Assembly: GCA_023014365.1 (NCBI GenBank) | Contig: JAEBUN010000072.1 | Location: 1-64,000 of the forward strand | Origin: Lepiota brunneoincarnata | Lineage: Eukaryota > Basidiomycota > Agaricomycetes > Agaricales > Agaricaceae | DNA: 64,000 bases | Direction: 5' to 3' | Shown: piece by piece, positions 1 to 64,000 of the stretch | Numbering within the stretch: the stretch's first letter is position 1 | Layout of the letters: the number at the start of each line of letters is the position of its first letter | Notes under the pieces: model-generated | What the model was told of the DNA's origin: nothing | Database searches by the model: none | Seen by the model: only the letters and a program-made list of their open reading frames with translations | Translations under genes and position numbers: made by a program

Positions 1-739
1 AAACAAACCTGAAAGTATTGCTTAATATCAATAGATAAGTACTGATACAAGCACTGGACATCCCAGCTAACAGTTTGAGGTGATGGGAGTTTAGTTCCAG
101 GACAGAGCATATTGATTTTGGCTTTGTACTCAGGATCATTGACAATATTGAAGGGTCATTTGTTATAAGCACATCAAATAGTGATCAGAGCACAATGGGC
201 AGCCTCTGTAAGGGCAACCTGGTCACCACATTGCATCGGCTGAGCAGGGAGAAACCTTAGAGAATTGAGTAAGGTTTCTCCAAGCTCACCTACACTACTT
301 ATACTACCTGCCATAAGGTCCAAGTTGAGTAATCTACTCTACATAAATGGCCGTGAGGTGTCAGGGATGCCTAAAGTAAGTATAGTCAGGAATGGGCTTG
401 GGATAGGGTCATGCACACCAGTGAGGGTTCGTGTCTGCATCGGAGGGGTGTAAGAGGGAATTCTGAGTACTGGGGTGTCGGGGGACAGATTTCTGGGCCC
501 AGGGGGGCTGGAAATCGGATTTCTGAGTGTAGGAGGGCTGGAAATCAGATTTCTGAGTGCAGGAGGGCTGGGGATCAGATTTCTGAGTGCAGAAAGGCTG
601 GAAATCGGAATTCCAAGTCTGCAGTTGTGAGTGATGACCTGGAGTTCCCCTTACAGCCTCTGAGTAAGGGATAGAGGGTGTAGAGGATACCTCTGATATA
701 GCCACAGTTTTTCCCTGATGTGCAAGACACTGGGTAACT
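1..739 (-). pseudogene. hAT-family transposase fragment, part after the BED finger
   Basis: Read on the minus strand, this continues the hAT gene whose BED zinc-finger half lies at 13553-14132. Removing Copia-A and one copy of its TAACT target duplication joins TSNLRSG to VTQCLAHQG in frame, which is the end of a BED finger (consensus TSNLRxH..). A Ser/Gln-rich linker made of decapeptide repeats follows. The stretch between about 180 and 20 reads PFNIVNDPEYKA, then MLCPGTKLPSPQTVSWD, which resembles the segment before the catalytic core of Agaricomycete hAT transposases. Two in-frame TGA codons near 160-178 show it is dead, and the gene runs off the left edge so the DDE core is not visible. 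Family assignment is by pattern recognition only. Confidence 0.6.
481..625. repeat. 30-bp tandem repeat inside the hAT linker
   Basis: About 4.5 copies of a 30-bp unit repeat head to tail; the word GGGCTGG or its variants recurs every 30 bp, at about 505, 535, 565 and 595. Because 30 is a multiple of three the repeat stays in frame. On the minus strand it encodes a decapeptide close to TQKSDFQPSC within the hAT transposase linker. Units differ by a few point changes. Confidence 0.8.
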
Positions 740-1044
740 TGTAGAATAACTAAGACTCAGTAGCTTGTAACGCGAGTACTATATATTTTATACCTGTAGA
801 ATAACTAAGACTAACATAGGCATAAGTATCATAGTGGGAAAAACATGAGAAGACTCTACTCACCTCAGTAGCTCGTAACGCGAGTACTGAGGTGTCTAAC
901 GGCAGGCTGGTAGGTATATACACTACTGACAAATATCCATAAATGGGCGGAAACATGCCCAGTGTTGACAAACAATGTACAAACAAAAGAATCCCTAAAC
1001 GGGATATGTCGTGGAAAGCTTGACATGAGCTTGCTAGCTCAACA
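740..1044 (-). repeat. Copia-A 3' LTR (left copy)
   Basis: This 305-bp LTR matches 13248-13552 with about seven differences, nearly all CpG to TpG/CpA transitions. In element sense it holds a strong hairpin (plus 861-894), then a GTGAGT..TTAG intron-like segment (811-863, minus), then a second copy of the surrounding sequence that lacks the segment (740-779). It ends in TTCTACA. Confidence 0.93.
811..863 (-). other. Intron-like segment in the Copia-A LTR
   Basis: In element sense this 53-nt segment starts GTGAGTAG and ends TATGTTAG. The flanks (CTACTGAG before, TCTTAGTTATTCTACA after) are repeated at 740-779 with the segment precisely absent and one transition difference. The same segment lies at 13319-13371 in the other LTR. 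No transcript evidence is available. Confidence 0.6.
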
Positions 1045-1053
1045 CTCCCCCTC

Positions 1054-4000
1054 AAGCCATGACAAGTCCGAGGGCCTGAGCAAAATGCTTGACTTTAGGT
1101 GAAGGTAATGCCTTTGTAAACACATCAGCAATCATTTCATGTGTGGGGCAGTATACAAGCCTCAGCTTGCCCTCCTCAATCACCCATCAAATGAAGTGGT
1201 ATCAGACATCAATATGCTTCGTCCGGGCATGGTACTGGTGGTCCTTTGTGAGGGCAATGGCCAACTGGTTGTCGGAGTGAAGTGTTGTGGGGGTGGGGTC
1301 TTCTGCAAAGACCTGGGAGATGAGGGAGCAAAGCCATAGGGCTTCCTTGGCTGCGTGCGTTGCTGCCACATATTCGGACTCTGTAGTGGACAGGGTAACT
1401 AGCTCTTGACGCCTTGCACTCCAGGAGATAGTGCCGCTGTTGATGAGAAATGCATACCCGGATGTGGCCCTCCTATCTTCAGCCATATTTCCATCTGCAT
1501 CTGCGTATCCCTCTAGACTCCCCCTAGAACCTCCATATGTGAGTTTTAGCCCTTGCATGCCCTTGAGATAGCGAAAAATTCACTTTACGGCCTCCCAGTG
1601 AGCAGGGCCTGGGTTCCTGGAGAATTTTGAGACAACCTGCACAGCGTACATGATATCTGGCCTTGTGCCAATCGCTGCATACATTAGTGTGCCCACAGCC
1701 TCCTGGTATGGGATTCTGGCCATAAATGCGATCTCGGCAGTCATTTTTGGGCTATGTTCTGAGGTAAGTTGTCTGGAGGGGTCCATGGGGATTGTCACTG
1801 GTTTTTGGTCTTTGAAACCAAAACAGCGGAGCAAGGACTCTATGTAGGAGTCCTGGGATGTGCTGAGGGTGTTCTGCTCACATACGCAAGCTATCCAGAT
1901 GCCTAGTAGCCAGTGGATTTCGCCCAAGTCAGTGATCTCCACATATTCGGAGATCCTTGTCTTCAGCCAGACAATGAGAGTGATATTGGTGGCTGTGAGA
2001 GTGCAGTCATCAACGTGAACAGCGAGGATGGTGAAATCTGGCTCATCGTGTTTGAAGAAGACACACTGATCAACTTCACAGTGCGTGAAATCAAGGTTGC
2101 TGACCAGGATCTCACATAATCATTGATACCATTGACAACCTGACTGTTTTAGGCCATAAAGGGTCTTCCTCAACTTGCACACTTTCCCGGGGTATGCAGG
2201 ATCCTCAAATCTGGGTGGCTGGCACATATATATGGTCTCGTCCTCGCTGAGGACACCATTCAGGTATGCTCCCTTTATGTTGATCTGGTGGATCTCCATG
2301 TCTCAATCTGCTGCAATTGCCAGGATTGTTCTGATCGATGGGAGCTTAGCAACAGGTGCAAACATATCAAATTAGTCCACACCAGGGACTTGGGAGAAGC
2401 CTTGTGCTACAAGGTGAGCCTTGTATTTGACCACGTTCCCACTGGCATCCTTCTTGGCCTTGAAGACCCACTTGGATCCAACCTCGTTTATGCCCTCTGG
2501 GGCATCCACTAGCTCCCAGGTTCCTGCTTTCTGGAGTGTGTTGAGCTCCTCGCGAATTGCTTGCTCCCATAGGTGCCAGTCTGCTCATTTTCGAGCTTTT
2601 TTTAGGTTTCGAGGCTCTAGTGCCTCAGCCTCTGCCATCTCTGCAGCAAAAACGTGGACTTCCTCCCACTTGTTTGCCTCTACAGCTATGACTGCATGAC
2701 CTTCTTGAAGGTCTCAAGCTTTCTGGCTTGGCATTCGAGTACGTTGGGGATGGGGTGTATGGTAGGCATTTTTGGCAGTGTCTGGTTGCTCTATATGTTT
2801 TGTTGAGGAGTTCTCTGGGGCTGGGGCTTGGGGTGTCACTGTTGCATTCATTGTTGCAGCAGGTATGTTTGCCTCTGCAGTCTCATTTGCTGGTGTTGAT
2901 GTTACTCTCTCCCCCTCAAGACTAGCAGTGGCGACATGGCCCTTTATATATCGAATATTTTGCTCGACGGACACTTTTCAAGTGTCAGGCCACCAAATTC
3001 ATACACCATTGCTGGTCTCATCAAAACCCAGCCATTGTCCCTCCTTTGCCCTTGCTGACAGCTTGTTACAATCCTCTACTCGCACCCACACCTTCTCTCC
3101 AAACTCGTGGACCTCTGACATGTCAGGTTTACGACCGTGGACCATTTCATATGGTGTCTTTCCATTGAGGGCCCTTGTACTGGTTCGGTTCATGAGCCAG
3201 ATCGTGTGTTTGGCTGCCTTGCCCCATAGATACCGGGGAAGCTTGCTTGTGTGGAGGAGTGCTCGGACATGCTCGAGGATGGTCCGATTTCGCCATTCTG
3301 CTACACCATTGTGTTGTGGAGTGTCATGGACAGTGAGCTTTTGCTTAGTCCCTCGTGATTTCAAATACTCTTTGAAATCCTTACTAGTGTACTCGCCACC
3401 ATGATCCGAATGAAGGCATTTGATCCAAGCTTCGTATTGAACTTTGCACCAGACATCAAATGCTTGGTAGGTTGCAAACACATCAGATTTGTTTGTTAGC
3501 AGCTCGAGATGGGTATATCGTGACCAATCGTCAGTGAAGGTGACATAGTAGCTCTTCCCCCTTTGCGTCTGTACTGGTGCTGGCCCCCACACATCGCTGT
3601 GGATCTCTTGACCGAATTCTGTTGCTTGATCACCTGTTTGCTCTTTTGAGATGGGCTTCCTGGTGAGTTTTGCATAAGCGCATGACTTGCACTTGATGGG
3701 AGTATTTGCTGATAGTCTTTCGAGGTTTACACCAGTTATCATTCATCCCTCAACAAGTTTTTGGGCGATCTGGGGTGAGATGTGTCTAAGGCGGTGGTGT
3801 AGCTGGTCTAGGGACATCGGTTCATCGATGGTATTTGCTTCTACACGTCCTTCTGTTGTCTCAAATCTGTACAGCCCTCTCTCAGAATGTGTTACCTCAG
3901 CAATCTTCTTCCCTTTTGTGTTGTGGATAGTGCATCGTCCCTCAGCAAATTTTGTGGTTATGCCTTGTTCATCTAGCTTCTCCACTGATACGAGAGTGTA

Positions 4001-4223
4001 TCCTACTTCGGGTGCATATAGGACATCCAATAGACATATGCTTGTCATTTTGGCACCATCCAGTAGGTCCACTATCATGCTTCCCTTGCCTGTAGCACTG
4101 AATTGCTGCTTGTTTGCAGCTTGTAGTGGCTTTGATTCAATTGTTTCGAAATCATGGAAGGCTTCACGGTATGGGGATATGTGCCTTGCGGCACTGGAGT
4201 CGATGATTATGATATGGGGTGGG
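1054..4223 (-). pseudogene. Copia-A pol: protease, integrase, RT and RNase H, decayed
   Basis: From 4223 downward the minus strand encodes a protease motif (DSSAARHISPY, where active copies have DSGAT), a GAG-pre-integrase with an HHCC-like region (HHRLRHIS...CKSCAYAK), an integrase core (HSDVWGP, LHSDHGGEY, HNGVAE), a reverse transcriptase with HVDDCTL and RNase H (ADADGNMAEDRRATSGY, ending TKHIDV..YHFI). It is broken by many stops: between integrase and RT, and at several sites within RT/RNase H. By comparison with Copia-C, five of the stops replace arginine and read TGA where CGA is expected. It ends FTKALPSPKVKHFAQALG before the polypurine tract. It is non-functional. Confidence 0.85.
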
Positions 4224-4887
4224 TGTCATATCCATGCCAACTCAGAGTCTAATCACTTAAACTTCGGCTTCTCGATTCCACGTGTGCTCCACACAACAAC
4301 CCTCTGCCCTCCGACTCGGCCCCGACTTACTCCAACCGCAACCCACTGCCCCAATCACGCGACCACCTCCACACGTGCCGTGGTCACCTGACCCTCGGTG
4401 TCTCTAGCTCCAGTCTCCATTTCCCGTCCGTAGTCAAGATACGTTATCGGTCTCCATACCTGTACCGGTTTCCATTCCATTCGTAATCTGTTCGTAATCC
4501 ATTGTAACTATATCGGCCTCCGCTTCGCTCCGCACGTAATCAGTACAAGTCATAGTTCGTAAGGCCAGTAGTATATACATATACTGTAGGTACTTGGCTT
4601 GTACTCCTCAGTCTGATAATCGAATCAAGCAGCGGACTAGCTCCCTGTTCTCTATCCTCTCCTCTCTTCTGCCTCGCTCCGCTTCGGCCCTGACTTCCTG
4701 AAATACGGACTAGGACAGTAGGAGGGCACAGCACATATGCTGAGGCCGCAAGTCCAACCCCCCGCCCGACGTACTCTGCCTCGGTCCCGAAGTCTATGTA
4801 CTGACTTCGCCCTGTCCCCCAGTTACCTTATATCAAGGTTACCACCCCGACCCTCCGCCTTGGTCCCGACCCGCACCGGCTCTAACA
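4224..4887 (+). repeat. Gypsy-A 5' LTR
   Basis: This 664-bp LTR runs TGTCATATCC...GGCTCTAACA and pairs with 11446-12105. It has four extra bases in a TATATACATATA run compared with its partner. I could not name a primer-binding tRNA from the sequence just after it (GTATTATCAGACTC). Confidence 0.95.
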
Positions 4888-4941
4888 GTATTATCAGACT
4901 CACACTCCTCCTGTCCATCACATTTCTGATCCCTTCTAACC

Positions 4942-6348
4942 ATGGTCTCTCGAACAGTCACCCGTACCTGCACTCTCGTGTCCCCAGCTGTTCGCCATAG
5001 TAGACGTGTCGCTCAACAACCCCTTTCTGAAGAACTGCAACCCGACTCCCCAAGGGCTCCTCGCTCTCGTCTACAATCGGTTGCACCATCGACTCCCGAC
5101 CGCTTCTCTGAAGATATCCAACCTTCATTATTTCGGACTCCCGACGGTCCCGACGAGGGCCCCGACCCCAATCCTGATCCCAGTGACCCTGGTGATCCCG
5201 ACGACAATCCTGACAATGGGGACGGGCCCCCGGACGACGACGAACCATCAGACAACGGCGACAACAACAACAACGTCCCACCTGGCAACACCCGAGACGA
5301 CCATGATAGACTCCTACTCCGAGTCTTCCAACGCATAGCCGATCAAATGGACGGCCGTGGGAACTCTCAAGCCCCACAGCCTCCTCGATCTCCCCGTACC
5401 AAAGCTCGCAAACCTGACATCTTTACAGGTTCCGACCCCGCCAAACTCAAACCCTTCCTCTTCCAATGTCGGCTCTACTTCCGTACTAACCCAGCCCAGT
5501 TCGCTATCCCCGCCACCAAGGTCAACTTCGCGTTGACATACCTCACAGGCATGGCACAGCAACACTTCGAAATCGGCCTCGACGAGGCCGACAACCACGG
5601 AATAATACATGACTGGATCGAGGACTGGGACCAGTTCACCCTGGAATTACAGACCAACTTCAGTCCTGCGGATCCGACCGGAGAAGCTGCTGAGCAGCTT
5701 GACTCCCTCCGAATGCGCTACGACGAGAAAATCGCCGTCTACAACGTCGACTTTCTCCGCCTGGCTGGCCAACTCCGTTGGGGCGACGAAGTATTTTGTC
5801 ACCGCTACTACAAAGGCCTCCCCGACCGCATCTAGGACATCCTGTCCAATCGGCCCGACGGCAAACCTGACTCCTTCATCGAAATGCGGGCAGCAGCGAT
5901 GAAGATCGACGCCCGCTATTGGGAGCGCCAACGCGAGAAGGCCCGCACCAAAGCTGCTTCGGACCCGACCGCCTCTAGGAAACCTGGAGGCAATCCATCC
6001 CCATCCACCTCGTCCAACACCCAACCTGCCGCCAAGCCTGCCAACAGTAACAACAAAGGCAGCACCCCCAACAACAACAACTTCAAGGGTAATCCGCCCA
6101 ACCTGTCCACCGGTCAAAAATCGGCCCCGCCCAAATCCGACCTTGCTAGTAAACTTGGTAAGGACGGTAAATTAACCCCCGAGGAACGTCAACGATGTTT
6201 CGACAATAACCTCTGCCTTGTCTGCGCAGATCCCAATCACAGGGCTGCTAACTGTGACAAGAAAAAATTCCCTGACGCCAAGGCTAAAGGCCGACAGGCT
6301 CAGCTTCCCGAGACAGACGCGCCAGCTCTCCCAAGCTCAGAAAAATAG
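4942..6348 (+). pseudogene. Gypsy-A gag, capsid/nucleocapsid, one in-frame stop
   Basis: One frame runs from ATG 4942 to TAG 6346-6348, with a single internal TAG at 5833-5835 where RIQDILS would be expected. The N-terminal part is rich in Pro, Asp and Asn. The middle (about 5400-5830) is a retrotransposon gag/capsid domain (KPFLFQCRLYF, FALTYLTGMAQQHF). Downstream is a basic linker and a CCHC knuckle near 6211-6252 (CLVCADPNHRAANC, spacing CX2CX4HX4C). Gag would coat the RNA and form the particle. Pol begins in the -1 frame at a GAAAAAT run (6340-6346) just before the stop, which suggests ribosomal frameshifting. Confidence 0.85.
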
Positions 6349-9300
6349 TTGGCGGTCCTCAGGCCTCTGCACAGACTGAGGATCGCATTGAACTCTGCTG
6401 TGCTCCAGAGAGTTTCCGTCTCAATGCGTCCGCTCTTTCCAACCCAAACTCTTTTCATATTACATTAACTTCTCCATTAGTTACTTCCTTATCTTCTGTT
6501 TCTGCTTCCGTACTCTCCGCTTCGGACCCGCTTTCTACAACGGACAATGTAGTTAGTTCTGATTTCTCTTCTCTTTCTCCTTTCAAGGCTCTTGTTGATA
6601 GTGGTTCTACTCACTGTTTTGTGGACTCATCTTTTGTTCGTTCTCATAGTATTCCAACCTCGTCCATCCCAGCTATTGAACTTCGGTTATTTGACAGAAC
6701 CTCAAATGCCTACATTACAGAGCTTGCGCAACTGCCTGTATCTTTCCCCTCCAGTGAATCTATCATTTTGGACACTTATGTCACCCGGCTCGACTCTTCC
6801 TGTTCTGTGGTCTTAGGACACAACTGGCTCACCCGCTACAATCCGTTGATTGACTGGGCTTTGGGCAGTATCACTTTCTGGCCATCCCTACTCAAGAATC
6901 CTGCTTCCGTCTCTACCTGCGTCGCACCCGCATTGGCCCCGCTTATGGCCGCCCCTGACACTCCTGACCTAGGCTCACCACCCCTGTCCGGGACCTCGTC
7001 CCAATCTGCCCCCATTGCGAAACCACATGTCTCCCTGATAAACGCTCCTGCCTTTGTCCACGCTGCCAAGCTCCCTGGCTCCCAACAATTCCGAATCAAC
7101 CTCTCCGCTGCCTCCGCATCGGCCGCGTCTTCTTCCGTCTCCGAAGACCCGGCTAACCTCTCATCCATCCCTGAGGAATACCATGAGTTTGCAGATGTTT
7201 TCAGTAAATTGCGTGCTGACACACTCGCTCCACACCGCCCTTACGACCTCCAGATTAACCTAGAGGATGGCGGTCAGCCTCCAGTCGGTACCATTTATTC
7301 TCTTTCACAATCAGAGCTTGGAGCTCTACGTGATTTTATTGACGAACATTTGTCCATTGGTTTCATTCGCCCTTCCACTTCTCCTCATGGAGCCCCGGTC
7401 CTCTTCGTCAAGAAAAAGGATGGCTCCCTCCGCTTATGTGTTGATTTTAGAGGTCTCAACTGTATTACCAAGAAGGACCGCTACCCCCTTCCGCTCATCT
7501 CCGACCTCTTAGACTCTCCTCGCAAAGCCTGCATATATACCAAAATCGACCTCCGTCACGCTTACCATCTTGTCCGCATTGCTGACAGCGACGAATGGAA
7601 GACTGCCTTTCAGACCCGCTACGGCTCCTTCGAATGGATGGTTATGCCTTTCGGCCTCACCAATGCCCCTGCCACTTTCCAGCGGTTCATGAACAATATA
7701 TTCAAGGACATGCTCGATGTCTGCGTCACCATCTATCTTGACGATATCCTGATATACTCCGACAATCATAGTATCCATCATGACCAAGTCAAGGAGGTCC
7801 TCAAGCGGCTCCGACAACACGGTCTATACGCCTGCCCCGACAAATGCCAGTTCCACTCTGACACAGTGGAATATCTCGGCTACATTCTTTCCCCCGATGG
7901 TCTCCAAATGGACCAATCTAAGGTCAAGACCATCCAGGAGTGGCCTGAACCCAAGAAAGTCAAGGACATCCAGTCCTTCTTAGGTTTCGCCAATTTCTAT
8001 TGTCGCTTCATTCACGGTTACTCCAACATCGTCATTCCGCTCACTCGCCTCACCTGCAAAGACGTGAAATGGAATTTCACTGACGAATGTCGTGAAGCCT
8101 TCAGTTCCCTGAAAGAAGCATTCATGTCCGCCCCCGTCCTCACTCCTTGGACCCCCAATGCTCAGATCATTGTTGAGACCGACGCCTCCGACTACGCCCT
8201 TGCGGCCATCCTCTCTATCATCGCCGATGATGGTGAGGTTCACCCCGTTGCATTCCATTCCTGCACCTTTAACACGGCCGAACTTAATTATGACACCCAC
8301 GACAAGGAACTCCTGGCGATATTCGAGGCTTTCCATATCTGGCGGCACTATCTTGAGGGTGCCCCTCTTACTATTGATGTAGTCACCGACCACAAAAACC
8401 TCGAGTACTTCTGCACCACCAAGATCCTTACTCGCCGCCAAGCTCGTTGGTCCGAGTTCCTATCCCAATTCCACCTCGTCATCCGGTTCCGACCTGGCCG
8501 CCTCAGCACCAAGCCTGATGCCCTAACTAGACGATGGGACGTCTACCCTAAAGGGGGGAATAGCGACTATGCATCAGTCAACCCACACAATTTCCGGCCC
8601 GTATTCACCCACGAGCAGCTTGCGGCCTCCATCCGCGCCACCACTCTTTACGCCCCTTCCCTTCGTGCTGCTGTAGTCATGGATCTCGACCAGCTACACC
8701 ACGATATCCTCACCGCTCTACCAGCGGATCCGACCGCCTCCGCCCATCTTGCTAGCCCAGAAGGCCATTGGTCAGTTAATGATAAAGGTTTCCTCCTCTT
8801 AGACGACAGAATCTACGTCTCTGATGCCGACAATCTCCGACTTCGGGTCCTCCAGTACAAGCACGATCATGTCCTAGCCGGCCACTTCGGTCAGAATAAA
8901 ACGCTGGAACTCATCCGGCGTGAATACACCTGGCCTAGTGTCCGCACCTTCGTCAAAGATTTCTGTAAGTCTTGTGTCACCTGTATGAGGTCTAAACCCC
9001 AGCGCCACCGCCCCTATGGTCTCCTCAAGCAACTCCCCATCCCTGAACGCCCGTGGAATTCAATCTCCATGGACTTCATCGAAAAACTCCCTGCCTCCTC
9101 CGGCTACGATGCCATCCTAGTAATAGTCGACAGACTCACCAAGCAATCCTTATTCATCCCCACCTACGATACCGTCACTTCCTCCGACCTCGCCCGCCTA
9201 TTCGTCCTCCACGTCTTCTCCAAGCACAGCGTACCCGAACATGTTACCTCCGACCGCAGCTCTGAATTCGTCTCCCACTTCTTCCGCTCCCTAGGACAAG

Positions 9301-10148
9301 CCCTCAACATGAAACTACACTTCACTTCAGGCTATCATCCAGAAGGCGACGGACAGACGGAACGCACCAACCAGACCCTGGAACAATATCTCCGGGTCTA
9401 TTGTAACTACCAACAGGACAATTGGTCCGAATAACTACCACTAGCTGAGTTTGCATACAATAACGCCCCTAGTGCCACTACCGGTATCTCCCCGTTCTTC
9501 GCTAACAAAGGATACCATCCGAATATCACAGTTCACCCTGAACGCGACCTCGCCTCTGCCCAGGCCCGTCATTTTGCTGTTGATCTCGATGACCTACACA
9601 CCACCTTGAAGTCTGAAATAGCGTTAGCCCAGCAACGCTATCAGGCCTCCGCCGACGCCCGCCGACTCCCCGCCCTGGACTTCAAGGTTGGACAAAAGGT
9701 ATTCGTGAAAGCCCAATTCTTCCGCACCACCCATCCTTCCAAAAAACTCTCCGAAAAGTTCCTTGGGCCTTATGAGATCATTGCACAAGCAGGTACCCAT
9801 TCCTTTACACTCCGACTTCCTGATTCCATGCGTGGAGTACACCCCGTCTTCCATGTTTCCATGCTCGAACCGGCTACGCCTAACACCATACCCACCCGAT
9901 CGGACCCGCCACCTGCGCCAGTTTCTATTGACGGTGAACCAGAATACGAGATCGCCCGCATCGTCGATTCGAAGATTGATCAGCGCCGCGCATGCAAGCT
10001 CCTCTATAAAGTCATCTGGTTAGGTTATGAAGATACTGAAGAAGAATCCTCATGGTTACCAGCAACCGAGCTTGAACACACTACCGATCTAGTAGAGGCT
10101 TTCCACTCCTCTTACCCCTCTAAGCCTGGTCCCCTCCACTCACTCTGA
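6339..10148 (+). pseudogene. Gypsy-A pol: protease, RT, RNase H, integrase, chromodomain
   Basis: The frame stays open across the gag stop and shows, in order: an aspartic protease (ALVDSGSTHCF, near 6588-6620), RT (DFRGLNCITKKDRYPLP, then YLDDILIYS at about 7734), RNase H (ETDASDYALAAIL near 8173), the integrase zinc finger (HFGQNK...CKSCVTC, about 8880-8985), the integrase core (SMDFIEKL near 9066, then HPEGDGQTERTNQT) and a C-terminal chromodomain (YEIARIVDSK...YKVIWLGYEDTEEESSWLP, about 9945-10110). A single in-frame TAA at 9432-9434 interrupts the integrase between NWSE and LPLAEFAYNN. The chromodomain puts the element among chromoviruses, whose integrase tail is thought to bind modified histones. 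Confidence 0.9.
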
Positions 10149-10207
10149 ATTTTCTGCTGACCACCCACCACACCAAGAAACAAAAAATATTATTGGACAA
10201 GTACAAA

Positions 10208-11313
10208 CTACCTGTCCGTATCGTTCCCAGAGGTACAGGGCGGCGCTGCCGCGTCCTCCATCATACCTCGCACCTCCTCTTCCGAAATGCCCCCGATGCT
10301 CTCCGACTCCGACTCCTCCGTCTCCGTAATACCCCTACTCGGCCAATCACCATCCACCTGCGCTTCCCAACGCCGCAGCTGTTCGTAGCGGCCAGCCATC
10401 AATTCAAACTTATCCACCCTCTCCCCCAACCGAGCGATGGCCCGTTCGAGCCGCACCTCCATGATATTCACCCGCTTGAGGGTCTTCTGGTGCCCCTCCT
10501 CGATGAGTCGCTTCAGCTCTACGTGATCTTTTGGTCAGCAAACCTTGCAGCCAGAAACCCCTACTCACCTTCAAATTGGTGGTCCGGCATACCTCCGGCC
10601 CCGCTTGGCTCCGTCTCTTCTTGACCCCCGCATCGTTTCTTCATTTTGCTACACCATCGGCAACTCCTAGTGTTGCTGGGACCTTTGTCAGCATTTATCA
10701 TCATTGGAATTCTTGTAGTTACTTACCCGCCGGCAATCTCACACCGGACCTCATCCCGTTGACATCTCCAGCATGGGTTATCGCCCCCGAATACGTGTTT
10801 GTTGCCCCGCCGCAGGGCCGCCCTTGCCTTTCCCTTTCCTTTTCCCCTTCCCTTTGCATCCGAATCTTCGGACTCCTCCTCCTCCTCCTCTTCATCCCTC
10901 GCCGCGTCTTTGCCCGTGTAATTTGGGTCGGACTCTTCCTGGTTGATTTCCATGGGCTGCTCTGGCAGGCGGCTAGACGAAGCCGTCGTGGTCATCGCAA
11001 CGAGTCGGGCCTGGATCGCCCGACATTCGTCCTCGGCAGCTTCCTCTTGCTGCCGCCTGATCTCTTCCACCCGTCACTCCCTAGCCCGCTCCTCCGCTTG
11101 CCGCTGACGCAGTTCGATCATACATCGCCGATCTTCCTCTTGACGCTCTGCCGCCAACCACCATTCCTCCTCTCGCCGTTCCTCCTCTTGCCGTTCCTCC
11201 TCTTCCAACCTCTCGATCTCCTTCCGCATCCGCTCCTCCTGCTCCGCCTTTTCCCTCAGTAACTGCGCCTTGCGCTCTGCCGCGGTTGGTTGTCGAGATG
11301 ATTGGCTGCTCAT
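10208..11313 (-). CDS. Antisense spliced accessory gene in Gypsy-A with two Cys clusters
   Basis: This gene lies between pol and the 3' LTR and is transcribed against the element. Three exons fit one frame: 11313-10727, 10675-10569 and 10518-10208, 1005 nt in all. The introns are 51 nt (GTAAGT...CCAG) and 50 nt (GTGAGT...GTAG). Residues 1-110 form a highly charged Glu/Arg coiled-coil; an acidic-basic linker follows. A first cluster, CWRCQRDEVRC, stands just before intron 1 and a second, CRWCSKMKKRC, just after it, each with CX2C plus a later Cys as in a zinc-binding module. A second helix (ELKRLIEEGHQ...) and an acidic tail end it. One TGA at 11074-11076 interrupts the frame in this copy. I do not recognise a named family; DNA binding or chromatin action is only a guess. 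Confidence 0.7.
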
Positions 11314-11445
11314 GGTGGTAGGAAGTCAAGTTGTGTATTTTTGGACCGAGCCAGTTCACCGTTTTTTATACCCTGCCGGAATTTTCCGATGGGCCCCGGC
11401 CTAGGCCGCCTTGGGCCTTGAGGCTCGGCCCTAAAGGGGGGGCAC

Positions 11446-12105
11446 TGTCATATCCATGCCAACTCAGAGTCTAATCACTTAAACTTCGGCTTCTCGATTC
11501 CACATGTGCTCCACACAACAACCCTCTGCCCTCCGACTCGGCCCCGACTTACTCCAACCGCAACCCACTGCCCCAATCATGCGACCACCTCCACACGTGC
11601 CGTGGTCACCTGACCCTCGGTGTCTCTAGCTCCAGTCTCCATTTCCCGTCCGTAGTCAAGATACGTTATCGGTCTCCATACCTGTACCGGTTTCCATTCC
11701 ATTCATAATCTGTTCGTAATCCATTGTAACTATATCAGCCTCCGCTTCGCTCCGCACGTAATCAGTACAAGTCATAGTTCGTAAGGCCAGTAGTATATAT
11801 ACTGTAGGTACTTGGCTTGTACTCCTCAGTCTGATAATCGAATCAAGCAGCGGACTAGCTCCCTGTTCTCTATCCTCTCCTCTCTTCTGCCTCGCTCCGC
11901 TTCGGCCCCGACTTCCTGAAATACGGACTAGGACAGTAGGAGGGCACAGCACATACGCTGAGGCTGCAAGTCCAACCCCCCGCCCAACGTACTCCGCCTC
12001 GGTCCCGAAGTCTACGTACTGACTTCGCCCTGTCCCCCGGTTACCTTATATCAAGGTTACCACCCTGACCCTCCGCCTCGGTCCCGACCCGCACCGGCTC
12101 TAACA
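11446..12105 (+). repeat. Gypsy-A 3' LTR
   Basis: This 660-bp partner of 4224-4887 is followed by the GTGGG duplication, where Copia-A gag resumes. All 13 substitutions against the 5' LTR lie at CpG sites. Confidence 0.95.
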
Positions 12106-13186
12106 GTGGGTGTTCCTCTGACTGAGCTGCAATTGGCATCTCATCGCTTTCGTCTGTGAGGGCGCATTCATCGTTTTGTTCCCCACAGGTTGGGAATATG
12201 TCTGGTGAGGTAAGGTTGTCCTCGTCACCCAGGGTCTCTGTTTCCACAAAAAAGGCTTCATCATCCATCGCGACTGCATTGGCCTCCTGCCCCTTTGGGG
12301 CACTAGCTGGTTGTTTCTTTTTCTTTGGTGGTTTCAGACAGTCCGATCTCCAGTGGCCTTTCTCGTTGCAGTTAAAGCATTTTCCAGGTGGTTCCTTTGT
12401 CTCCTGTCTAGGCTTCTTGGGACCATGTTCTACTGCCATAGTGTCATCCCCCTCCGAATTCTTTGGTTTAGCCTTGGAGCTGGAACTTGACCCATGTGAC
12501 TTCCATGAGCATAGGCGATCCCATTCATCACACAACATGGTGACTAACATATCGGGGTGTACTGTGCCTCCTATGATTTTCGCTGCAGATAGCTGTGATG
12601 ATGCAAAGTTTGCAAGTTGGAAGGGAAGTGATCGAAGTATTGTGCTTCAGTAGTCATCATCATTGATTGTTATTCCCATCGCATACAGCTCTGCTCTCCT
12701 GGTCCTCAGATCATTTAGGAACATCCTAACATCACCATCCTTGGGACATCTGGACTCCAAAAACTTTGCCCGCATCTCCATTTGGTTGAAAGCCCCTCGG
12801 TATGTGAATTCTTGTACTACAGCATCCCAGACTTCCTTGACATAGTCGAAACTCTCCATCATTATCAGGATAGAGTCTGGTAAACATTGTGACAGCAGGG
12901 AACACGCTCTATCCTCATTTCTGTCCCATTCTTGGATGTCTGCATCTGTTCCTACAGGGACTGTGGGGGTAGTGCTCTTTGCTTTGCCTTTGTTGATGGA
13001 TGGGGTACTGGGAGGGGTGGTTGATGAAGTGGTAAGGGTGGGATGTGGCTTGCTTCCATCAAAGTGACCCCATAGTCCTTTTCCACGTATGACAGTATGG
13101 AAACGCACGGAGAATATTAGCCAGTTTGTGCCTTGGGGGTCAAGGGGTGGTACAGAGGTGGAGAGGTTGTCGTTTATGGTGTTCAT
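12106..13186 (-). pseudogene. Copia-A gag with zinc knuckle, separated from pol by Gypsy-A
   Basis: The minus-strand frame starts ATG at 13186 (MNTINDNLSTSVPPLD). It has the GKGLWGHFDGS signature of Copia gag polyproteins, then a UBN2-type gag domain (SLLSQCLPDSILIMME, FLNDLRTRRAEL). A TGA at about 12650, after INDDDY, is premature; the homologous Copia-C frame continues there. Downstream is a canonical knuckle, CFNCNEKGHWRSDC (CX2CX4HX4C), near 12340-12385. The frame then meets the Gypsy-A insertion and would continue in the protease at 4223. It is about 40-50% similar by eye to Copia-C gag, so this is a related but separate family. Confidence 0.85.
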
Positions 13187-13235
13187 GTTGTGTATGATGC
13201 ATTGTAATGAGTGTTAGAAAAATTTTTTTGGGTCG

Positions 13236-13247
13236 GGGCCCATAACC
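13236..13247 (-). other. Copia-A primer-binding site, initiator-tRNA half type
   Basis: Directly next to the 5' LTR, the minus strand reads GGTTATGGGCCC. This is complementary to GGGCCCAUAACC, the anticodon stem-loop of eukaryotic initiator tRNA-Met. Drosophila copia is known to prime with an internal fragment of that tRNA. The same word sits in Copia-B and Copia-C. Confidence 0.75.
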
Positions 13248-13552
13248 TGTAGAATAACTAAGACTCAGTAGCTTGTAACGCGAGTACTATATATTCTATA
13301 CCTGTAGAATAACTAAGACTAACATAGGCATAAGTATCATAGTGGGAAAAACATGAGAAGACTCTACTCACCTCAGTAGCTTGTAACACGAGTACTGAGG
13401 TGTCTAACGGCAGGCTGGTAGGTATATACACTACCGACAAATATCCATAAACAGGCGGAAACATGCCCAGTGTCGACAAACAATGTACAAACAAAAGAAT
13501 CCCTAAACGGGATATGTCGTGGAAAGCTTGACATGAGCTTGCTAGCTCAACA
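13248..13552 (-). repeat. Copia-A 5' LTR (right copy)
   Basis: This 305-bp LTR pairs with 740-1044. It carries the same hairpin (13369-13402) and the same 53-nt GTGAGT..TTAG segment (13319-13371), with the segment-free copy at 13248-13287 next to the primer-binding site. TAACT follows at 13553-13557. Confidence 0.93.
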
Positions 13553-14132
13553 TAACTCCACTTCGCAAATTGCTGGTTCCTTCACCACTACTCCCACAGG
13601 GCTGGGACTGTGATGTGTGATCTGCATTAGTTTTGCAAGTGAAGATATAGATGATATGATAGGGAGTGTTGTCTGGATGGTGTTCATGAGCAAGAGAAAC
13701 ATCAAAGTGGTCATACACAGTTGACGTCCATGACATAAGTGATGCCTCTAGAAAACAAATAGTATTAGTTATTGTCTAACCAACATAATATAGTCATATA
13801 CCAATAATCTCCTCATCTGGCATATCCCATACCTCCAGATCAGTCATACAGACAATATTGTTTGCAGCCTGTCATTGCTTGCACTTAACTGGAGAGACCA
13901 ATACAGCTGGAGTACTGGATTGATGAGCAAGATCACTCATAGCTGCCAAATTGGTGTCATAGTACCCTGCCAAGCCCTCTTGCAGGCTGCAGGAATGCCT
14001 TTTGCCAGGGTGGCAGTCTGAGATTTCAATTTGGGAGGCATGCACAGGGTTGGGGGATAGGGATTGAATGCTGTTGATTGATGGCAGTTGATCCTGTATA
14101 CATTTTATTTGGAGATTAAATAATGTGATAAA
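13553..14132 (-). pseudogene. hAT-family transposase, N-terminal BED-finger part
   Basis: On the minus strand an exon ending DLEVWDMPDEEIIG is followed by a GTATAT...TTTCTAG intron of about 54 nt. The next exon reads SLMSWTSTVYDHFDVSL, then IFTCKTNADH, then EGTSNLRSG. The pattern (V.DHFD, a C-K pair, TSNLR) is a BED-type zinc finger as in fungal hAT transposases, which use it to bind DNA. A stop follows VSPVKCKQ upstream, and several others occur. The gene is cut on its 3' side by Copia-A and on its 5' side by Gypsy-B, leaving only this island. Confidence 0.65.
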
Positions 14133-14359
14133 TGTAAGCCAGAGGCTCACACCTCGAGAATTCAGCATAAATTAGTGACATAAGTCAATCAGTATAAATA
14201 GAGTATTGATACAAAGGACCTGTAACTCCTCTTGATTGGATACGAATACTATCTCGAGTCCATCGTATCATCTCGTGCCCTTTCCAACTCTCTCTCTCTC
14301 CCTCTTCTCTATCTCTCTCTCTGTTCTCTTTAGTGAGGTTGCCTGACAGCAACCTTCCA
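14133..14359 (+). repeat. Gypsy-B 5' LTR
   Basis: This 227-bp LTR has a CT-rich run (about 14288-14330) and ends in a small stem-loop, GGTTGC-CTGACA-GCAACC, whose loop is inverted relative to the 3' LTR. Confidence 0.92.
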
Positions 14360-14493
14360 CTTTTTTTTATGATTCAACTTGAGACAAACAACGCTCCGCT
14401 CTTGTCTGTTCTGGCTTTCTCTTGCATAGACCGACACTTTCTGGCATAGACCCCTTCGGGCTCCTCTGGTTGACTCTGAAACACCCTCTGGTT

Positions 14494-14635
14494 CTTTCTG
14501 GCACATACACTCTCACATACATCCATATTCTGGCACAAATACTTCTCGCTTCTCTGGTCAACTCTCTTTCTGGCACATACACTCTTGCATACATCCATAT
14601 TCTGGCACAAATACTTCTCGCTTCTCTGGTCAACT
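14494..14635 (+). repeat. 71-bp direct tandem duplication in the Gypsy-B leader
   Basis: Two adjacent 71-bp copies (14494-14564, 14565-14635) start CTTTCTGGCACATACACTC and differ at only a few bases. They lie between the 5' LTR and gag, in untranslated leader. Confidence 0.85.
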
Positions 14636-14735
14636 CTGGAACGTGTTTCTTCTGACTTCTCTGACACATACAGTCACTTTTCTGGGCTGTCAAATTTATA
14701 CACACGCTGGACAGTCCTCCTGTACATTCACCTTC

Positions 14736-15782
14736 ATGGCGGCCTCAGACCCGTGTCCAATCTCGAGTGGAAAACGAAAACCTCCGACTCTTGACTCTCC
14801 TTCCATTCCCCCTGTTCCCTTTTTCATCTGAGCCAATAACTCCTTCCCACCCTGACATCTTGTCGCAATCATTGCCTCGCTCACCACCCTCACCATCACC
14901 TCCACCAACCTCCATTTGTGTCTGTGCTGCCACTTCTGACTCTGAATCTGACAAACCAGAATGACGTGCCCCAGGAACCCAGAAAATGTCCAAACCTTTT
15001 GAATTTCTGCCCTTGGGACCTGGGGATGCCAATGTCTTGCAGTCGAGTGCCACTACCACCCCCATCTTGGGGAATGGCCTTATTTCCATCTCATCTCTCC
15101 AACGCTACGAGAGGCTGTGCAAGCGTTACTTTGGTGCCAAAGACATTGAAACAGCCAATCAGGTCCAAAAAATTATACACCATTTCAACCACACTGACGT
15201 TCTGGAATGGGCAACCGCTGATCATGACAGGCTGGTGACTCTCACCTTCCCGGTATTCATGACGGAGCTCCATTGCTGCTTTCTACCTAATGATTGGGCA
15301 ACGCCCCTCGCGAGGGAAGTCCATCAGGCTCAGGGGCACCTCCCTTTTTCCATTTGGTTTCAAGTGTCCAGACAGCAAATGCCTTGCTCACTGGATCCTC
15401 CGAGAAATTGACCAATGCTGATGTCTGGAACCATCTGCGTGCGACGATGCATCCTGAACTGCGCAACTGTTATGATAACTTCCGGCTACATGAAGACCTT
15501 GACCTGGTCGCCGACCTCAGCCAGTGGGTTCATCGGGTCAGCCCGATTGCCAAGGTTTTGGAGGAAGAACATCATGTTCGTGGAAGTGTGTGGGTCCATG
15601 GCATGATGTCCCCGGCCCAGGGCTGCCAGGGTTATGCCCATCACGCCCCTGCTTCTGTCCCTGCGCCTCGTGCTACTGCAGCAAATACCAACAAGCCCCC
15701 CCTTCTCTCATGCATAGCTACATTTGCCTATATCCCTTGGTGGTGTGGGTGGGGGTTCCTTCTCCTGTATGGACTTTGTTAA
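14736..15782 (+). pseudogene. Gypsy-B gag, frameshifted
   Basis: Starting at ATG 14736 (MAASDPCPISSGKRK) the protein is split over three frames. The pieces are a Ser/Pro-rich head, a middle part (KPFEFLPLGPGDANVL, then RYERLCKRYFGA), and a capsid-like tail in another frame (FHLVSSVQTANALLTGSSEKL, then VWNHLRATMHPELR). The tail carries the W..S.QSAN-like phrase typical of mushroom Gypsy gag proteins. I see no CCHC knuckle before the protease. At least two frameshifts and a TGA at 14829-14831 inactivate it. Confidence 0.75.
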
Positions 15783-18700
15783 ACTGCATGTTCACTCCCC
15801 TGACTCAATATGGACCGCTCGTATGACACGAGCCTTAATTGTACCCGATTTGCACTTCGACTTGATACTCGGTCTAGAATGGCTTAGCGCCAACAAAATT
15901 GTAGTCAACATGGCCTCTGGCGATGTGTTTGCCAAAGATTCTGGCTATCATTTATTCAATGATGACTGTGTCCCCCCTCGCTCTTATATTCCCTCTCCAC
16001 AGGCTACGGTTAATCATCTTGCAAGACAACACCACCCTCCGACATCTGCCAAACAGTGCCAGGTGCAGTTGCTTAGTGCATCCCAGGCCCAAATGGCAAA
16101 AGTCTGTGTCGAGATTGGACGCCATGTCCCAAAAATCTGCCCATGCAAAGCTCCACCTTTCACTTCTTTTGCGATGATCCGTGAGCGGATAGCAACTCTT
16201 GTGGCCTCTTTGGTGCAGGGTGAGAAGTTCCAGGAGGCTGATTGTGTGTTAAAGACAGAGTTCAAGGACCTTTTCTTGGATTATTGGAGTTCCCAGATTC
16301 GTTCAGGCACCACACCTCAGTGCACACAGTTCCTAAGAGATTCCGACGCCCAGCTCAAATCCGAGTTCCATGATCTTTTTCCAGAGTCCTTACCCCATGT
16401 TAATTCCCTTCCCAACGATGTCCATCATTGTATCATTGTCACGGCTGCAGACAAGATTTGTGTCACAAGAGAATACTCTTGTCCTCGCAAATGGCAGGAG
16501 GCCTGGCAGGCCCAAATAGATGAGCATTTGAAGGCTAGGCGGATCCATCCATCCTCTTCACCTTTTGCAGCTCCCTTGTTCCTTGTTGCCAAGTCTGATC
16601 CTAACGTGGCTCCCCATTGGGTCATTGATTACCGGAGACTCAATTCCTTCACTGTCCCAGACCGCTTCCCACTCCCTCGCATTGACGACATTCTCTCTGA
16701 CTGTGCGAAAGGAAAAGTATGGGCAAAGATTGATATGACCAATGCCTTTTTCCAAACACGCATGCATCCCGACAACATTAAGTACATGGCTTGTCGGACG
16801 CCATTCGGTCTCTATGAGTGGAATGTCATGCCCATGGGCCTTCGCAACTCCCCTTCCACACAACAGCAGCGTGTCACCTCTGCCTTGCAACATTTGATTG
16901 GGAAGATCTGCCATGTATACTTGGATGACATTATTATTTGGTCTTCCTCCTTTGATGAGCATCTCTGCAATGTTAGGATGGTTCTCAAAGCGCTCTGCAC
17001 CAACAACCTTCTGTGCTCGATGAAGAAGTCACAGCTATTCTGTGATGAGGTCATTTTCCTTGGTCACCGCATTTCTCACAGTGGTATTGAAGCTGATCCA
17101 TCAAAGGTATCCAAAATATTGTCATGGCCTCGTCCCCTAAGTGCGACTGAGGTCCGGCATTTCCTGGGTCTTGTGAAATTTGTTGCCCACTTCCTGCCCG
17201 ACTTAGCCCACCACACACAAGTCCTTTATCCTCTGACAACTAAGGCCACGAACAAGCTGTTCCCCATCTGGCTCCCGAAACACCAGAGTGCATTTGATGC
17301 CATCAAGGAGCTGGTTACCAGCCGTCGTTGCCTGACCTCGATTAACCATGACAACCCAGGAGAGAACAAGATTTTTGTGACATGTGATGCCAGCAAGTTC
17401 GGGACAGGTGCCATACTCAGTTGGGGACATTCCTGGCGTACTTCATGCCCAGTGGCTTTCAACTCACAGCAATACCACACGGCCGAGCACCACTATCCGA
17501 CTCATGAGCAGGAGTTGTTGGCCATTATCCGTGCCTTGTGTAAATGGTGGTCAGACCTCATCGGGATGCACTTTGAGATATACACTGACCACAAGATGTT
17601 GCTCAACTTTGATACGCAGCATGACCTCTCATGGCGTCAAGCTCGATGGATGGAATTTCTGTCCCAGTACAACTACAAATTCAACTATGTTTCGGGTGTT
17701 CTCAACTTGGCTGCTGATGCCCTATCGCGTCTGGAAGACCAGGCCATCTCGCAGCAGAATGACCCCATGATGGTTGCCGCTACCTTTTTGTCGACATCAA
17801 GCGATCCTTCTGTAATGTCCCCCGCCTGTTCACAACCGGGGACGCATGGCGCCTTGGGGTCTGGACCAATGTCCGTAGCTGTGGTCCGACTGTGTCTGGA
17901 AAATGAGCTGCTGTGGGAGATTCAGGCAGGCTATGCATCTGATCCATTCATTGAGAAGGTCCATAGGGCATCCAGTTGGGGAGCACGATGAACCTCCGCT
18001 TCCAGGAGAAGGATGGGTTACTGTACTGTGGTGATCACTTGGTGGTGCCCAATGACAATTCCTTGTGTGAATGGCTTTTCTCCCTGGCACATGACCAGCT
18101 GGGTCATTTTTGTGGGGAGAAGTCGTTTGCTCACCTTCAGACCTCGTTTTACTGGCCTAACATGCGTGCCGACATTGAACATGCCTACATTCCCTCCTGT
18201 GAACCATGTCAAAGAAACAAGGCTGCTACATCCCGCGCTCCAGGACCACTCCATCCCTTGCCTGTTCCCGATGCTCACTTTGTTTCCATTGTGATTGATT
18301 TCATTGGGCCTCTGCCAGAGGACGATGGTTGCAACTTCTTGGCTATGATTACTGACCGCCTTGGAGCTGATATCAAACTCATCCCCTGCCACTCGGATGT
18401 CACAGCAGAAACGTTTGCTCAACTTTTCTTTGATCACTGGATTTGCGACAATGGCTGCCTGGTGGAGATAGTCACTGACCAGGACCCCCATTTCATCTCC
18501 AAGTCCTGGTCCACCCTTATGGGTATCCTCAGTATACGTCACATCACCTCCTCGGCCTTCCACCCTCAGACTGATGGTGCTTCAGAGCAAACCAACAAAA
18601 CAGTTGTGCAGTGTCTGTGGTTCTTTGTTGACTGGCATCAGAAGGGTTGGGTGAAGGCCTTGCCGCATATCCATTTCAACATCATGAATGCTGTTAATGC

Positions 18701-19400
18701 CTCCACGTCCGTCTCAGGTTTTCAACTGAAGACTGGGTCCTTGCCACGCCTTATTCCTCCTGCCCCTAGAGTCCCTCATACCTCAAATGAACCCAGCCTC
18801 TGTTCCGCTGCAGAGCTGATCCAATCCATTCATGAGCAACTTTATGAAGCCCAGGACAACCTACTCACAGCCAAAATTGTACAGGCCCATTACGCGAACA
18901 AATACCGTGGAACGGATCCATGTTATAAGGTTGGTGATCGCATTTGGTTGAACACCGCAAACAGGTGACGAGACTACATCCTGAAAGGGTCGGGATGGGT
19001 GGCCAAATTCATGCCCTGCTTCGACGGACCTTTTAAGATCATCCATTCCCACCCAGAAACTTCGTCCTACACGCTGGCCTTACCTTCGCACTCGCTGATC
19101 CATCCTACATTCCATGTTTCCCAACTTAAATCCTTCGTTCCAAACGACAACGAGCGCTTCCCTTCACATCAATATGAGCAACCGGGACCTGTCCTCACAA
19201 ATGATGGTAGATGGGAGCACATTGTCGACAAGGTGTTAGACGAGTGAAACCATGGGCGTGGTAAACAATACTTGGTTCGGTGGAAGGGCTTTGGGCCTTC
19301 GGATGATGAATGGTTACCGGGAAGTATGCTGGAGAATAATATTGCCTTGGACGAGTGGGAACATGGTCTACGTGGAGATGGGGATCTTTTTTCTTAGAGA
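15724..19400 (+). pseudogene. Gypsy-B pol: protease remnant, RT, RNase H, integrase, chromodomain
   Basis: The frame 15724-17991 holds a protease tail (LILGLEWLSANKI), RT (VIDYRRLNSFTVPDRFPLP, then VYLDDIIIWSS at about 16915) and RNase H (VTCDASKFGTGAIL). A frameshift near 17980 moves to the frame 17976-19400. That frame has the integrase finger (HDQLGHF...CEPCQRN), core (VIDFIGPLPED, TDQDPHF, HPQTDGASEQTNK), a tail (SLIHPTFHVSQLK) and a chromodomain (KQYLVRWKGFGPSDDEWLP, near 19262-19320). In-frame TGA codons at about 18966-18968 and 19245-19247 stand where arginines are expected, consistent with CGA to TGA decay. Inactive. Confidence 0.87.
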
Positions 19401-19409
19401 GAGGAAGAG

Positions 19410-19636
19410 TGTAAGCCGGAGGCTCACACCTCGAGAATTCAGCATAAATTAGTGACATAAGTCAATCAGTATAAATAGAGTATTGATACAAAGGACCTGT
19501 AACTCCTCTTGATTGGATACGAATACTATCTCGAGCCCATCATATCATCTCGTGCCCTTTCCAACTCTCTCTCTCTCCCTCTTCTCTATCTCTCTCTCTG
19601 TTCTCTTTAGTGAGGTCACCGTCAGGCGACCTTCCA
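19410..19636 (+). repeat. Gypsy-B 3' LTR
   Basis: Partner of 14133-14359, followed by ATAAA. Its terminal stem-loop reads GGTCAC-CGTCAG-GCGACC. Confidence 0.92.
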
Positions 19637-19677
19637 ATAAACTAGCTATGGTAACCGCAAACCCATGGTTGTCACCT

Positions 19678-19710
19678 ATTACAGATATGGATGTGATCCA
19701 TATCTGTAAT
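19678..19710. repeat. Perfect inverted repeat, 15-bp arms with 3-nt loop
   Basis: The arms ATTACAGATATGGAT and ATCCATATCTGTAAT surround GTG. It lies about 40 bp from the Gypsy-B target site, on the presumed 5' side of the hAT gene. It could be a subterminal hAT motif or a hairpin; neither can be decided here. Confidence 0.85.
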
Positions 19711-20594
19711 TTCCCACAGATAAGTGGGTGCTAACCATATTTTAACTAACCATGTTTGTCCCTACCCTGGAACAATTCTCTACATAGAATCATTGGCTAT
19801 ATCATTAAAGAACTCTATAGAGGATTGGTACTATGTCCTGTAGTAGCCAGTTCAACCAAATTAAGGATATTCAAGCCTCAGAAGTGTTCAAACCAGCTCA
19901 TTATCACCAAGCTTAGTGAACCAAGCTATCAGAATGCTCTCTGGAGGGATTCAGGACTCTACATAGCCTATTGGGTATACTTTGATTGCATCAAGGGACC
20001 TTACAAGCAGTTTTCTGATGAACTCGGATTTGTTCAAACCTAAAGAATGTACCTAGCAGCTGTCACAAGTGTATTATGCCTATGACACCCAATGCCTAAA
20101 ACCCTAGAAAATATCAAAGACTCATAATTAATGAGTGCTTTGTGGGTCCCAGCACCTCAGCATACTGCCTAACTGAGATTAATTACAATGGATCAAGGGA
20201 TTGTCCATCCACTATACATTCCAATCATAATTGATCCAGAGATTTAATACACTCACATGGATGCAGAATAATGCAACTATGTGTGAAACATGTCTGGCTG
20301 GATGGCCATTCATTGATCAGAGAAAAACCCATAACCCAGGGTAAGGCAGAAATGCTGCCAAAGCTTCCAAAATATTCTATGGTGCCTGTAACAATTAAGC
20401 GTATTGTTTTCTATTTCATATTTACTATTTCTCATATGTATCTACACAATATAAATATGGTCACACTTGTTCATGGAGAAGCAAGAGGTCTCACCCCTGC
20501 TTCCACATGCAAGTCTGCAAGCTGTGATCAAGAATGGTTTCAGAGGGCTATTTAGTGTGTTGTTAAGTGTGATTTTTTCAGTTGTCAACCAACC

Positions 20595-20684
20595 CAGAGA
20601 CAGAGACAGAGAACAGAGTTTCAGAGTTCCAGAGTGCTAGAGACAGAGACAGAGACCAGAGTAGAGTTCAGAGACCAGAGACCC
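20595..20684. repeat. (CAGAGA)-type purine-rich simple repeat
   Basis: Irregular runs of AGAGACAGAGAC and AGAGACCAGAG alternate over 90 bp. Low complexity with no coding signal. Confidence 0.8.
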
Positions 20685-20929
20685 TGCACTTTGAATTGAC
20701 AGGGATTGTCCTTTCACTGTTGCACTGTATGACTAAGATAACTTCAACAACTGTTCATTAACCTCTAAAACACTACTCTCTTGAATTTTGCTGTCAGAAC
20801 ACACCCCCAGAACACCCCAAAAGATGAAACTGTTCATTATCTATCTCCTACTACTTGTATTAGCTTAAGTTTATCAAATTTTGGCTAAGCTTAGTGAAAA
20901 CAAGCCCTCTATCTATATTAAAATCCACA

Positions 20930-21550
20930 AACATTTCTACCTTTTCACCACACAACATTTTCATGTCTTTCCCATTCAAGGACCTCTGAGGGGGTGCCAA
21001 GGATGATTGTTTGCTGTGGGGTGGTGGTGGTGCCAGTGGTTGGGGATGGGGTAGTGGAAGGAGCTGAAATGATGACAGAGGGTATGGAAGAAACTGGCCA
21101 AGCCTTGCTCCCATCGAAATGGCCCCAGAGGCCCTTTCCCCAAGCAGCTGACCTGAACATCAGTACAAACTGAGCCCAGTTTGCCCCAGACTGCTCCAAC
21201 TTGGGAATGGATGAGGGAAGCATGTCACTAATGGGCATGGTTGTAGACATTTGTGGTGAAAGGAGTGAATCAAATTTCTATCCAAGAAAATTCAAAAAGC
21301 AGGGCCCATAACCTGTAAGGAAAGGTAAAAACTACATAGCATTAATGTCTGTAAGAGAACCAAGTGAAATAATTATGGGGCTCACCTCAGCACTTGTTTA
21401 TGATGAGAACTGAGGAAAGCTGTCTCAAATAAAGGGTCTAGGTTAAGTAGTACTCTACATAGTTAAATGTTTATGTCCAAGAGAGCAATAGCATGAACAG
21501 AGTATATCTACATGGCAAGCAGAGAGGGCTGAGACCACAGGGTTGTGTCA
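20930..21550 (-). mobile_element. Copia-B: truncated third Copia family (LTR plus start of gag)
   Basis: On the minus strand an LTR (21314 to about 21550) is followed by the primer site GGTTATGGGCCCT (21301-21313). Then comes a gag start (ATG at 21250, MSTTMPISDMLPSS) with GKGLWGHFDGS. Similarity ends near 20940 after EWERHENVV, where a TGA follows and the element is truncated. The outer LTR end is uncertain (CA at about 21550 or 21569). The LTR has a CCTCAG...CTGAGG hairpin (21385-21415) followed by GTGAGC, like the other two Copia families, but no duplicated segment-free copy. Confidence 0.75.
20945..21250 (-). pseudogene. Copia-B gag, N-terminal fragment
   Basis: About 100 codons align with the first 100 of Copia-C gag: start MSTTMPISDMLPSSIPKL, then GANWAQFVLMF, then GKGLWGHFDGS, a Thr/Pro-rich linker, then EVLEWERHEN. 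The stop after NVVW coincides with loss of similarity, so it is a 3'-truncated relic and not a real terminus. Confidence 0.75.
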
Positions 21551-21663
21551 CTGTTGAGTCTTGACTCTTGCATTGGGGCCTATGGTCTCAGGGATGCATT
21601 TGTGTGCTCCAACAATTACCTCCCTATTACATCTTTATACCTCAAACACACCCATTCTGTTAT

Positions 21664-22038
21664 GAATAGTCTAGACAGAGAAGAGCTGGAACAAGTATTT
21701 GACTTTACAAGATGGGTACAGGAGACCACAGATCAGCTACAAGCACAGGAATATGAAAATGAAGAAGGGGAATACTATAACACCATGCAGGACCTGGCGA
21801 GAGATGCAGGAATGAAAATAACCTTGGAGAATATTCTGGAATACCCCAAGGATAAAGAAGATAGCTATTGATCAACCAATCCAACCTCCAGCACAGATGG
21901 CAGTACCGAGAGAGTGGAAAGTGAGAATGAAGAAGAATCCATGGAGATAGGATCAGGAGAAGAGAATTATGAGTCAGAGGAAAGCAATGGAACATCACAC
22001 AGCAGTGGAATGGAGAACAAGGACAGTGACTCATTGTA
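21664..22038 (+). CDS. Unidentified small acidic ORF with an in-frame TGA
   Basis: ATG 21664 opens MNSLDREELEQVFDF and reads 69 codons to TGA at 21869-21871. The same frame then continues Ser/Glu-rich (ERVESENEEESMEIG) to TAA at 22036-22038. Its composition (acidic, Ser-rich tail, no hydrophobic core) resembles disordered tails of retroelement gag proteins, but I see no diagnostic motif. It lies just beyond the Copia-B LTR. It may be a gene relic or chance. Confidence 0.25.
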
Positions 22039-23438
22039 AGATAGAAATAGCAATAGAAGGCCATCAGCTAGGATATGTAAGGAGACAGCTGGGTAGCCAG
22101 ATCCCAATCCTAGTGGGCTTAGCATACTGATCACCCAGTGTATCTAACCAGTGTAACAGGTTGCCACTTATCTATTCTTACTCCTCTTCTGATGTAGGTT
22201 GCCTGATGGGTATTCTTAGATAGAACTTGATCTTGTGCTGTAAATAGTTGTTCTCTGATGTTCCATAACATTCTGTAGTATATAGGCATAGGTTGAGGGG
22301 TGAAGCCCCTCACTTTATTATCAACTTGGTTCCAGGCCCCTTATTCCCCTAACAGGATATGCATCATGGTCAAGGCTGTGCAGGACAAGTAGAATAGCCC
22401 AATAATCTATAACAAGTATATAGTATCTCATCGGTATATAAAGGCTTGTACAAGTAGAGATTAAAGCCTTAAGCTTTAATCTTGTTAACAGCAGTTGTTA
22501 ACCTCTCTCTGCCTTAACCTGGCATGTTCCCTTGTTATCTCATTGAGCATGATCCACTAAGCTCTGCAAGGCCAACCATCTTAGACACCTTGTAGAGTGA
22601 TTGAAGGCCTTCTCCAGTTATCTTCAGATACAGAAGGAGCAAGGATCATAACACATTCTGATCCACAGTTCAATGTACAAAACAGTCACAAATTTGCAGC
22701 TCTCTATACATATGTCCTCTATACCTCTATATATGGGTTGTGGCCAAACAGATGCCTGAATACTGCTAATATCTTGTTTAACTCACCAGCTTGCCAAACA
22801 GGATGAGCACTATAAGTAGATCCCTCTCTTCCTGCTGACAACAATAAAACCTCCAGTATATTAATCTACCATTTTCCAATATTTAATACCAATGAAAAGC
22901 AATCTTACTAAAAATGTTGCACTTTCCTAAGGCCTGAAAAACAATAATATGTGTGGTATACCTATTCCCCCCCTTTGAGGTGTTTTCCCCACCCCTCTGA
23001 ACCACCATATATTACATTGTTTTTTATCCATGACATTTTCTGGCACAAATATCTAGACTTACTGTTGAAAATGACCTTACCAAAAATGTTGTTTTTTCCT
23101 ACATCTTGAGAAACAACACTATCCATAACTATTTACACACTTCACTCTTTAACGTCACATTTTACAACCCCTAGGGTCTCACAGTGGGTGCTTGAGCAAA
23201 TCTGGAAATGTTGTAATTTTCTTACTACAAATTGGCCAGTATATATTCAGAAATATCTTCAACAGAATCTGAGGAGATTTTATATTTATTCTTAGTATTT
23301 CTACCCTTTCCCCACTTCTCTCTGCACCATCACCTCTCATGAACAAAACAAAATCAATATTGTATGTGTTGCTAATGGGCATCAATTGCCATCAATGGAG
23401 TTCTCCACATCCCCAGCGATTGCATGCCCTTGGGAGGG
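22039..23438. other. AT-rich non-coding stretch
   Basis: No gene supported. 22313-22560 resembles an LTR leader (TATATAAAGG at about 22436 and a GTTAACAGCAGTTGTTAAC palindrome), but no partner was found. Two diverged copies of a segment containing AAAAATGTTG occur about 180 bp apart near 22900 and 23080. Confidence 0.4.
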
Positions 23439-25260
23439 TCAATTACTGAGCATGGTACTTAGGGCTGAGAGAGTCAAAATACATTCATATTGATTCACAG
23501 ACGTTGCAATTCTCCTGAAATCAGGTGTCTTCAATACATCAATAAATTGCCTGGGAAGTATTGTCAACCAGACAATACAGTTTGAGTGCATGGGAAATTC
23601 CATAAATACATTGTGTGGCCATTGTGTCCTCCACTGACATACACTAAGATTATTGAGAAGCAGCCACTCAAGTCTCAGGAGTGTCGTGAGCATGAAGAAT
23701 TGGGAAAGGTCTCCATACCAGTACCCCAATGCAAGTGCAGTCAAGTTTGGGTGCATGAATGGCCAGTAGGCATTGGACAGAGATGACCTAAGACCCAAGG
23801 TCTTGTAATCAACCACCCCTTGGAAAGATAGCCAAAGCTCAAGTAAAGACAGTTCCCAGAGGGTCTGCATGTCATGAAAAATGTGGTGACACATGCAGAG
23901 AGGGACTGATTCTTGCAGTAAAAGGACCTCAAGATTTGTCCAGCTGGAAAGAATCAATGGCCTCTCTGCAACATAGAACTTGGATGCAGACATGAAACAT
24001 TTGAGATTATTGGAAGAGTTCACAGTGAAGTGGAGCTCTAGCAGCTCTGTTTTGAGAATGGGGTGGTTTACATCCAGCCAGCATACCTCAAGACTCTTCA
24101 GCTAAGATAGGTGTCACCAGGAACAAGCACCCTTTATGTAAGCAGAAATCAGCCAAAGTTCAGTCTCTTATTTCTTCAACACAAGTCACCAGAGTGGGAA
24201 AGTAAGACCTGAGAAAGGAAGTGTAGGATGGTCAGAAGAGGTCCTAGGTTGGTTTTTATCAAAACTTTGTGTGCACATAGAGTAATATCAAAATTACCTT
24301 TTTCATACAAAGTGACTAGAAGATGCATTCTGACGATGCTGCAGGCAAAACAAGCAGGCAAGTCAAAATCCCAGGTCAACTTTTCGCAGCTTATGTAATG
24401 CGTCACGTGATTACAGAGGCAGTAAGTGAGGGAGGGGATATAAATAACAAAAAATTGTGAAATTCTCACTGATAACAGGTACCGTGTCTCACTCCCAGGA
24501 CTTGCTAAACCTCTTTGCAAAGGGTTCTAGAATAGGCTCAGGCAGAGTCCAGCTCTGTCTCTCAACGGTAAATGCTGCAATTTCACTTTTCAAAATTTCG
24601 AGCTTGGGGATTTCGCCGCCTTGGCGCTGACACAATACATATTACATAAGGTGCTTGTTCCTGGTGACACCTATCTTAGGGCAAAAGGAGTGATCCATTG
24701 ACTCCGAAACAGGGTACATTTTCGCGGGGGTGTTTGAGGTCCCGATATATCACGGACAGATGCTCTATCCTCCAAGCATTTCGTTTGATGATTTCAATCG
24801 AGGCAGAGAGGGAAAACAACTCGACTTGGAGGTGCAAATCGAGCGGAGCATCCCTAGACCGACTGATCCATAGCTCCAGAAACTTGGTCGCAATTTCTAG
24901 ACTGCAACCGGACATGTGTCCGTCGAGCACAATCGTGGTCCGGCCCTCGACCATCCACGCACCCCTCCTCCTCCGTATCTGTTGGAAATGGTACACCGTC
25001 GCGGCTGAACTACCCCAGCTCTCCCTTGTCCTTTCTGGGAAACGGTAGATGAATATTTCACCTAGAACCTCGGGAGGGAAAACGTCCAGTGGAGATGATT
25101 GACCTTGGGTTCGCTACACGGTTTCTGGCTGTACACCGTTGATCACAGCTTGGTTCTTGTTGTTGATCTGGCTAGTGATTGAGCCCCGAGTATCGTGTTT
25201 TACTGAGGGCTCCGATGAGGAGCACTTGTCTCGAGCCGCATTGGGTGCTCCAGATGAATT
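23439..25260 (-). pseudogene. F-box / LRR-type protein pseudogene split by a MITE
   Basis: The minus-strand frame from about 25260 reads GSITSQINNKNQAVINGV, meets a TAG at 25114-25116, and continues RTQGQSSPLDVFPPEVLGEIF, the F-box opening of Agaricomycete F-box proteins. It then gives a helical region (ATKFLELWISRSRDAPLDL, typical of these proteins) up to 24679. After the MITE (24103-24678) the frame resumes LKSLEVCWLDV and runs through leucine-rich strands (LEVLLLQESVPL, LTALALGYW, LEWLLLNNL) to a stop at 23439. F-box proteins bind Skp1 and recruit substrates to SCF ubiquitin ligases. The nonsense codon and insertion make it dead. Any upstream first exon (about 25300-25525) is uncertain. 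Confidence 0.7.
24103..24678. mobile_element. MITE with ~27-37-bp terminal inverted repeats and TA duplication
   Basis: The left end, AGATAGGTGTCACCAGG (from 24105), is the inverse of the right end (to 24676). The match continues through GAACAAGCACC and, after one base difference, TTATGTA. TA dinucleotides flank it (24103-24104, 24677-24678). The 572-bp body has no transposase frame. TA targets and TIRs fit a non-autonomous Tc1/mariner-type element. It sits inside the F-box pseudogene. Confidence 0.82.
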
Positions 25261-27281
25261 CTCTATCGGAAACAGTGATTAGACACCTCACTCGGACAGG
25301 GTCTCAGGGAAAGAGGTCGATCATATCGTCACAGATTGTGGTATGGGGTTCCTCCATAGACGAATAGTCTGTGGCATGACTTGGCGGTGCATAAAAATTG
25401 GGATTTGAAACACGGTCACGGGTAAAGTTATATAAGCCAAATATTAGCCCCCCATCCCCAACAGCCATTCTGTCACGATCTGGTAGCAGAATGTCCGAGC
25501 GACACCGAAAGACCCTGAGCCTCACAAGGCCCGCGGTGGGTCGAGAAATACACCCTGTGGATCAGAATGTAGGCACGTTGTCTGAGTTGTGCAAACGCGG
25601 CAGGATATCGCCATCCCCTCGACCCACTACCAAGGGACGACTGCGGACGTCAAGAGAGTCCATGGCACCAGGGCGCTCAAAATCTGGTGGTTTAACACCT
25701 CCTGTGTTCCGCACCAGTCGCACGAGGTTACTGAAGATCAGTATTATATTAAACTGCTGGGTTGACGAACCGGAATTACAGAGACTTTCCCAGACGACAT
25801 AGGTTTTTTTAAAAAAAAAAACCCCGCCCACGTGCCCCGAGGACAATTCGTCGAACGGGACATCGAACCTAGATGGAATCATTGAATTGCCGCAGTATCT
25901 TTGGCCCAGCTGGGGCGAATTGAAATTTTACTCTCGCCAACGCCAGGAAATGTGGCTATGAGCTCCTTGGAGCACCATGCCAGGCAGTGGGGACCAGCAG
26001 TAACTCCGATGCTTTCGGCCTCGAGCCTCGCACTGCCTGTACAGTTTGGGATCGATCTGGAATAATAAGGTTATTCTCAACAGTGAGAGGGTGGCATTCC
26101 GAGGTCATACTAACGTCTAGTTTTCGACCCGCTGTAAGTTGTGAAGTACAATGACGTCGATCTCATTACGTGCATTAGTCCAGTCGGCCGGGGGTTTACG
26201 CACATAAATAAAGCAGGATCCAAGAAATAGCTATGATAAGCATCATCAGACCTGCGGAGCACTGGAAATAGGCTGGGCCTTTGGGCTACCTTACAACAAC
26301 GTGCGTTCCATAGAGGGCCGAGACGCCGTAGTCATTCCTCGGCACACATCTGACGGCTATCACGTTGCCTCTGACGTCGATCCATCCCGAAATTAGAGTC
26401 CAGCTCAACCGCACAAAGACCCCGGTCCATAAACGACGCCGAGGTACTCGCTTGGAATAGCCTCTTCATCGAGGAATGCCGAGAATGCGGATTAAGGGTC
26501 CGGTGCTGCGCTTACTCTACCCCCCTCAATATGTAACCAGCTGTTGAATGGCTGCAATCGGGAGGTTCACCTATGGTTGAATTGGGCGCATCAACCAAGA
26601 GATACCGCTGCCGGGCCTCCTGAGTCATGTTCAAGGAGAAGATGCACACATTCAATAACGCGCTTTCTTACTGACTCGAAATTATATTTGATTATTACCT
26701 GTATCATAGTACGAGTCAAGGCCGTGCCATCACGAGGCCCGGCAGGCCTTGCCGCCGTCACATTAACTGCGATGCGAACAAAAAATAGGGGATCCCATTG
26801 TTCTAGAGGAGATAATTGGTTGCCTTCCAGAAAGTGGAATTCTTCATCGATGTGAGTGACAAGATCCGGTTTTTCAGTGCTGGTGACCTAAACCCGGCGA
26901 AATACGGGGGCAAGTCTTGGACGTAGCTTGGATGAGTCAAACCTTCCATGCCGACAGCATGACATGGCATCCAGTCCTCGGCCCTTGATGCACGGCAATG
27001 AACTCCACGAGGAAGGTAGCCGATTTGTTTCCTCGACATACTACTGGTTGTGGCAGGACTACATGAATTTTGCTGCGCAAAATATCGCCGGTGTTTTACT
27101 TCGAGTGATTTACGCGCCCTAGGTTAAGGCACAGCAGTTTCGACTTGGCTATGCAATGAATTTCTGGCGCAAGATACAGCATCTCCCTCTTGTCAACCGC
27201 AGCAGTATGCGAATCCTATAAGAACGAATAGACACTCACCGACGATCTTTGCACATCACCAGCTTCGCTATCTACTCTCAG
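25261..27281. other. Intergenic stretch upstream of the peroxygenase gene
   Basis: No gene can be supported. An A/T palindrome (TTTTTTTAAAAAAAAAA) lies near 25805-25821. Short frames on both strands lack motifs. Confidence 0.5.
27215..27223 (+). promoter_or_regulatory. TATA-like element of the peroxygenase gene
   Basis: CCTATAAGAAC lies about 65 nt before the chosen ATG (27282), at a normal distance for a basidiomycete core promoter. Inference from position and sequence only. Confidence 0.4.
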
Positions 27282-28635
27282 ATGGCCCCTCTCCTTAACT
27301 TTGTGACTCTCGCTCTTGCTTTGACCTCGGCTGCCGTGGCATTCCCCGCCTACGGTTCGCTGGCGGGCTTACCAAGGGAGGAATTGGACAGAATTGTTCC
27401 GACTCTCAAGTATCGTAGGGCAGCGGATCCTCCTCCGCCAATTGCGTTCAATGGCACCAAACTCGTTAATGATGACGACCATCTTTATCAACCACCTAAA
27501 GAGGGCGACATGCGAGGACCTTGCCCGGGGTTGAACACACTTGCTAATCACGGCGTACGTCAGAATGCGCTGAGTCTAAAAAGCGTCCAACCTAACTCCT
27601 ATTACAGTACCTTCCCCGCAACGGCGTTGCCTCACCTGAGCAATTAATCAATGCAATCCAGGAAGGTCAGTGCCATGGACGTTTCACACATAGTTCGAAA
27701 GATACTCACAATAACATCAGGGTTCAACATGGAATATATAACCGCCCTAACCGTGGTATACGGGGGCCTGCTCGTGGATGGAAACGTTGTCACGAACCTG
27801 CTCAGTATTGGTGGTAAGACCTCGTTGACAGGACAAGACCCGCCCGCACCAGCCACCGTCGCTGGTCTCAATACGCACGGTCCATTTGAAGGCGATGCAA
27901 GTATCACTCGCGGTTAGTGAAACAAATCATATATAATTTCCAATTAACCTATACTCACTTGTCTGAAATTAGGGGATGCCTATTTCGGGGATAACCACAG
28001 CTTCAATGAAACACTTTTCGGCGAGGTTAGGCTCATCGTTGCATTTTCACATGCGTCAGTTGCTAATCCCTTCTTTGTAGCTTGTCGATTACAGCAACCA
28101 GTATGGTGCCGGAAAATACAACTACACCGTCGCCGGAGAGCTCAGGTACAGGCGAGTCCAAGATTCCATCGCGACGAACCCGGAGTTTTCGTTCGTCCCG
28201 CCCCGATACATCGCAGCATACGCAGAGATGGTATTCCCCGTGAACTTCTTCGTTGACGGACGCAAAACGGATGGCCAACTGGATCTAGACGTTGCACGCG
28301 GCTTCTTCCAGCACGGCCGGATGCCCGACGATTTCCACCGCGCAAGCAAACCGATGAGCGTAGAGGGCATCGTGGAAGTCATCACCGCCCACCCGATCCA
28401 ACCTGGCCGCAACGTCAACGGAGTCAACACTTACACTCCAGACCCTAATGCGGCGAGTTTCAATGATACCGATGGTTGCAAGTTCTATGTGGACTTTGTC
28501 AATGGGACGGTTGTCAGTCTCTACCCCAACCCGACTGGGGTGTTGAGAGAAGGACTCAACAGGAACTTGGACTTGTTCTACCTGTCCACGGGTGGCAACT
28601 GCACCCAGGTCTTCCCGTATGGAAAGGACGAGTAG
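27282..28635 (+). CDS. Heme-thiolate peroxidase, unspecific-peroxygenase-like, secreted
   Basis: Five exons fit one 376-residue frame: 27282-27554, 27608-27665, 27721-27912, 27973-28025 and 28081-28635, with 47-60-nt GT-AG introns. ATG 27282 gives a signal peptide (MAPLLNFVTLALALTSAAVA). Around residue 81 the motif PCPGLNTLANHG holds the cysteine that is the proximal heme ligand in chloroperoxidases and unspecific peroxygenases. EGDASITRGDAYFGDN matches the EGDxSxxR distal motif. The length fits the long peroxygenase group. Such enzymes use hydrogen peroxide to oxygenate alkanes, aromatics and lignin-derived compounds outside the cell. Several N-glycosylation sites (NET, NYT, NDT, NGT, NCT) fit secretion. 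It is intact and single-copy here. Confidence 0.9.
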
Positions 28636-29059
28636 GAATGGTGATTTGACTTGATTGACCCCTGATTTTGAGCGACTTGTCTATCTTATGCATTGCACTT
28701 GACACTTATTATTTTGCTTGTCTATTAATTCTGGTATGAATTATTCGTTAGTAGATGAATTTAACACGAACACTTTGTACACAGTACCGTATGGATCCAA
28801 TGAGTGCATTAACCGGAATAAGTCTCAATCCCAGTCCGCTGGCTCTATTTGTTTGGCAACGCCTCCCGACGGAGAAGTTCCGAAGGGCGGCGACTGCTGG
28901 TGGACAGGTCTAGTTCTGGCTCAGCCGAGGTGCAGCACCGCGCAAGAGTACAGTCAAGTCTTTGATAGTAGAGTCGTAGTGATATCATATCTAAACAAAA
29001 AACAAAAAAGAAATCGGCAAATACAAATAACATTAACTTCCCTACAGCCACACACCCAC
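28636..29059. other. Shared 3' region between convergent genes
   Basis: The peroxygenase and DSN1 genes converge here. No gene is supported; a plus-strand frame that crosses into DSN1 is only the shadow of its Pro/Arg-rich C terminus. Confidence 0.6.
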
Positions 29060-31285
29060 TCACCGCCCAGGCGTCCTCTCCCTCCCAGGCGTCCTCTCCC
29101 TCCTCGGCGTCCCAGGCGCCTTCCTCGGAGTCATCATCAACCCCCCTCCATTCCCACTCTGCCCTTGACCAGGCCCATACACGGCCGTCAGCCGCCTCTC
29201 TCCAACTCCCCCAACCCCACTCTCCCCAATCCTCTGAACCTCCCTCGCGGCCCTCCTCACTGAATCCCCAATCTTCGAAGGCGGTCTCGCAGTATCAATC
29301 CGCGAAAGGGCGCGTAAAAGGTCCACTACACCCTCTCCTCCCTGTCTCGCTGATGCAGCAGAAGAACCTGTCCCTCTACCCTCCCTCTGCACATAATTCC
29401 TCGCAACCTCCACACCGTGCTTCGTATCCGCCTTCGAAGCGCCCTCCACATCCAACCGACGCCTCTTCTCCAAATTGTCCGAAAGTAGTTTAAACCTCTG
29501 ATCCAACATCTCTTCCGCAACCCTCGTCGTCTTCCGCGCAGCATTAAGGAACAGGTGCAGCCGGTCAAGTTTATACGTCACGTCCGGGAGAAGAGAATCG
29601 ATCGTCGAGAGAAGGTCTTCCCGCGTGATCTTGTTACCTCGGCGGGTAGCAATGATCATTGATGAGGGTGGGTAAGATGGAGTGGATGATGGCGACGACG
29701 TTGAGGATGAGCAGCGGACACTTTGTGCGAGGTCGAGTGAGCGTCGGAGGTCCGGCGAGAGATCATGTCGGTCTTGGGAGAGCTCCTCGAGGTCGTCTTC
29801 GACCTGTCGTTGTTTGCCTTTGCTTTTGGACGAGAGGGCGGTCGCTGCCTTAACGCGCTTCTCCATAGCCGCCGTAAACTTTTTCGAGTAAGTTTCGTAG
29901 TCATAGGATGATTTCTTCCACTGGTCTTCCTCCTTTTCCAGTCTGGTGAACAAACCAAAAATTAGGTCGGGCCTCAAACTCTGTGCCAAAAAGACCTACT
30001 GCTGGATTTGTTGGCCATATTTAACCTCAAAATCTTTATTCTTCAGGTTCTGTTCATTCTCACGAAGTTTAACTTCGCTCGGCCCAGCATGGCTTGGTGA
30101 TTCAGGACCGTACAGGCTGAGGTCAATCTTGCGCCCCGCCAGCATTCGCACAATCTCATCCTGCACATTCCGAAATAGTTGTGCGGCTTTCGCTGACAGA
30201 GGTGGAAGTGGGGCGCTGGGTGTGATCGTTGTTTTCGACTTTGACGGAGTTGATGAGCTAGAGAACGTCGTGGTTCCAGAGGCACGTATTGTACACCATA
30301 TCAGGAGTTGTCGGAGGCGTTCCGAGTCAGGGAGGTCGCAGTCAATATGTTTGTAGAAGCTCGTTTCCGAGACGGAGTTGTGAGGAGATGCTAGGGGGCC
30401 GGTCAAAAAAGAAAAAACAGAAAAATACAATAAACTGCTCACTTATAATTCCAGCTGTCTCGAAAGAAGTGCTAACGCGTTTGCCGCGCGATACCGAACT
30501 CCTCCTTCTGTGATCTTGTCTCCTCCCCTGGTCCCTCTCAGAACGCTCATCGACGATGGCAGCCATAGCCCCTTCACGCAGTCGCTTATTACGTTCGATC
30601 TGCGGTGTTTCGTTTTGAGGGATGGGAAGAGAGGTGTCCCTGTGTATTTCCTTCCCTTTGCCTTTCTTAACGCTACGCGTCAGCGACTCTGAGCGGGGAA
30701 AATGAAACGCGGGGTTCAAATTCTGGTCCATGAGTGTTGGGCCTCTGGACTGCCTCCGGAGATGGTCAGCCTCATCATTCATAGCTCGTACGGCCGACTC
30801 GAGTTCAGAGTCTTCGGGTATAGGTGACGGTGCATTGCGCACATGTCGAGAGGATTGAGATGTGGTGGGTTGTGAAGAGGCACGGAACTTTTTGAGCGGA
30901 GGATTGGAGGACGGGGGGTCTGGGGAAGTACGGGGCAGAGGCTGGGAGGCGGCAGGACGGGGAGGGACAGAGGTATGGGATGACGAGGGAAGAGGCTGGG
31001 ACGCAGAGAAAGACGAGTCTTGTGGAGGTGCGCGGACGATGAAGAGGCCAGAAGGTGTCTCCTCTGCGTTGAGGACTGTAAGACGTTTAGTATTCGTTTA
31101 CTGGTAAAGAAGCGTGATACTCACGTTTACGTTTGTTGGACGTGGTAGATTTCTGAAGACAAAATTAGCGTTTACATCAGAGTGCGAATAACGGATCGTA
31201 CATCTTTCTTGAGGCGTTTGGCTGCAACAAGGAGAGGATTAGAGTCGTCGGCCTTCCGTTTAGCCTGGGATCCAGACGGTGTCAT
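29060..31285 (-). CDS. DSN1: Kinetochore protein Dsn1/Mis13 (Mis12/MIND complex)
   Basis: Five exons give a 672-residue protein: 31285-31202, 31152-31125, 31075-30443, 30390-30000 and 29942-29060, with 49-57-nt introns whose frames all join. The Mis13 family signature is clear. A basic RRRSSVSRGKRVS stretch is followed by TSPHNSVSETSFYKHIDCDLPD and RLRQLLIWC. Helical coiled-coil segments (QQLEKEEDQWKKSSYDYE) and a later helix (LLPDVTYKLDRLHLFLNAA) follow. Dsn1 is a core subunit of the Mis12 complex that links inner centromere chromatin to Ndc80. The N-terminal 200 residues are Ser/Pro-rich and disordered, and the C terminus repeats RERTPGR. A long upstream ORF overlaps its start. Broken copies of this locus are scattered through 32-57 kb. 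Confidence 0.9.
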
Positions 31286-31502
31286 AGCTATCGTAATCGT
31301 GGAATTTCTTGACATAAGTCTCCAGCAAGCGTCGTGAGTATTCCACCTGGGGCAGCGCGACGCGTAAACGGGTCAGACGCCGTCCGGAACGAGGAGGACA
31401 AGGGCAAAGAGTAGTGATCGGAGTCTCAATAAAGCTTCCCACGTTGAGATGATCAACAAGAATATTTGGGTCACGCGTAGTCGACATATACGTCACACGC
31501 AT
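31260..31502 (-). other. Upstream ORF overlapping the DSN1 start
   Basis: An 80-codon frame (MRVTYMSTTRDPN...YDTVWIPG) lies directly upstream of DSN1 in another frame and ends 23 nt past its ATG. If transcribed in the leader it could limit DSN1 translation; it could also be chance. Its DNA is recognisable in the relics upstream of the NACHT genes. Confidence 0.35.
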
Positions 31503-34500
31503 AACTCGGTAATGCGCTAAACTACTATCATGAGATTATTGAACCAGCTGCGTGCATTCAACAAAAATAATAATCTCACATCAACTAACAGAGCAAAGGA
31601 GACACAAGTTGGCGCCAATAGAACAGAGATAACGGCCAAAGGTGGCGATCGACCTCTGAGCTCAATCAGATCGCCCCAGGCCAGCGAAGGTCACTAGAAT
31701 AAGCATACGGGTTACCGGTCAAACACTTGGACCTTCTAAAATCAAGGTTATGGACATGAGCCCAGTGGAGATCATCTTGAACTTGTGAGCGCAATAAGGT
31801 GGGTAGTGGGGAAGTGTGCTCACTCAACATCGTCCGGCGCACAAACCTAATATCAGCCACAAGTTGTCAATGGGCCCCATATCGTCTTTCAAGAGGGACG
31901 CTTTGATAGGGGTTCGAGGGTGATCAGGACAATATAATGTGTTCAAAGCAACTTATGCTATTTGCAGCAATACGTTACGGCGAAGAGCTGTGTTGGACCA
32001 TGTTCGTCCCTGCTATTCAGAATAGTCCCGTGACCTCTTACCTTCTTTAGACACCTATTTAAATCGATGTTCGTGATCTACACGTCCTCAGTGGTTATCT
32101 CCCATTCACCTCTGAGGACATGTACTGAGAGGTACCTTTACTACAAGCTGAAAATAAATGGTATTGAAATTATATGTAAATCCATGTGTTGGTGTATAGG
32201 TGCCACAATTGACCATTTTGAGCTTCTTGTCTCTTATATCTGTCCTTCTTGAATAGCCCCTGCCGAACCAACCAACTTCCTCTTCTTCTTCAAGTCGGTT
32301 TGCGCAGAATCTCTTTGCTCTGCAATTTGCTGCAAAATATCCATCAGGTGCGCTTTGTCTGACAGGTGAATATCCGGAGGCCACGACGGCGCGCACCTTA
32401 ATGCCCACGACTTGCCCCCACACCCAGGTGAGTCACAGATTTTGCAGCCAACCACAAGGACCTCTTACTGATATCAGCGGACCACTATCGCCTCATTTGA
32501 TAGCAATGAAGTGGCAGACGACCCGATCCTGGTAGGGCAAGAGCTAGGAGTCTCACCAGGCAATAGTGTGAAGGGGATCTGGCTTAATGATGCACAGAGA
32601 GGTACATTGGAGTTGGTGAGCTGGAAAGCCGTGGTTCCAGAAGCACGTATCACGCACCATATAAAGAGTTATTGAAGGCACTCCGAGTCGGAATGAAACC
32701 CGGTATGGGTTACAAGGAGTCTTACAGGTGTTCGCACAACAGAATGACTCTGCACGATTTCTGGATTCGAAGGTACGACGACGTGGTAAAAAGCTAAAAA
32801 CAGTGTCCGTAGCTAGGTGGTCTATCCAGTAGGGATATGTAATATTAGGTGACTGTAGTTAGAATGTCCATTACACAGGAGGTCGCAGTTGAGATGTTTG
32901 TGGAAGCGCGTTTCTGCGACAGCATGCTAGACCTCCAACGAACTCTCGTTTCGATTGCGCATGGCTGTAGCCTCAGGTTTAGCTTTGTGGTCCCGGAAAA
33001 GCACATGGCACCCCACAGTCGGGAACGTGTTCTGCAAGTATCGGTGGAATTATATTGCACCCGACTGACAATTAATATTGAGTTGCAGGTAGGCGCCAGC
33101 GGATAATAGTGGGCCTAGCAGTACGATGGGCCGTATGAATCTTGTGGGTGGTTTCCCTTGGGTTTGAATATTGGCGCATCCTTGTTCTGCATATCCCATA
33201 GGCCCCTAGGCCAGTCATAGGGCCCGGTGGGAACACGAACAGCCAGCCCGAGAGAAATGATGAGGGCGGGTGAGATGGAGTAGACGGACCGAAATACCAT
33301 AAGAATCTCCGAAAGCTCTCTATTGGTGCTTCAAATGCGTCGATATGCCGGGGGACCGAAGTTGGGGAACAAAAATATTTGACTTTGTGTCTTGCAAGTG
33401 AAGGAGAAAGACGAGCGGATTTACAGTGAATGAAAAAGGATTTCATAGCACACAGGCGAGCAGTCGAGATGCATTAATGAGGCAAAACGAACGTGGTTAA
33501 TTTGAAGCAAAATGGCACGGTTTGCGTGACAGCACGCGGGGAAGGTACGATGACAGGAAGGGAAGGGGTAGGCCACTTGAAATGTCCCCGGGCGTGTTAT
33601 AAACCGTCCCAGGGATTATTTTCAGTGTAAAAAACCACTAGAGTTTACATATCTTGATCCCTGTGCAACGGCCATACATTCCTCCCCATCACCTCCTCTT
33701 CTTCCCCCTCCCAAACAGAAAGCCCGGTACCTATCGAAATGGTCTCTGAGATCGGGAAGTATTGTCAGCATCAGAAAATGAGTGAAGAGAGAGAGGTGTT
33801 GGGAGAGGAGGGCAAGTGACACAGGGTGGGAGGTGCGTACGCAGTGCCAGGAGCTGGGATAGGCGGAGATTGTGGACAGAGCAAAATTTCGAGGCGCTAG
33901 CAATGGACCAATAGGCTGAGCCGCGGAAATGGTGAAGTGCATATGGCAGGTGACATTCGTCATTGATACTTGACTTCTCTTCGGAACCAGGGCACGCCAC
34001 TACTAGGAAGTCATCGGTGAGTTTCAAATAGAATATGCAGGCTATGCTCAATACTTGTCAATCCCCATGGAGAAATGGTCTTCGACCCGCCACCCCAACA
34101 TCCGCTATGATGGGATAATGATAGGATGGCGTAATTAGTTCAACCCCTACCTCTGGATCATTTTGGGCGGCTGATCCCTGTACTTGTGCTATTGTAGTGT
34201 TTGGAACAACGAGCTGGGGGCGTCCGCGCGTCCCGGATCTTTGGACTAGCTAGCATCCTGGTGCTCTTCCAGTATTCTCACATTCGTCCGGTTATTTAAT
34301 ACTCCAACCATTAGGGCTCGCCCCACAGATTGATTGATCAAGCAGCTGGACATCGACCTCCAGATCATCTCCCTGAATTAACGGTTTGGCCAGCCTTGCG
34401 GAGAGAAGGCACAGTTGGGAGAATGTCCATGCACAACTTCCAGTACTCGCGGACGCAGCGCATGGCTTCCATTCCCGCCGTGGTTTGGCCACGCCCATCC

Positions 34501-35769
34501 CATACCAGTAACCACACCTATCTATTTACAAACCTCGCTCACCGATCTATCTACTCTATCTTTTATCCCTTTGTCTTCACTGAGTGCCCCCGTCATAGCG
34601 CGCGCTCCTTCAAAGTCGGCTTCGACCATATCCAAGCTCTGGGATTTACTTTTCTGCGCAGATCTATTTCTGCCAGCCAATCAGACATCTCTACACCGAG
34701 GTCTAAAGCCGAGCCCTTCCCGAATGAGGAACACTTCGTGATGTCTGCAAAGCACTCTGCAGAGATCTCAGAATAGCTCCGCGAGGGGTGGGTGTTCCGC
34801 GAAAGTGATGTGTCGTGCAGCATGGCCCAACGTCTACCCTTCGTTGAGGTGAAAATTTCCGAGCTCTCTATGCCTCCTTGAACACGTCTGCGGCTAGCCT
34901 TTCTTTGACTTGTAGTTTATGTGCAGGAGTCATCTCTACCCAAAGAACCGAGAATAAAGACTCGAAGCTGTCTGTAACGATTATATGGTCTTGCGATCAT
35001 ACTGCGGGGCGGTAAATAATACCAATGACATGATCTCTCTGAATGTTGACCCCCCAGGGCATTGGTGGCAAAGGGTGGTCGGTGTGATGATCATATTTGA
35101 TGATCATACCAGAAAGCTGCAATTTTCAGTGTTGGTTTCTGGTCTGAAAGTGGGCACAGATTCTGTAAAGTTTGCAATACTGTGCCGAACCTTTGCATTG
35201 TGCACCTGAAAACAAACCGAAGGTGCCACCATTCCGAGGTGTCTCCACCTTCCTGTTTTTTCCACCTGACCAGGAAAGATTAGCATTCCGCGAATAGTGC
35301 TGCTACCTGTGGTTATCACCTGCTCGAGACCAAAAAATGGAGGTTTGGAGAAGGAGAAGGGGGTTCTACACGAGAACTGTTATCCAAGCACGTTCGAGCC
35401 CTTTACTCCGACTAAGGCGCGTTAGTCTAATGTGGTTAGTGTTCCATGGTATTCCGACAACATCGTCTCATCGACTACCCAGGGGATGTGGCTTCCGTGC
35501 CTTAAGCCCCAGTGATGGGTGGCAAATTTATTTCCATCTATGATCACGTTTCATGACCATCTGGAGGCAGAGATGCACCAGGAGGAGTACCAGTCTGGTG
35601 TTGGTTTATTCACTCACCGCCATTTTGGTTCTAGTATCTTACTCACACGTACTACTTGAATCACTGGCTGCCGGTGACTTCGGCTGATTTGTGTAAAAAA
35701 AAGATAAATCATTTGGCCTTAAAAGCTTTGAACTAGAGCACCAGAACCTACATTGCGTTGTGCTTGACC
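31503..35769. other. Intergenic stretch with one DSN1 relic
   Basis: No confident gene. 31590-31660 (TTGGCGCCAATA...GCCAAAGG) recurs upstream of NACHT copy 1 (39353 onward). 32600-32930 is a DSN1 exon-4 relic. 33000-35700 contains short frames on both strands without recognisable motifs. Confidence 0.5.
32620..32930 (-). pseudogene. DSN1 relic A (exon 4 pieces)
   Basis: GTGGTTCCAGAAGCACGTAT..CACCATAT (about 32630-32662) and GAGGTCGCAGTTGAGATGTT (about 32878) match DSN1 exon 4 at 30270-30365. The two matches are contiguous in DSN1 but here stand about 190 bp apart, so the relic was itself interrupted or diverged. Confidence 0.6.
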
Positions 35770-37845
35770 ATGGCTCAATTACTGACTTCATCTTCACCGC
35801 CGCTCGTTCAAGTTACACAGAGTCAGACAGGTTCGACTGTGGAACTGGCTAGAACACCTCTATGGCAGACTTTTTCTGAATTTCTGCCATACGAAGAACG
35901 CATTAAACTATCTTATGAGCGGGCTAAGTCCGTCGTTAAACATTACAGTAAGAGTGTCCACATCAGTCGTATCCACCTAACTCTTCGTAGGATTGACCGC
36001 TGATGATATCCTACATTCAAATGAACGATACTGGCGTTTCCACTCTGACCCAATTCTCGCTCTGGATATTTCTGTTGGCACTTTATTGTCTATCCACTAC
36101 AACCTCTGTGTCGGTGCATTAGCAAAGTATTTGAAGAACCGCCCGGATTTGCAGCCTATTGTTGACAAGCTTCTGTGCTATGAGTGGACGTGAGTGATTC
36201 GTTTATATTTCGGCATTCTCTTATGTGTGTAGTGGCTTGTATTGCCTCTCCGAAGTAGGCCATGGCCTCGATATCATCAACATGGAGACTCGGGCTACCC
36301 TGCTTCCCGACGGTAGCTTTGAGCTCCATACACCAACTGACCTCGCTGCAAAGTGGGTTTATCTTTGTACTCCCCAGATAAACTGATTAATCCTATTTAG
36401 ATTCATGGGCCCCACTTCTCCATCTGGCTACCCATGCGTTGCCATCGTCCATGCACGCCTCTTTGTCAATGGTGAGGACAGAGGCCCGAAGGTGTTCTTG
36501 GTCCAACTTCACGATGGAAAAAACATGAATCCGGGCGTTGTCTCGAGGTCAGTCACTATATTTCGGGTTATCCATTATCATCTACCTTATGCCATTCTCA
36601 GGGCAATGGCCCCGCGAGGTGCAGCACGACCGGTCAAGCACTGCATTACTTATTTTAATCACGTACAGCTTCCTGCGTGGGCTCTGCTCAATGGCCTTGA
36701 TAAGCCAAGAGTACCTCGAGAAGCATTTTTCGATAGCATCGATCGAGTCATTACGGGGACCCTCTCCATGGGAAGTTTTGGGGTTTCCTCAATGCGTATT
36801 GCTTCCTATGTTGCCGCCAAATACAGTCTCAGGCGTCACGTCATTGATGCTTCCACTAAACTGGCAAGACCGATTATATCCTTCAGCACACAGTACATTC
36901 CTGTCGTCTCAGCAGTCTCCCAGTCCCTTGTTCTAAGGGTTTTCTTGGACTATTGTCACAGTCTATTCGTTGATGCCAAGGATCTTACGGTGAAGCACTT
37001 CATCGCAACTGTGGCGAAAACCAGGATAATGGGAACTGCTCATGCCACAATCGTCGAGCTTGGTGATCGATGTGGAGCCCAGGGCGTTGTGGAAATGAAT
37101 CAGCTGTCTGTTCTTCATGTATGTGTTCTACTCTTGAATTTGATCCATTGTAAAAAGCTCAATATGGCAAAGGCAGACCTGCGTGGTCTAGCGATAGCCG
37201 AAGGCGACATCCTTGTTATTTCTATTCGTGAGTAATGACTCGGATCGGCTTACCCTTTCCCTGCTGTGACGCTAATTTATCGTTCTTCCAGGTTTTGCTA
37301 TGGACCTTTTGCGAGGAAAAATTGCTCTCCCTCCCTACCGCTACCCTGACAACATACTCGCTAAACATGAACGCTCCTTAATAGCTTCCCTACAAGCATC
37401 TCTCGCCCATGCTGCAAGCCATCGCGATCAATCGGTAGAAACGAACGTTTTGCCCCATTGCAAACCGCTTATAGAAGCCGTCGGAGCTCGCATAGCCTAT
37501 GAAGCTGCCAGCGGCACCATCCAGGAAGATGTCCTCGATCTATTTGTTGCCTCCACCATCAGAAATGATCCAGCCTGGTATGCGCTTAACGAGGGTCTAG
37601 ATACCGCAGCACAAGTCCGAATGGAAGCCGAGGCAGCGAAGAAGTTGCTTCCCCGCATTGACTTGCTATTGGAGATGCTGGAAGTCGAGCCTTATGTTGT
37701 CGCGCCCATTGTTTCGGACGCGAAGTGGAACCGTTATGTCGATAGCTTGGTGACGTACGGAGAAACACATGTCCTGAGGTCTGTCGTTTTTAAAATTGCT
37801 GCAAGTTTCTGTGTTCATGAGATATTCTTTAATAGCAAATTGTAA
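35770..37845 (+). CDS. Acyl-CoA oxidase / dehydrogenase family, peroxisomal
   Basis: Seven exons give 589 residues: 35770-35947, 35991-36189, 36233-36352, 36401-36547, 36602-37118, 37173-37227 and 37292-37845, with 43-64-nt introns and consistent phases. The signature TGLYCLSEVGHGLDIINMETRA, followed by a TPTDLAAKFMGP-like segment, is the flavin/acyl-CoA binding region of acyl-CoA oxidases. FGAQ-type and IAIAEGDILVISI segments come later (RCGAQGVVE, GLAIAEGDILVISI). The enzyme would carry out the first, FAD-dependent step of fatty-acid beta-oxidation and make hydrogen peroxide. The C terminus is SKL, a canonical type-1 peroxisomal signal, which supports the last-exon reading. An alternative splice near 37782 would remove SKL. 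Confidence 0.83.
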
Positions 37846-38340
37846 CTGTTGGAATGTTCTCGGACGGATCTGTTGCCGGGTGTGTTCCTTGATCATGCGC
37901 ACACATTCTTTTCGTATTACGTAGTTAAAGAGCGCGGAATGAATTATATAACAGTCAAGGATTTAAGTTATCCAGACATCCTCATGTGGCTGTAGCGACT
38001 TTCGAAGGTAATGGTCCGGGCTCCAACTGCTTCTGATGCTTCAGTGATCTCGCTGTCGGTGGCAGGCACCGTCTGACTTGGTGCTAGCGAGAGGCATGGT
38101 GGATGCTTGGATCGAGTTCTTCGGATCCTCAGGCAGCAAAGCGGAGACGGTAGGAGAGAGCATTAACAGTTTGAATGCGATGCGATGCTTGCAAACCTTG
38201 TGAACATGGAGAGCTTGAATTCGGAGTGGAGAGGAAACCCCAATGTGTCCGCCCTGGACTAACGAAATGTAGATCAGCACAGCTGGCCTTTGCAAAAGAC
38301 AAGTATCTCATCCATTTGACAGGACGGAGGCCCTTGCATA
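37846..38340. other. Intergenic stretch
   Basis: Nothing supportable. The NACHT-associated repeated unit begins at about 38340-38360. Confidence 0.5.
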
Positions 38341-38359
38341 GGCAGGCAACATACTTTTC

Positions 38360-39569
38360 AGAGGAAAGGGCATGGGTCAATGTATGCGTCCGGATAAAAG
38401 ATTGGGCATGACAGCTGTATCATAGACGCAGAAAGCATGAGCGCAACAGGACAGCCGAACTTCATTATTCCAGATCTTCCACACTTCGGTACGCTGGTCC
38501 CTTGCCGTGGCTGGTGATACATACTCGGTTTGAGCCAGCTCTCATGCAGATACATAGGCCCTTTTTCATTATGGAACAGACACTCCTAAATCTCAGCTGA
38601 ACTCGTCTCGATCTCTGCGCCACAAATATGATGAGGACCCTCGAAAGAGTCGTAATTCCGTTGGTAGTAAGGGCATCTGACTGTGTTTACATGAATTCTT
38701 GGGAGCTTCTACCATGAAAGGATGGGCAGAGGTGTTGGTGGGGACTGAGTGGGCGGGAATGCATGGCTCAGCTCCTGACTTGGACTTGACATCCAGGCGC
38801 CGAAAGGGAGATAGACTGAAAACCTATTTTGTATTTAGGACAGGAGGAGCGATAGAAATTAGATACTCACCCAAAACCGTCTTGAGTCTCTGATGGCGTA
38901 TCTGCCTCGAACCCGTTCATCAAGCACACCTGTACCTACAAAGTGAGGATGCAAACGCTGTAGGAAGGAGGGAGAACGCGTTCTGAGGGAAACAGGTCGC
39001 TTGGACAATTTAGGGATTCGGCGAAGGCGGTTTGACGATCGTGGGCAAGAACCCTGAGAAGACCGCCGGCGCCCATAATGGCGCGAATCGCGTATCATAC
39101 GTCTTTGTTGAGACACCGGAGAATTGAAGGGGTCTGTTTTTTGGCCAGGCGGTGTAGCGACCGTGGATGTAGAATTCCCTGACATGATTCTTTAACAAGT
39201 ATAGCGAGTAAATCCCCCGGGAAGTACAGCGTGGTGTACGGGTTGGACACCGTCTGGAGCGATGGGGAGGGCTAACCAGTGACTGGAGTGGTGGCATACA
39301 AACTCGTCAGAGCCTGTTGCCTCCATCACTGACCACATCGAAGGTAGAAAAAAGTTGGCGCCAATAAGACAAACCAGGATCACTGCCAAAGGCGAGGTGG
39401 GAAAAATCTTCCGCTAAACCAGCACCAGCGAGCCCCATAAGTCTTCGTCGACTAAAGCTGTACATGATTTCCATACGTGTTGCACACAGCCCCCTCCACC
39501 GCACCTTCATTCCACAACACCAAGCTAGTCGATAGCTCCCACTCTACCCATCAGCGCCTCTGATAATCC
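38360..39569. repeat. Upstream part of duplicated NACHT unit 1, with DSN1 5' relic
   Basis: This segment recurs upstream of NACHT copy 3 (from about 51690) and copy 4 (from about 55955). Shared words include GCCGTGGCTGGTGAT, CAGCTCTCATGCAGATACAT, CGAAAGGGAGA and GGAGGAGCGAT. On the minus strand 39100-39320 matches the DSN1 start and upstream ORF. Examples are TTAACAAGTATAGCGAGTA beside TCCAGCAAGCGTCGTGAGTA, and GGGTTGGACACCGTCTGGA beside GGGTCAGACGCCGTCCGGA. It thus looks like a duplicated divergent DSN1-NACHT block in which the DSN1 side decayed. Confidence 0.7.
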
Positions 39570-41934
39570 ATGTCAGACCAGAGCCTAGGATACAGAACGC
39601 AGCTTGGATTTCTCAATCATGCACACAATATTGTCATACGCAATCCAGTTATGATCGACACTGTGAACGTTAGCCATGAAGATAAACGCTGTACGACTCG
39701 CCATGCTGAATGAATGATACCCTACTGATTTCTGACTCACTCATAGCGGCATTTGAATCACTCAGACAAAATACAATTAAAGGCGCACAATTCGATTCCT
39801 CCGCCCGCTATCCTCCTCCTCAATGTCATCCAGGCACTCGAAAAAACATCATCGAAAGGATCCGATGTTGGCTCCATGACGCCCGCCGCCAGAAGAGACT
39901 ACTCTGGCTCGTTGGATCTGCCGGGGTCGGCAAGTCGGCAATAGTCCAGACCATTGCTGAGTTGGAGGAAAAATCTCCCAATCTCGTCCTGGGAGCAACC
40001 CTATTCTTTTCCAAACCCAACAATCGCAATGACCCATCTCGGGTCTTCATCACTCTCGCTTATCAAATTGCTCTCAAATGCCCACCATATCGCGAGTTCG
40101 TCATACACGAAATGCTTGCTGATCCGGAGCTCCCAGACAAGTCGATGAGGACTCAGTTTTCTAAGCTCATATTCGAGCCTTTCGCCCGACACAATATATT
40201 TCGGGGATCTGGTCCTCTGTTGATATTCCTTGATGGTCTGGACGAATGCAACGGCGACCGTGAGCAGTGCGAAATCGTCGGTCTCATTTCGTACCTTTCC
40301 CTCGCTTATCCGGATGCACCTCTTCTGTGGATGATCGCCAGCCGTCCAGAGGCTCATTTGAAGGGTGTATTCTATCGCAAAAGTATTGTTCCATGCTACG
40401 AAGTAGTGGAAGTTCCGATTGATTCAAACCAAGCATGCGCCGATGTCGAATGCTACTTACGAAGCGAGTTTGAAAGAATCCGAAAACGTGACCCCATCGC
40501 ACGCCTTCGCTCCCAGTGGCCGACGGAAAACGATCTCCTCACAATTATGGCAGCATCAGCTGGGCTGTTTGCATTCGCATCAACTGCGATCAAGTTCGTT
40601 GATGATCCAGATTTTGGAAACCCTGTTTCTGGGCTTGTGCTGTTGCTTGTCGCAATAAAAAAGCTCCCCAGGGATCCTTTGAAAGGGAGGATGCACCCAC
40701 TGGCCCATCTTGATGCACTCTATACGTGCATACTCTCCCAGATTCCCAAAAGCATTTTACCTGATACCAATGCATTACTCATCAATACTCTGACTAATTC
40801 GAGGGGCGGCAACCTAGTTTTCATTTGTAATTGGGCGGGTCTGACACCTCAAGATACCTATGGCGCACTTCGTCGGCTTCATTCTGTTCTAGTCATCCCA
40901 ACACCCGAGGAGGCTGGTCATCGTAGCCTGTCTTTTCATCACCGATCCTTCCATGAATACCTCACGGATCCCGACCGGTCGCATGAGTTTCATATCGGCA
41001 ATGCTGACATCGAGAAGTACGAGTTGGACTCCTGCTTCCGCATCACAAAAGAGGCTCAGACAGGTAATGTCCACGTCGACCCTGCAAAGCTGATCTTATT
41101 TTGGTTCTAGGCACGCTCATTAGAGATGAGTCCAAAGTAACTCTCTCCTGGTCAACCAACAATAGTCGCCTATGGCAAAGAGACCTCTGTGGGCGTGCAG
41201 CCCAGAGTTTTAGAGGTCTTATTCACCGCTATAACCCTGACCTCGTCCTGGCCAAGCTCCGGAATCCGGCTATGCCCCAGATCGCACGAACATTTGATCT
41301 TGTATGGTCGTGGTTCGGGGACTGCATTGACCCTGATTCCTACACGAAATATATTCATTACCTACAACACCAACTGGTGCGTGTTTTTATTGCATATCTA
41401 GCTGCCCTAATCAACTAATGGTCACTCAGGACCCGAGAGTCCGTGCCGAGTTGGAACGACTGAACCTGCTCCGACAAGTACCCATTGGAACTCTTGACTT
41501 GGATAATTCCAGTTTCGCTGGAGTGGATGGCTGCGGATATACTATCTATGAATCCGACACCACCCTTTACTCCCCTAGGGAATGGACCTACAACAATGAA
41601 ACGACACCTCCTTATCTGGATTTTGACGAGTGGAGTGGTCCAACCCTGGTAAGACAATTTAGTAAAACATCAAGGAAGGGGCACAAATTGCTGACCTGAG
41701 CGTTCCGATCAGGTGGATTACAAGTCCCAATATAAGTATTGGTGGTATAAGAAGTATACCGGATCTCTGCAATCGTTCCTCCTCAGTCTGCGTACTGCCC
41801 AAGCACACTCACCAGATACGCCAGTGTTGCTCGTTGGAATCATCAACCGGTGCCTTCTTATTTATGAATTAAAGATGCCGGATAGGTCTCAACGCTGGAC
41901 ATACTCGACAAGAGTCAATCAGAGTCTAGGGTAG
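39570..41934 (+). CDS. NACHT NTPase copy 1 (short NLR-like), intact
   Basis: Five exons fit one 714-residue frame: 39570-39690, 39747-41063, 41111-41376, 41430-41648 and 41713-41934. Introns are 56, 47, 53 and 64 nt. Residues 53-72 are GAQFDSSARYPPPQCHPGTR, the usual lead-in of basidiomycete NACHT proteins. Walker A is GSAGVGKS (97-104), Walker B LLIFLDGLDE (198-207), and IASRPEAHL serves as the sensor. A helical region and a conserved C-terminal part (KYWWYKKY, SPDTPVLLVG) follow; no WD40, ankyrin or TPR repeats are visible. NACHT proteins are STAND NTPases involved in self/non-self recognition and cell death; the role here is inferred from family. Confidence 0.87.
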
Positions 41935-43243
41935 TCGGGGTGATATTGTATATATTGTTTTCATAATGACTTGTGCTACCTACGGCCGATTCGTCACGAC
42001 GAAGAACTGAAAACAAAGGTGTGTTGATGAAGAGTGGTAAGTGGGGTTAGGAAGTGAGCGCGACTTCGTCGGTCAGTCACAAGGCGTCGACCCAGAGGAG
42101 AGAGAGAAGGGAAGAGGGAGGGGAAGAATGAGAATGAGTATGAGAGAGAGAGAACGAGAGAGAAGGGCGAGAGCTTGGGCAGCAAGTAGATGAGAGGGGG
42201 TGTATCTCGCTACCTCCTAGTGTATTTTTCTGGCTAGTTTTTATGCTATGAGGTTTGATTTTTGGATGGTATTTGAGGAGTTAGGAATGTAAGAGGGAAA
42301 ATGAAAGTAGCTCCAAAATTTCGTATAGAAATTAGTGGATGTGGTTTTACAACGGAAGCAAAGAGAGAAATAAGAGAAGGGAAAAAGAAGTTCGCCTGCA
42401 CCATCCGCCGCTTGCATGACGTGTCCACATGTGCTGGTGTGTCGTGTTTGGTGCGTTTTGAGTAGTAAACGAGCTTGGAGCGCGTGGGTGTCATGGTTGT
42501 CTCCACGGTCTCATCTGGATTAGTGGAAGAGGGGATGAAGGGCACTAAGCGAGCAGCCGTTGTCTGCTCTCCACATTGAATATAGGTATGAATTCATGTA
42601 GGAAGGTTAATTGCCTCTCATATCGGTCCCCTAACAATATTTACGAACCGACAATCTTCGCCATCTTGCTCAAGCCGCTCCGGATGGAACCTTTGCCCTT
42701 GAAATCTCCACCATGACACATTTTGTCTACAGCGGATCCCAGAAAGCTACCACAATGGCATCTGTCAGAGCATACACTAGGCCCTCATGATTGGCACGCA
42801 ACTCAGGTAGGGGGGTGAATGTTGGCGTGAAAAAAGGCCCGACACTTTGGGTCAGTGGGGATGAGGGTGCGCCACGTCAGGATTTGGTAGCGATATAATG
42901 ACAGATAATATGAAGGCCATCACTTCGGCAAGGACGAGTCAATCCGGGGGGGCCGTCAATCGAGTATAAAAATACGGCATGGGTCCTGGGTGTGCAGCAT
43001 GACGAGTAAATAGAGTTGGGCACTGTCTGGATGACGAGAAAGTAGGCAAAGAGGCGGCACTCACAATCAACGCTCTATGTTTCGATGCCCAGTTGTGTCG
43101 CGGTCAATCATTGGCCTCCATGGACTAAAGCTGTGTATACATGATTTCCACGGCATGCAGTGCACAGCCCTTCTCACCCTCCACCACACCAAGCTAATCG
43201 ATACCCCAGCTCCCACTCAGCCTATCAACGCCTCCGAAAGTCC
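41935..43243. other. Spacer between NACHT copies 1 and 2
   Basis: No gene. It contains a purine-rich tract (42045-42190). Segments also recur downstream of copies 2 and 3, such as CGACGAAGAACTGAA / CGACGAGGAGCTGAA, and GGGTCAGTGGGGATGAGGGTG near 42850 and 45660. A short DSN1-5' relic (GAGTAAATAGAGTTGGGCACTGTCTGG) lies at about 43005-43031. Confidence 0.6.
42045..42190. repeat. Purine-rich (GA) tract
   Basis: About 145 bp of nearly pure A/G on the plus strand, including GAGAGAGAGAACGAGAGAG. Low complexity. Confidence 0.8.
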
Positions 43244-45633
43244 ATGTCGGATCACCACAACCTGGGACATCCAGAAGCACAGCATGGATTTCTCAGCCAT
43301 GCACAAAATATCGTGATGCGTAACCCAGTGATGATCGACACTTTGAATTTCGGTGATGCTGATAGCAAACGCTGTACGACTTATTGTGCTGAATAAATCA
43401 CGCCCCACTGACTTCTGCTCACTCGTAGTGGCATTTGAGTCCCTCAAAGGAAACATAATTCAAGGCGCACAGTTCGATTCCTCTGCCCGCTATCCCCCTC
43501 CCCAATGCCATCCTGGTACTCGAACGAGCATCATTGAAACAGTTCGATGCTGGTTCCGTGGCACTCACTACCAGAAGAGACTGCTCTGGCTCGTTGGGTC
43601 CGCCGGAGTCGGTAAATCAGCAATAATCCAGACCATTGCCGAGTTGGAGGCAAAGTCTCCCGGCCCCACCTTGGGTGCAACTCTCTTCTTTTCCAGACCC
43701 AGCAAGCGAAATGACCCATCCCAAGTCTTCATCATCCTTGCTTATCAAATTGCCCTCAAATGCCCACCATACCGCGAGTTCATCACGCATGAAATGCTCG
43801 CCGATCCACAGCTGCCAGAGAAGTCGATGACCACCCAGTTTGCGAGGCTCATATTTGAGCCTTTCGTCCAACACGACATATTGCAGAGTCATGGTTCTCT
43901 ATTGATACTTCTTGATGGTCTGGATGAGTGCAACGGCGACCATGAGCAGTGCGAAATTGTCGGTCTCATCTCATATCTTTCCCTCACCTATCCGGGTGCC
44001 CCCCTTCTGTGGGTCATCGCAAGCCGTCCAGAGGCTCACCTGAAAGATATATTCTGTCGTAAGCGTGTCGCTTCGAGCTATGAAGTAGTGGAGATCCCAG
44101 TCGATTCGGACCAGGCATGCGCCGATGTCGAGTGCTACTTGCGAAGCGAGTTTGACAGGATCCGAAAAGCCGACCCCATCGCACGCCTTCACTCCCAGTT
44201 GCCGACAGAAGACGAGTTTCTCACAATTAGCGCCGCATCGGCCGGGCTATTTGCATTCGCATTAACTGCGATCAAGTTCGTAGATGATCCAACTTTCCGA
44301 AACCCTGTTTCTGGCCTTGCACTGTTACTCGCCACGAGCAGAAAGGTCCCATACCAAACATTGAAAGGGAGGACACATCTACTAATCCACCTTGACGCAC
44401 TCTATACGTGCATACTCTCCCAGATTCGGAAAGCCGTGTTACCTGATACCTACGCACTGCTCATGAGTCATCATATTATAACTCAAGGCTTCCGGCCTTC
44501 TTAGCCTCTATTTGTAATTGGGCAGGCATCACACCCCAAGATGCCTATGGTGCGCTCCATCGACTCCATTCCGTTCTCACCATCCCAACACCAGAAAATG
44601 CTGAGCAAAGCAGCCTATTATTTCATCACCAATCCTTCTACGAATACCTCAGAGACCCCGACAGGTCGCATGAATTTCACATCAGCAATGCTGACATGGA
44701 TAAGCAGGAGCTTGATTGCTGCTTCCGCATCATAAAAGAGGTTCATGCAGGTAATGTCTATGTCAACTCTGTGAAGCTGATCTCATCATGGGTCTAGGCG
44801 TGGTTTTCGGGGGAGATGTGTCCAAGGTGGCTCTCTCCTGGACCACCAACGATAGTCGCATACAGGATGATCTCCAATTTCACGCATCTCTGAGTTTTGC
44901 AAACATTATCACGTACCGCTATGACCACGACCTTGTCCTGCCCAAGCTTCAGGATCCGGGTATGCTCCATATTGCTCGAACATTCGATCTTGCACGTTGG
45001 TGGTCTGTGTCCTGCTCTAGCCTCAATCACTACCTAAATTACCTACAATGCATACAACGTGGACAGGTGCATGTTTTATGACATATCTAGTTTCCCCTTT
45101 TCAAGCAATGGTGACTCAGGATCCGAGGATCTATGCCGAGTTTGAACGACTGAACCTGCTCCAAAGAGTACCCATTGGAATTCTCAATTTGGATGTTGCC
45201 AGTCCCACGGAAGAGGATGAATATATGTATATTATCTGTGAATCCAACAGCTCTTACCTGCCTGGAGGGTGGACCTCTGACAGTCAAATTATGCCTCCTT
45301 ACCCAGGCCCTGATGAGTGGGTGGGCCCGCACCCGGTGAGCCAGCTAATGTCAATGAAAGGGCACGATTTGCTGATCCATGGATGCCAATCAGGTGAACT
45401 ACAAATCTGAATATAAGTATTGGTGGTATAAACATCATACCACGCTTCTGCAATCATTACTCCGCACTCTGCGTTTCGTCCAAACGCTCTCACCAGATAC
45501 GCCAGTGTTTCTTTTTGGGAGCATAAACAAACTCCTTCTTAATTATCCATTTGAGTTGCCCGATAGGTCCGAGTGCTGGACATACTGGACACCAGTGTTA
45601 TCTCTCAAAGGGACACCGATCCTGGAGGCATAA
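43244..45633 (+). pseudogene. NACHT NTPase copy 2, frameshifted in the linker
   Basis: This has the same five-exon plan as copy 1: 43244-43373, 43429-44750, 44798-45066, 45120-45335 and 45394-45633. Walker A (GSAGVGKS) and Walker B (LLILLDGLDE) are intact. In the linker after PDTYALLMSHH the spacing to ICNWAGITPQ is two nt longer than in copy 3. The frame shifts and stops at 44502-44504 (GFRPS). The downstream part (LHRLHSVLTIPTPENAE, then KYWWYKHH) is still readable in the shifted frame and its exon phases match the other copies once the two nt are discounted. It may yield a truncated NACHT-only protein of about 400 residues. Confidence 0.82.
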
Positions 45634-45854
45634 CTTATTCGAACCAAGGCCCGGCCCTTGGGTCAGTGGGAATGAGGGTGTACCACGGTTAGCCCACTTG
45701 GTAGTGATATAATGGCGGGTATTGTGACTATCGTAGAGGATAAATCCATTGTCACCCTGAGTAGAGAAAGAACCACCCTGTGCGTATTCATTCACTAGAC
45801 TCTGCAAATATTGTATGATACCTGGCCAATCTGCAAGCCGTGTGCAGCCTTGTG

Positions 45855-47310
45855 AGTTTTAATTCTACTTGGCCCAGCATGGATTGATGTTTCAGGACCG
45901 TACAAGATCCCACTAGCATTCACACAGTCTCGTCCTATAACATAAAAGTAGAGCACTTTATATAATTATAGTTCTCAGGTTCAGTAGAGCTGATGAGCTG
46001 GAGAAAAGTCATGCTTCCAGAGGTAATGCCTTGCATGTGATATTAGGAGTTACCGGCGGCGTTCCAAGTTGGGGAGGTCGGGGTCAATGCACTTATAGAA
46101 GCTCGACTTGGAGACAGAGTCATGAGGGGATGCTAGAAGATCGGTCGAAAAGAAATGCTAACATGCTACCGCACGAACCCAGCTCCTCCTTCTGTGACCC
46201 TGCCTCCCCTCCTGATCCCTCCTAGGGTGCTTGCCCAGCTCTTATAGATGATAGTACCGATGGCCCTGTGCGTAGTCACTTGCTGCACTTGATCCGCGAT
46301 GTCTTGTTTGGGGGGATGTGAAAAGAGGTGCGTCTTTTTTGCCCTTCCGATTGCTGCTATGAGTCACTCCAAGCGGGAAACGTGGAACTCATGATTCAAG
46401 TTCTGGTCCACGAGTGTCGGACCCTCGGTTACCTCCAAAGACGGTCAACTTCATCTTCATAGTGCGTGTGGCAGTCTCGGGTTCAAAATCTTTTGGACGT
46501 GCGTGGCAGTGTGCTGGGGACATATCGAGAAGGTTGAGGTGTGGCATGTTGTGAATATGCGCTGAACTTTTCGGGTGGAAGATGGGAGGACAAGGGTCTT
46601 GGGAAGTGGGGACGAGGCTGGGATGCAACGGAACGAAGGGGGACAGAGGTATGATGGAATGGGAGAATGGGAGACGCTGAGATACGGAGAAGGATGAGAC
46701 TTGTAGTGATGTATGGGCGATAAGGAGACCCATGGATGTCTCCAGAGACAGCTAGCGCCAGATTGCCAGTAAAGGAGTGAGATGCTCACGTTAGCGCTGG
46801 AAATCCGAGGAGGCACGGAACGCAGGGCTGGAAAACGAGGGTTTCGTGGAAGTGTGGAAAAGAGATCCGGACGTAGCGAGATGAGGGGGGACTGGGGAAG
46901 AGGCCAGGACGTGGGGATGGACAAATTTTGGGGTGGCCCACAGACGGCAAAGGGACCTGTGGGTACCTCTGACTTGAGGACTGCGAGACGGTTAGCATCC
47001 GTTTAGCGGGGAAGGAGCGCAATACGCACGCTCACTTTGTTAGACACAATAGATTTCTGAAAAGTACATTAGTATTACAGCAAAGTGTGAATAATGGATG
47101 ATCCAACTTTCTTGAGATCCTCGGGTGCAATGAGGAGAGGACCTAACCTGTCGTCTTGGCCATGATAATCGTTGGGTTCCATGACATAAGTCTCAGGTGA
47201 GTACATCCTTGGGCACCTCAACGCATAAATGGGTTGGACACCATTTGGAACGATGCGGAGGAGGGAAAAGAGCAGTGATCGTCATGATGCCCGTTTGGGT
47301 CACGTGTACT
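45855..47310 (-). pseudogene. DSN1 relic B (most of the gene, decayed)
   Basis: Pieces match DSN1 in order on the minus strand: TTGGCCCAGCATGG..GATGTTTCAGGACCGTACA (about 45870; exon 4), GGAGGTCGGGGTCAATGCA (about 46073; exon 4), GTTCTGGTCCACGAGTGT..GGACC (about 46401; exon 3), TTCGGGTGGAAGATGGGAGGA (about 46570; exon 3), and TCCATGACATAAGTCTC..GGTTGGACACCATTTGGAAC (47180-47255; upstream ORF). No open frame survives. It is the longest DSN1 relic in the window. Confidence 0.7.
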
Positions 47311-47452
47311 CATGAAGAGAAAATATGTTGTACAAACAGCTCTATAGTACTGTATGTACGTACAGCGATACTGCTTGCACATTATAGCTGACAAGTCCCA
47401 GTTTTATATATGATTTTTGAACAGATGATCATAGTACAGGAGAACGAAAGTG

Positions 47453-48989
47453 TTACAAGGAGTTCCCAATAATTTTTGGTGGAACGCAATACTTCACCTC
47501 TAAGAATATCACTACAATCCAATAATACACGTGCATAACATTGAATATCCACTCATATACGATGGTGAGGAAGGAGCTGCAAATCACGACCAATCCGATG
47601 AAAAATCCGAGCATTGATAATTGCACCAAGGGCACAGATGATACTACTCGCAGATGTTAAACCGGTTAAACGGAGTAAACACTATTCTCAGCTCACGGGA
47701 TAGTAGAAAGTCTCGCTTGCTATATGACCAAATATCCGTTTGAGTCAACTTGTGATTTTATCGTCCAACGACTAACTGCTTACCCCTCCAAAAATAGCCA
47801 TCATAAGATTCATAAACCGAACAACTAATCCCCGCTTGTCAAAAGCCAGAATTATTAAGGAGCGAGAATAGTCGTACCAAAAAGATACATGAAATAACGT
47901 CCTCCATCCCGTCTGAACCTGGCTAAAATATCACCCGAGCATTCGTATGGGCGGTCCAGGATATTTGATGTGCAGAGGAAAATGTTGAACATATCCCAAA
48001 TCATCTATAGCCCAAGGCAAGTCACTAAGATCAGGGGACATATATATGAACTTGCAGACACACAATAGCGGCGGATTCTGCTATGTAATATCCAAGGGCA
48101 TGATCGGGTAGCACCAATAAGCACTGCGGAACACCTTCGATGACCAATGCGAGACCTAAGAGCCTCACTGAGCGACAATATGAAGAAAGAGCCAGTATAT
48201 CGACGCACGAGGGAAGTTCACTATCTCGAAGACAGATGCAGTAACTGCAACGATGACCACAACAGTGATCATTACAGCGATACTATAGGCAACACTGCGG
48301 TTATACTCCCATAGGGAATGGATGCGATAAATGACGACTCCTGTATCACGATGGAATGTTAAATGAAAGGGTCAAAACGCGGGGATGATAGCACCTACAT
48401 GCCTTCTGTTCCAATAGCTGAGATGTCGAATAAAACAACAAAGACAGCGAAAAATGTTCTGCAGCTTGAAGGGAACCACGGCAAGTATAAACCGTTCGTG
48501 CATTAGAATAAAACGGATCGATGCACTCACTCCTTCTCATGGGAGTGAGCCCAAGTGAATGACAGACGCAAGTTAACTTACCTGTATACGTAAATCATGT
48601 TTCAAACCTCCTAGCACTGCATTGAAACAGAGGTAATTACCGGAAATTATTGCACCCAAAGTAAAACGTACTACTTGCAGAGTATATCACGAGAACCTCC
48701 GTGACATACCGACCACAGAGAAATAAAACTTTAACCCGAGTCCCCCTCCGAAGACTCGTCCACACATCGGATATCTCATCGTCAATATGGGTCAAATGAT
48801 CATACACCAGACACGATAGGGCAATCGCTAAGATATAAGACACTGAAATTAGTGGGAAGAAGACGACTAGAACCCCAACTCACCACTACAATACCTAAGC
48901 CCCATTATAAGGGTCGAGTTGTCAACGAGCTGGGTGATAGACATTTTGGAGGAACGGATTAGTGCTCGTTCAGGTTTTGTACTGTTCAT
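47453..48989 (-). CDS. DUF6533-type multi-pass membrane protein (exons approximate)
   Basis: ATG at 48989 (or 48944, MSITQLVDN) begins exon 1, ending at 48884 before a GTGAGT...TTTCAG intron. Exon 2 reads VSYILAIALSCLVYDHLTHIDDEISDVW, then VLFLCGRYVTEV. This matches the DUF6533 pattern (LLxYDHLxTxxxEVxxIW...LFLxxRY) common in Agaricomycetes. Further exons give V..YRIHSLWEYNRSV followed by a hydrophobic helix (AVMITVVVIVAVTASVF, about 48240-48290) and RRDGGRYFMYLF..RFMNLMMAIF near 47790-47930, also typical. The C-terminal exon boundaries are uncertain, and 47453-47635 is another hydrophobic stretch. These proteins have several membrane helices; their function is unknown. Confidence 0.6.
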
Positions 48990-49859
48990 TGTGCCACCCG
49001 GACCGTATTATAGCTACAGCATCAAAATGAAATACCCCGTCAGCGGGCTACGATCAGAGCGGTGATGTGGGGCAGTCCAGGCTTTTTTTTATATTCATCA
49101 TCGTACATCAGATATTAATTACAGGAATATGTCCTGATGCAGCCCATCCAACTCCTTATCGTATGGATTATCTCAAATAGGATCGCGTTGTGTCCAGTTC
49201 GTTCATTAATTCAAGTCTGCAACATGCGATACCTCGACAACTATTATTCACAACCACACAGTCTCCTAATTTCTGTCGGGATTCCGCACGCCATCTACAA
49301 GATCAATCACATCGTGTTGGAGAATCGTTGTTCCAGTATGTGTTGATCAAAATTCATCAATCCCACTAAGCCAGGGTCGGCACTTTGAAACCAGGCTCGA
49401 TTGGCCAAGAAGTATTAAGAAGGGCCGAAGCGCCACACATTGCAACCAATATCAAGTATTGCCACATGGCTATATTTTCTGGGACAGGCTATAAATGACT
49501 TGACCCAATGAAATTACAGACTCCCGGCTTCCTACAGATGTGAAGAACTTCAATATGAGACTTGCTTACTCCTTCACGGCCAATTATGAGGGCCTATTGC
49601 CAATACTTTTGAACCAACTAGCAACAGCAGGAACGGGTATCAGAAATGTCATCCACAGAGAAAGAGCCAAGTCAGCTGACCAACCAAGGTTGGGTCTGGG
49701 CCCGAAGGAATCGACACCAGTAGCAAGGAGATGCGTGCCAAAGGGAAGATATGAGAAATCGGCGAAGGTGGGTTCCTAGTACAACACGGGGTGGAGGAAT
49801 AGGGGCACGGTTCGTACATCACCAGCAAGATACTTGGGCTTTCCCAGAAGAACCTCAGA
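48990..49859. other. Intergenic stretch
   Basis: No recognisable gene or repeat. The short frame at 49137-49346 has no motif. Confidence 0.5.
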
Positions 49860-50335
49860 GACGTTGAGCTTAGCCTGAGCCGGAGACCGAGTTGCGAGGG
49901 GTGCTGAAAGGCTAGTCAGAGGGACATACAAAATTACGATAGGTTGTTCACTTATGTCTTGAGAGACGTACTAACACGTTAATTGTATGATACCAAATCC
50001 TCCATCTGTGATCCTCTCTCCTCTCCTGGTCCCTATCAGAACAGTTGACCTGTTCATGCTCCTCGATGATATCAGCAATGGCCCCTTCGCACAGTCATTT
50101 GTTGCGCTCGCTCTATGGATCTTGTTTTGGGGAGTGCAAGAGAGGTGTCCACATATATCTCCTTTTATTTCCCCTTTTCACTACTAGATACCATTGGCAC
50201 CGAACAGAGAACGTGGAGAGGGTGGTTTAAGTTCCAGACAGCGCCGTTGCCTGACATAAGTTTTGGGTGAGTATTCCCCTAAGTAACGTGATATGTTTGG
50301 ACACCCTTCTGAAATAGTGAGGATGAGAGACTCGT
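49860..50335 (-). pseudogene. DSN1 relic C
   Basis: Matches run in the DSN1 order on the minus strand. CGAGTTGCGAGGGGTGCTGA (about 49888) corresponds to the exon 4/intron junction. CTCTCCTCTCCTGGTCCCTATC (about 50016) and GGCCCCTTCGCACAGTCATTTG (about 50079) match exon 3. CATAAGTTTTGGGTGAGTATTC (about 50256) matches the upstream ORF. Intron 3 and parts of exon 3 are shortened or missing. No open frame. Confidence 0.65.
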
Positions 50336-51680
50336 CGGCCCGCAAAACCTTCCCTCTGCCACCCTTCTCTCAAACCTACTCGTGCAGCTCCGGCATCCAA
50401 TATGAGTTGTCAGCTCAGCTGTGAGGGAACTCCGCCACGGTTATTGTTAAAACCCAAATTGGGCCCACTCCCAGATTAGTCCCCTGAGGGCCCTTCCTAA
50501 CCGCCTCATCCGGGCTCCGTTTCCCTAGCTGTTTTTGATAGTGTAAGCTGCGAGCTGCCTAGATGGACGGCAATAAGTGATGACATCAAGTATGCAGAGG
50601 GGATGGCAACGACGATGAGTCTTCGTCCGATGGAATCGAAATTTGATCCAGACTCGATGTTGTTGTACGCTGGTGTTGCAAGTCCAAGACTTGCCGTGGG
50701 ATCCAATGCGCGCAAGGAACTGTGACCACCAAGTGGCCCAAGTCGCATCAATAGGCTGATTGGGGGGGAACTTGTTATACAAAACCTCAATAACAATCCA
50801 TTTGTCTGGTTTGATGGAAACTGGAATGGAGACCTAGAATGCGCCCCGATGATAAGATAGTTACACACGAAAATCACAGCACACCTTAGAAAAAGATTGA
50901 GTGACATAGAATAACGATGTCAGTTGGGTGTGCATGGTGTCCTGTGCCTTCACCCTCAGAAAGAGATGCGTCTACCTTCCAGTAGTCCCCCCTGTTCTTG
51001 TATACAGTGGAGGGTCTGTTGGAGTGTGGCTTAGATGACACGAGGAATGTGTTGAACATCTTGAGGGTTGTGACCGCCGTTGCAGGATAGGTGAGCAGGT
51101 GCGATTGGGAGATGAGCAAGTTGCCCGAAATTGGACCTTGTGCCGAGGACTCCTCTGATGTAGGAGTTATGGTGGACCGGCGCTTGAGGAAAGGATATTT
51201 ACACGATCGATGTATTCTGTTGGGAAACGCAGGGAGATAGTGGAAGGGGTAATGAGAGACACGGGTTTGGGCCGGAAGAGAGGATTGTTGGGGTGAGCAG
51301 CAGCATAGAAGGTCCAGAAGAAACATGAGACAGCCCAGAAAAAGGTGCAAACATACTCACGGCTTGAACATGCACTAATCACACTCAATGGTAGTAATGC
51401 TAATCAGTTGCTCGACGATGAGAGGGGGTATCATGAGCTCCTTGCGGTCGGCGGCCGAATGTCCGAAGTGGCAATGTCCTAGAGAGACTTGGTATCCCCG
51501 TGGCAATGAAGGGATCAGGAACTTGAGGCCTTGAAGGGTGAGGGCACGTGAGGGCAGATGATTGTTGTTCGAGGTGCCAGCCAGCAATTTATTCCAGTGA
51601 CAATCTGGGAATTCTAGGAGTATCGCAAGGTTGAGAACACTGCGAATCTTGCATAGGTCTTGGGGGTGCATGGAGGCAAC
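50336..51680 (-). other. Unidentified stretch with several short minus-strand frames
   Basis: Minus-strand frames of 70-150 codons (for example 50886-51350, 51375-51671) contain WTFYAAAHPNNPLFRPKPVS and ALTLQGLKFLIPSLPRGYQ. They may be exons of one decayed multi-exon gene. I do not recognise the product and cannot place introns reliably. Confidence 0.25.
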
Positions 51681-51689
51681 AACTTCTCA

Positions 51690-52811
51690 GAGGAAAAGGA
51701 TGGGTCAATGCGTGCATCCGGAACCTTAGTATAGAACCAGACACGACAAGCCGTAGGATATACGCGGAGGGCATAAGTGCACGAGGATAGTCAAGCTTCA
51801 CTATCCCAGATCTCCCGCGCTTCGGCATGCTATGGGTCCTTTGCCGTGGCTGGTGATGCATATTCAGTTTGAAGCAGCTCTCATGCAGATACATGAGCCT
51901 TTTTTTCCATATGGAACGGACACCCCTGATCCTCAGCTGAAATAGCCTCGACCTCCGTGTAACAAATATGATAAAGGTGCTTGAACGAGTCATAAATTCG
52001 TTGGTAGTTGGAGCATCTGACTCTGTTCACATGAATTCTTGGGTACTTCCGCCATGAAAAGATGAGCAGAGCTGGTGGTGAAAGCTGAGCAGAGGGGAAT
52101 ACGTGGCTCAGCGCCCAACTTGGACTTGACATTCAAACATCGAAAGGGAGACAGACTGAAAACCTTTGTTGTATATGGGACGGGAGGAGCGATCGAAATT
52201 AGACAACTCACCTAAATCCATCTCGAGTCTCTACTGGTGCACCTGCCTTGAACCCATCCACCAAGCACACCCAGACCCACAAAGTGAGGATACAAACAAT
52301 ATAGGAAGGAGGGAGAACGTGTTCTGGGGAAACAGGTCGCGGGAACAGTTTAGAGATTCGGCAAAGGCATCTTGTTGATCGTGGGCAAGGTCCCCAAGGA
52401 GGACACCAGCATCCATAATTGTATGAACTGTGTATCGTACATCTTTCTTGGGATATTGGAGGATCAAAGGCGTTGGGCTTTGGGCAGGCGGTGTGGAATT
52501 TCCTGATATAATTTTTCAACAAGTATAGCGAGTAATTCCCCCGGGAAGCACAATGCGTATATGGGTTGGACACTCTGGGGCGATGGAGAGGGCACAACCA
52601 GTGATGGAGTAGTCATACACAAACTTGCCTGCTATGCACCTGAATCACGTAAGTAGACACTCCGTGGATCATCGGTCTTTGCAGACAAGCTGTACATGAT
52701 TTCCACACGTGTTGCACACAGCCCCCTCCACCGCATCTTCATAAACATGCATTCCACAACACCAAGCTAGTCGATAGCTCGCATTCTACCCATCAACGCC
52801 TCCAATAATCC
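51690..52811. repeat. Upstream part of duplicated NACHT unit 3, with DSN1 5' relic
   Basis: Co-linear with 38360-39569 and 55955-56924. The DSN1-5' relic is at about 52495-52600 (TTCAACAAGTATAGCGAGTA, GGGTTGGACACTCTGGGGCG). Confidence 0.7.
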
Positions 52812-55197
52812 ATGTCAGACTGGAGCCTGGCACATATCGCACCACAATTCGGATTTCTCAGCCATGCACACAATATTGTCATGCGCAATCCAGTGATGAT
52901 CGATGTCAACTTCAGCGATGACAGTAAACGCTGTACGACTCGCTGTGCCGAATAATCGCTCCTTATTGACATCTGGTTCACTCATAGTGGCGTTTGAATC
53001 GCTCAGACAAAATACAATTAAAGGCGCACAATTCGATTCTTCCGCCCGCCATCCTCCTCCTCAATGTCATCCAGGCACTCGAAAACATATCATTGAAAGG
53101 ATCCGACATTGGTTTCGTGATACACACCACCAGAGGATACTCTGGCTCGTTGGATCTGCTGGAGTTGGTAAATCAGCAATAGTTCAGACCCTCGCCGAGT
53201 TGGAGGCAAATTCTCCCGGCCTCACCTTGGGCGCGACCCTGTTCTTTTCCAGACCCAACAATCGCAGTGACCCAACCCGAGTCTTCATTACCCTCGCTCA
53301 CCAAATCGCCCTCCAATGCCCACCATACCGCGAATTCGTCACACGCAAAATGCTCACCGATCCAGAGCTCCCAGAGAAGTCGATGAAGACCCAGTTTGCG
53401 AAGCTCATATTCGAGCCTTTCGTCCAGCACAATATATTTCTGGGATCCGGTCTTCTGTTGATATTCCTTGACGGTCTGGATGAATGCAACGGTGACCGTG
53501 AGCAGTGCGAAATCGTCGGTCTCATCTCATACCTTTCCCTCGCCTATCCGGATGCACCTCTTTTGTGGATCATCGCGAGCCGTCCGGAGGCCCACTTGAA
53601 AGGTGTATTCTATCGCAAAAGTATTGCTTCGAGCTACGAAGCAGTGGAGGTCCCAGTTGATTCGGACCAGGCATGTGCCGATGTCGAATGCTACTTACGA
53701 AGCGAGTTTGAAAGGATCCGAAAATGTGACCCCATCGCACGCCTTCGCTCTCAGTGGCCGACAGAAAACGAGCTCCTTATGATTGCGGCAGCATCGGCTG
53801 GGCTGTTTGCATTCGCATCAACTGTGATCAAGTTCATCGATGATCCAATTTTTGGAAACCCTGTTTCTGGCCTTGTGCTTTTACTCGCCACAATCAAAAA
53901 GCTCCCCCAGGACCCATCGAACGGGAGGATGCACCCATTGGCTCATCTTGATGCACTCTATACGTGCATACTCTCCCAAATTCCCAAAGCCATTTTGCCC
54001 CAGACCAATGCACTACTCATAGGTCATGATGTTTCGGAACTCCGGGAGGCCAAACTAGTCTTCATTTGTAATTGGGCAGGTATCACACCACAAGATGCCT
54101 ATGGGGCGCTTCGCCGACTTCATTCTATTCTCTTCATCCCAACACCTGAGGATGCCGAGCATAATCGCCTATCTTTTTATCACCAATCCTTCTATGAATA
54201 CCTCAAAAATCCCAACCGGTCGCATGAATTTCATATCAGCAATGCTGATATGAACAAGCTCGAGCTGGACTGCTGTTTCCGCATCACAAAAGAGGCTCAT
54301 ACAGGTAATGTCCACGTCGTCTCTGCACAGCTAATCTTATTCTGGTTCTAGGCATGGTTATTGGGGGAGAACAGTCCAAAGTAACTCTCTCCTGGCTAAC
54401 CAACCACCGTCACCTATGGCAGGGAGACCTCCAAAGGTGGGCAGCCCGGAGTTTTACAGGTATTATTGACCGCTATGACGCTGGCCTCGTCCTGGCCAAG
54501 CTTCGGGATCCGGCTATGCCCCAGATCGCACGAACATTTGATCTTGTATGGTCGTGGTTCAGGTACAACATTGACCACAATTCCCACGCGAAATATATTC
54601 AATACATACAACACCGACTGGTATGTGTTACTATGACATATCTAGTTACCCCTAATCAACTACTTGTCACTCAGGATCCGAGGATCCGTGCCGAGTTGGA
54701 ACGACTGAACCTGCTCCGACAAGTACCCATTGGAACTCTCGACTTGGATGACCCCGTTTTTGCTAGAGGGGATGAACGTGTATATACTATCTGTGAATCA
54801 GACGGCTCTCACCCACTCGGAGGATGGACCTCTGACGACTGGGTTCTACCTCCCCACCCGGGACCTGACTTGTGGAAGGGCCCGACATGGGTGAGTCGAT
54901 ATGATAAAACATCATTAAGAGGGTATGATTTGTTGATCTGAGCATGTTGGCCAGGTGGACTACAAATCTGAATATAAGTATTGGTGGTCTAAACAGCATA
55001 CCATACTTCTGCTAGCGTTCCTCCACAGTCTGCGTTTCATCCAAGCACACTCACCAGATACGCCAGTGTTGTTTTTTGGAAACATTAACCGAAGCATTCT
55101 TATATATGAATTCAAAATACCTGATAGGTCTCAGCGCTGGACATACTGGGCACAGCTATTATTTCCCAAAGAAACGCTGATCGGAGTCCGGGGGTGA
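52812..55197 (+). CDS. NACHT NTPase copy 3 (short NLR-like), intact
   Basis: Five exons give a 721-residue frame: 52812-52932, 52988-54304, 54352-54620, 54675-54890 and 54955-55197. Exon 2 is exactly as long as in copy 1 (1317 nt). It has GAQFDSSARHPPPQCHPGTR, Walker A GSAGVGKS and Walker B LLIFLDGLDE. The linker is in frame here (GHDVSELREAKLVFICNWAG). The C-terminal exons keep YKYWWSKQH and SPDTPVLFFG. It is about 85-90% identical to copy 1 by eye. With copy 1 it is the likely functional member of this cluster. Confidence 0.87.
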
Positions 55198-55489
55198 TCA
55201 GGGTGACACTGTATGTAGATATTGTTTTCCTAACTTGTATTATCTGCGGTGAATCCATTACGACGAGGAGCTGAAGACAAAGGTGTGTTGAACATAGACA
55301 TGAATTTGTGTGTGAAAGTTACCGCCTCTCATATCTGTGCCCCAATCCCTGTCTTGATCAAGTCGCTCTGGGCGGATTGTTTTCTCTTCATAATCTCTAC
55401 CATGACACTTTTGTCTACAGCCGAATCTCCGAGAACTACCAAGATCGCACCTGTCAGGGGGTACACGAGGGCCCCTGGTGCCTCCCAGG

Positions 55490-55954
55490 GCGTTCGTCCC
55501 ACTCGCATTCATCAACGATAGCAGCGATGGCCTTGTGCGTAGTCACCCGTTGCACTCGATCCGCGGTGTCTTGTTTGGGGGGATGGGAGGAGAGGTGTCC
55601 ATGTGCAGCCCTTGCCACTGCGTGTCATTAGCTCCGATCGGGAAAAGTGGAACGCGTGATTCAGGTTCTTCCACGACTGCCGGACCCTCGATTAGCTCCA
55701 AGGACGGCCGACTTCATTCATACTGCGGATGGCAGCCTTGAGTTCAGAGTCCTTTGGGCATGCGTGGCGGTGTGTTGCATACATATCGAGAAGGCTTAGG
55801 CCTAAGGTGTGGCGGGTTGTGATGAGGCACGGAACTTTTCGAGTGGAGGATGGGAGGACAAGGGACTTGGGAAGTGGGGAAGAGGCTGGGATGTGATGGG
55901 ATGAAGGGGAATAGAGGTATGGGAGGACGGGAGAAGCTAAGATGTGGAGAAGGA
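55490..55954 (-). pseudogene. DSN1 relic D (exon 3 pieces)
   Basis: CATCAACGATAGCAGCGATGG, CGATCCGCGGTGTCTTGTTT and GGGAGGAGAGGTGTCC (55508-55600) match DSN1 exon 3 near 30550-30640. TTTTCGAGTGGAGGATGGGA (about 55837) matches exon 3 near 30888. No open frame. Confidence 0.65.
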
Positions 55955-56930
55955 TGAGCCCTTGCCGTGGCTGGTGATACATACTCAGTTTGAAGCAGCT
56001 CTCATACAGATACATGAGCCTTTTTTTCAATATGGAATAGATGCTCCTGAACCTTAGCTGAAACCGTCTCGACCTCGGTGTAACAAATATGATAAGGATG
56101 CTTGATCGAGTCACAATTTCATTGGTAGTTGGAACATCCGACTGTGTTCACATGGATTCTTGGGAACTTCTGCCATGAAAAGATGGGCAGAGCTGACGGT
56201 GGGAGCTGAGCAGGGGGGAATGCATGGCTCAGCGCCTAACTTGAACTTGACATCCAGGCGTCGAAAGGGAGACAGGCTGAAAGCCTTTGTGGTATTTAGG
56301 ACGGGAGGAGCGATCGAAATAAGAAAACCCACCCAAATCCATCTCGAGTCTCTACTGGTGCACCTGCCTCGAACCCATCCACCAAGCACACCCAGACCCA
56401 CAAAGTGAGGATGCAGACACTGTAGGAAGGAGGGAGAACGCGTACCGAAGGAAACAGGTCGCAGGAACAGTTTAGAGACTCGGCAGGCAGGATCCCTGAG
56501 AAGAACGCCAGCACCCATAATCGTATGAACTGCGTATCGTATGTCTTTCTTGGGGCACCGGAGGATTGAGGGCGTCGGCCTTTGGCAGGCAGTATCACGA
56601 CTATGGATGTAGAATTTCCTGACATAATTCTTTAACAAGTGTAGCGGGTAATTCTTCAGGAAGCACAGTGCGTATATGGGTTGGACATCGTCTGGAGCGA
56701 TAGGGAGGGCAAAACCAGTGATGGAGTGGTCACCGCCTGCTGCTACGCACCTGAATCACGTAAGTAGACGCCCAGTGGATCATGGTCTTTGTAGGCTAAA
56801 GCTGTACATGATTTCCATATGTGCTGCACACAGCCCCCTCCACGACACCTTCACAAAACATGCATTCCACAACGCCAAGCTAGTCGATAGCTCCCACTCT
56901 ACCCATCAACGCCTCCGATAATCTATGTCA
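55955..56930. repeat. Upstream part of duplicated NACHT unit 4, with DSN1 5' relic
   Basis: Co-linear with the upstream parts of units 1 and 3. The DSN1-5' relic is at about 56615-56720. It ends at the original start codon of NACHT copy 4 (ATG 56925-56927), where Copia-C is inserted. Confidence 0.75.
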
Positions 56931-57171
56931 TGTCGAGCTCGCAAACGCGTGCCGAGTTCCGGTCTCCGTTTAGCTGGCGTCCTTTTCCCGCCCTTTTGTG
57001 TTTGTTCCATATCCCGTGCTCCGTTTCTCTTGCACGGTCTCTACCGTTTTTATCTTTTATGCTATGCCCTTACCGTCCTCCTCTGCCCGTACACTATTGC
57101 TATTGTGCTTATTGTCTACGTACAAGCGCGTGTATCGTAGTGTTAGATAAATAGTCTCTTGCTTGTAGTCG

Positions 57172-57201
57172 CACTTCAGCTCTCGCGTCGAGACTGAAGT
57201 G
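57172..57201 (+). other. LTR hairpin ending in a splice-donor-like GTGAGT
   Basis: CACTTCAG(C)TCTCG pairs with CGAGACTGAAGTG around a CGT loop: 13 pairs with one bulged C. The last stem bases, GTG, are also the first bases of GTGAGT. Copia-A (861-894) has an analogous hairpin at the same place. Confidence 0.8.
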
Positions 57202-57246
57202 AGTATTCTATCAATACCTTTAATTACTGTACTGACTACTTTGTAG
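57199..57246 (+). other. Intron-like segment in the Copia-C LTR
   Basis: 48 nt start GTGAGTATTC, contain a branch-like TACTGAC and end CTTTGTAG, all typical of this genome's introns in sequence and size. The flanks, 18-19 nt before and 21 nt after, occur again fused at 57280-57319. It also lies at 62029-62076 in the 3' LTR. Confidence 0.7.
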
Positions 57247-57319
57247 TATACCTTACTACGTTCTACAGGTAAACTCTAGCTCTCGCGTCGAGACTGAATA
57301 TACCTTACTACGTTCTACA

Positions 57320-57332
57320 GGTTATGGGCCCC
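57320..57332 (+). other. Copia-C primer-binding site, initiator-tRNA half type
   Basis: GGTTATGGGCCCC abuts the 5' LTR and is complementary to the anticodon stem-loop of initiator tRNA-Met (GGGCCCAUAACC), as known for Drosophila copia. Confidence 0.8.
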
Positions 57333-57382
57333 GCGCCAACGTGCTATTAACCAGATAACCGAATACATTGATCTATTGTGCA

Positions 57383-60300
57383 ATGTCTACTGTAAACGAT
57401 ATGCTCCCTACGTCAGTACCAAAGCTGGATGTGTCTGGGGGAAACTGGGCAATCTTTGTGCTACGTTTCCAGACAGTAATCCAAGGAAAGGGACTGTGGG
57501 GCCATTTCGATGGTAGTTTGCTGCGTCCTGAACTCCCAACCTCAACCAGTGGGTCACAACCCACAGCCACTCTTTCCACTGCTCCCACAGCTCCTGCTAC
57601 CACCACCCCTGTTACGACTGCTCCCACAGCTCCTACTACAACCACACCTGCTGCTCCTATTGCCACTACTGAAATGGTCGAGACTTGGGAAAGGAACGAA
57701 AATATCGCTCGCTCCTTGCTTGCCCAACGTCTCCCAGATTCCACGCTAATGGTCACTGCTGGTCATCATACTGTCAAGCTGATGTGGGACTCTATAAAGC
57801 GAGAATACACTTACAAGAGTGCCTTCTCGCAAGCTCGGCTTCGTCGCGAATTTATGACCATGCGATGCCCTGACAGGGGTGATGTTCGTCTATTCCTAAA
57901 CGAGATACGTTCCCGAAAGGCCGAGCTGGGTGCTGTTGGTGTCACCATCAGTGACGACGACTATAGGAGTGCAATCCTCCAGTCCCTACCCCGTTGGTTA
58001 TCATCCTACGCATCAAATCAATTATCTGCTGCCCAACTTCATAGTTCCCTCCAACATACCATTGAGCCCGAAATCCTGATCATATTGATTAGCGATGAAT
58101 GGGAGCGAGCACGCCCTGAACGATCAAGGGCTGGAAACGCTAAACCGGAACACGACGATGCCCTGGTTACTGAAGGAAGCAAAGGTAGCAATGGAGGTGG
58201 GAAGCCGAAAGGGAAGGGAAAGAAAAAGGGTCCGTGCTGGAACTGCGGTGGTGAACACTGGAAGCGAGAATGTCCCAACCCGAAAAAGCCTATCAGCGAA
58301 AGGAGGGATGGGGAGAAAGGAGGAAACTCACCTAACAAGAAGGGTGGAAGTGCTAATGCCGTGATGGCGGACAGCGATGATGAGGATTGCTCCCTCATGA
58401 TTGAGGAGTGGTTGGACTCCGAAACGGATGCAAGCTGGTCAGAAGTCGAAACGAATCTTACCGGGTCGTGGAGTGAAGAGGAGTCAATGAGCGAGTTTGA
58501 TGACCTTGACATTGACGACTTCAGTGTAGCTATTGATGAAGTTGTAAGTGCCACTGAACCAAGCCCAACCCAAGTCGAAGTTTTCGACTCAGGTGCTACA
58601 AATCACATCTCCCCATACCGAGATATTTTTGCGACCTTCCAACCCATCCCACCTCGACCTCTACGTGCTGCAAACAAGAAGGCCTTCAATGCCATTGGAA
58701 AGGGTGAAGTAGTACTAGAATTGCCGAACGGAGCTACCTCATCACAACTCCACCTCAGCGAAGTCCTGTATTCACCTGAGGCAGGCTACACTCTTGTGTC
58801 GATTGGCCGACTTGATGACGCTGGCTTCTCAACCACCTTCGCCAATGGCAAGTGCATCATTCGTGATATGGGTGGTGCCCGGATTGCCGAGATCCCGAGA
58901 ACCGGACGAGGCCTGTATAAATTGATCAAAGAGACAGAAGAGGTAAATGTGGTGAGCGAACCACTCAGCTTGGACATGCTGCATCGTCGCCTAGGCCACA
59001 TTTCAGCTGGTGCTGCTCGAAAGCTTATTCGCGATGGCCTGGTGACTGGCCTAAAGCTAGAAGATGGAACGGACACAGACATTTTCTGCGAGTCATGTGC
59101 CTATGGCAAAACAACTCGGCTGCCGATTTCAAAGGTCCGGGAGGGTGAGAGAGCATCATCGCTCGGTCAGGAGATCCATTCCGATGTCTGGGGGCCTGCA
59201 CGAGTGGAGACAAAGCGAGGAAAGCGTTACTACGTGACCTTTATCGATGACTTCTCAAGGTGGACTCACATCGATTTCCTCTCAAACAAGTCCGACGTTT
59301 TCAATGCCTACCAGAACTTCGATGCGTGGTGTGAAACACAATTTGGCACGCGTATTAAGGCCCTACACTCGGACAGAGGTGGGGAATACACCACAGGCGA
59401 GTTTCAGTCCTATCTAAAGTCCCGAGGCACGGAAACCAAGCTCACTGTACACGACACACCCCAACACAATGGGATTGCCGAACGCCAAAATCGAACGATT
59501 GTTGAGCGCACGCGTGCAATACTGCATGCAAGTCGCCTCCCAAAGTTGCTATGGGCAGAAGCGGTTGCCCATGTAGTTTGGTTGATGAACAGGACTGGTA
59601 CCCGAGCAGTTGAGGGGAGAACGCCGTTCGAAACAATATATGGCCGCAAACCAGACTTGCGAGCAGTATGCGAGTGGGGAGAGGAGGTGTGGGTACACCA
59701 GGCAGGAGGGGACAAGCTCGGTGGGCGAGCGAAGAAAGGGAGATGGGTCGGGTATGATGCCGAGAGCAATGGCTCTCGCATCTATTTTCCGGACACAAGT
59801 GCTATAAAGATCGAGCGTAATTTCCGTTTTATTAACTCAGGTCGTCCTGGGCTCGAAGGGGAGCACTCACCAGCAAGCGAGCCTAGAAACGACCCATTAC
59901 GCAGCACTAGTGCCCCAAACGAGACACAAGACACCCCCACCCCCTTCCCTGATCAACAACCAGCCGATTTCACAGCCGATTCCCAAAAAAGCGATGCTGA
60001 AAGCGACGTCAGCCCAAAGGAGTTGCCTAGCAAGGCTGATCCACAGGTACCAAGACCCCAGCATGCCCGAAATCCAAGCACCAAAGCTAAAGACATCCTA
60101 GAGGGGCGAGCAGTCACTCTGGCAGAAGAACAAGACTGGGCTGATGTTCATGTCCTAGCAGCAGACATTGAGGAGACCGAGGGATTGGAACCTGGGAGCC
60201 TGCAGGAGGCGAGGAAACGAGCAGACTGGGAGTTGTGGAAGAAGGCCATGGAGGAAGAACTTACTATGTTGGGCGATGCCGGAACGTGGGAACTTGTTGA

Positions 60301-61753
60301 TCGGCCAATCGGAGCTAACGTTGTCGGCTCAAAATGGGTCTTCAAAGCAAAAAAGGATGCCGCTGGAAATGTCGTCCGCTACAAGGCCCGCCTCGTCGCC
60401 CAAGGTTTTTCACAAGTCCCGGGAGTTGACTATTTTGATACCTTCGCGCCTGTTGCACGCCTTGCGTCCATCCGGGCTGTGCTCGCAATCGCCGCTGCTT
60501 GTAACTACGAGATACACCAGATCGATATCAAGGGGGCTTACCTAAACGGGAAGCTAGGCCCTGATGAGTCGATTTACATGCGACAACCCCCTGGTTTCAC
60601 ATCCCCAACTCACCCCCACCATGTTTGCCACCTCAAGAAGACCCTCTATGGACTCAAACAATCCGGGCGGCAATGGTACCAACGTCTATGCGAGATCCTA
60701 GTCGACCACTTGGGCTTTACACGCTGTGAAGTTGACCAGAGCGTATTCTTCAAACTTGTGGCACCGGACCTCACCGTAATTTTAGTGCACGTTGACGACT
60801 GCACGCTCGTTGCATCGACCATCACGCTGGTAGACTGGGTAAAGGATGGGGTTAAGCGGTTCGTTGAGATCACAGATCTAGGAGAAATTCACTGGCTCCT
60901 GGGGATTGAGGTGAAGAGAGACAAAGAGCAGGGTAAGCTCTTGCTGTCTCAACGTTCATATATTGCTGCTTCACTCAGACGCTATGGGCTCGAGAACGAG
61001 AAGCCAGTCAGTACCCCGATGGACCCTGCCGTCCGCTTAACGAGCGAGCAGTCGCCACAAACGACCGCCGACATCGCTCGCATGGCCAGCAAGCCCTACC
61101 AGGAGGCCGTTGGCACTCTGATGTACGCCGCCATGGGAACGCGACCGGATATCGCGTACACCGTTCAAGTCCTCTCGAAATTCACGAAGAACCCTGGAGA
61201 GGCACACTGGGAAGCGGCCAGGAGAGTGTTCCGGTACCTGAAGGGTACACAGGATCTGTGGCTCATTTACGGAGGCTATGGAGAAGGCCTCGAAGGCTTT
61301 ACGGACGCCGACGGCAACATGGCAGAGGACCGCCGTGCCACGTCTGGCTACGCCTTCATTATCAACGGCGGCGCAGTTTCTTGGAGCGCAAAACGTCAAG
61401 AAATCGTCACTCTATCTACTACCGAATCGGAATATGTGGGTGCTACACACGCTTCGAAGGAGGCCTTATGGCTTCGTTCACTCATTTCTCAGGTTTTCGA
61501 TACCACTATCCCTTCCACCACCATTTTCTCCGACAACCAATCAGCCATCGCGCTATCCAAGGACCACCAGTACCACGCGCGAACGAAACACATCGACGTT
61601 CGCTACCACTTCATTCGTTGGATCATCGAGGAAGGCAAAATCCGGCTCATATATTGCCCTACTGAGGACATGGTGGCCGACGTCTTCACCAAAGCCCTCC
61701 CCTCGCCGAAAGTCAAACATTTCGCGCGAGAACTCGGACTCGCTACGGTTTGA
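57383..61753 (+). CDS. Copia-C gag-pol polyprotein, intact
   Basis: 1456 residues in one frame from ATG 57383 (MSTVNDMLPTS). In order: Copia gag with GKGLWGHFDGS and a UBN2-type region; a zinc knuckle at about residue 285, CWNCGGEHWKREC, with spacing CX2CX3HX4C, one residue shorter than usual; aspartic protease (FDSGATNHISPY, about 402); GAG-pre-integrase (HRRLGHIS...CESCAYGK); integrase (HSDVWGP about 601, LHSDRGGEY, HNGIAERQNR); RT (YKARLVAQGFSQVPGVDY, then HVDDCTL about 1137); RNase H (TDADGNMAEDRRATSGY, HIDVRYHFIRW). The order integrase before RT defines Copia. It makes the particle, processes itself, copies the RNA and inserts the cDNA. Confidence 0.95.
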   Translation: MSTVNDMLPTSVPKLDVSGGNWAIFVLRFQTVIQGKGLWGHFDGSLLRPELPTSTSGSQPTATLSTAPTAPATTTPVTTAPTAPTTTTPAAPIATTEMVETWERNENIARSLLAQRLPDSTLMVTAGHHTVKLMWDSIKREYTYKSAFSQARLRREFMTMRCPDRGDVRLFLNEIRSRKAELGAVGVTISDDDYRSAILQSLPRWLSSYASNQLSAAQLHSSLQHTIEPEILIILISDEWERARPERSRAGNAKPEHDDALVTEGSKGSNGGGKPKGKGKKKGPCWNCGGEHWKRECPNPKKPISERRDGEKGGNSPNKKGGSANAVMADSDDEDCSLMIEEWLDSETDASWSEVETNLTGSWSEEESMSEFDDLDIDDFSVAIDEVVSATEPSPTQVEVFDSGATNHISPYRDIFATFQPIPPRPLRAANKKAFNAIGKGEVVLELPNGATSSQLHLSEVLYSPEAGYTLVSIGRLDDAGFSTTFANGKCIIRDMGGARIAEIPRTGRGLYKLIKETEEVNVVSEPLSLDMLHRRLGHISAGAARKLIRDGLVTGLKLEDGTDTDIFCESCAYGKTTRLPISKVREGERASSLGQEIHSDVWGPARVETKRGKRYYVTFIDDFSRWTHIDFLSNKSDVFNAYQNFDAWCETQFGTRIKALHSDRGGEYTTGEFQSYLKSRGTETKLTVHDTPQHNGIAERQNRTIVERTRAILHASRLPKLLWAEAVAHVVWLMNRTGTRAVEGRTPFETIYGRKPDLRAVCEWGEEVWVHQAGGDKLGGRAKKGRWVGYDAESNGSRIYFPDTSAIKIERNFRFINSGRPGLEGEHSPASEPRNDPLRSTSAPNETQDTPTPFPDQQPADFTADSQKSDAESDVSPKELPSKADPQVPRPQHARNPSTKAKDILEGRAVTLAEEQDWADVHVLAADIEETEGLEPGSLQEARKRADWELWKKAMEEELTMLGDAGTWELVDRPIGANVVGSKWVFKAKKDAAGNVVRYKARLVAQGFSQVPGVDYFDTFAPVARLASIRAVLAIAAACNYEIHQIDIKGAYLNGKLGPDESIYMRQPPGFTSPTHPHHVCHLKKTLYGLKQSGRQWYQRLCEILVDHLGFTRCEVDQSVFFKLVAPDLTVILVHVDDCTLVASTITLVDWVKDGVKRFVEITDLGEIHWLLGIEVKRDKEQGKLLLSQRSYIAASLRRYGLENEKPVSTPMDPAVRLTSEQSPQTTADIARMASKPYQEAVGTLMYAAMGTRPDIAYTVQVLSKFTKNPGEAHWEAARRVFRYLKGTQDLWLIYGGYGEGLEGFTDADGNMAEDRRATSGYAFIINGGAVSWSAKRQEIVTLSTTESEYVGATHASKEALWLRSLISQVFDTTIPSTTIFSDNQSAIALSKDHQYHARTKHIDVRYHFIRWIIEEGKIRLIYCPTEDMVADVFTKALPSPKVKHFARELGLATV

Positions 61754-61760
61754 AGGGGAG

Positions 61761-62149
61761 TGTCGAGCTCGCAAACGCGTGCCGAGTTCCGGTCTCCGTT
61801 TAGCTGGCGTCCTTTTCCCGCCCTTTTGTGTTTGTTCCATATCCCGTGCTCCGTTTCTCTTGCACGGTCTCTACCGTTTTTATCTTTTATGCTATGCCCT
61901 TACCGTCCTCCTCTGCCCGTACACTATTGCTATTGTGCTTATTGTCTACGTACAAGCGCGTGTATCGTAGTGTTAGATAAATAGTCTCTTGCTTGTAGTC
62001 GCACTTCAGCTCTCGCGTCGAGACTGAAGTGAGTATTCTATCAATACCTTTAATTACTGTACTGACTACTTTGTAGTATACCTTACTACGTTCTACAGGT
62101 AAACTCTAGCTCTCGCGTCGAGACTGAATATACCTTACTACGTTCTACA
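61761..62149 (+). repeat. Copia-C 3' LTR, now the 5' leader of NACHT copy 4
   Basis: Looks identical to 56931-57319. Its last base (A, 62149) is the first base of the ATG that now opens NACHT copy 4. There is no ATG between the hairpin (62002-62031) and that codon. Confidence 0.95.
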
Positions 62150-64000
62150 TGTCAAACCAGAGCCTGGGATACGGAACGCAGCTTGGATTTCTCAATCATG
62201 CACACAATATTGTCATACGCAATCCAGTTATGATCGACACTGTGAACGTTAGCCATGAAGATAAATGCTGTACGACTCGCCATGCTGAATGAATGATACC
62301 CTACTGATTTCTGACTCACTCGTAGCGGCATTTGAATCGCTCAGACAAAAAATAATTAAAGGCGCACAATTCGATTCCTCCTCTCGTTATCCCCCTCCCC
62401 AGTGTCATCCAGGCACTCGAAAAAATACCATCGAAAGGATCCGACATTGGCTCCGTGATGCCCACTACCAGAGGAGACTACTCTGGCTTGTCGGATCCGC
62501 TGGGGTCGGCAAGTCAGCGATAGTCCAGACCCTCGCCGAGTTGGAGGCAAAATCTCCCCATCTCACCTTGGGCGCAACCCTATTCTTTTCCAGACCCAAC
62601 AATCGCAATGACCCATCTCGGGTCTTCATCACTCTCGCTTATCAAATTGCCCTCAAATGCCCGTCATATCGCGAGTTCGTCATACGCGAAATGCTTGCTG
62701 ATCCGGAGCTCCCAGACAAGTCGATGACGGCCCAATTCGCGAAGCTCATATTCGAGCCTTTCGTCCAACACAATATATTTCAGGGACCCGGTCCCTTGTT
62801 GATATTCCTTGATGGTCTGGACGAATGCAACGGCGACCGTGAGCAGTGCGAAATCATCGGTCTCATTTCGTACCTTTCCCTCGCTTATCCACACACACCC
62901 CTTCTGTGGATCATCGCGAGCCGTCCAGAGGCCCACTTGAAAGGTGTATTCTATCGCAAACGTGTTGCTCTGAGCTACGAAGTAGTGGAGGTTCCAGTTG
63001 ATTCGGACCAGGCATGCGCCGATGTCGAATGGTACTTGCGAAGCGAGTTTGAAAGGATTCGAAGAAACGACCCCATCGCACGCCTTCGCTCCCAGTGGCC
63101 GACAGAGGACGAGCTCCTCACAATTACGGCCGCATCAGCTGGGTTGTTCGCATACGCATCAACTGTGACCAAGTTCGTTGATGACCCAATCTTTGGAAAC
63201 CCTGTTTCTGGGCTTGTGTTGTTACTCGCCACGATCGAACAGCTCCCCCAGGACCCATTGAAAGGGAGAATGCACCCATTGGCCCATCTCGACGCACTCT
63301 ATACGTGCATACTCTCCCAGATTCCCGAAACCATTTTACCTGACACCAATGCACTACTCATAAGTCGTCGTACATACTTGGCTCCATAGGGATAAAAACC
63401 TAGCCTTCATTTGTAATTGGGCAGGCATCACACCTCAAGATGCCTATGGAGCGCTTCGTCGACTTCATTCCGTTCTCATCATCCCAACACCCGAGAAAGC
63501 CGAGCATTGTGGCCTATCTTTTTATCACCAATCCTTCTACGAATACCTCAAAGATGCCAACCGGTCGCATGAGTTTCACATCAGCAATGCTGACATGGAT
63601 AAACATGAGCTGGACTGCTGTTTCCGCATCACAAAAGAGGCTCACACAGGTAATGACCACATCAACTCTGCAAACCCGATCTCATTGCGGTTCTAGGCAT
63701 GATTGTCGGGGAAAAGGCATCCAAAGTAACGCTCTCCTGGCCCAACAATAGTCCTGAATGGCAGGAAGACCTCCAGTTTCGTGCGGCCCGGAGTTTTACA
63801 GGTATTATTGGCCGTTATGACCCTGACATTGTCCCACCCAAGCTTCGGGATCCGGCTATGCCCCAGATTGCACGAACATTTGATTTTTTTTGGTCGTGGT
63901 TCAGGTACCACATTGACCCCGATTCCCATGTGAATTATATTCAATACATAAAACACCGACTGGTGTGTCTTTTTATGATATATATATCTAGCTGCCCCTA
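62149..64000 (+). pseudogene. NACHT NTPase copy 4, LTR-driven, frameshifted, cut by window end
   Basis: Exons by homology: 62149-62269 (MSNQSLGYGTQLGF), 62326-63649 and 63697-63962, then an intron running off the window. Walker A (GSAGVGKS) and Walker B (LLIFLDGLDE) are intact. After PDTNALLIS the linker carries four nt more than copy 3 between CTCAT and ATTTGT, so the frame stops at 63387-63389. The following ICNWAGITPQDAYGALRR is readable only in another frame. The product would be about 395 residues ending just past the NACHT module, if translated. The start codon was rebuilt by the Copia-C insertion. Closest by eye to copy 1. Confidence 0.82.

Follow-up and report, generated by a model that had tools for sequence, protein, structure and literature searches.

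An intron-like segment in the LTR of a Copia element

The window, by which we mean the whole 64,000-nt stretch of Lepiota brunneoincarnata DNA analyzed here, contains a complete Copia retrotransposon with the following features.

56926..62154, complete Copia retrotransposon, including target-site duplications (TSDs)
56926..56930, no strand, left TSD, TGTCA
56931..57319, + strand, 5′ LTR in double (D) form, 389 bp, TG...CA
57146..57153, + strand, TATA-like GATAAATA, placed 32 nt before A1 begins
57172..57201, + strand, predicted RNA hairpin, the stem of which includes GTG, the first 3 bases of the splice donor
57178..57198, + strand, A1, upstream "exon" repeat and presumed start of R, 21 nt
57199..57246, + strand, intron-like segment (i), 48 nt, GTGAGT...TACTGAC...TTTGTAG
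57247..57267, + strand, B1, downstream "exon" repeat, 21 nt
57268..57277, + strand, x, comprising GGT (resembling the start of the primer site) and a 7-nt spacer
57278..57298, + strand, A2, repeat of A lacking the outer hairpin strand
57299..57319, + strand, B2, second copy of B and last part of the LTR
57320..57336, + strand, primer binding site GGTTATGGGCCCCGCGC, directly after B2
57383..61753, + strand, single, intact gag-pol ORF of Copia type
61751..61760, + strand, polypurine tract TGAAGGGGAG, preceding the 3′ LTR
61761..62149, + strand, 3′ LTR, 389 bp
62008..62149, + strand, A1-i-B1-x-A2-B2 array of the 3′ LTR, with i at 62029-62076
62150..62154, no strand, right TSD, TGTCA

The two LTRs, of 389 bp each, are 100% identical. 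The LTR end follows the order A1-intron-B1-GGTx-A2-B2, then the primer site, such that A2B2 equals A1B1 minus the 48 nt (GT...AG) at every letter. An earlier reading made from the sequence alone had reported a repeat of 40 nt at this position; the repeat is there, and its true length is 42 nt.

The gag-pol ORF comprises Retrotran_gag_2 (89–219), gag_pre-integrs (511–576), rve (598–688), and RVT_2 (968–1213) domains. This order, with the integrase before an RVT_2-type reverse transcriptase and a copia-type gag, is that of Ty1/Copia elements (Pseudoviridae), as are the TG..CA ends of the LTRs and the 5-bp TSD. Drosophila copia and Ty5 are half-tRNA-primed examples of the genus Hemivirus within this group. 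In the window element, 16 nt of the primer site (57321–57336) are the complement of a segment from the anticodon arm of a tRNA-like sequence (GGCGCAG..GGGCCCATAAC, CAT anticodon) that occurs at three places in the host genome and that we take to be the initiator tRNA. Such a short tRNA segment, pointing to half-tRNA priming, is the property by which Hemivirus is defined (Pseudoviridae definitions, PMC8515867). The window element thus shares with Hemivirus Ty1/Copia elements the order and domains of gag-pol, the LTR ends, the TSD length, and an anticodon-arm primer site, and differs from them in having an LTR intron together with a spliced copy. Diverged direct repeats (83–94% identity) surround the element at 51838–56930 and 62172–63986 of the window, spaced about 4.1 and 9.3 kb apart, and a 366-aa ORF begins downstream of it at 62289.

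The double layout across the genome

In the genome, the primer-site pattern ACAGGTTATGGGCCC recurs at 295 places with no more than two mismatches, compared with 58 for a reversed-pattern control. One hundred of the 295, all exact matches, were taken with 330 nt of upstream sequence each and searched by a script that seeks a spliced repeat and has no GT/AG rule built in. The double layout is present at 30 of the 100 sites with detector scores of at least 30, whereas dinucleotide shuffling gave a single match per 1000 shuffles, with a score of 13 and no GT-AG ends, which excludes a chance origin of the layout. The intron-like segment and its adjoining spliced copy, as first described from the window alone and exact in both LTRs there, are therefore real, and we rejected the possibility that they are a rare oddity of one element.

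The 30 doubles were sorted by eye into ten sequence groups (F1–F10), of which F1–F3 are closely related. These counts are of places rather than of independent insertions: some contigs have common flanks (L219/L220), copies inside one group are not independent, and all data come from one genome. The reverse transcriptase region of F5, F8, and F9 elements is ∼61–69% identical to that of the window element, with decay accounting for part of the divergence. In all 30 doubles the gap between the copies is exact, 48–54 nt long, and bounded by GT..AG, with the donors GTGAGT (19), GTGAGC (10), and GTAAGT (1). The interiors of these segments diverge from group to group while their ends stay constant. 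GGT directly follows B1 in every double, in agreement with the earlier observation that the first copy carries the GGT of a primer site. Introns of this length are typical of fungi. The features of a spliceosomal intron (GT-AG ends, short length, exact exon junction) are thus found in 30/30 doubles, and the proposal that the second copy is the product of GT-AG splicing extends to about ten sequence groups. We infer that a spliceosomal intron spans the presumed R-U5 region of this half-tRNA-primed Copia LTR.

The converse, that the segment was never spliced and arose by insertion or deletion with GT..AG ends by chance, is very improbable given the consensus-like donors, the narrow range of lengths, and the constant ends around diverging interiors in 30/30 doubles. 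In its favor is the YTRAY-like branch motif, found 15–18 nt before the intron 3′ end in only 5 of the 10 group representatives (F1, F2, F3, F6, and F7). The absence of this motif from the F4, F5, F8, F9, and F10 representatives also counts against the explanation that we prefer below.

The remaining 70 primer sites were classified by eye. A single unspliced A-i-B form (U) is present at 12 (L096, L099, L112, L132, L134, L146, L161, L164, L173, L179, L182, and L183) and a single intronless A-B form (S) at three (L114, L148, and L178). One site is a double with a damaged A1 (L165), two are interrupted or truncated (L124 and L147), and one is a chimera in which A1 and A2 are unlike (L162), which counts against our preferred explanation. 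Seventeen sites belong to LTR families of different sequence, termed class II (e.g., L088, L095, L117, and L177), Copia-like LTRs in which the whole 5′ hairpin region A, or its end, is repeated past a GT-started segment; four others are intronless counterparts of these (L156, L163, L170, and L171). At the last 30 of the 70, no such pattern was seen by eye. At these 100 sites, the comparison of LTRs with and without the segment, suggested at the outset as a check, has returned D, U, and S forms, and precise GT..AG gaps throughout the 30 doubles. L219 is a further intronless version of the class II layout. A separate LTR family (L092, L123, L144, L149, and L175) has a GTGAGT-like motif and a CAACAG end at the primer site, and might contain an intron spanning U5; no doubling was seen in this family.

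Group F5 is represented in the window by a second Copia element on the reverse strand.

740..1044, − strand, 3′ LTR of the F5 Copia element, double form, TSD AGTTA
13248..13552, − strand, 5′ LTR of the F5 Copia element, double form, TSD AGTTA

The LTR starts of this element (740–13552) lie ∼12.5 kb apart, so it probably contains nested insertions. Pattern counts for F5 across the genome, at two mismatches, gave 41 A-B, 57 i-B, and 31 B-x junctions, with 0 for the reversed controls. The intron precedes all 31 B-x junctions and A precedes none, such that the intronless double A-B-x-A-B is absent there (0/31). Twelve A-B junctions have no i-B upstream. Five of these are S forms (L205, L206, L207, L209, and L210) and five are diverged or damaged doubles (L098 and L211–L214), including a deletion through A1 and the donor in L211 and a joining to a different LTR in L214; the others are a double broken by an insertion (L208) and one A-B junction left unassigned (L147).

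Concerted change and unlike LTR forms

The two copies change in concert, as far as the bases that flank the splice junction. In 27 of the 30 doubles B1 equals B2 at every letter, and the total over all doubles is 4 differences in 549 sites, although B1 identity between the ten group representatives averages 0.67 and reaches 0.95 at most. Between A1 and A2 there are 63 differences in 757 sites of the 30 doubles, and, since 62 of them are transitions, the two were probably equal at insertion; the transitions would represent post-insertion decay, as expected under C-to-T mutation pressure. F1 and F2 are fully identical in A and 0.98 identical in i, and are separated in B by five differences that are the same in both copies. 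F2 has a mosaic structure, in that it resembles F1 in A1, i, and A2, and F3 in B1, x, and B2. In F4, A ends in GGCT ahead of the donor and copy 2 matches. The spacer x, by comparison with B, can be similar between groups (0.93 versus 0.57 for F4/F5; 0.88 versus 0.67 for F8/F10), and we rejected the idea that the doubling arose anew in every group because x is common to groups with different B. The sequence-only reading had treated the doubling as one old event. The concerted change of A and B between groups that share x does not support this, and indicates that the second copy has been repeatedly rewritten or homogenized.

A serious rival to rewriting from spliced RNA is ordinary repeat exchange, in which spliced RNA was copied once, long ago, and the copies were later homogenized only by exchange between tandem repeats, through unequal crossing-over or slippage of reverse transcriptase. 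We regard this as possible but on balance unlikely; evidence against it comes from the splice junction. Bases −1 and +1 vary between groups, yet they are equal between the copies in 30/30 doubles; among 29 F5 doubles, which are related copies rather than independent events, the +1 base is A/A in 11, T/T in 17, and T/C in one (28/29 agree). The neighbors of the junction differ, being intron in copy 1 and exon in copy 2, such that exchanges would have to end exactly at the junction. Ordinary recombination between repeats does not readily carry a change across when the intron lies on one side of it, whereas a spliced template does, and the junction-tight agreement therefore favors a spliced template. 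The argument is weakened by AG microhomology in those groups in which A ends in AG.

Repeat exchange gains from the variety of forms found within single elements. We assigned each LTR to a form, partly by eye, and took a census of 31 class I elements in which all five TSD bases are common to both LTRs (read by eye for C40 and C24:306590, and on the 3′ side for C48 and C13:44066). Given in the order 5′/3′ LTR, the forms are as follows.

D/D, 16/31 (11 F1/F2 and 5 F5)
D/U, 7/31 (C6:969591, C6:659964, C47, C69:710087, C24:191682, C20:512539, and C22)
U/D, 3/31 (C79, C6:1216411, and C48, of which the 3′ LTR is interrupted)
U/triple, 1/31 (C13:44066/39000)
S/D, 1/31 (C28)
U/U, 1/31 (C44)
S/S, 2/31 (C40 and C24:306590)

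Elements with unchecked flanks or an incomplete match were left out, namely C36 (D/D, 4/5 TSD bases), C38, C18, and C10:843194, as were an F4 pair on C25 and F8 pairs on C13 and C17. The triple form, A-i-B-x-A-i-B-x-A-B, is a 3′ LTR (L204:1-541; C13:38940-39480, − strand) paired with an A-i-B 5′ LTR. Intronless A-B elements with matching TSDs, read by eye, are bounded by L205/L206 and L215/L216. In the class II element C25:352552/358235 (TSD 4/5 bases), the 3′ LTR is full and the 5′ LTR lacks the intron. At C25:2370815-2381600, three LTRs (L173, L026, and L036; A-i-B, double, and double) may bracket two tandem element bodies.

LTR forms are thus unlike in 12 of the 31 TSD-checked class I elements, and mispairing of LTRs was rejected as the cause, since the TSDs match in 12/12. 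The ten F5 pairs carry 3–13 point changes per ∼164 nt, all of them transitions, and six of the ten are unlike in form; the differences number 3, 4, 4, and 5 in D/D pairs and 3, 5, 6, 6, 6, and 13 in unlike pairs. Age possibly contributes to the unlike forms. Form changes are frequent and probably made by template switching between repeats during reverse transcription, and later deletion is possible. The copy number of direct repeats in retroviral LTRs and vectors shifts by such template switching, and these repeats are often deleted, at a higher rate when a stem-loop separates them (PMC3187697). The frequent gain and loss of repeats (12/31 elements unlike, one triple), this retroviral behavior, and the absence of A-B-x-A-B all fit tandem-repeat exchange. 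The repeats of the window LTR are different from the retroviral ones in that they differ by exactly one intron and are homogenized.

RNA signals and a proposed replication cycle

Folds of copy 1 were predicted from A1 extended by 8 nt on its upstream side and by 6 nt of intron. The hairpin of the window element (57172..57201) has a predicted energy of −17.5 kcal/mol and a z of −3.5, and a hairpin is predicted in every group, F1–F10. The donor G is paired with a base upstream of A1 in 30/30 predicted folds, and both G and T of the donor are paired in 21/30; in the other nine, all in F6, F8, F9, and F10, the donor T lies in a T-T mismatch or a loop, a point against the explanation that we prefer below. 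One fold is weak (L101, −4.1), its A1 shortened by an indel. In F7 the donor GTA is opposite TAC, and in the other groups GTG is opposite CAC. Among group representatives, the mean energy is −18.1 kcal/mol with the group's own upstream strand versus −13.4 with the strands of other groups, but only in 6/10 groups (F6 being represented by L111) does the own strand come first or equal first, another point against our preferred explanation. Copy 2 starts exactly where the outer strand ends, and without this strand it folds more weakly (−4.2 to −11.5). Class II hairpins in L088, L117, and L177 also close over the donor region, and L104 folds otherwise.

The prediction of a hairpin in all groups, and the dominance of the double form (D/D in 16/31 pairs, U/U in only one), would suit convergence, in which both copies act as RNA elements through the hairpin and the primer-site context, and equally strong selection on each, with no copying, holds them alike. 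We consider this improbable: selection alone would allow neutral differences, yet B1 and B2 agree letter for letter in 27/30, and the five B differences between F1 and F2 recur in both copies.

In 18/30 doubles (F1, F2, F3, F5, F7, and F9), the left edge of A is preceded at 30–34 nt by a TATA-like box, making this edge a likely start of transcription, and the donor of the window element lies 21 nt downstream of this presumed start. No such box was found in F4, F6, F8, and F10 doubles, which again weakens our preferred explanation. These signals also raise the possibility of two start sites, with a longer RNA containing the outer strand, which would hide the donor, stay unspliced, and serve as genome, and a shorter RNA from the A edge, which would expose the donor, be spliced, and serve as messenger. 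This idea adds to the preferred explanation rather than opposing it. The position of copy 2 at the end of the outer strand and the TATA-like boxes are consistent with it, as are the different fates of HIV-1 start-site variants (PMC11331132 and PMC11998490). The four groups with no recognizable TATA box, and the preference for the own outer strand in 6/10 groups only, are not, and we consider two start sites rather doubtful.

The explanation that we prefer, with confidence divided about evenly for and against, is that the LTR intron is kept by mainly unspliced copying, and that occasional reverse transcription of spliced RNA rewrites the second copy. That the intron persists across groups implies that copying usually starts from unspliced RNA, the exactly spliced second copy implies that spliced RNA has been copied, and the junction-tight concerted change suggests that such copying recurs. 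Transcription would start where A1 begins or close to that point, and the 5′-terminal hairpin over the splice donor would leave part of the RNA unspliced. Unspliced RNA would be the usual genome, retaining the intron, and spliced RNA mainly messenger. When spliced RNA is occasionally reverse-transcribed, its strong-stop DNA would be B′A′, which could pair unbroken with A2B2 of the 3′ LTR and so rewrite the second copy. The first copy, which lies upstream and bears the intron, would meanwhile be copied from the 3′ end and the intron restored; a role of the R region in strand transfer is described in PMC12789967. Because spliced strong-stop DNA would pair better with A2B2 than with A1-i-B1, the simplest route is one that rewrites copy 2 and restores the intron. 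The second copy would keep the primer-proximal leader, A-B-primer site, in both forms of RNA, and act as acceptor for spliced strong-stop DNA. Pairing of B′A′ with A1 instead of A2 would give the intronless A-B form, and slippage of reverse transcriptase on the direct repeats the single A-i-B form. Alternatively, A-B forms can arise from A1-A2 deletion, and the triple form from unequal exchange. Spliced RNA of double elements would give A-B-x-A-B, and the 0/31 count therefore suggests that such RNA is rarely copied in full, and that rewriting would have to draw on single-form 5′ LTRs or on template slippage.

The claim that only unspliced RNA is packaged stands in part. Replicating RNA that is mostly unspliced fits the persistence of the intron in F5, F8, and F9 and the 0/31 intronless F5 doubles, but "only" is too strong in view of A-B elements with matching TSDs (both LTRs of C40 and C24:306590), although repeat deletion could also make these. 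A more specific form of the preferred explanation, which we put forward tentatively and with clearly less confidence, is that the LTR is proofed against loss of its intron. The pre-spliced copy of the leader exons would be a landing site for spliced strong-stop DNA, successive cycles would rewrite copy 2 while the 3′ LTR restores the intron, and the donor hairpin, possibly set by the start site, would select which RNAs are spliced.

An LTR with an intron beside its own spliced copy was not found in the open-licence literature that we searched. In HTLV-1 and foamy viruses the splice donor is in R, downstream of the cap, the unspliced RNA is the genome, and the acceptors are far downstream. We know of neither a complete intron nor a spliced copy inside the LTR of these viruses. 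The putative donor of the window element may likewise lie in R, but the position of its putative acceptor is unlike theirs. BARE1 of barley has one ORF with spliced and unspliced transcripts, and there is evidence against the copying of its spliced RNA into DNA; its 104-nt intron, however, begins right after the gag domain, outside the LTR, and a pre-spliced copy is absent from the descriptions in the available part of the source (PMC3735527). The window element shares the single ORF and may share the two kinds of RNA. Penelope-like elements can retain introns, and their terminal repeats carry TATA and initiator motifs, but they are a different class of element, and the sections of PMC3846280 at hand describe no spliced copy beside an intron. 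A candidate precedent for an LTR intron, PMC5542766, was rejected: it concerns a lentiviral vector called LTR1, with the intron in the leader.

Reverse transcription is expected to erase introns from a retroelement's own RNA, and here an LTR intron is present in many related groups, with the DNA next to it holding a matching record of the spliced product. It can now be tested how retroelements apportion their RNA to messenger and to genome, and whether re-entry of spliced RNA into the genome is regular. If the landing-site model is true, these LTRs would have a means of carrying an intron through reverse transcription that we did not find described in the literature searched.
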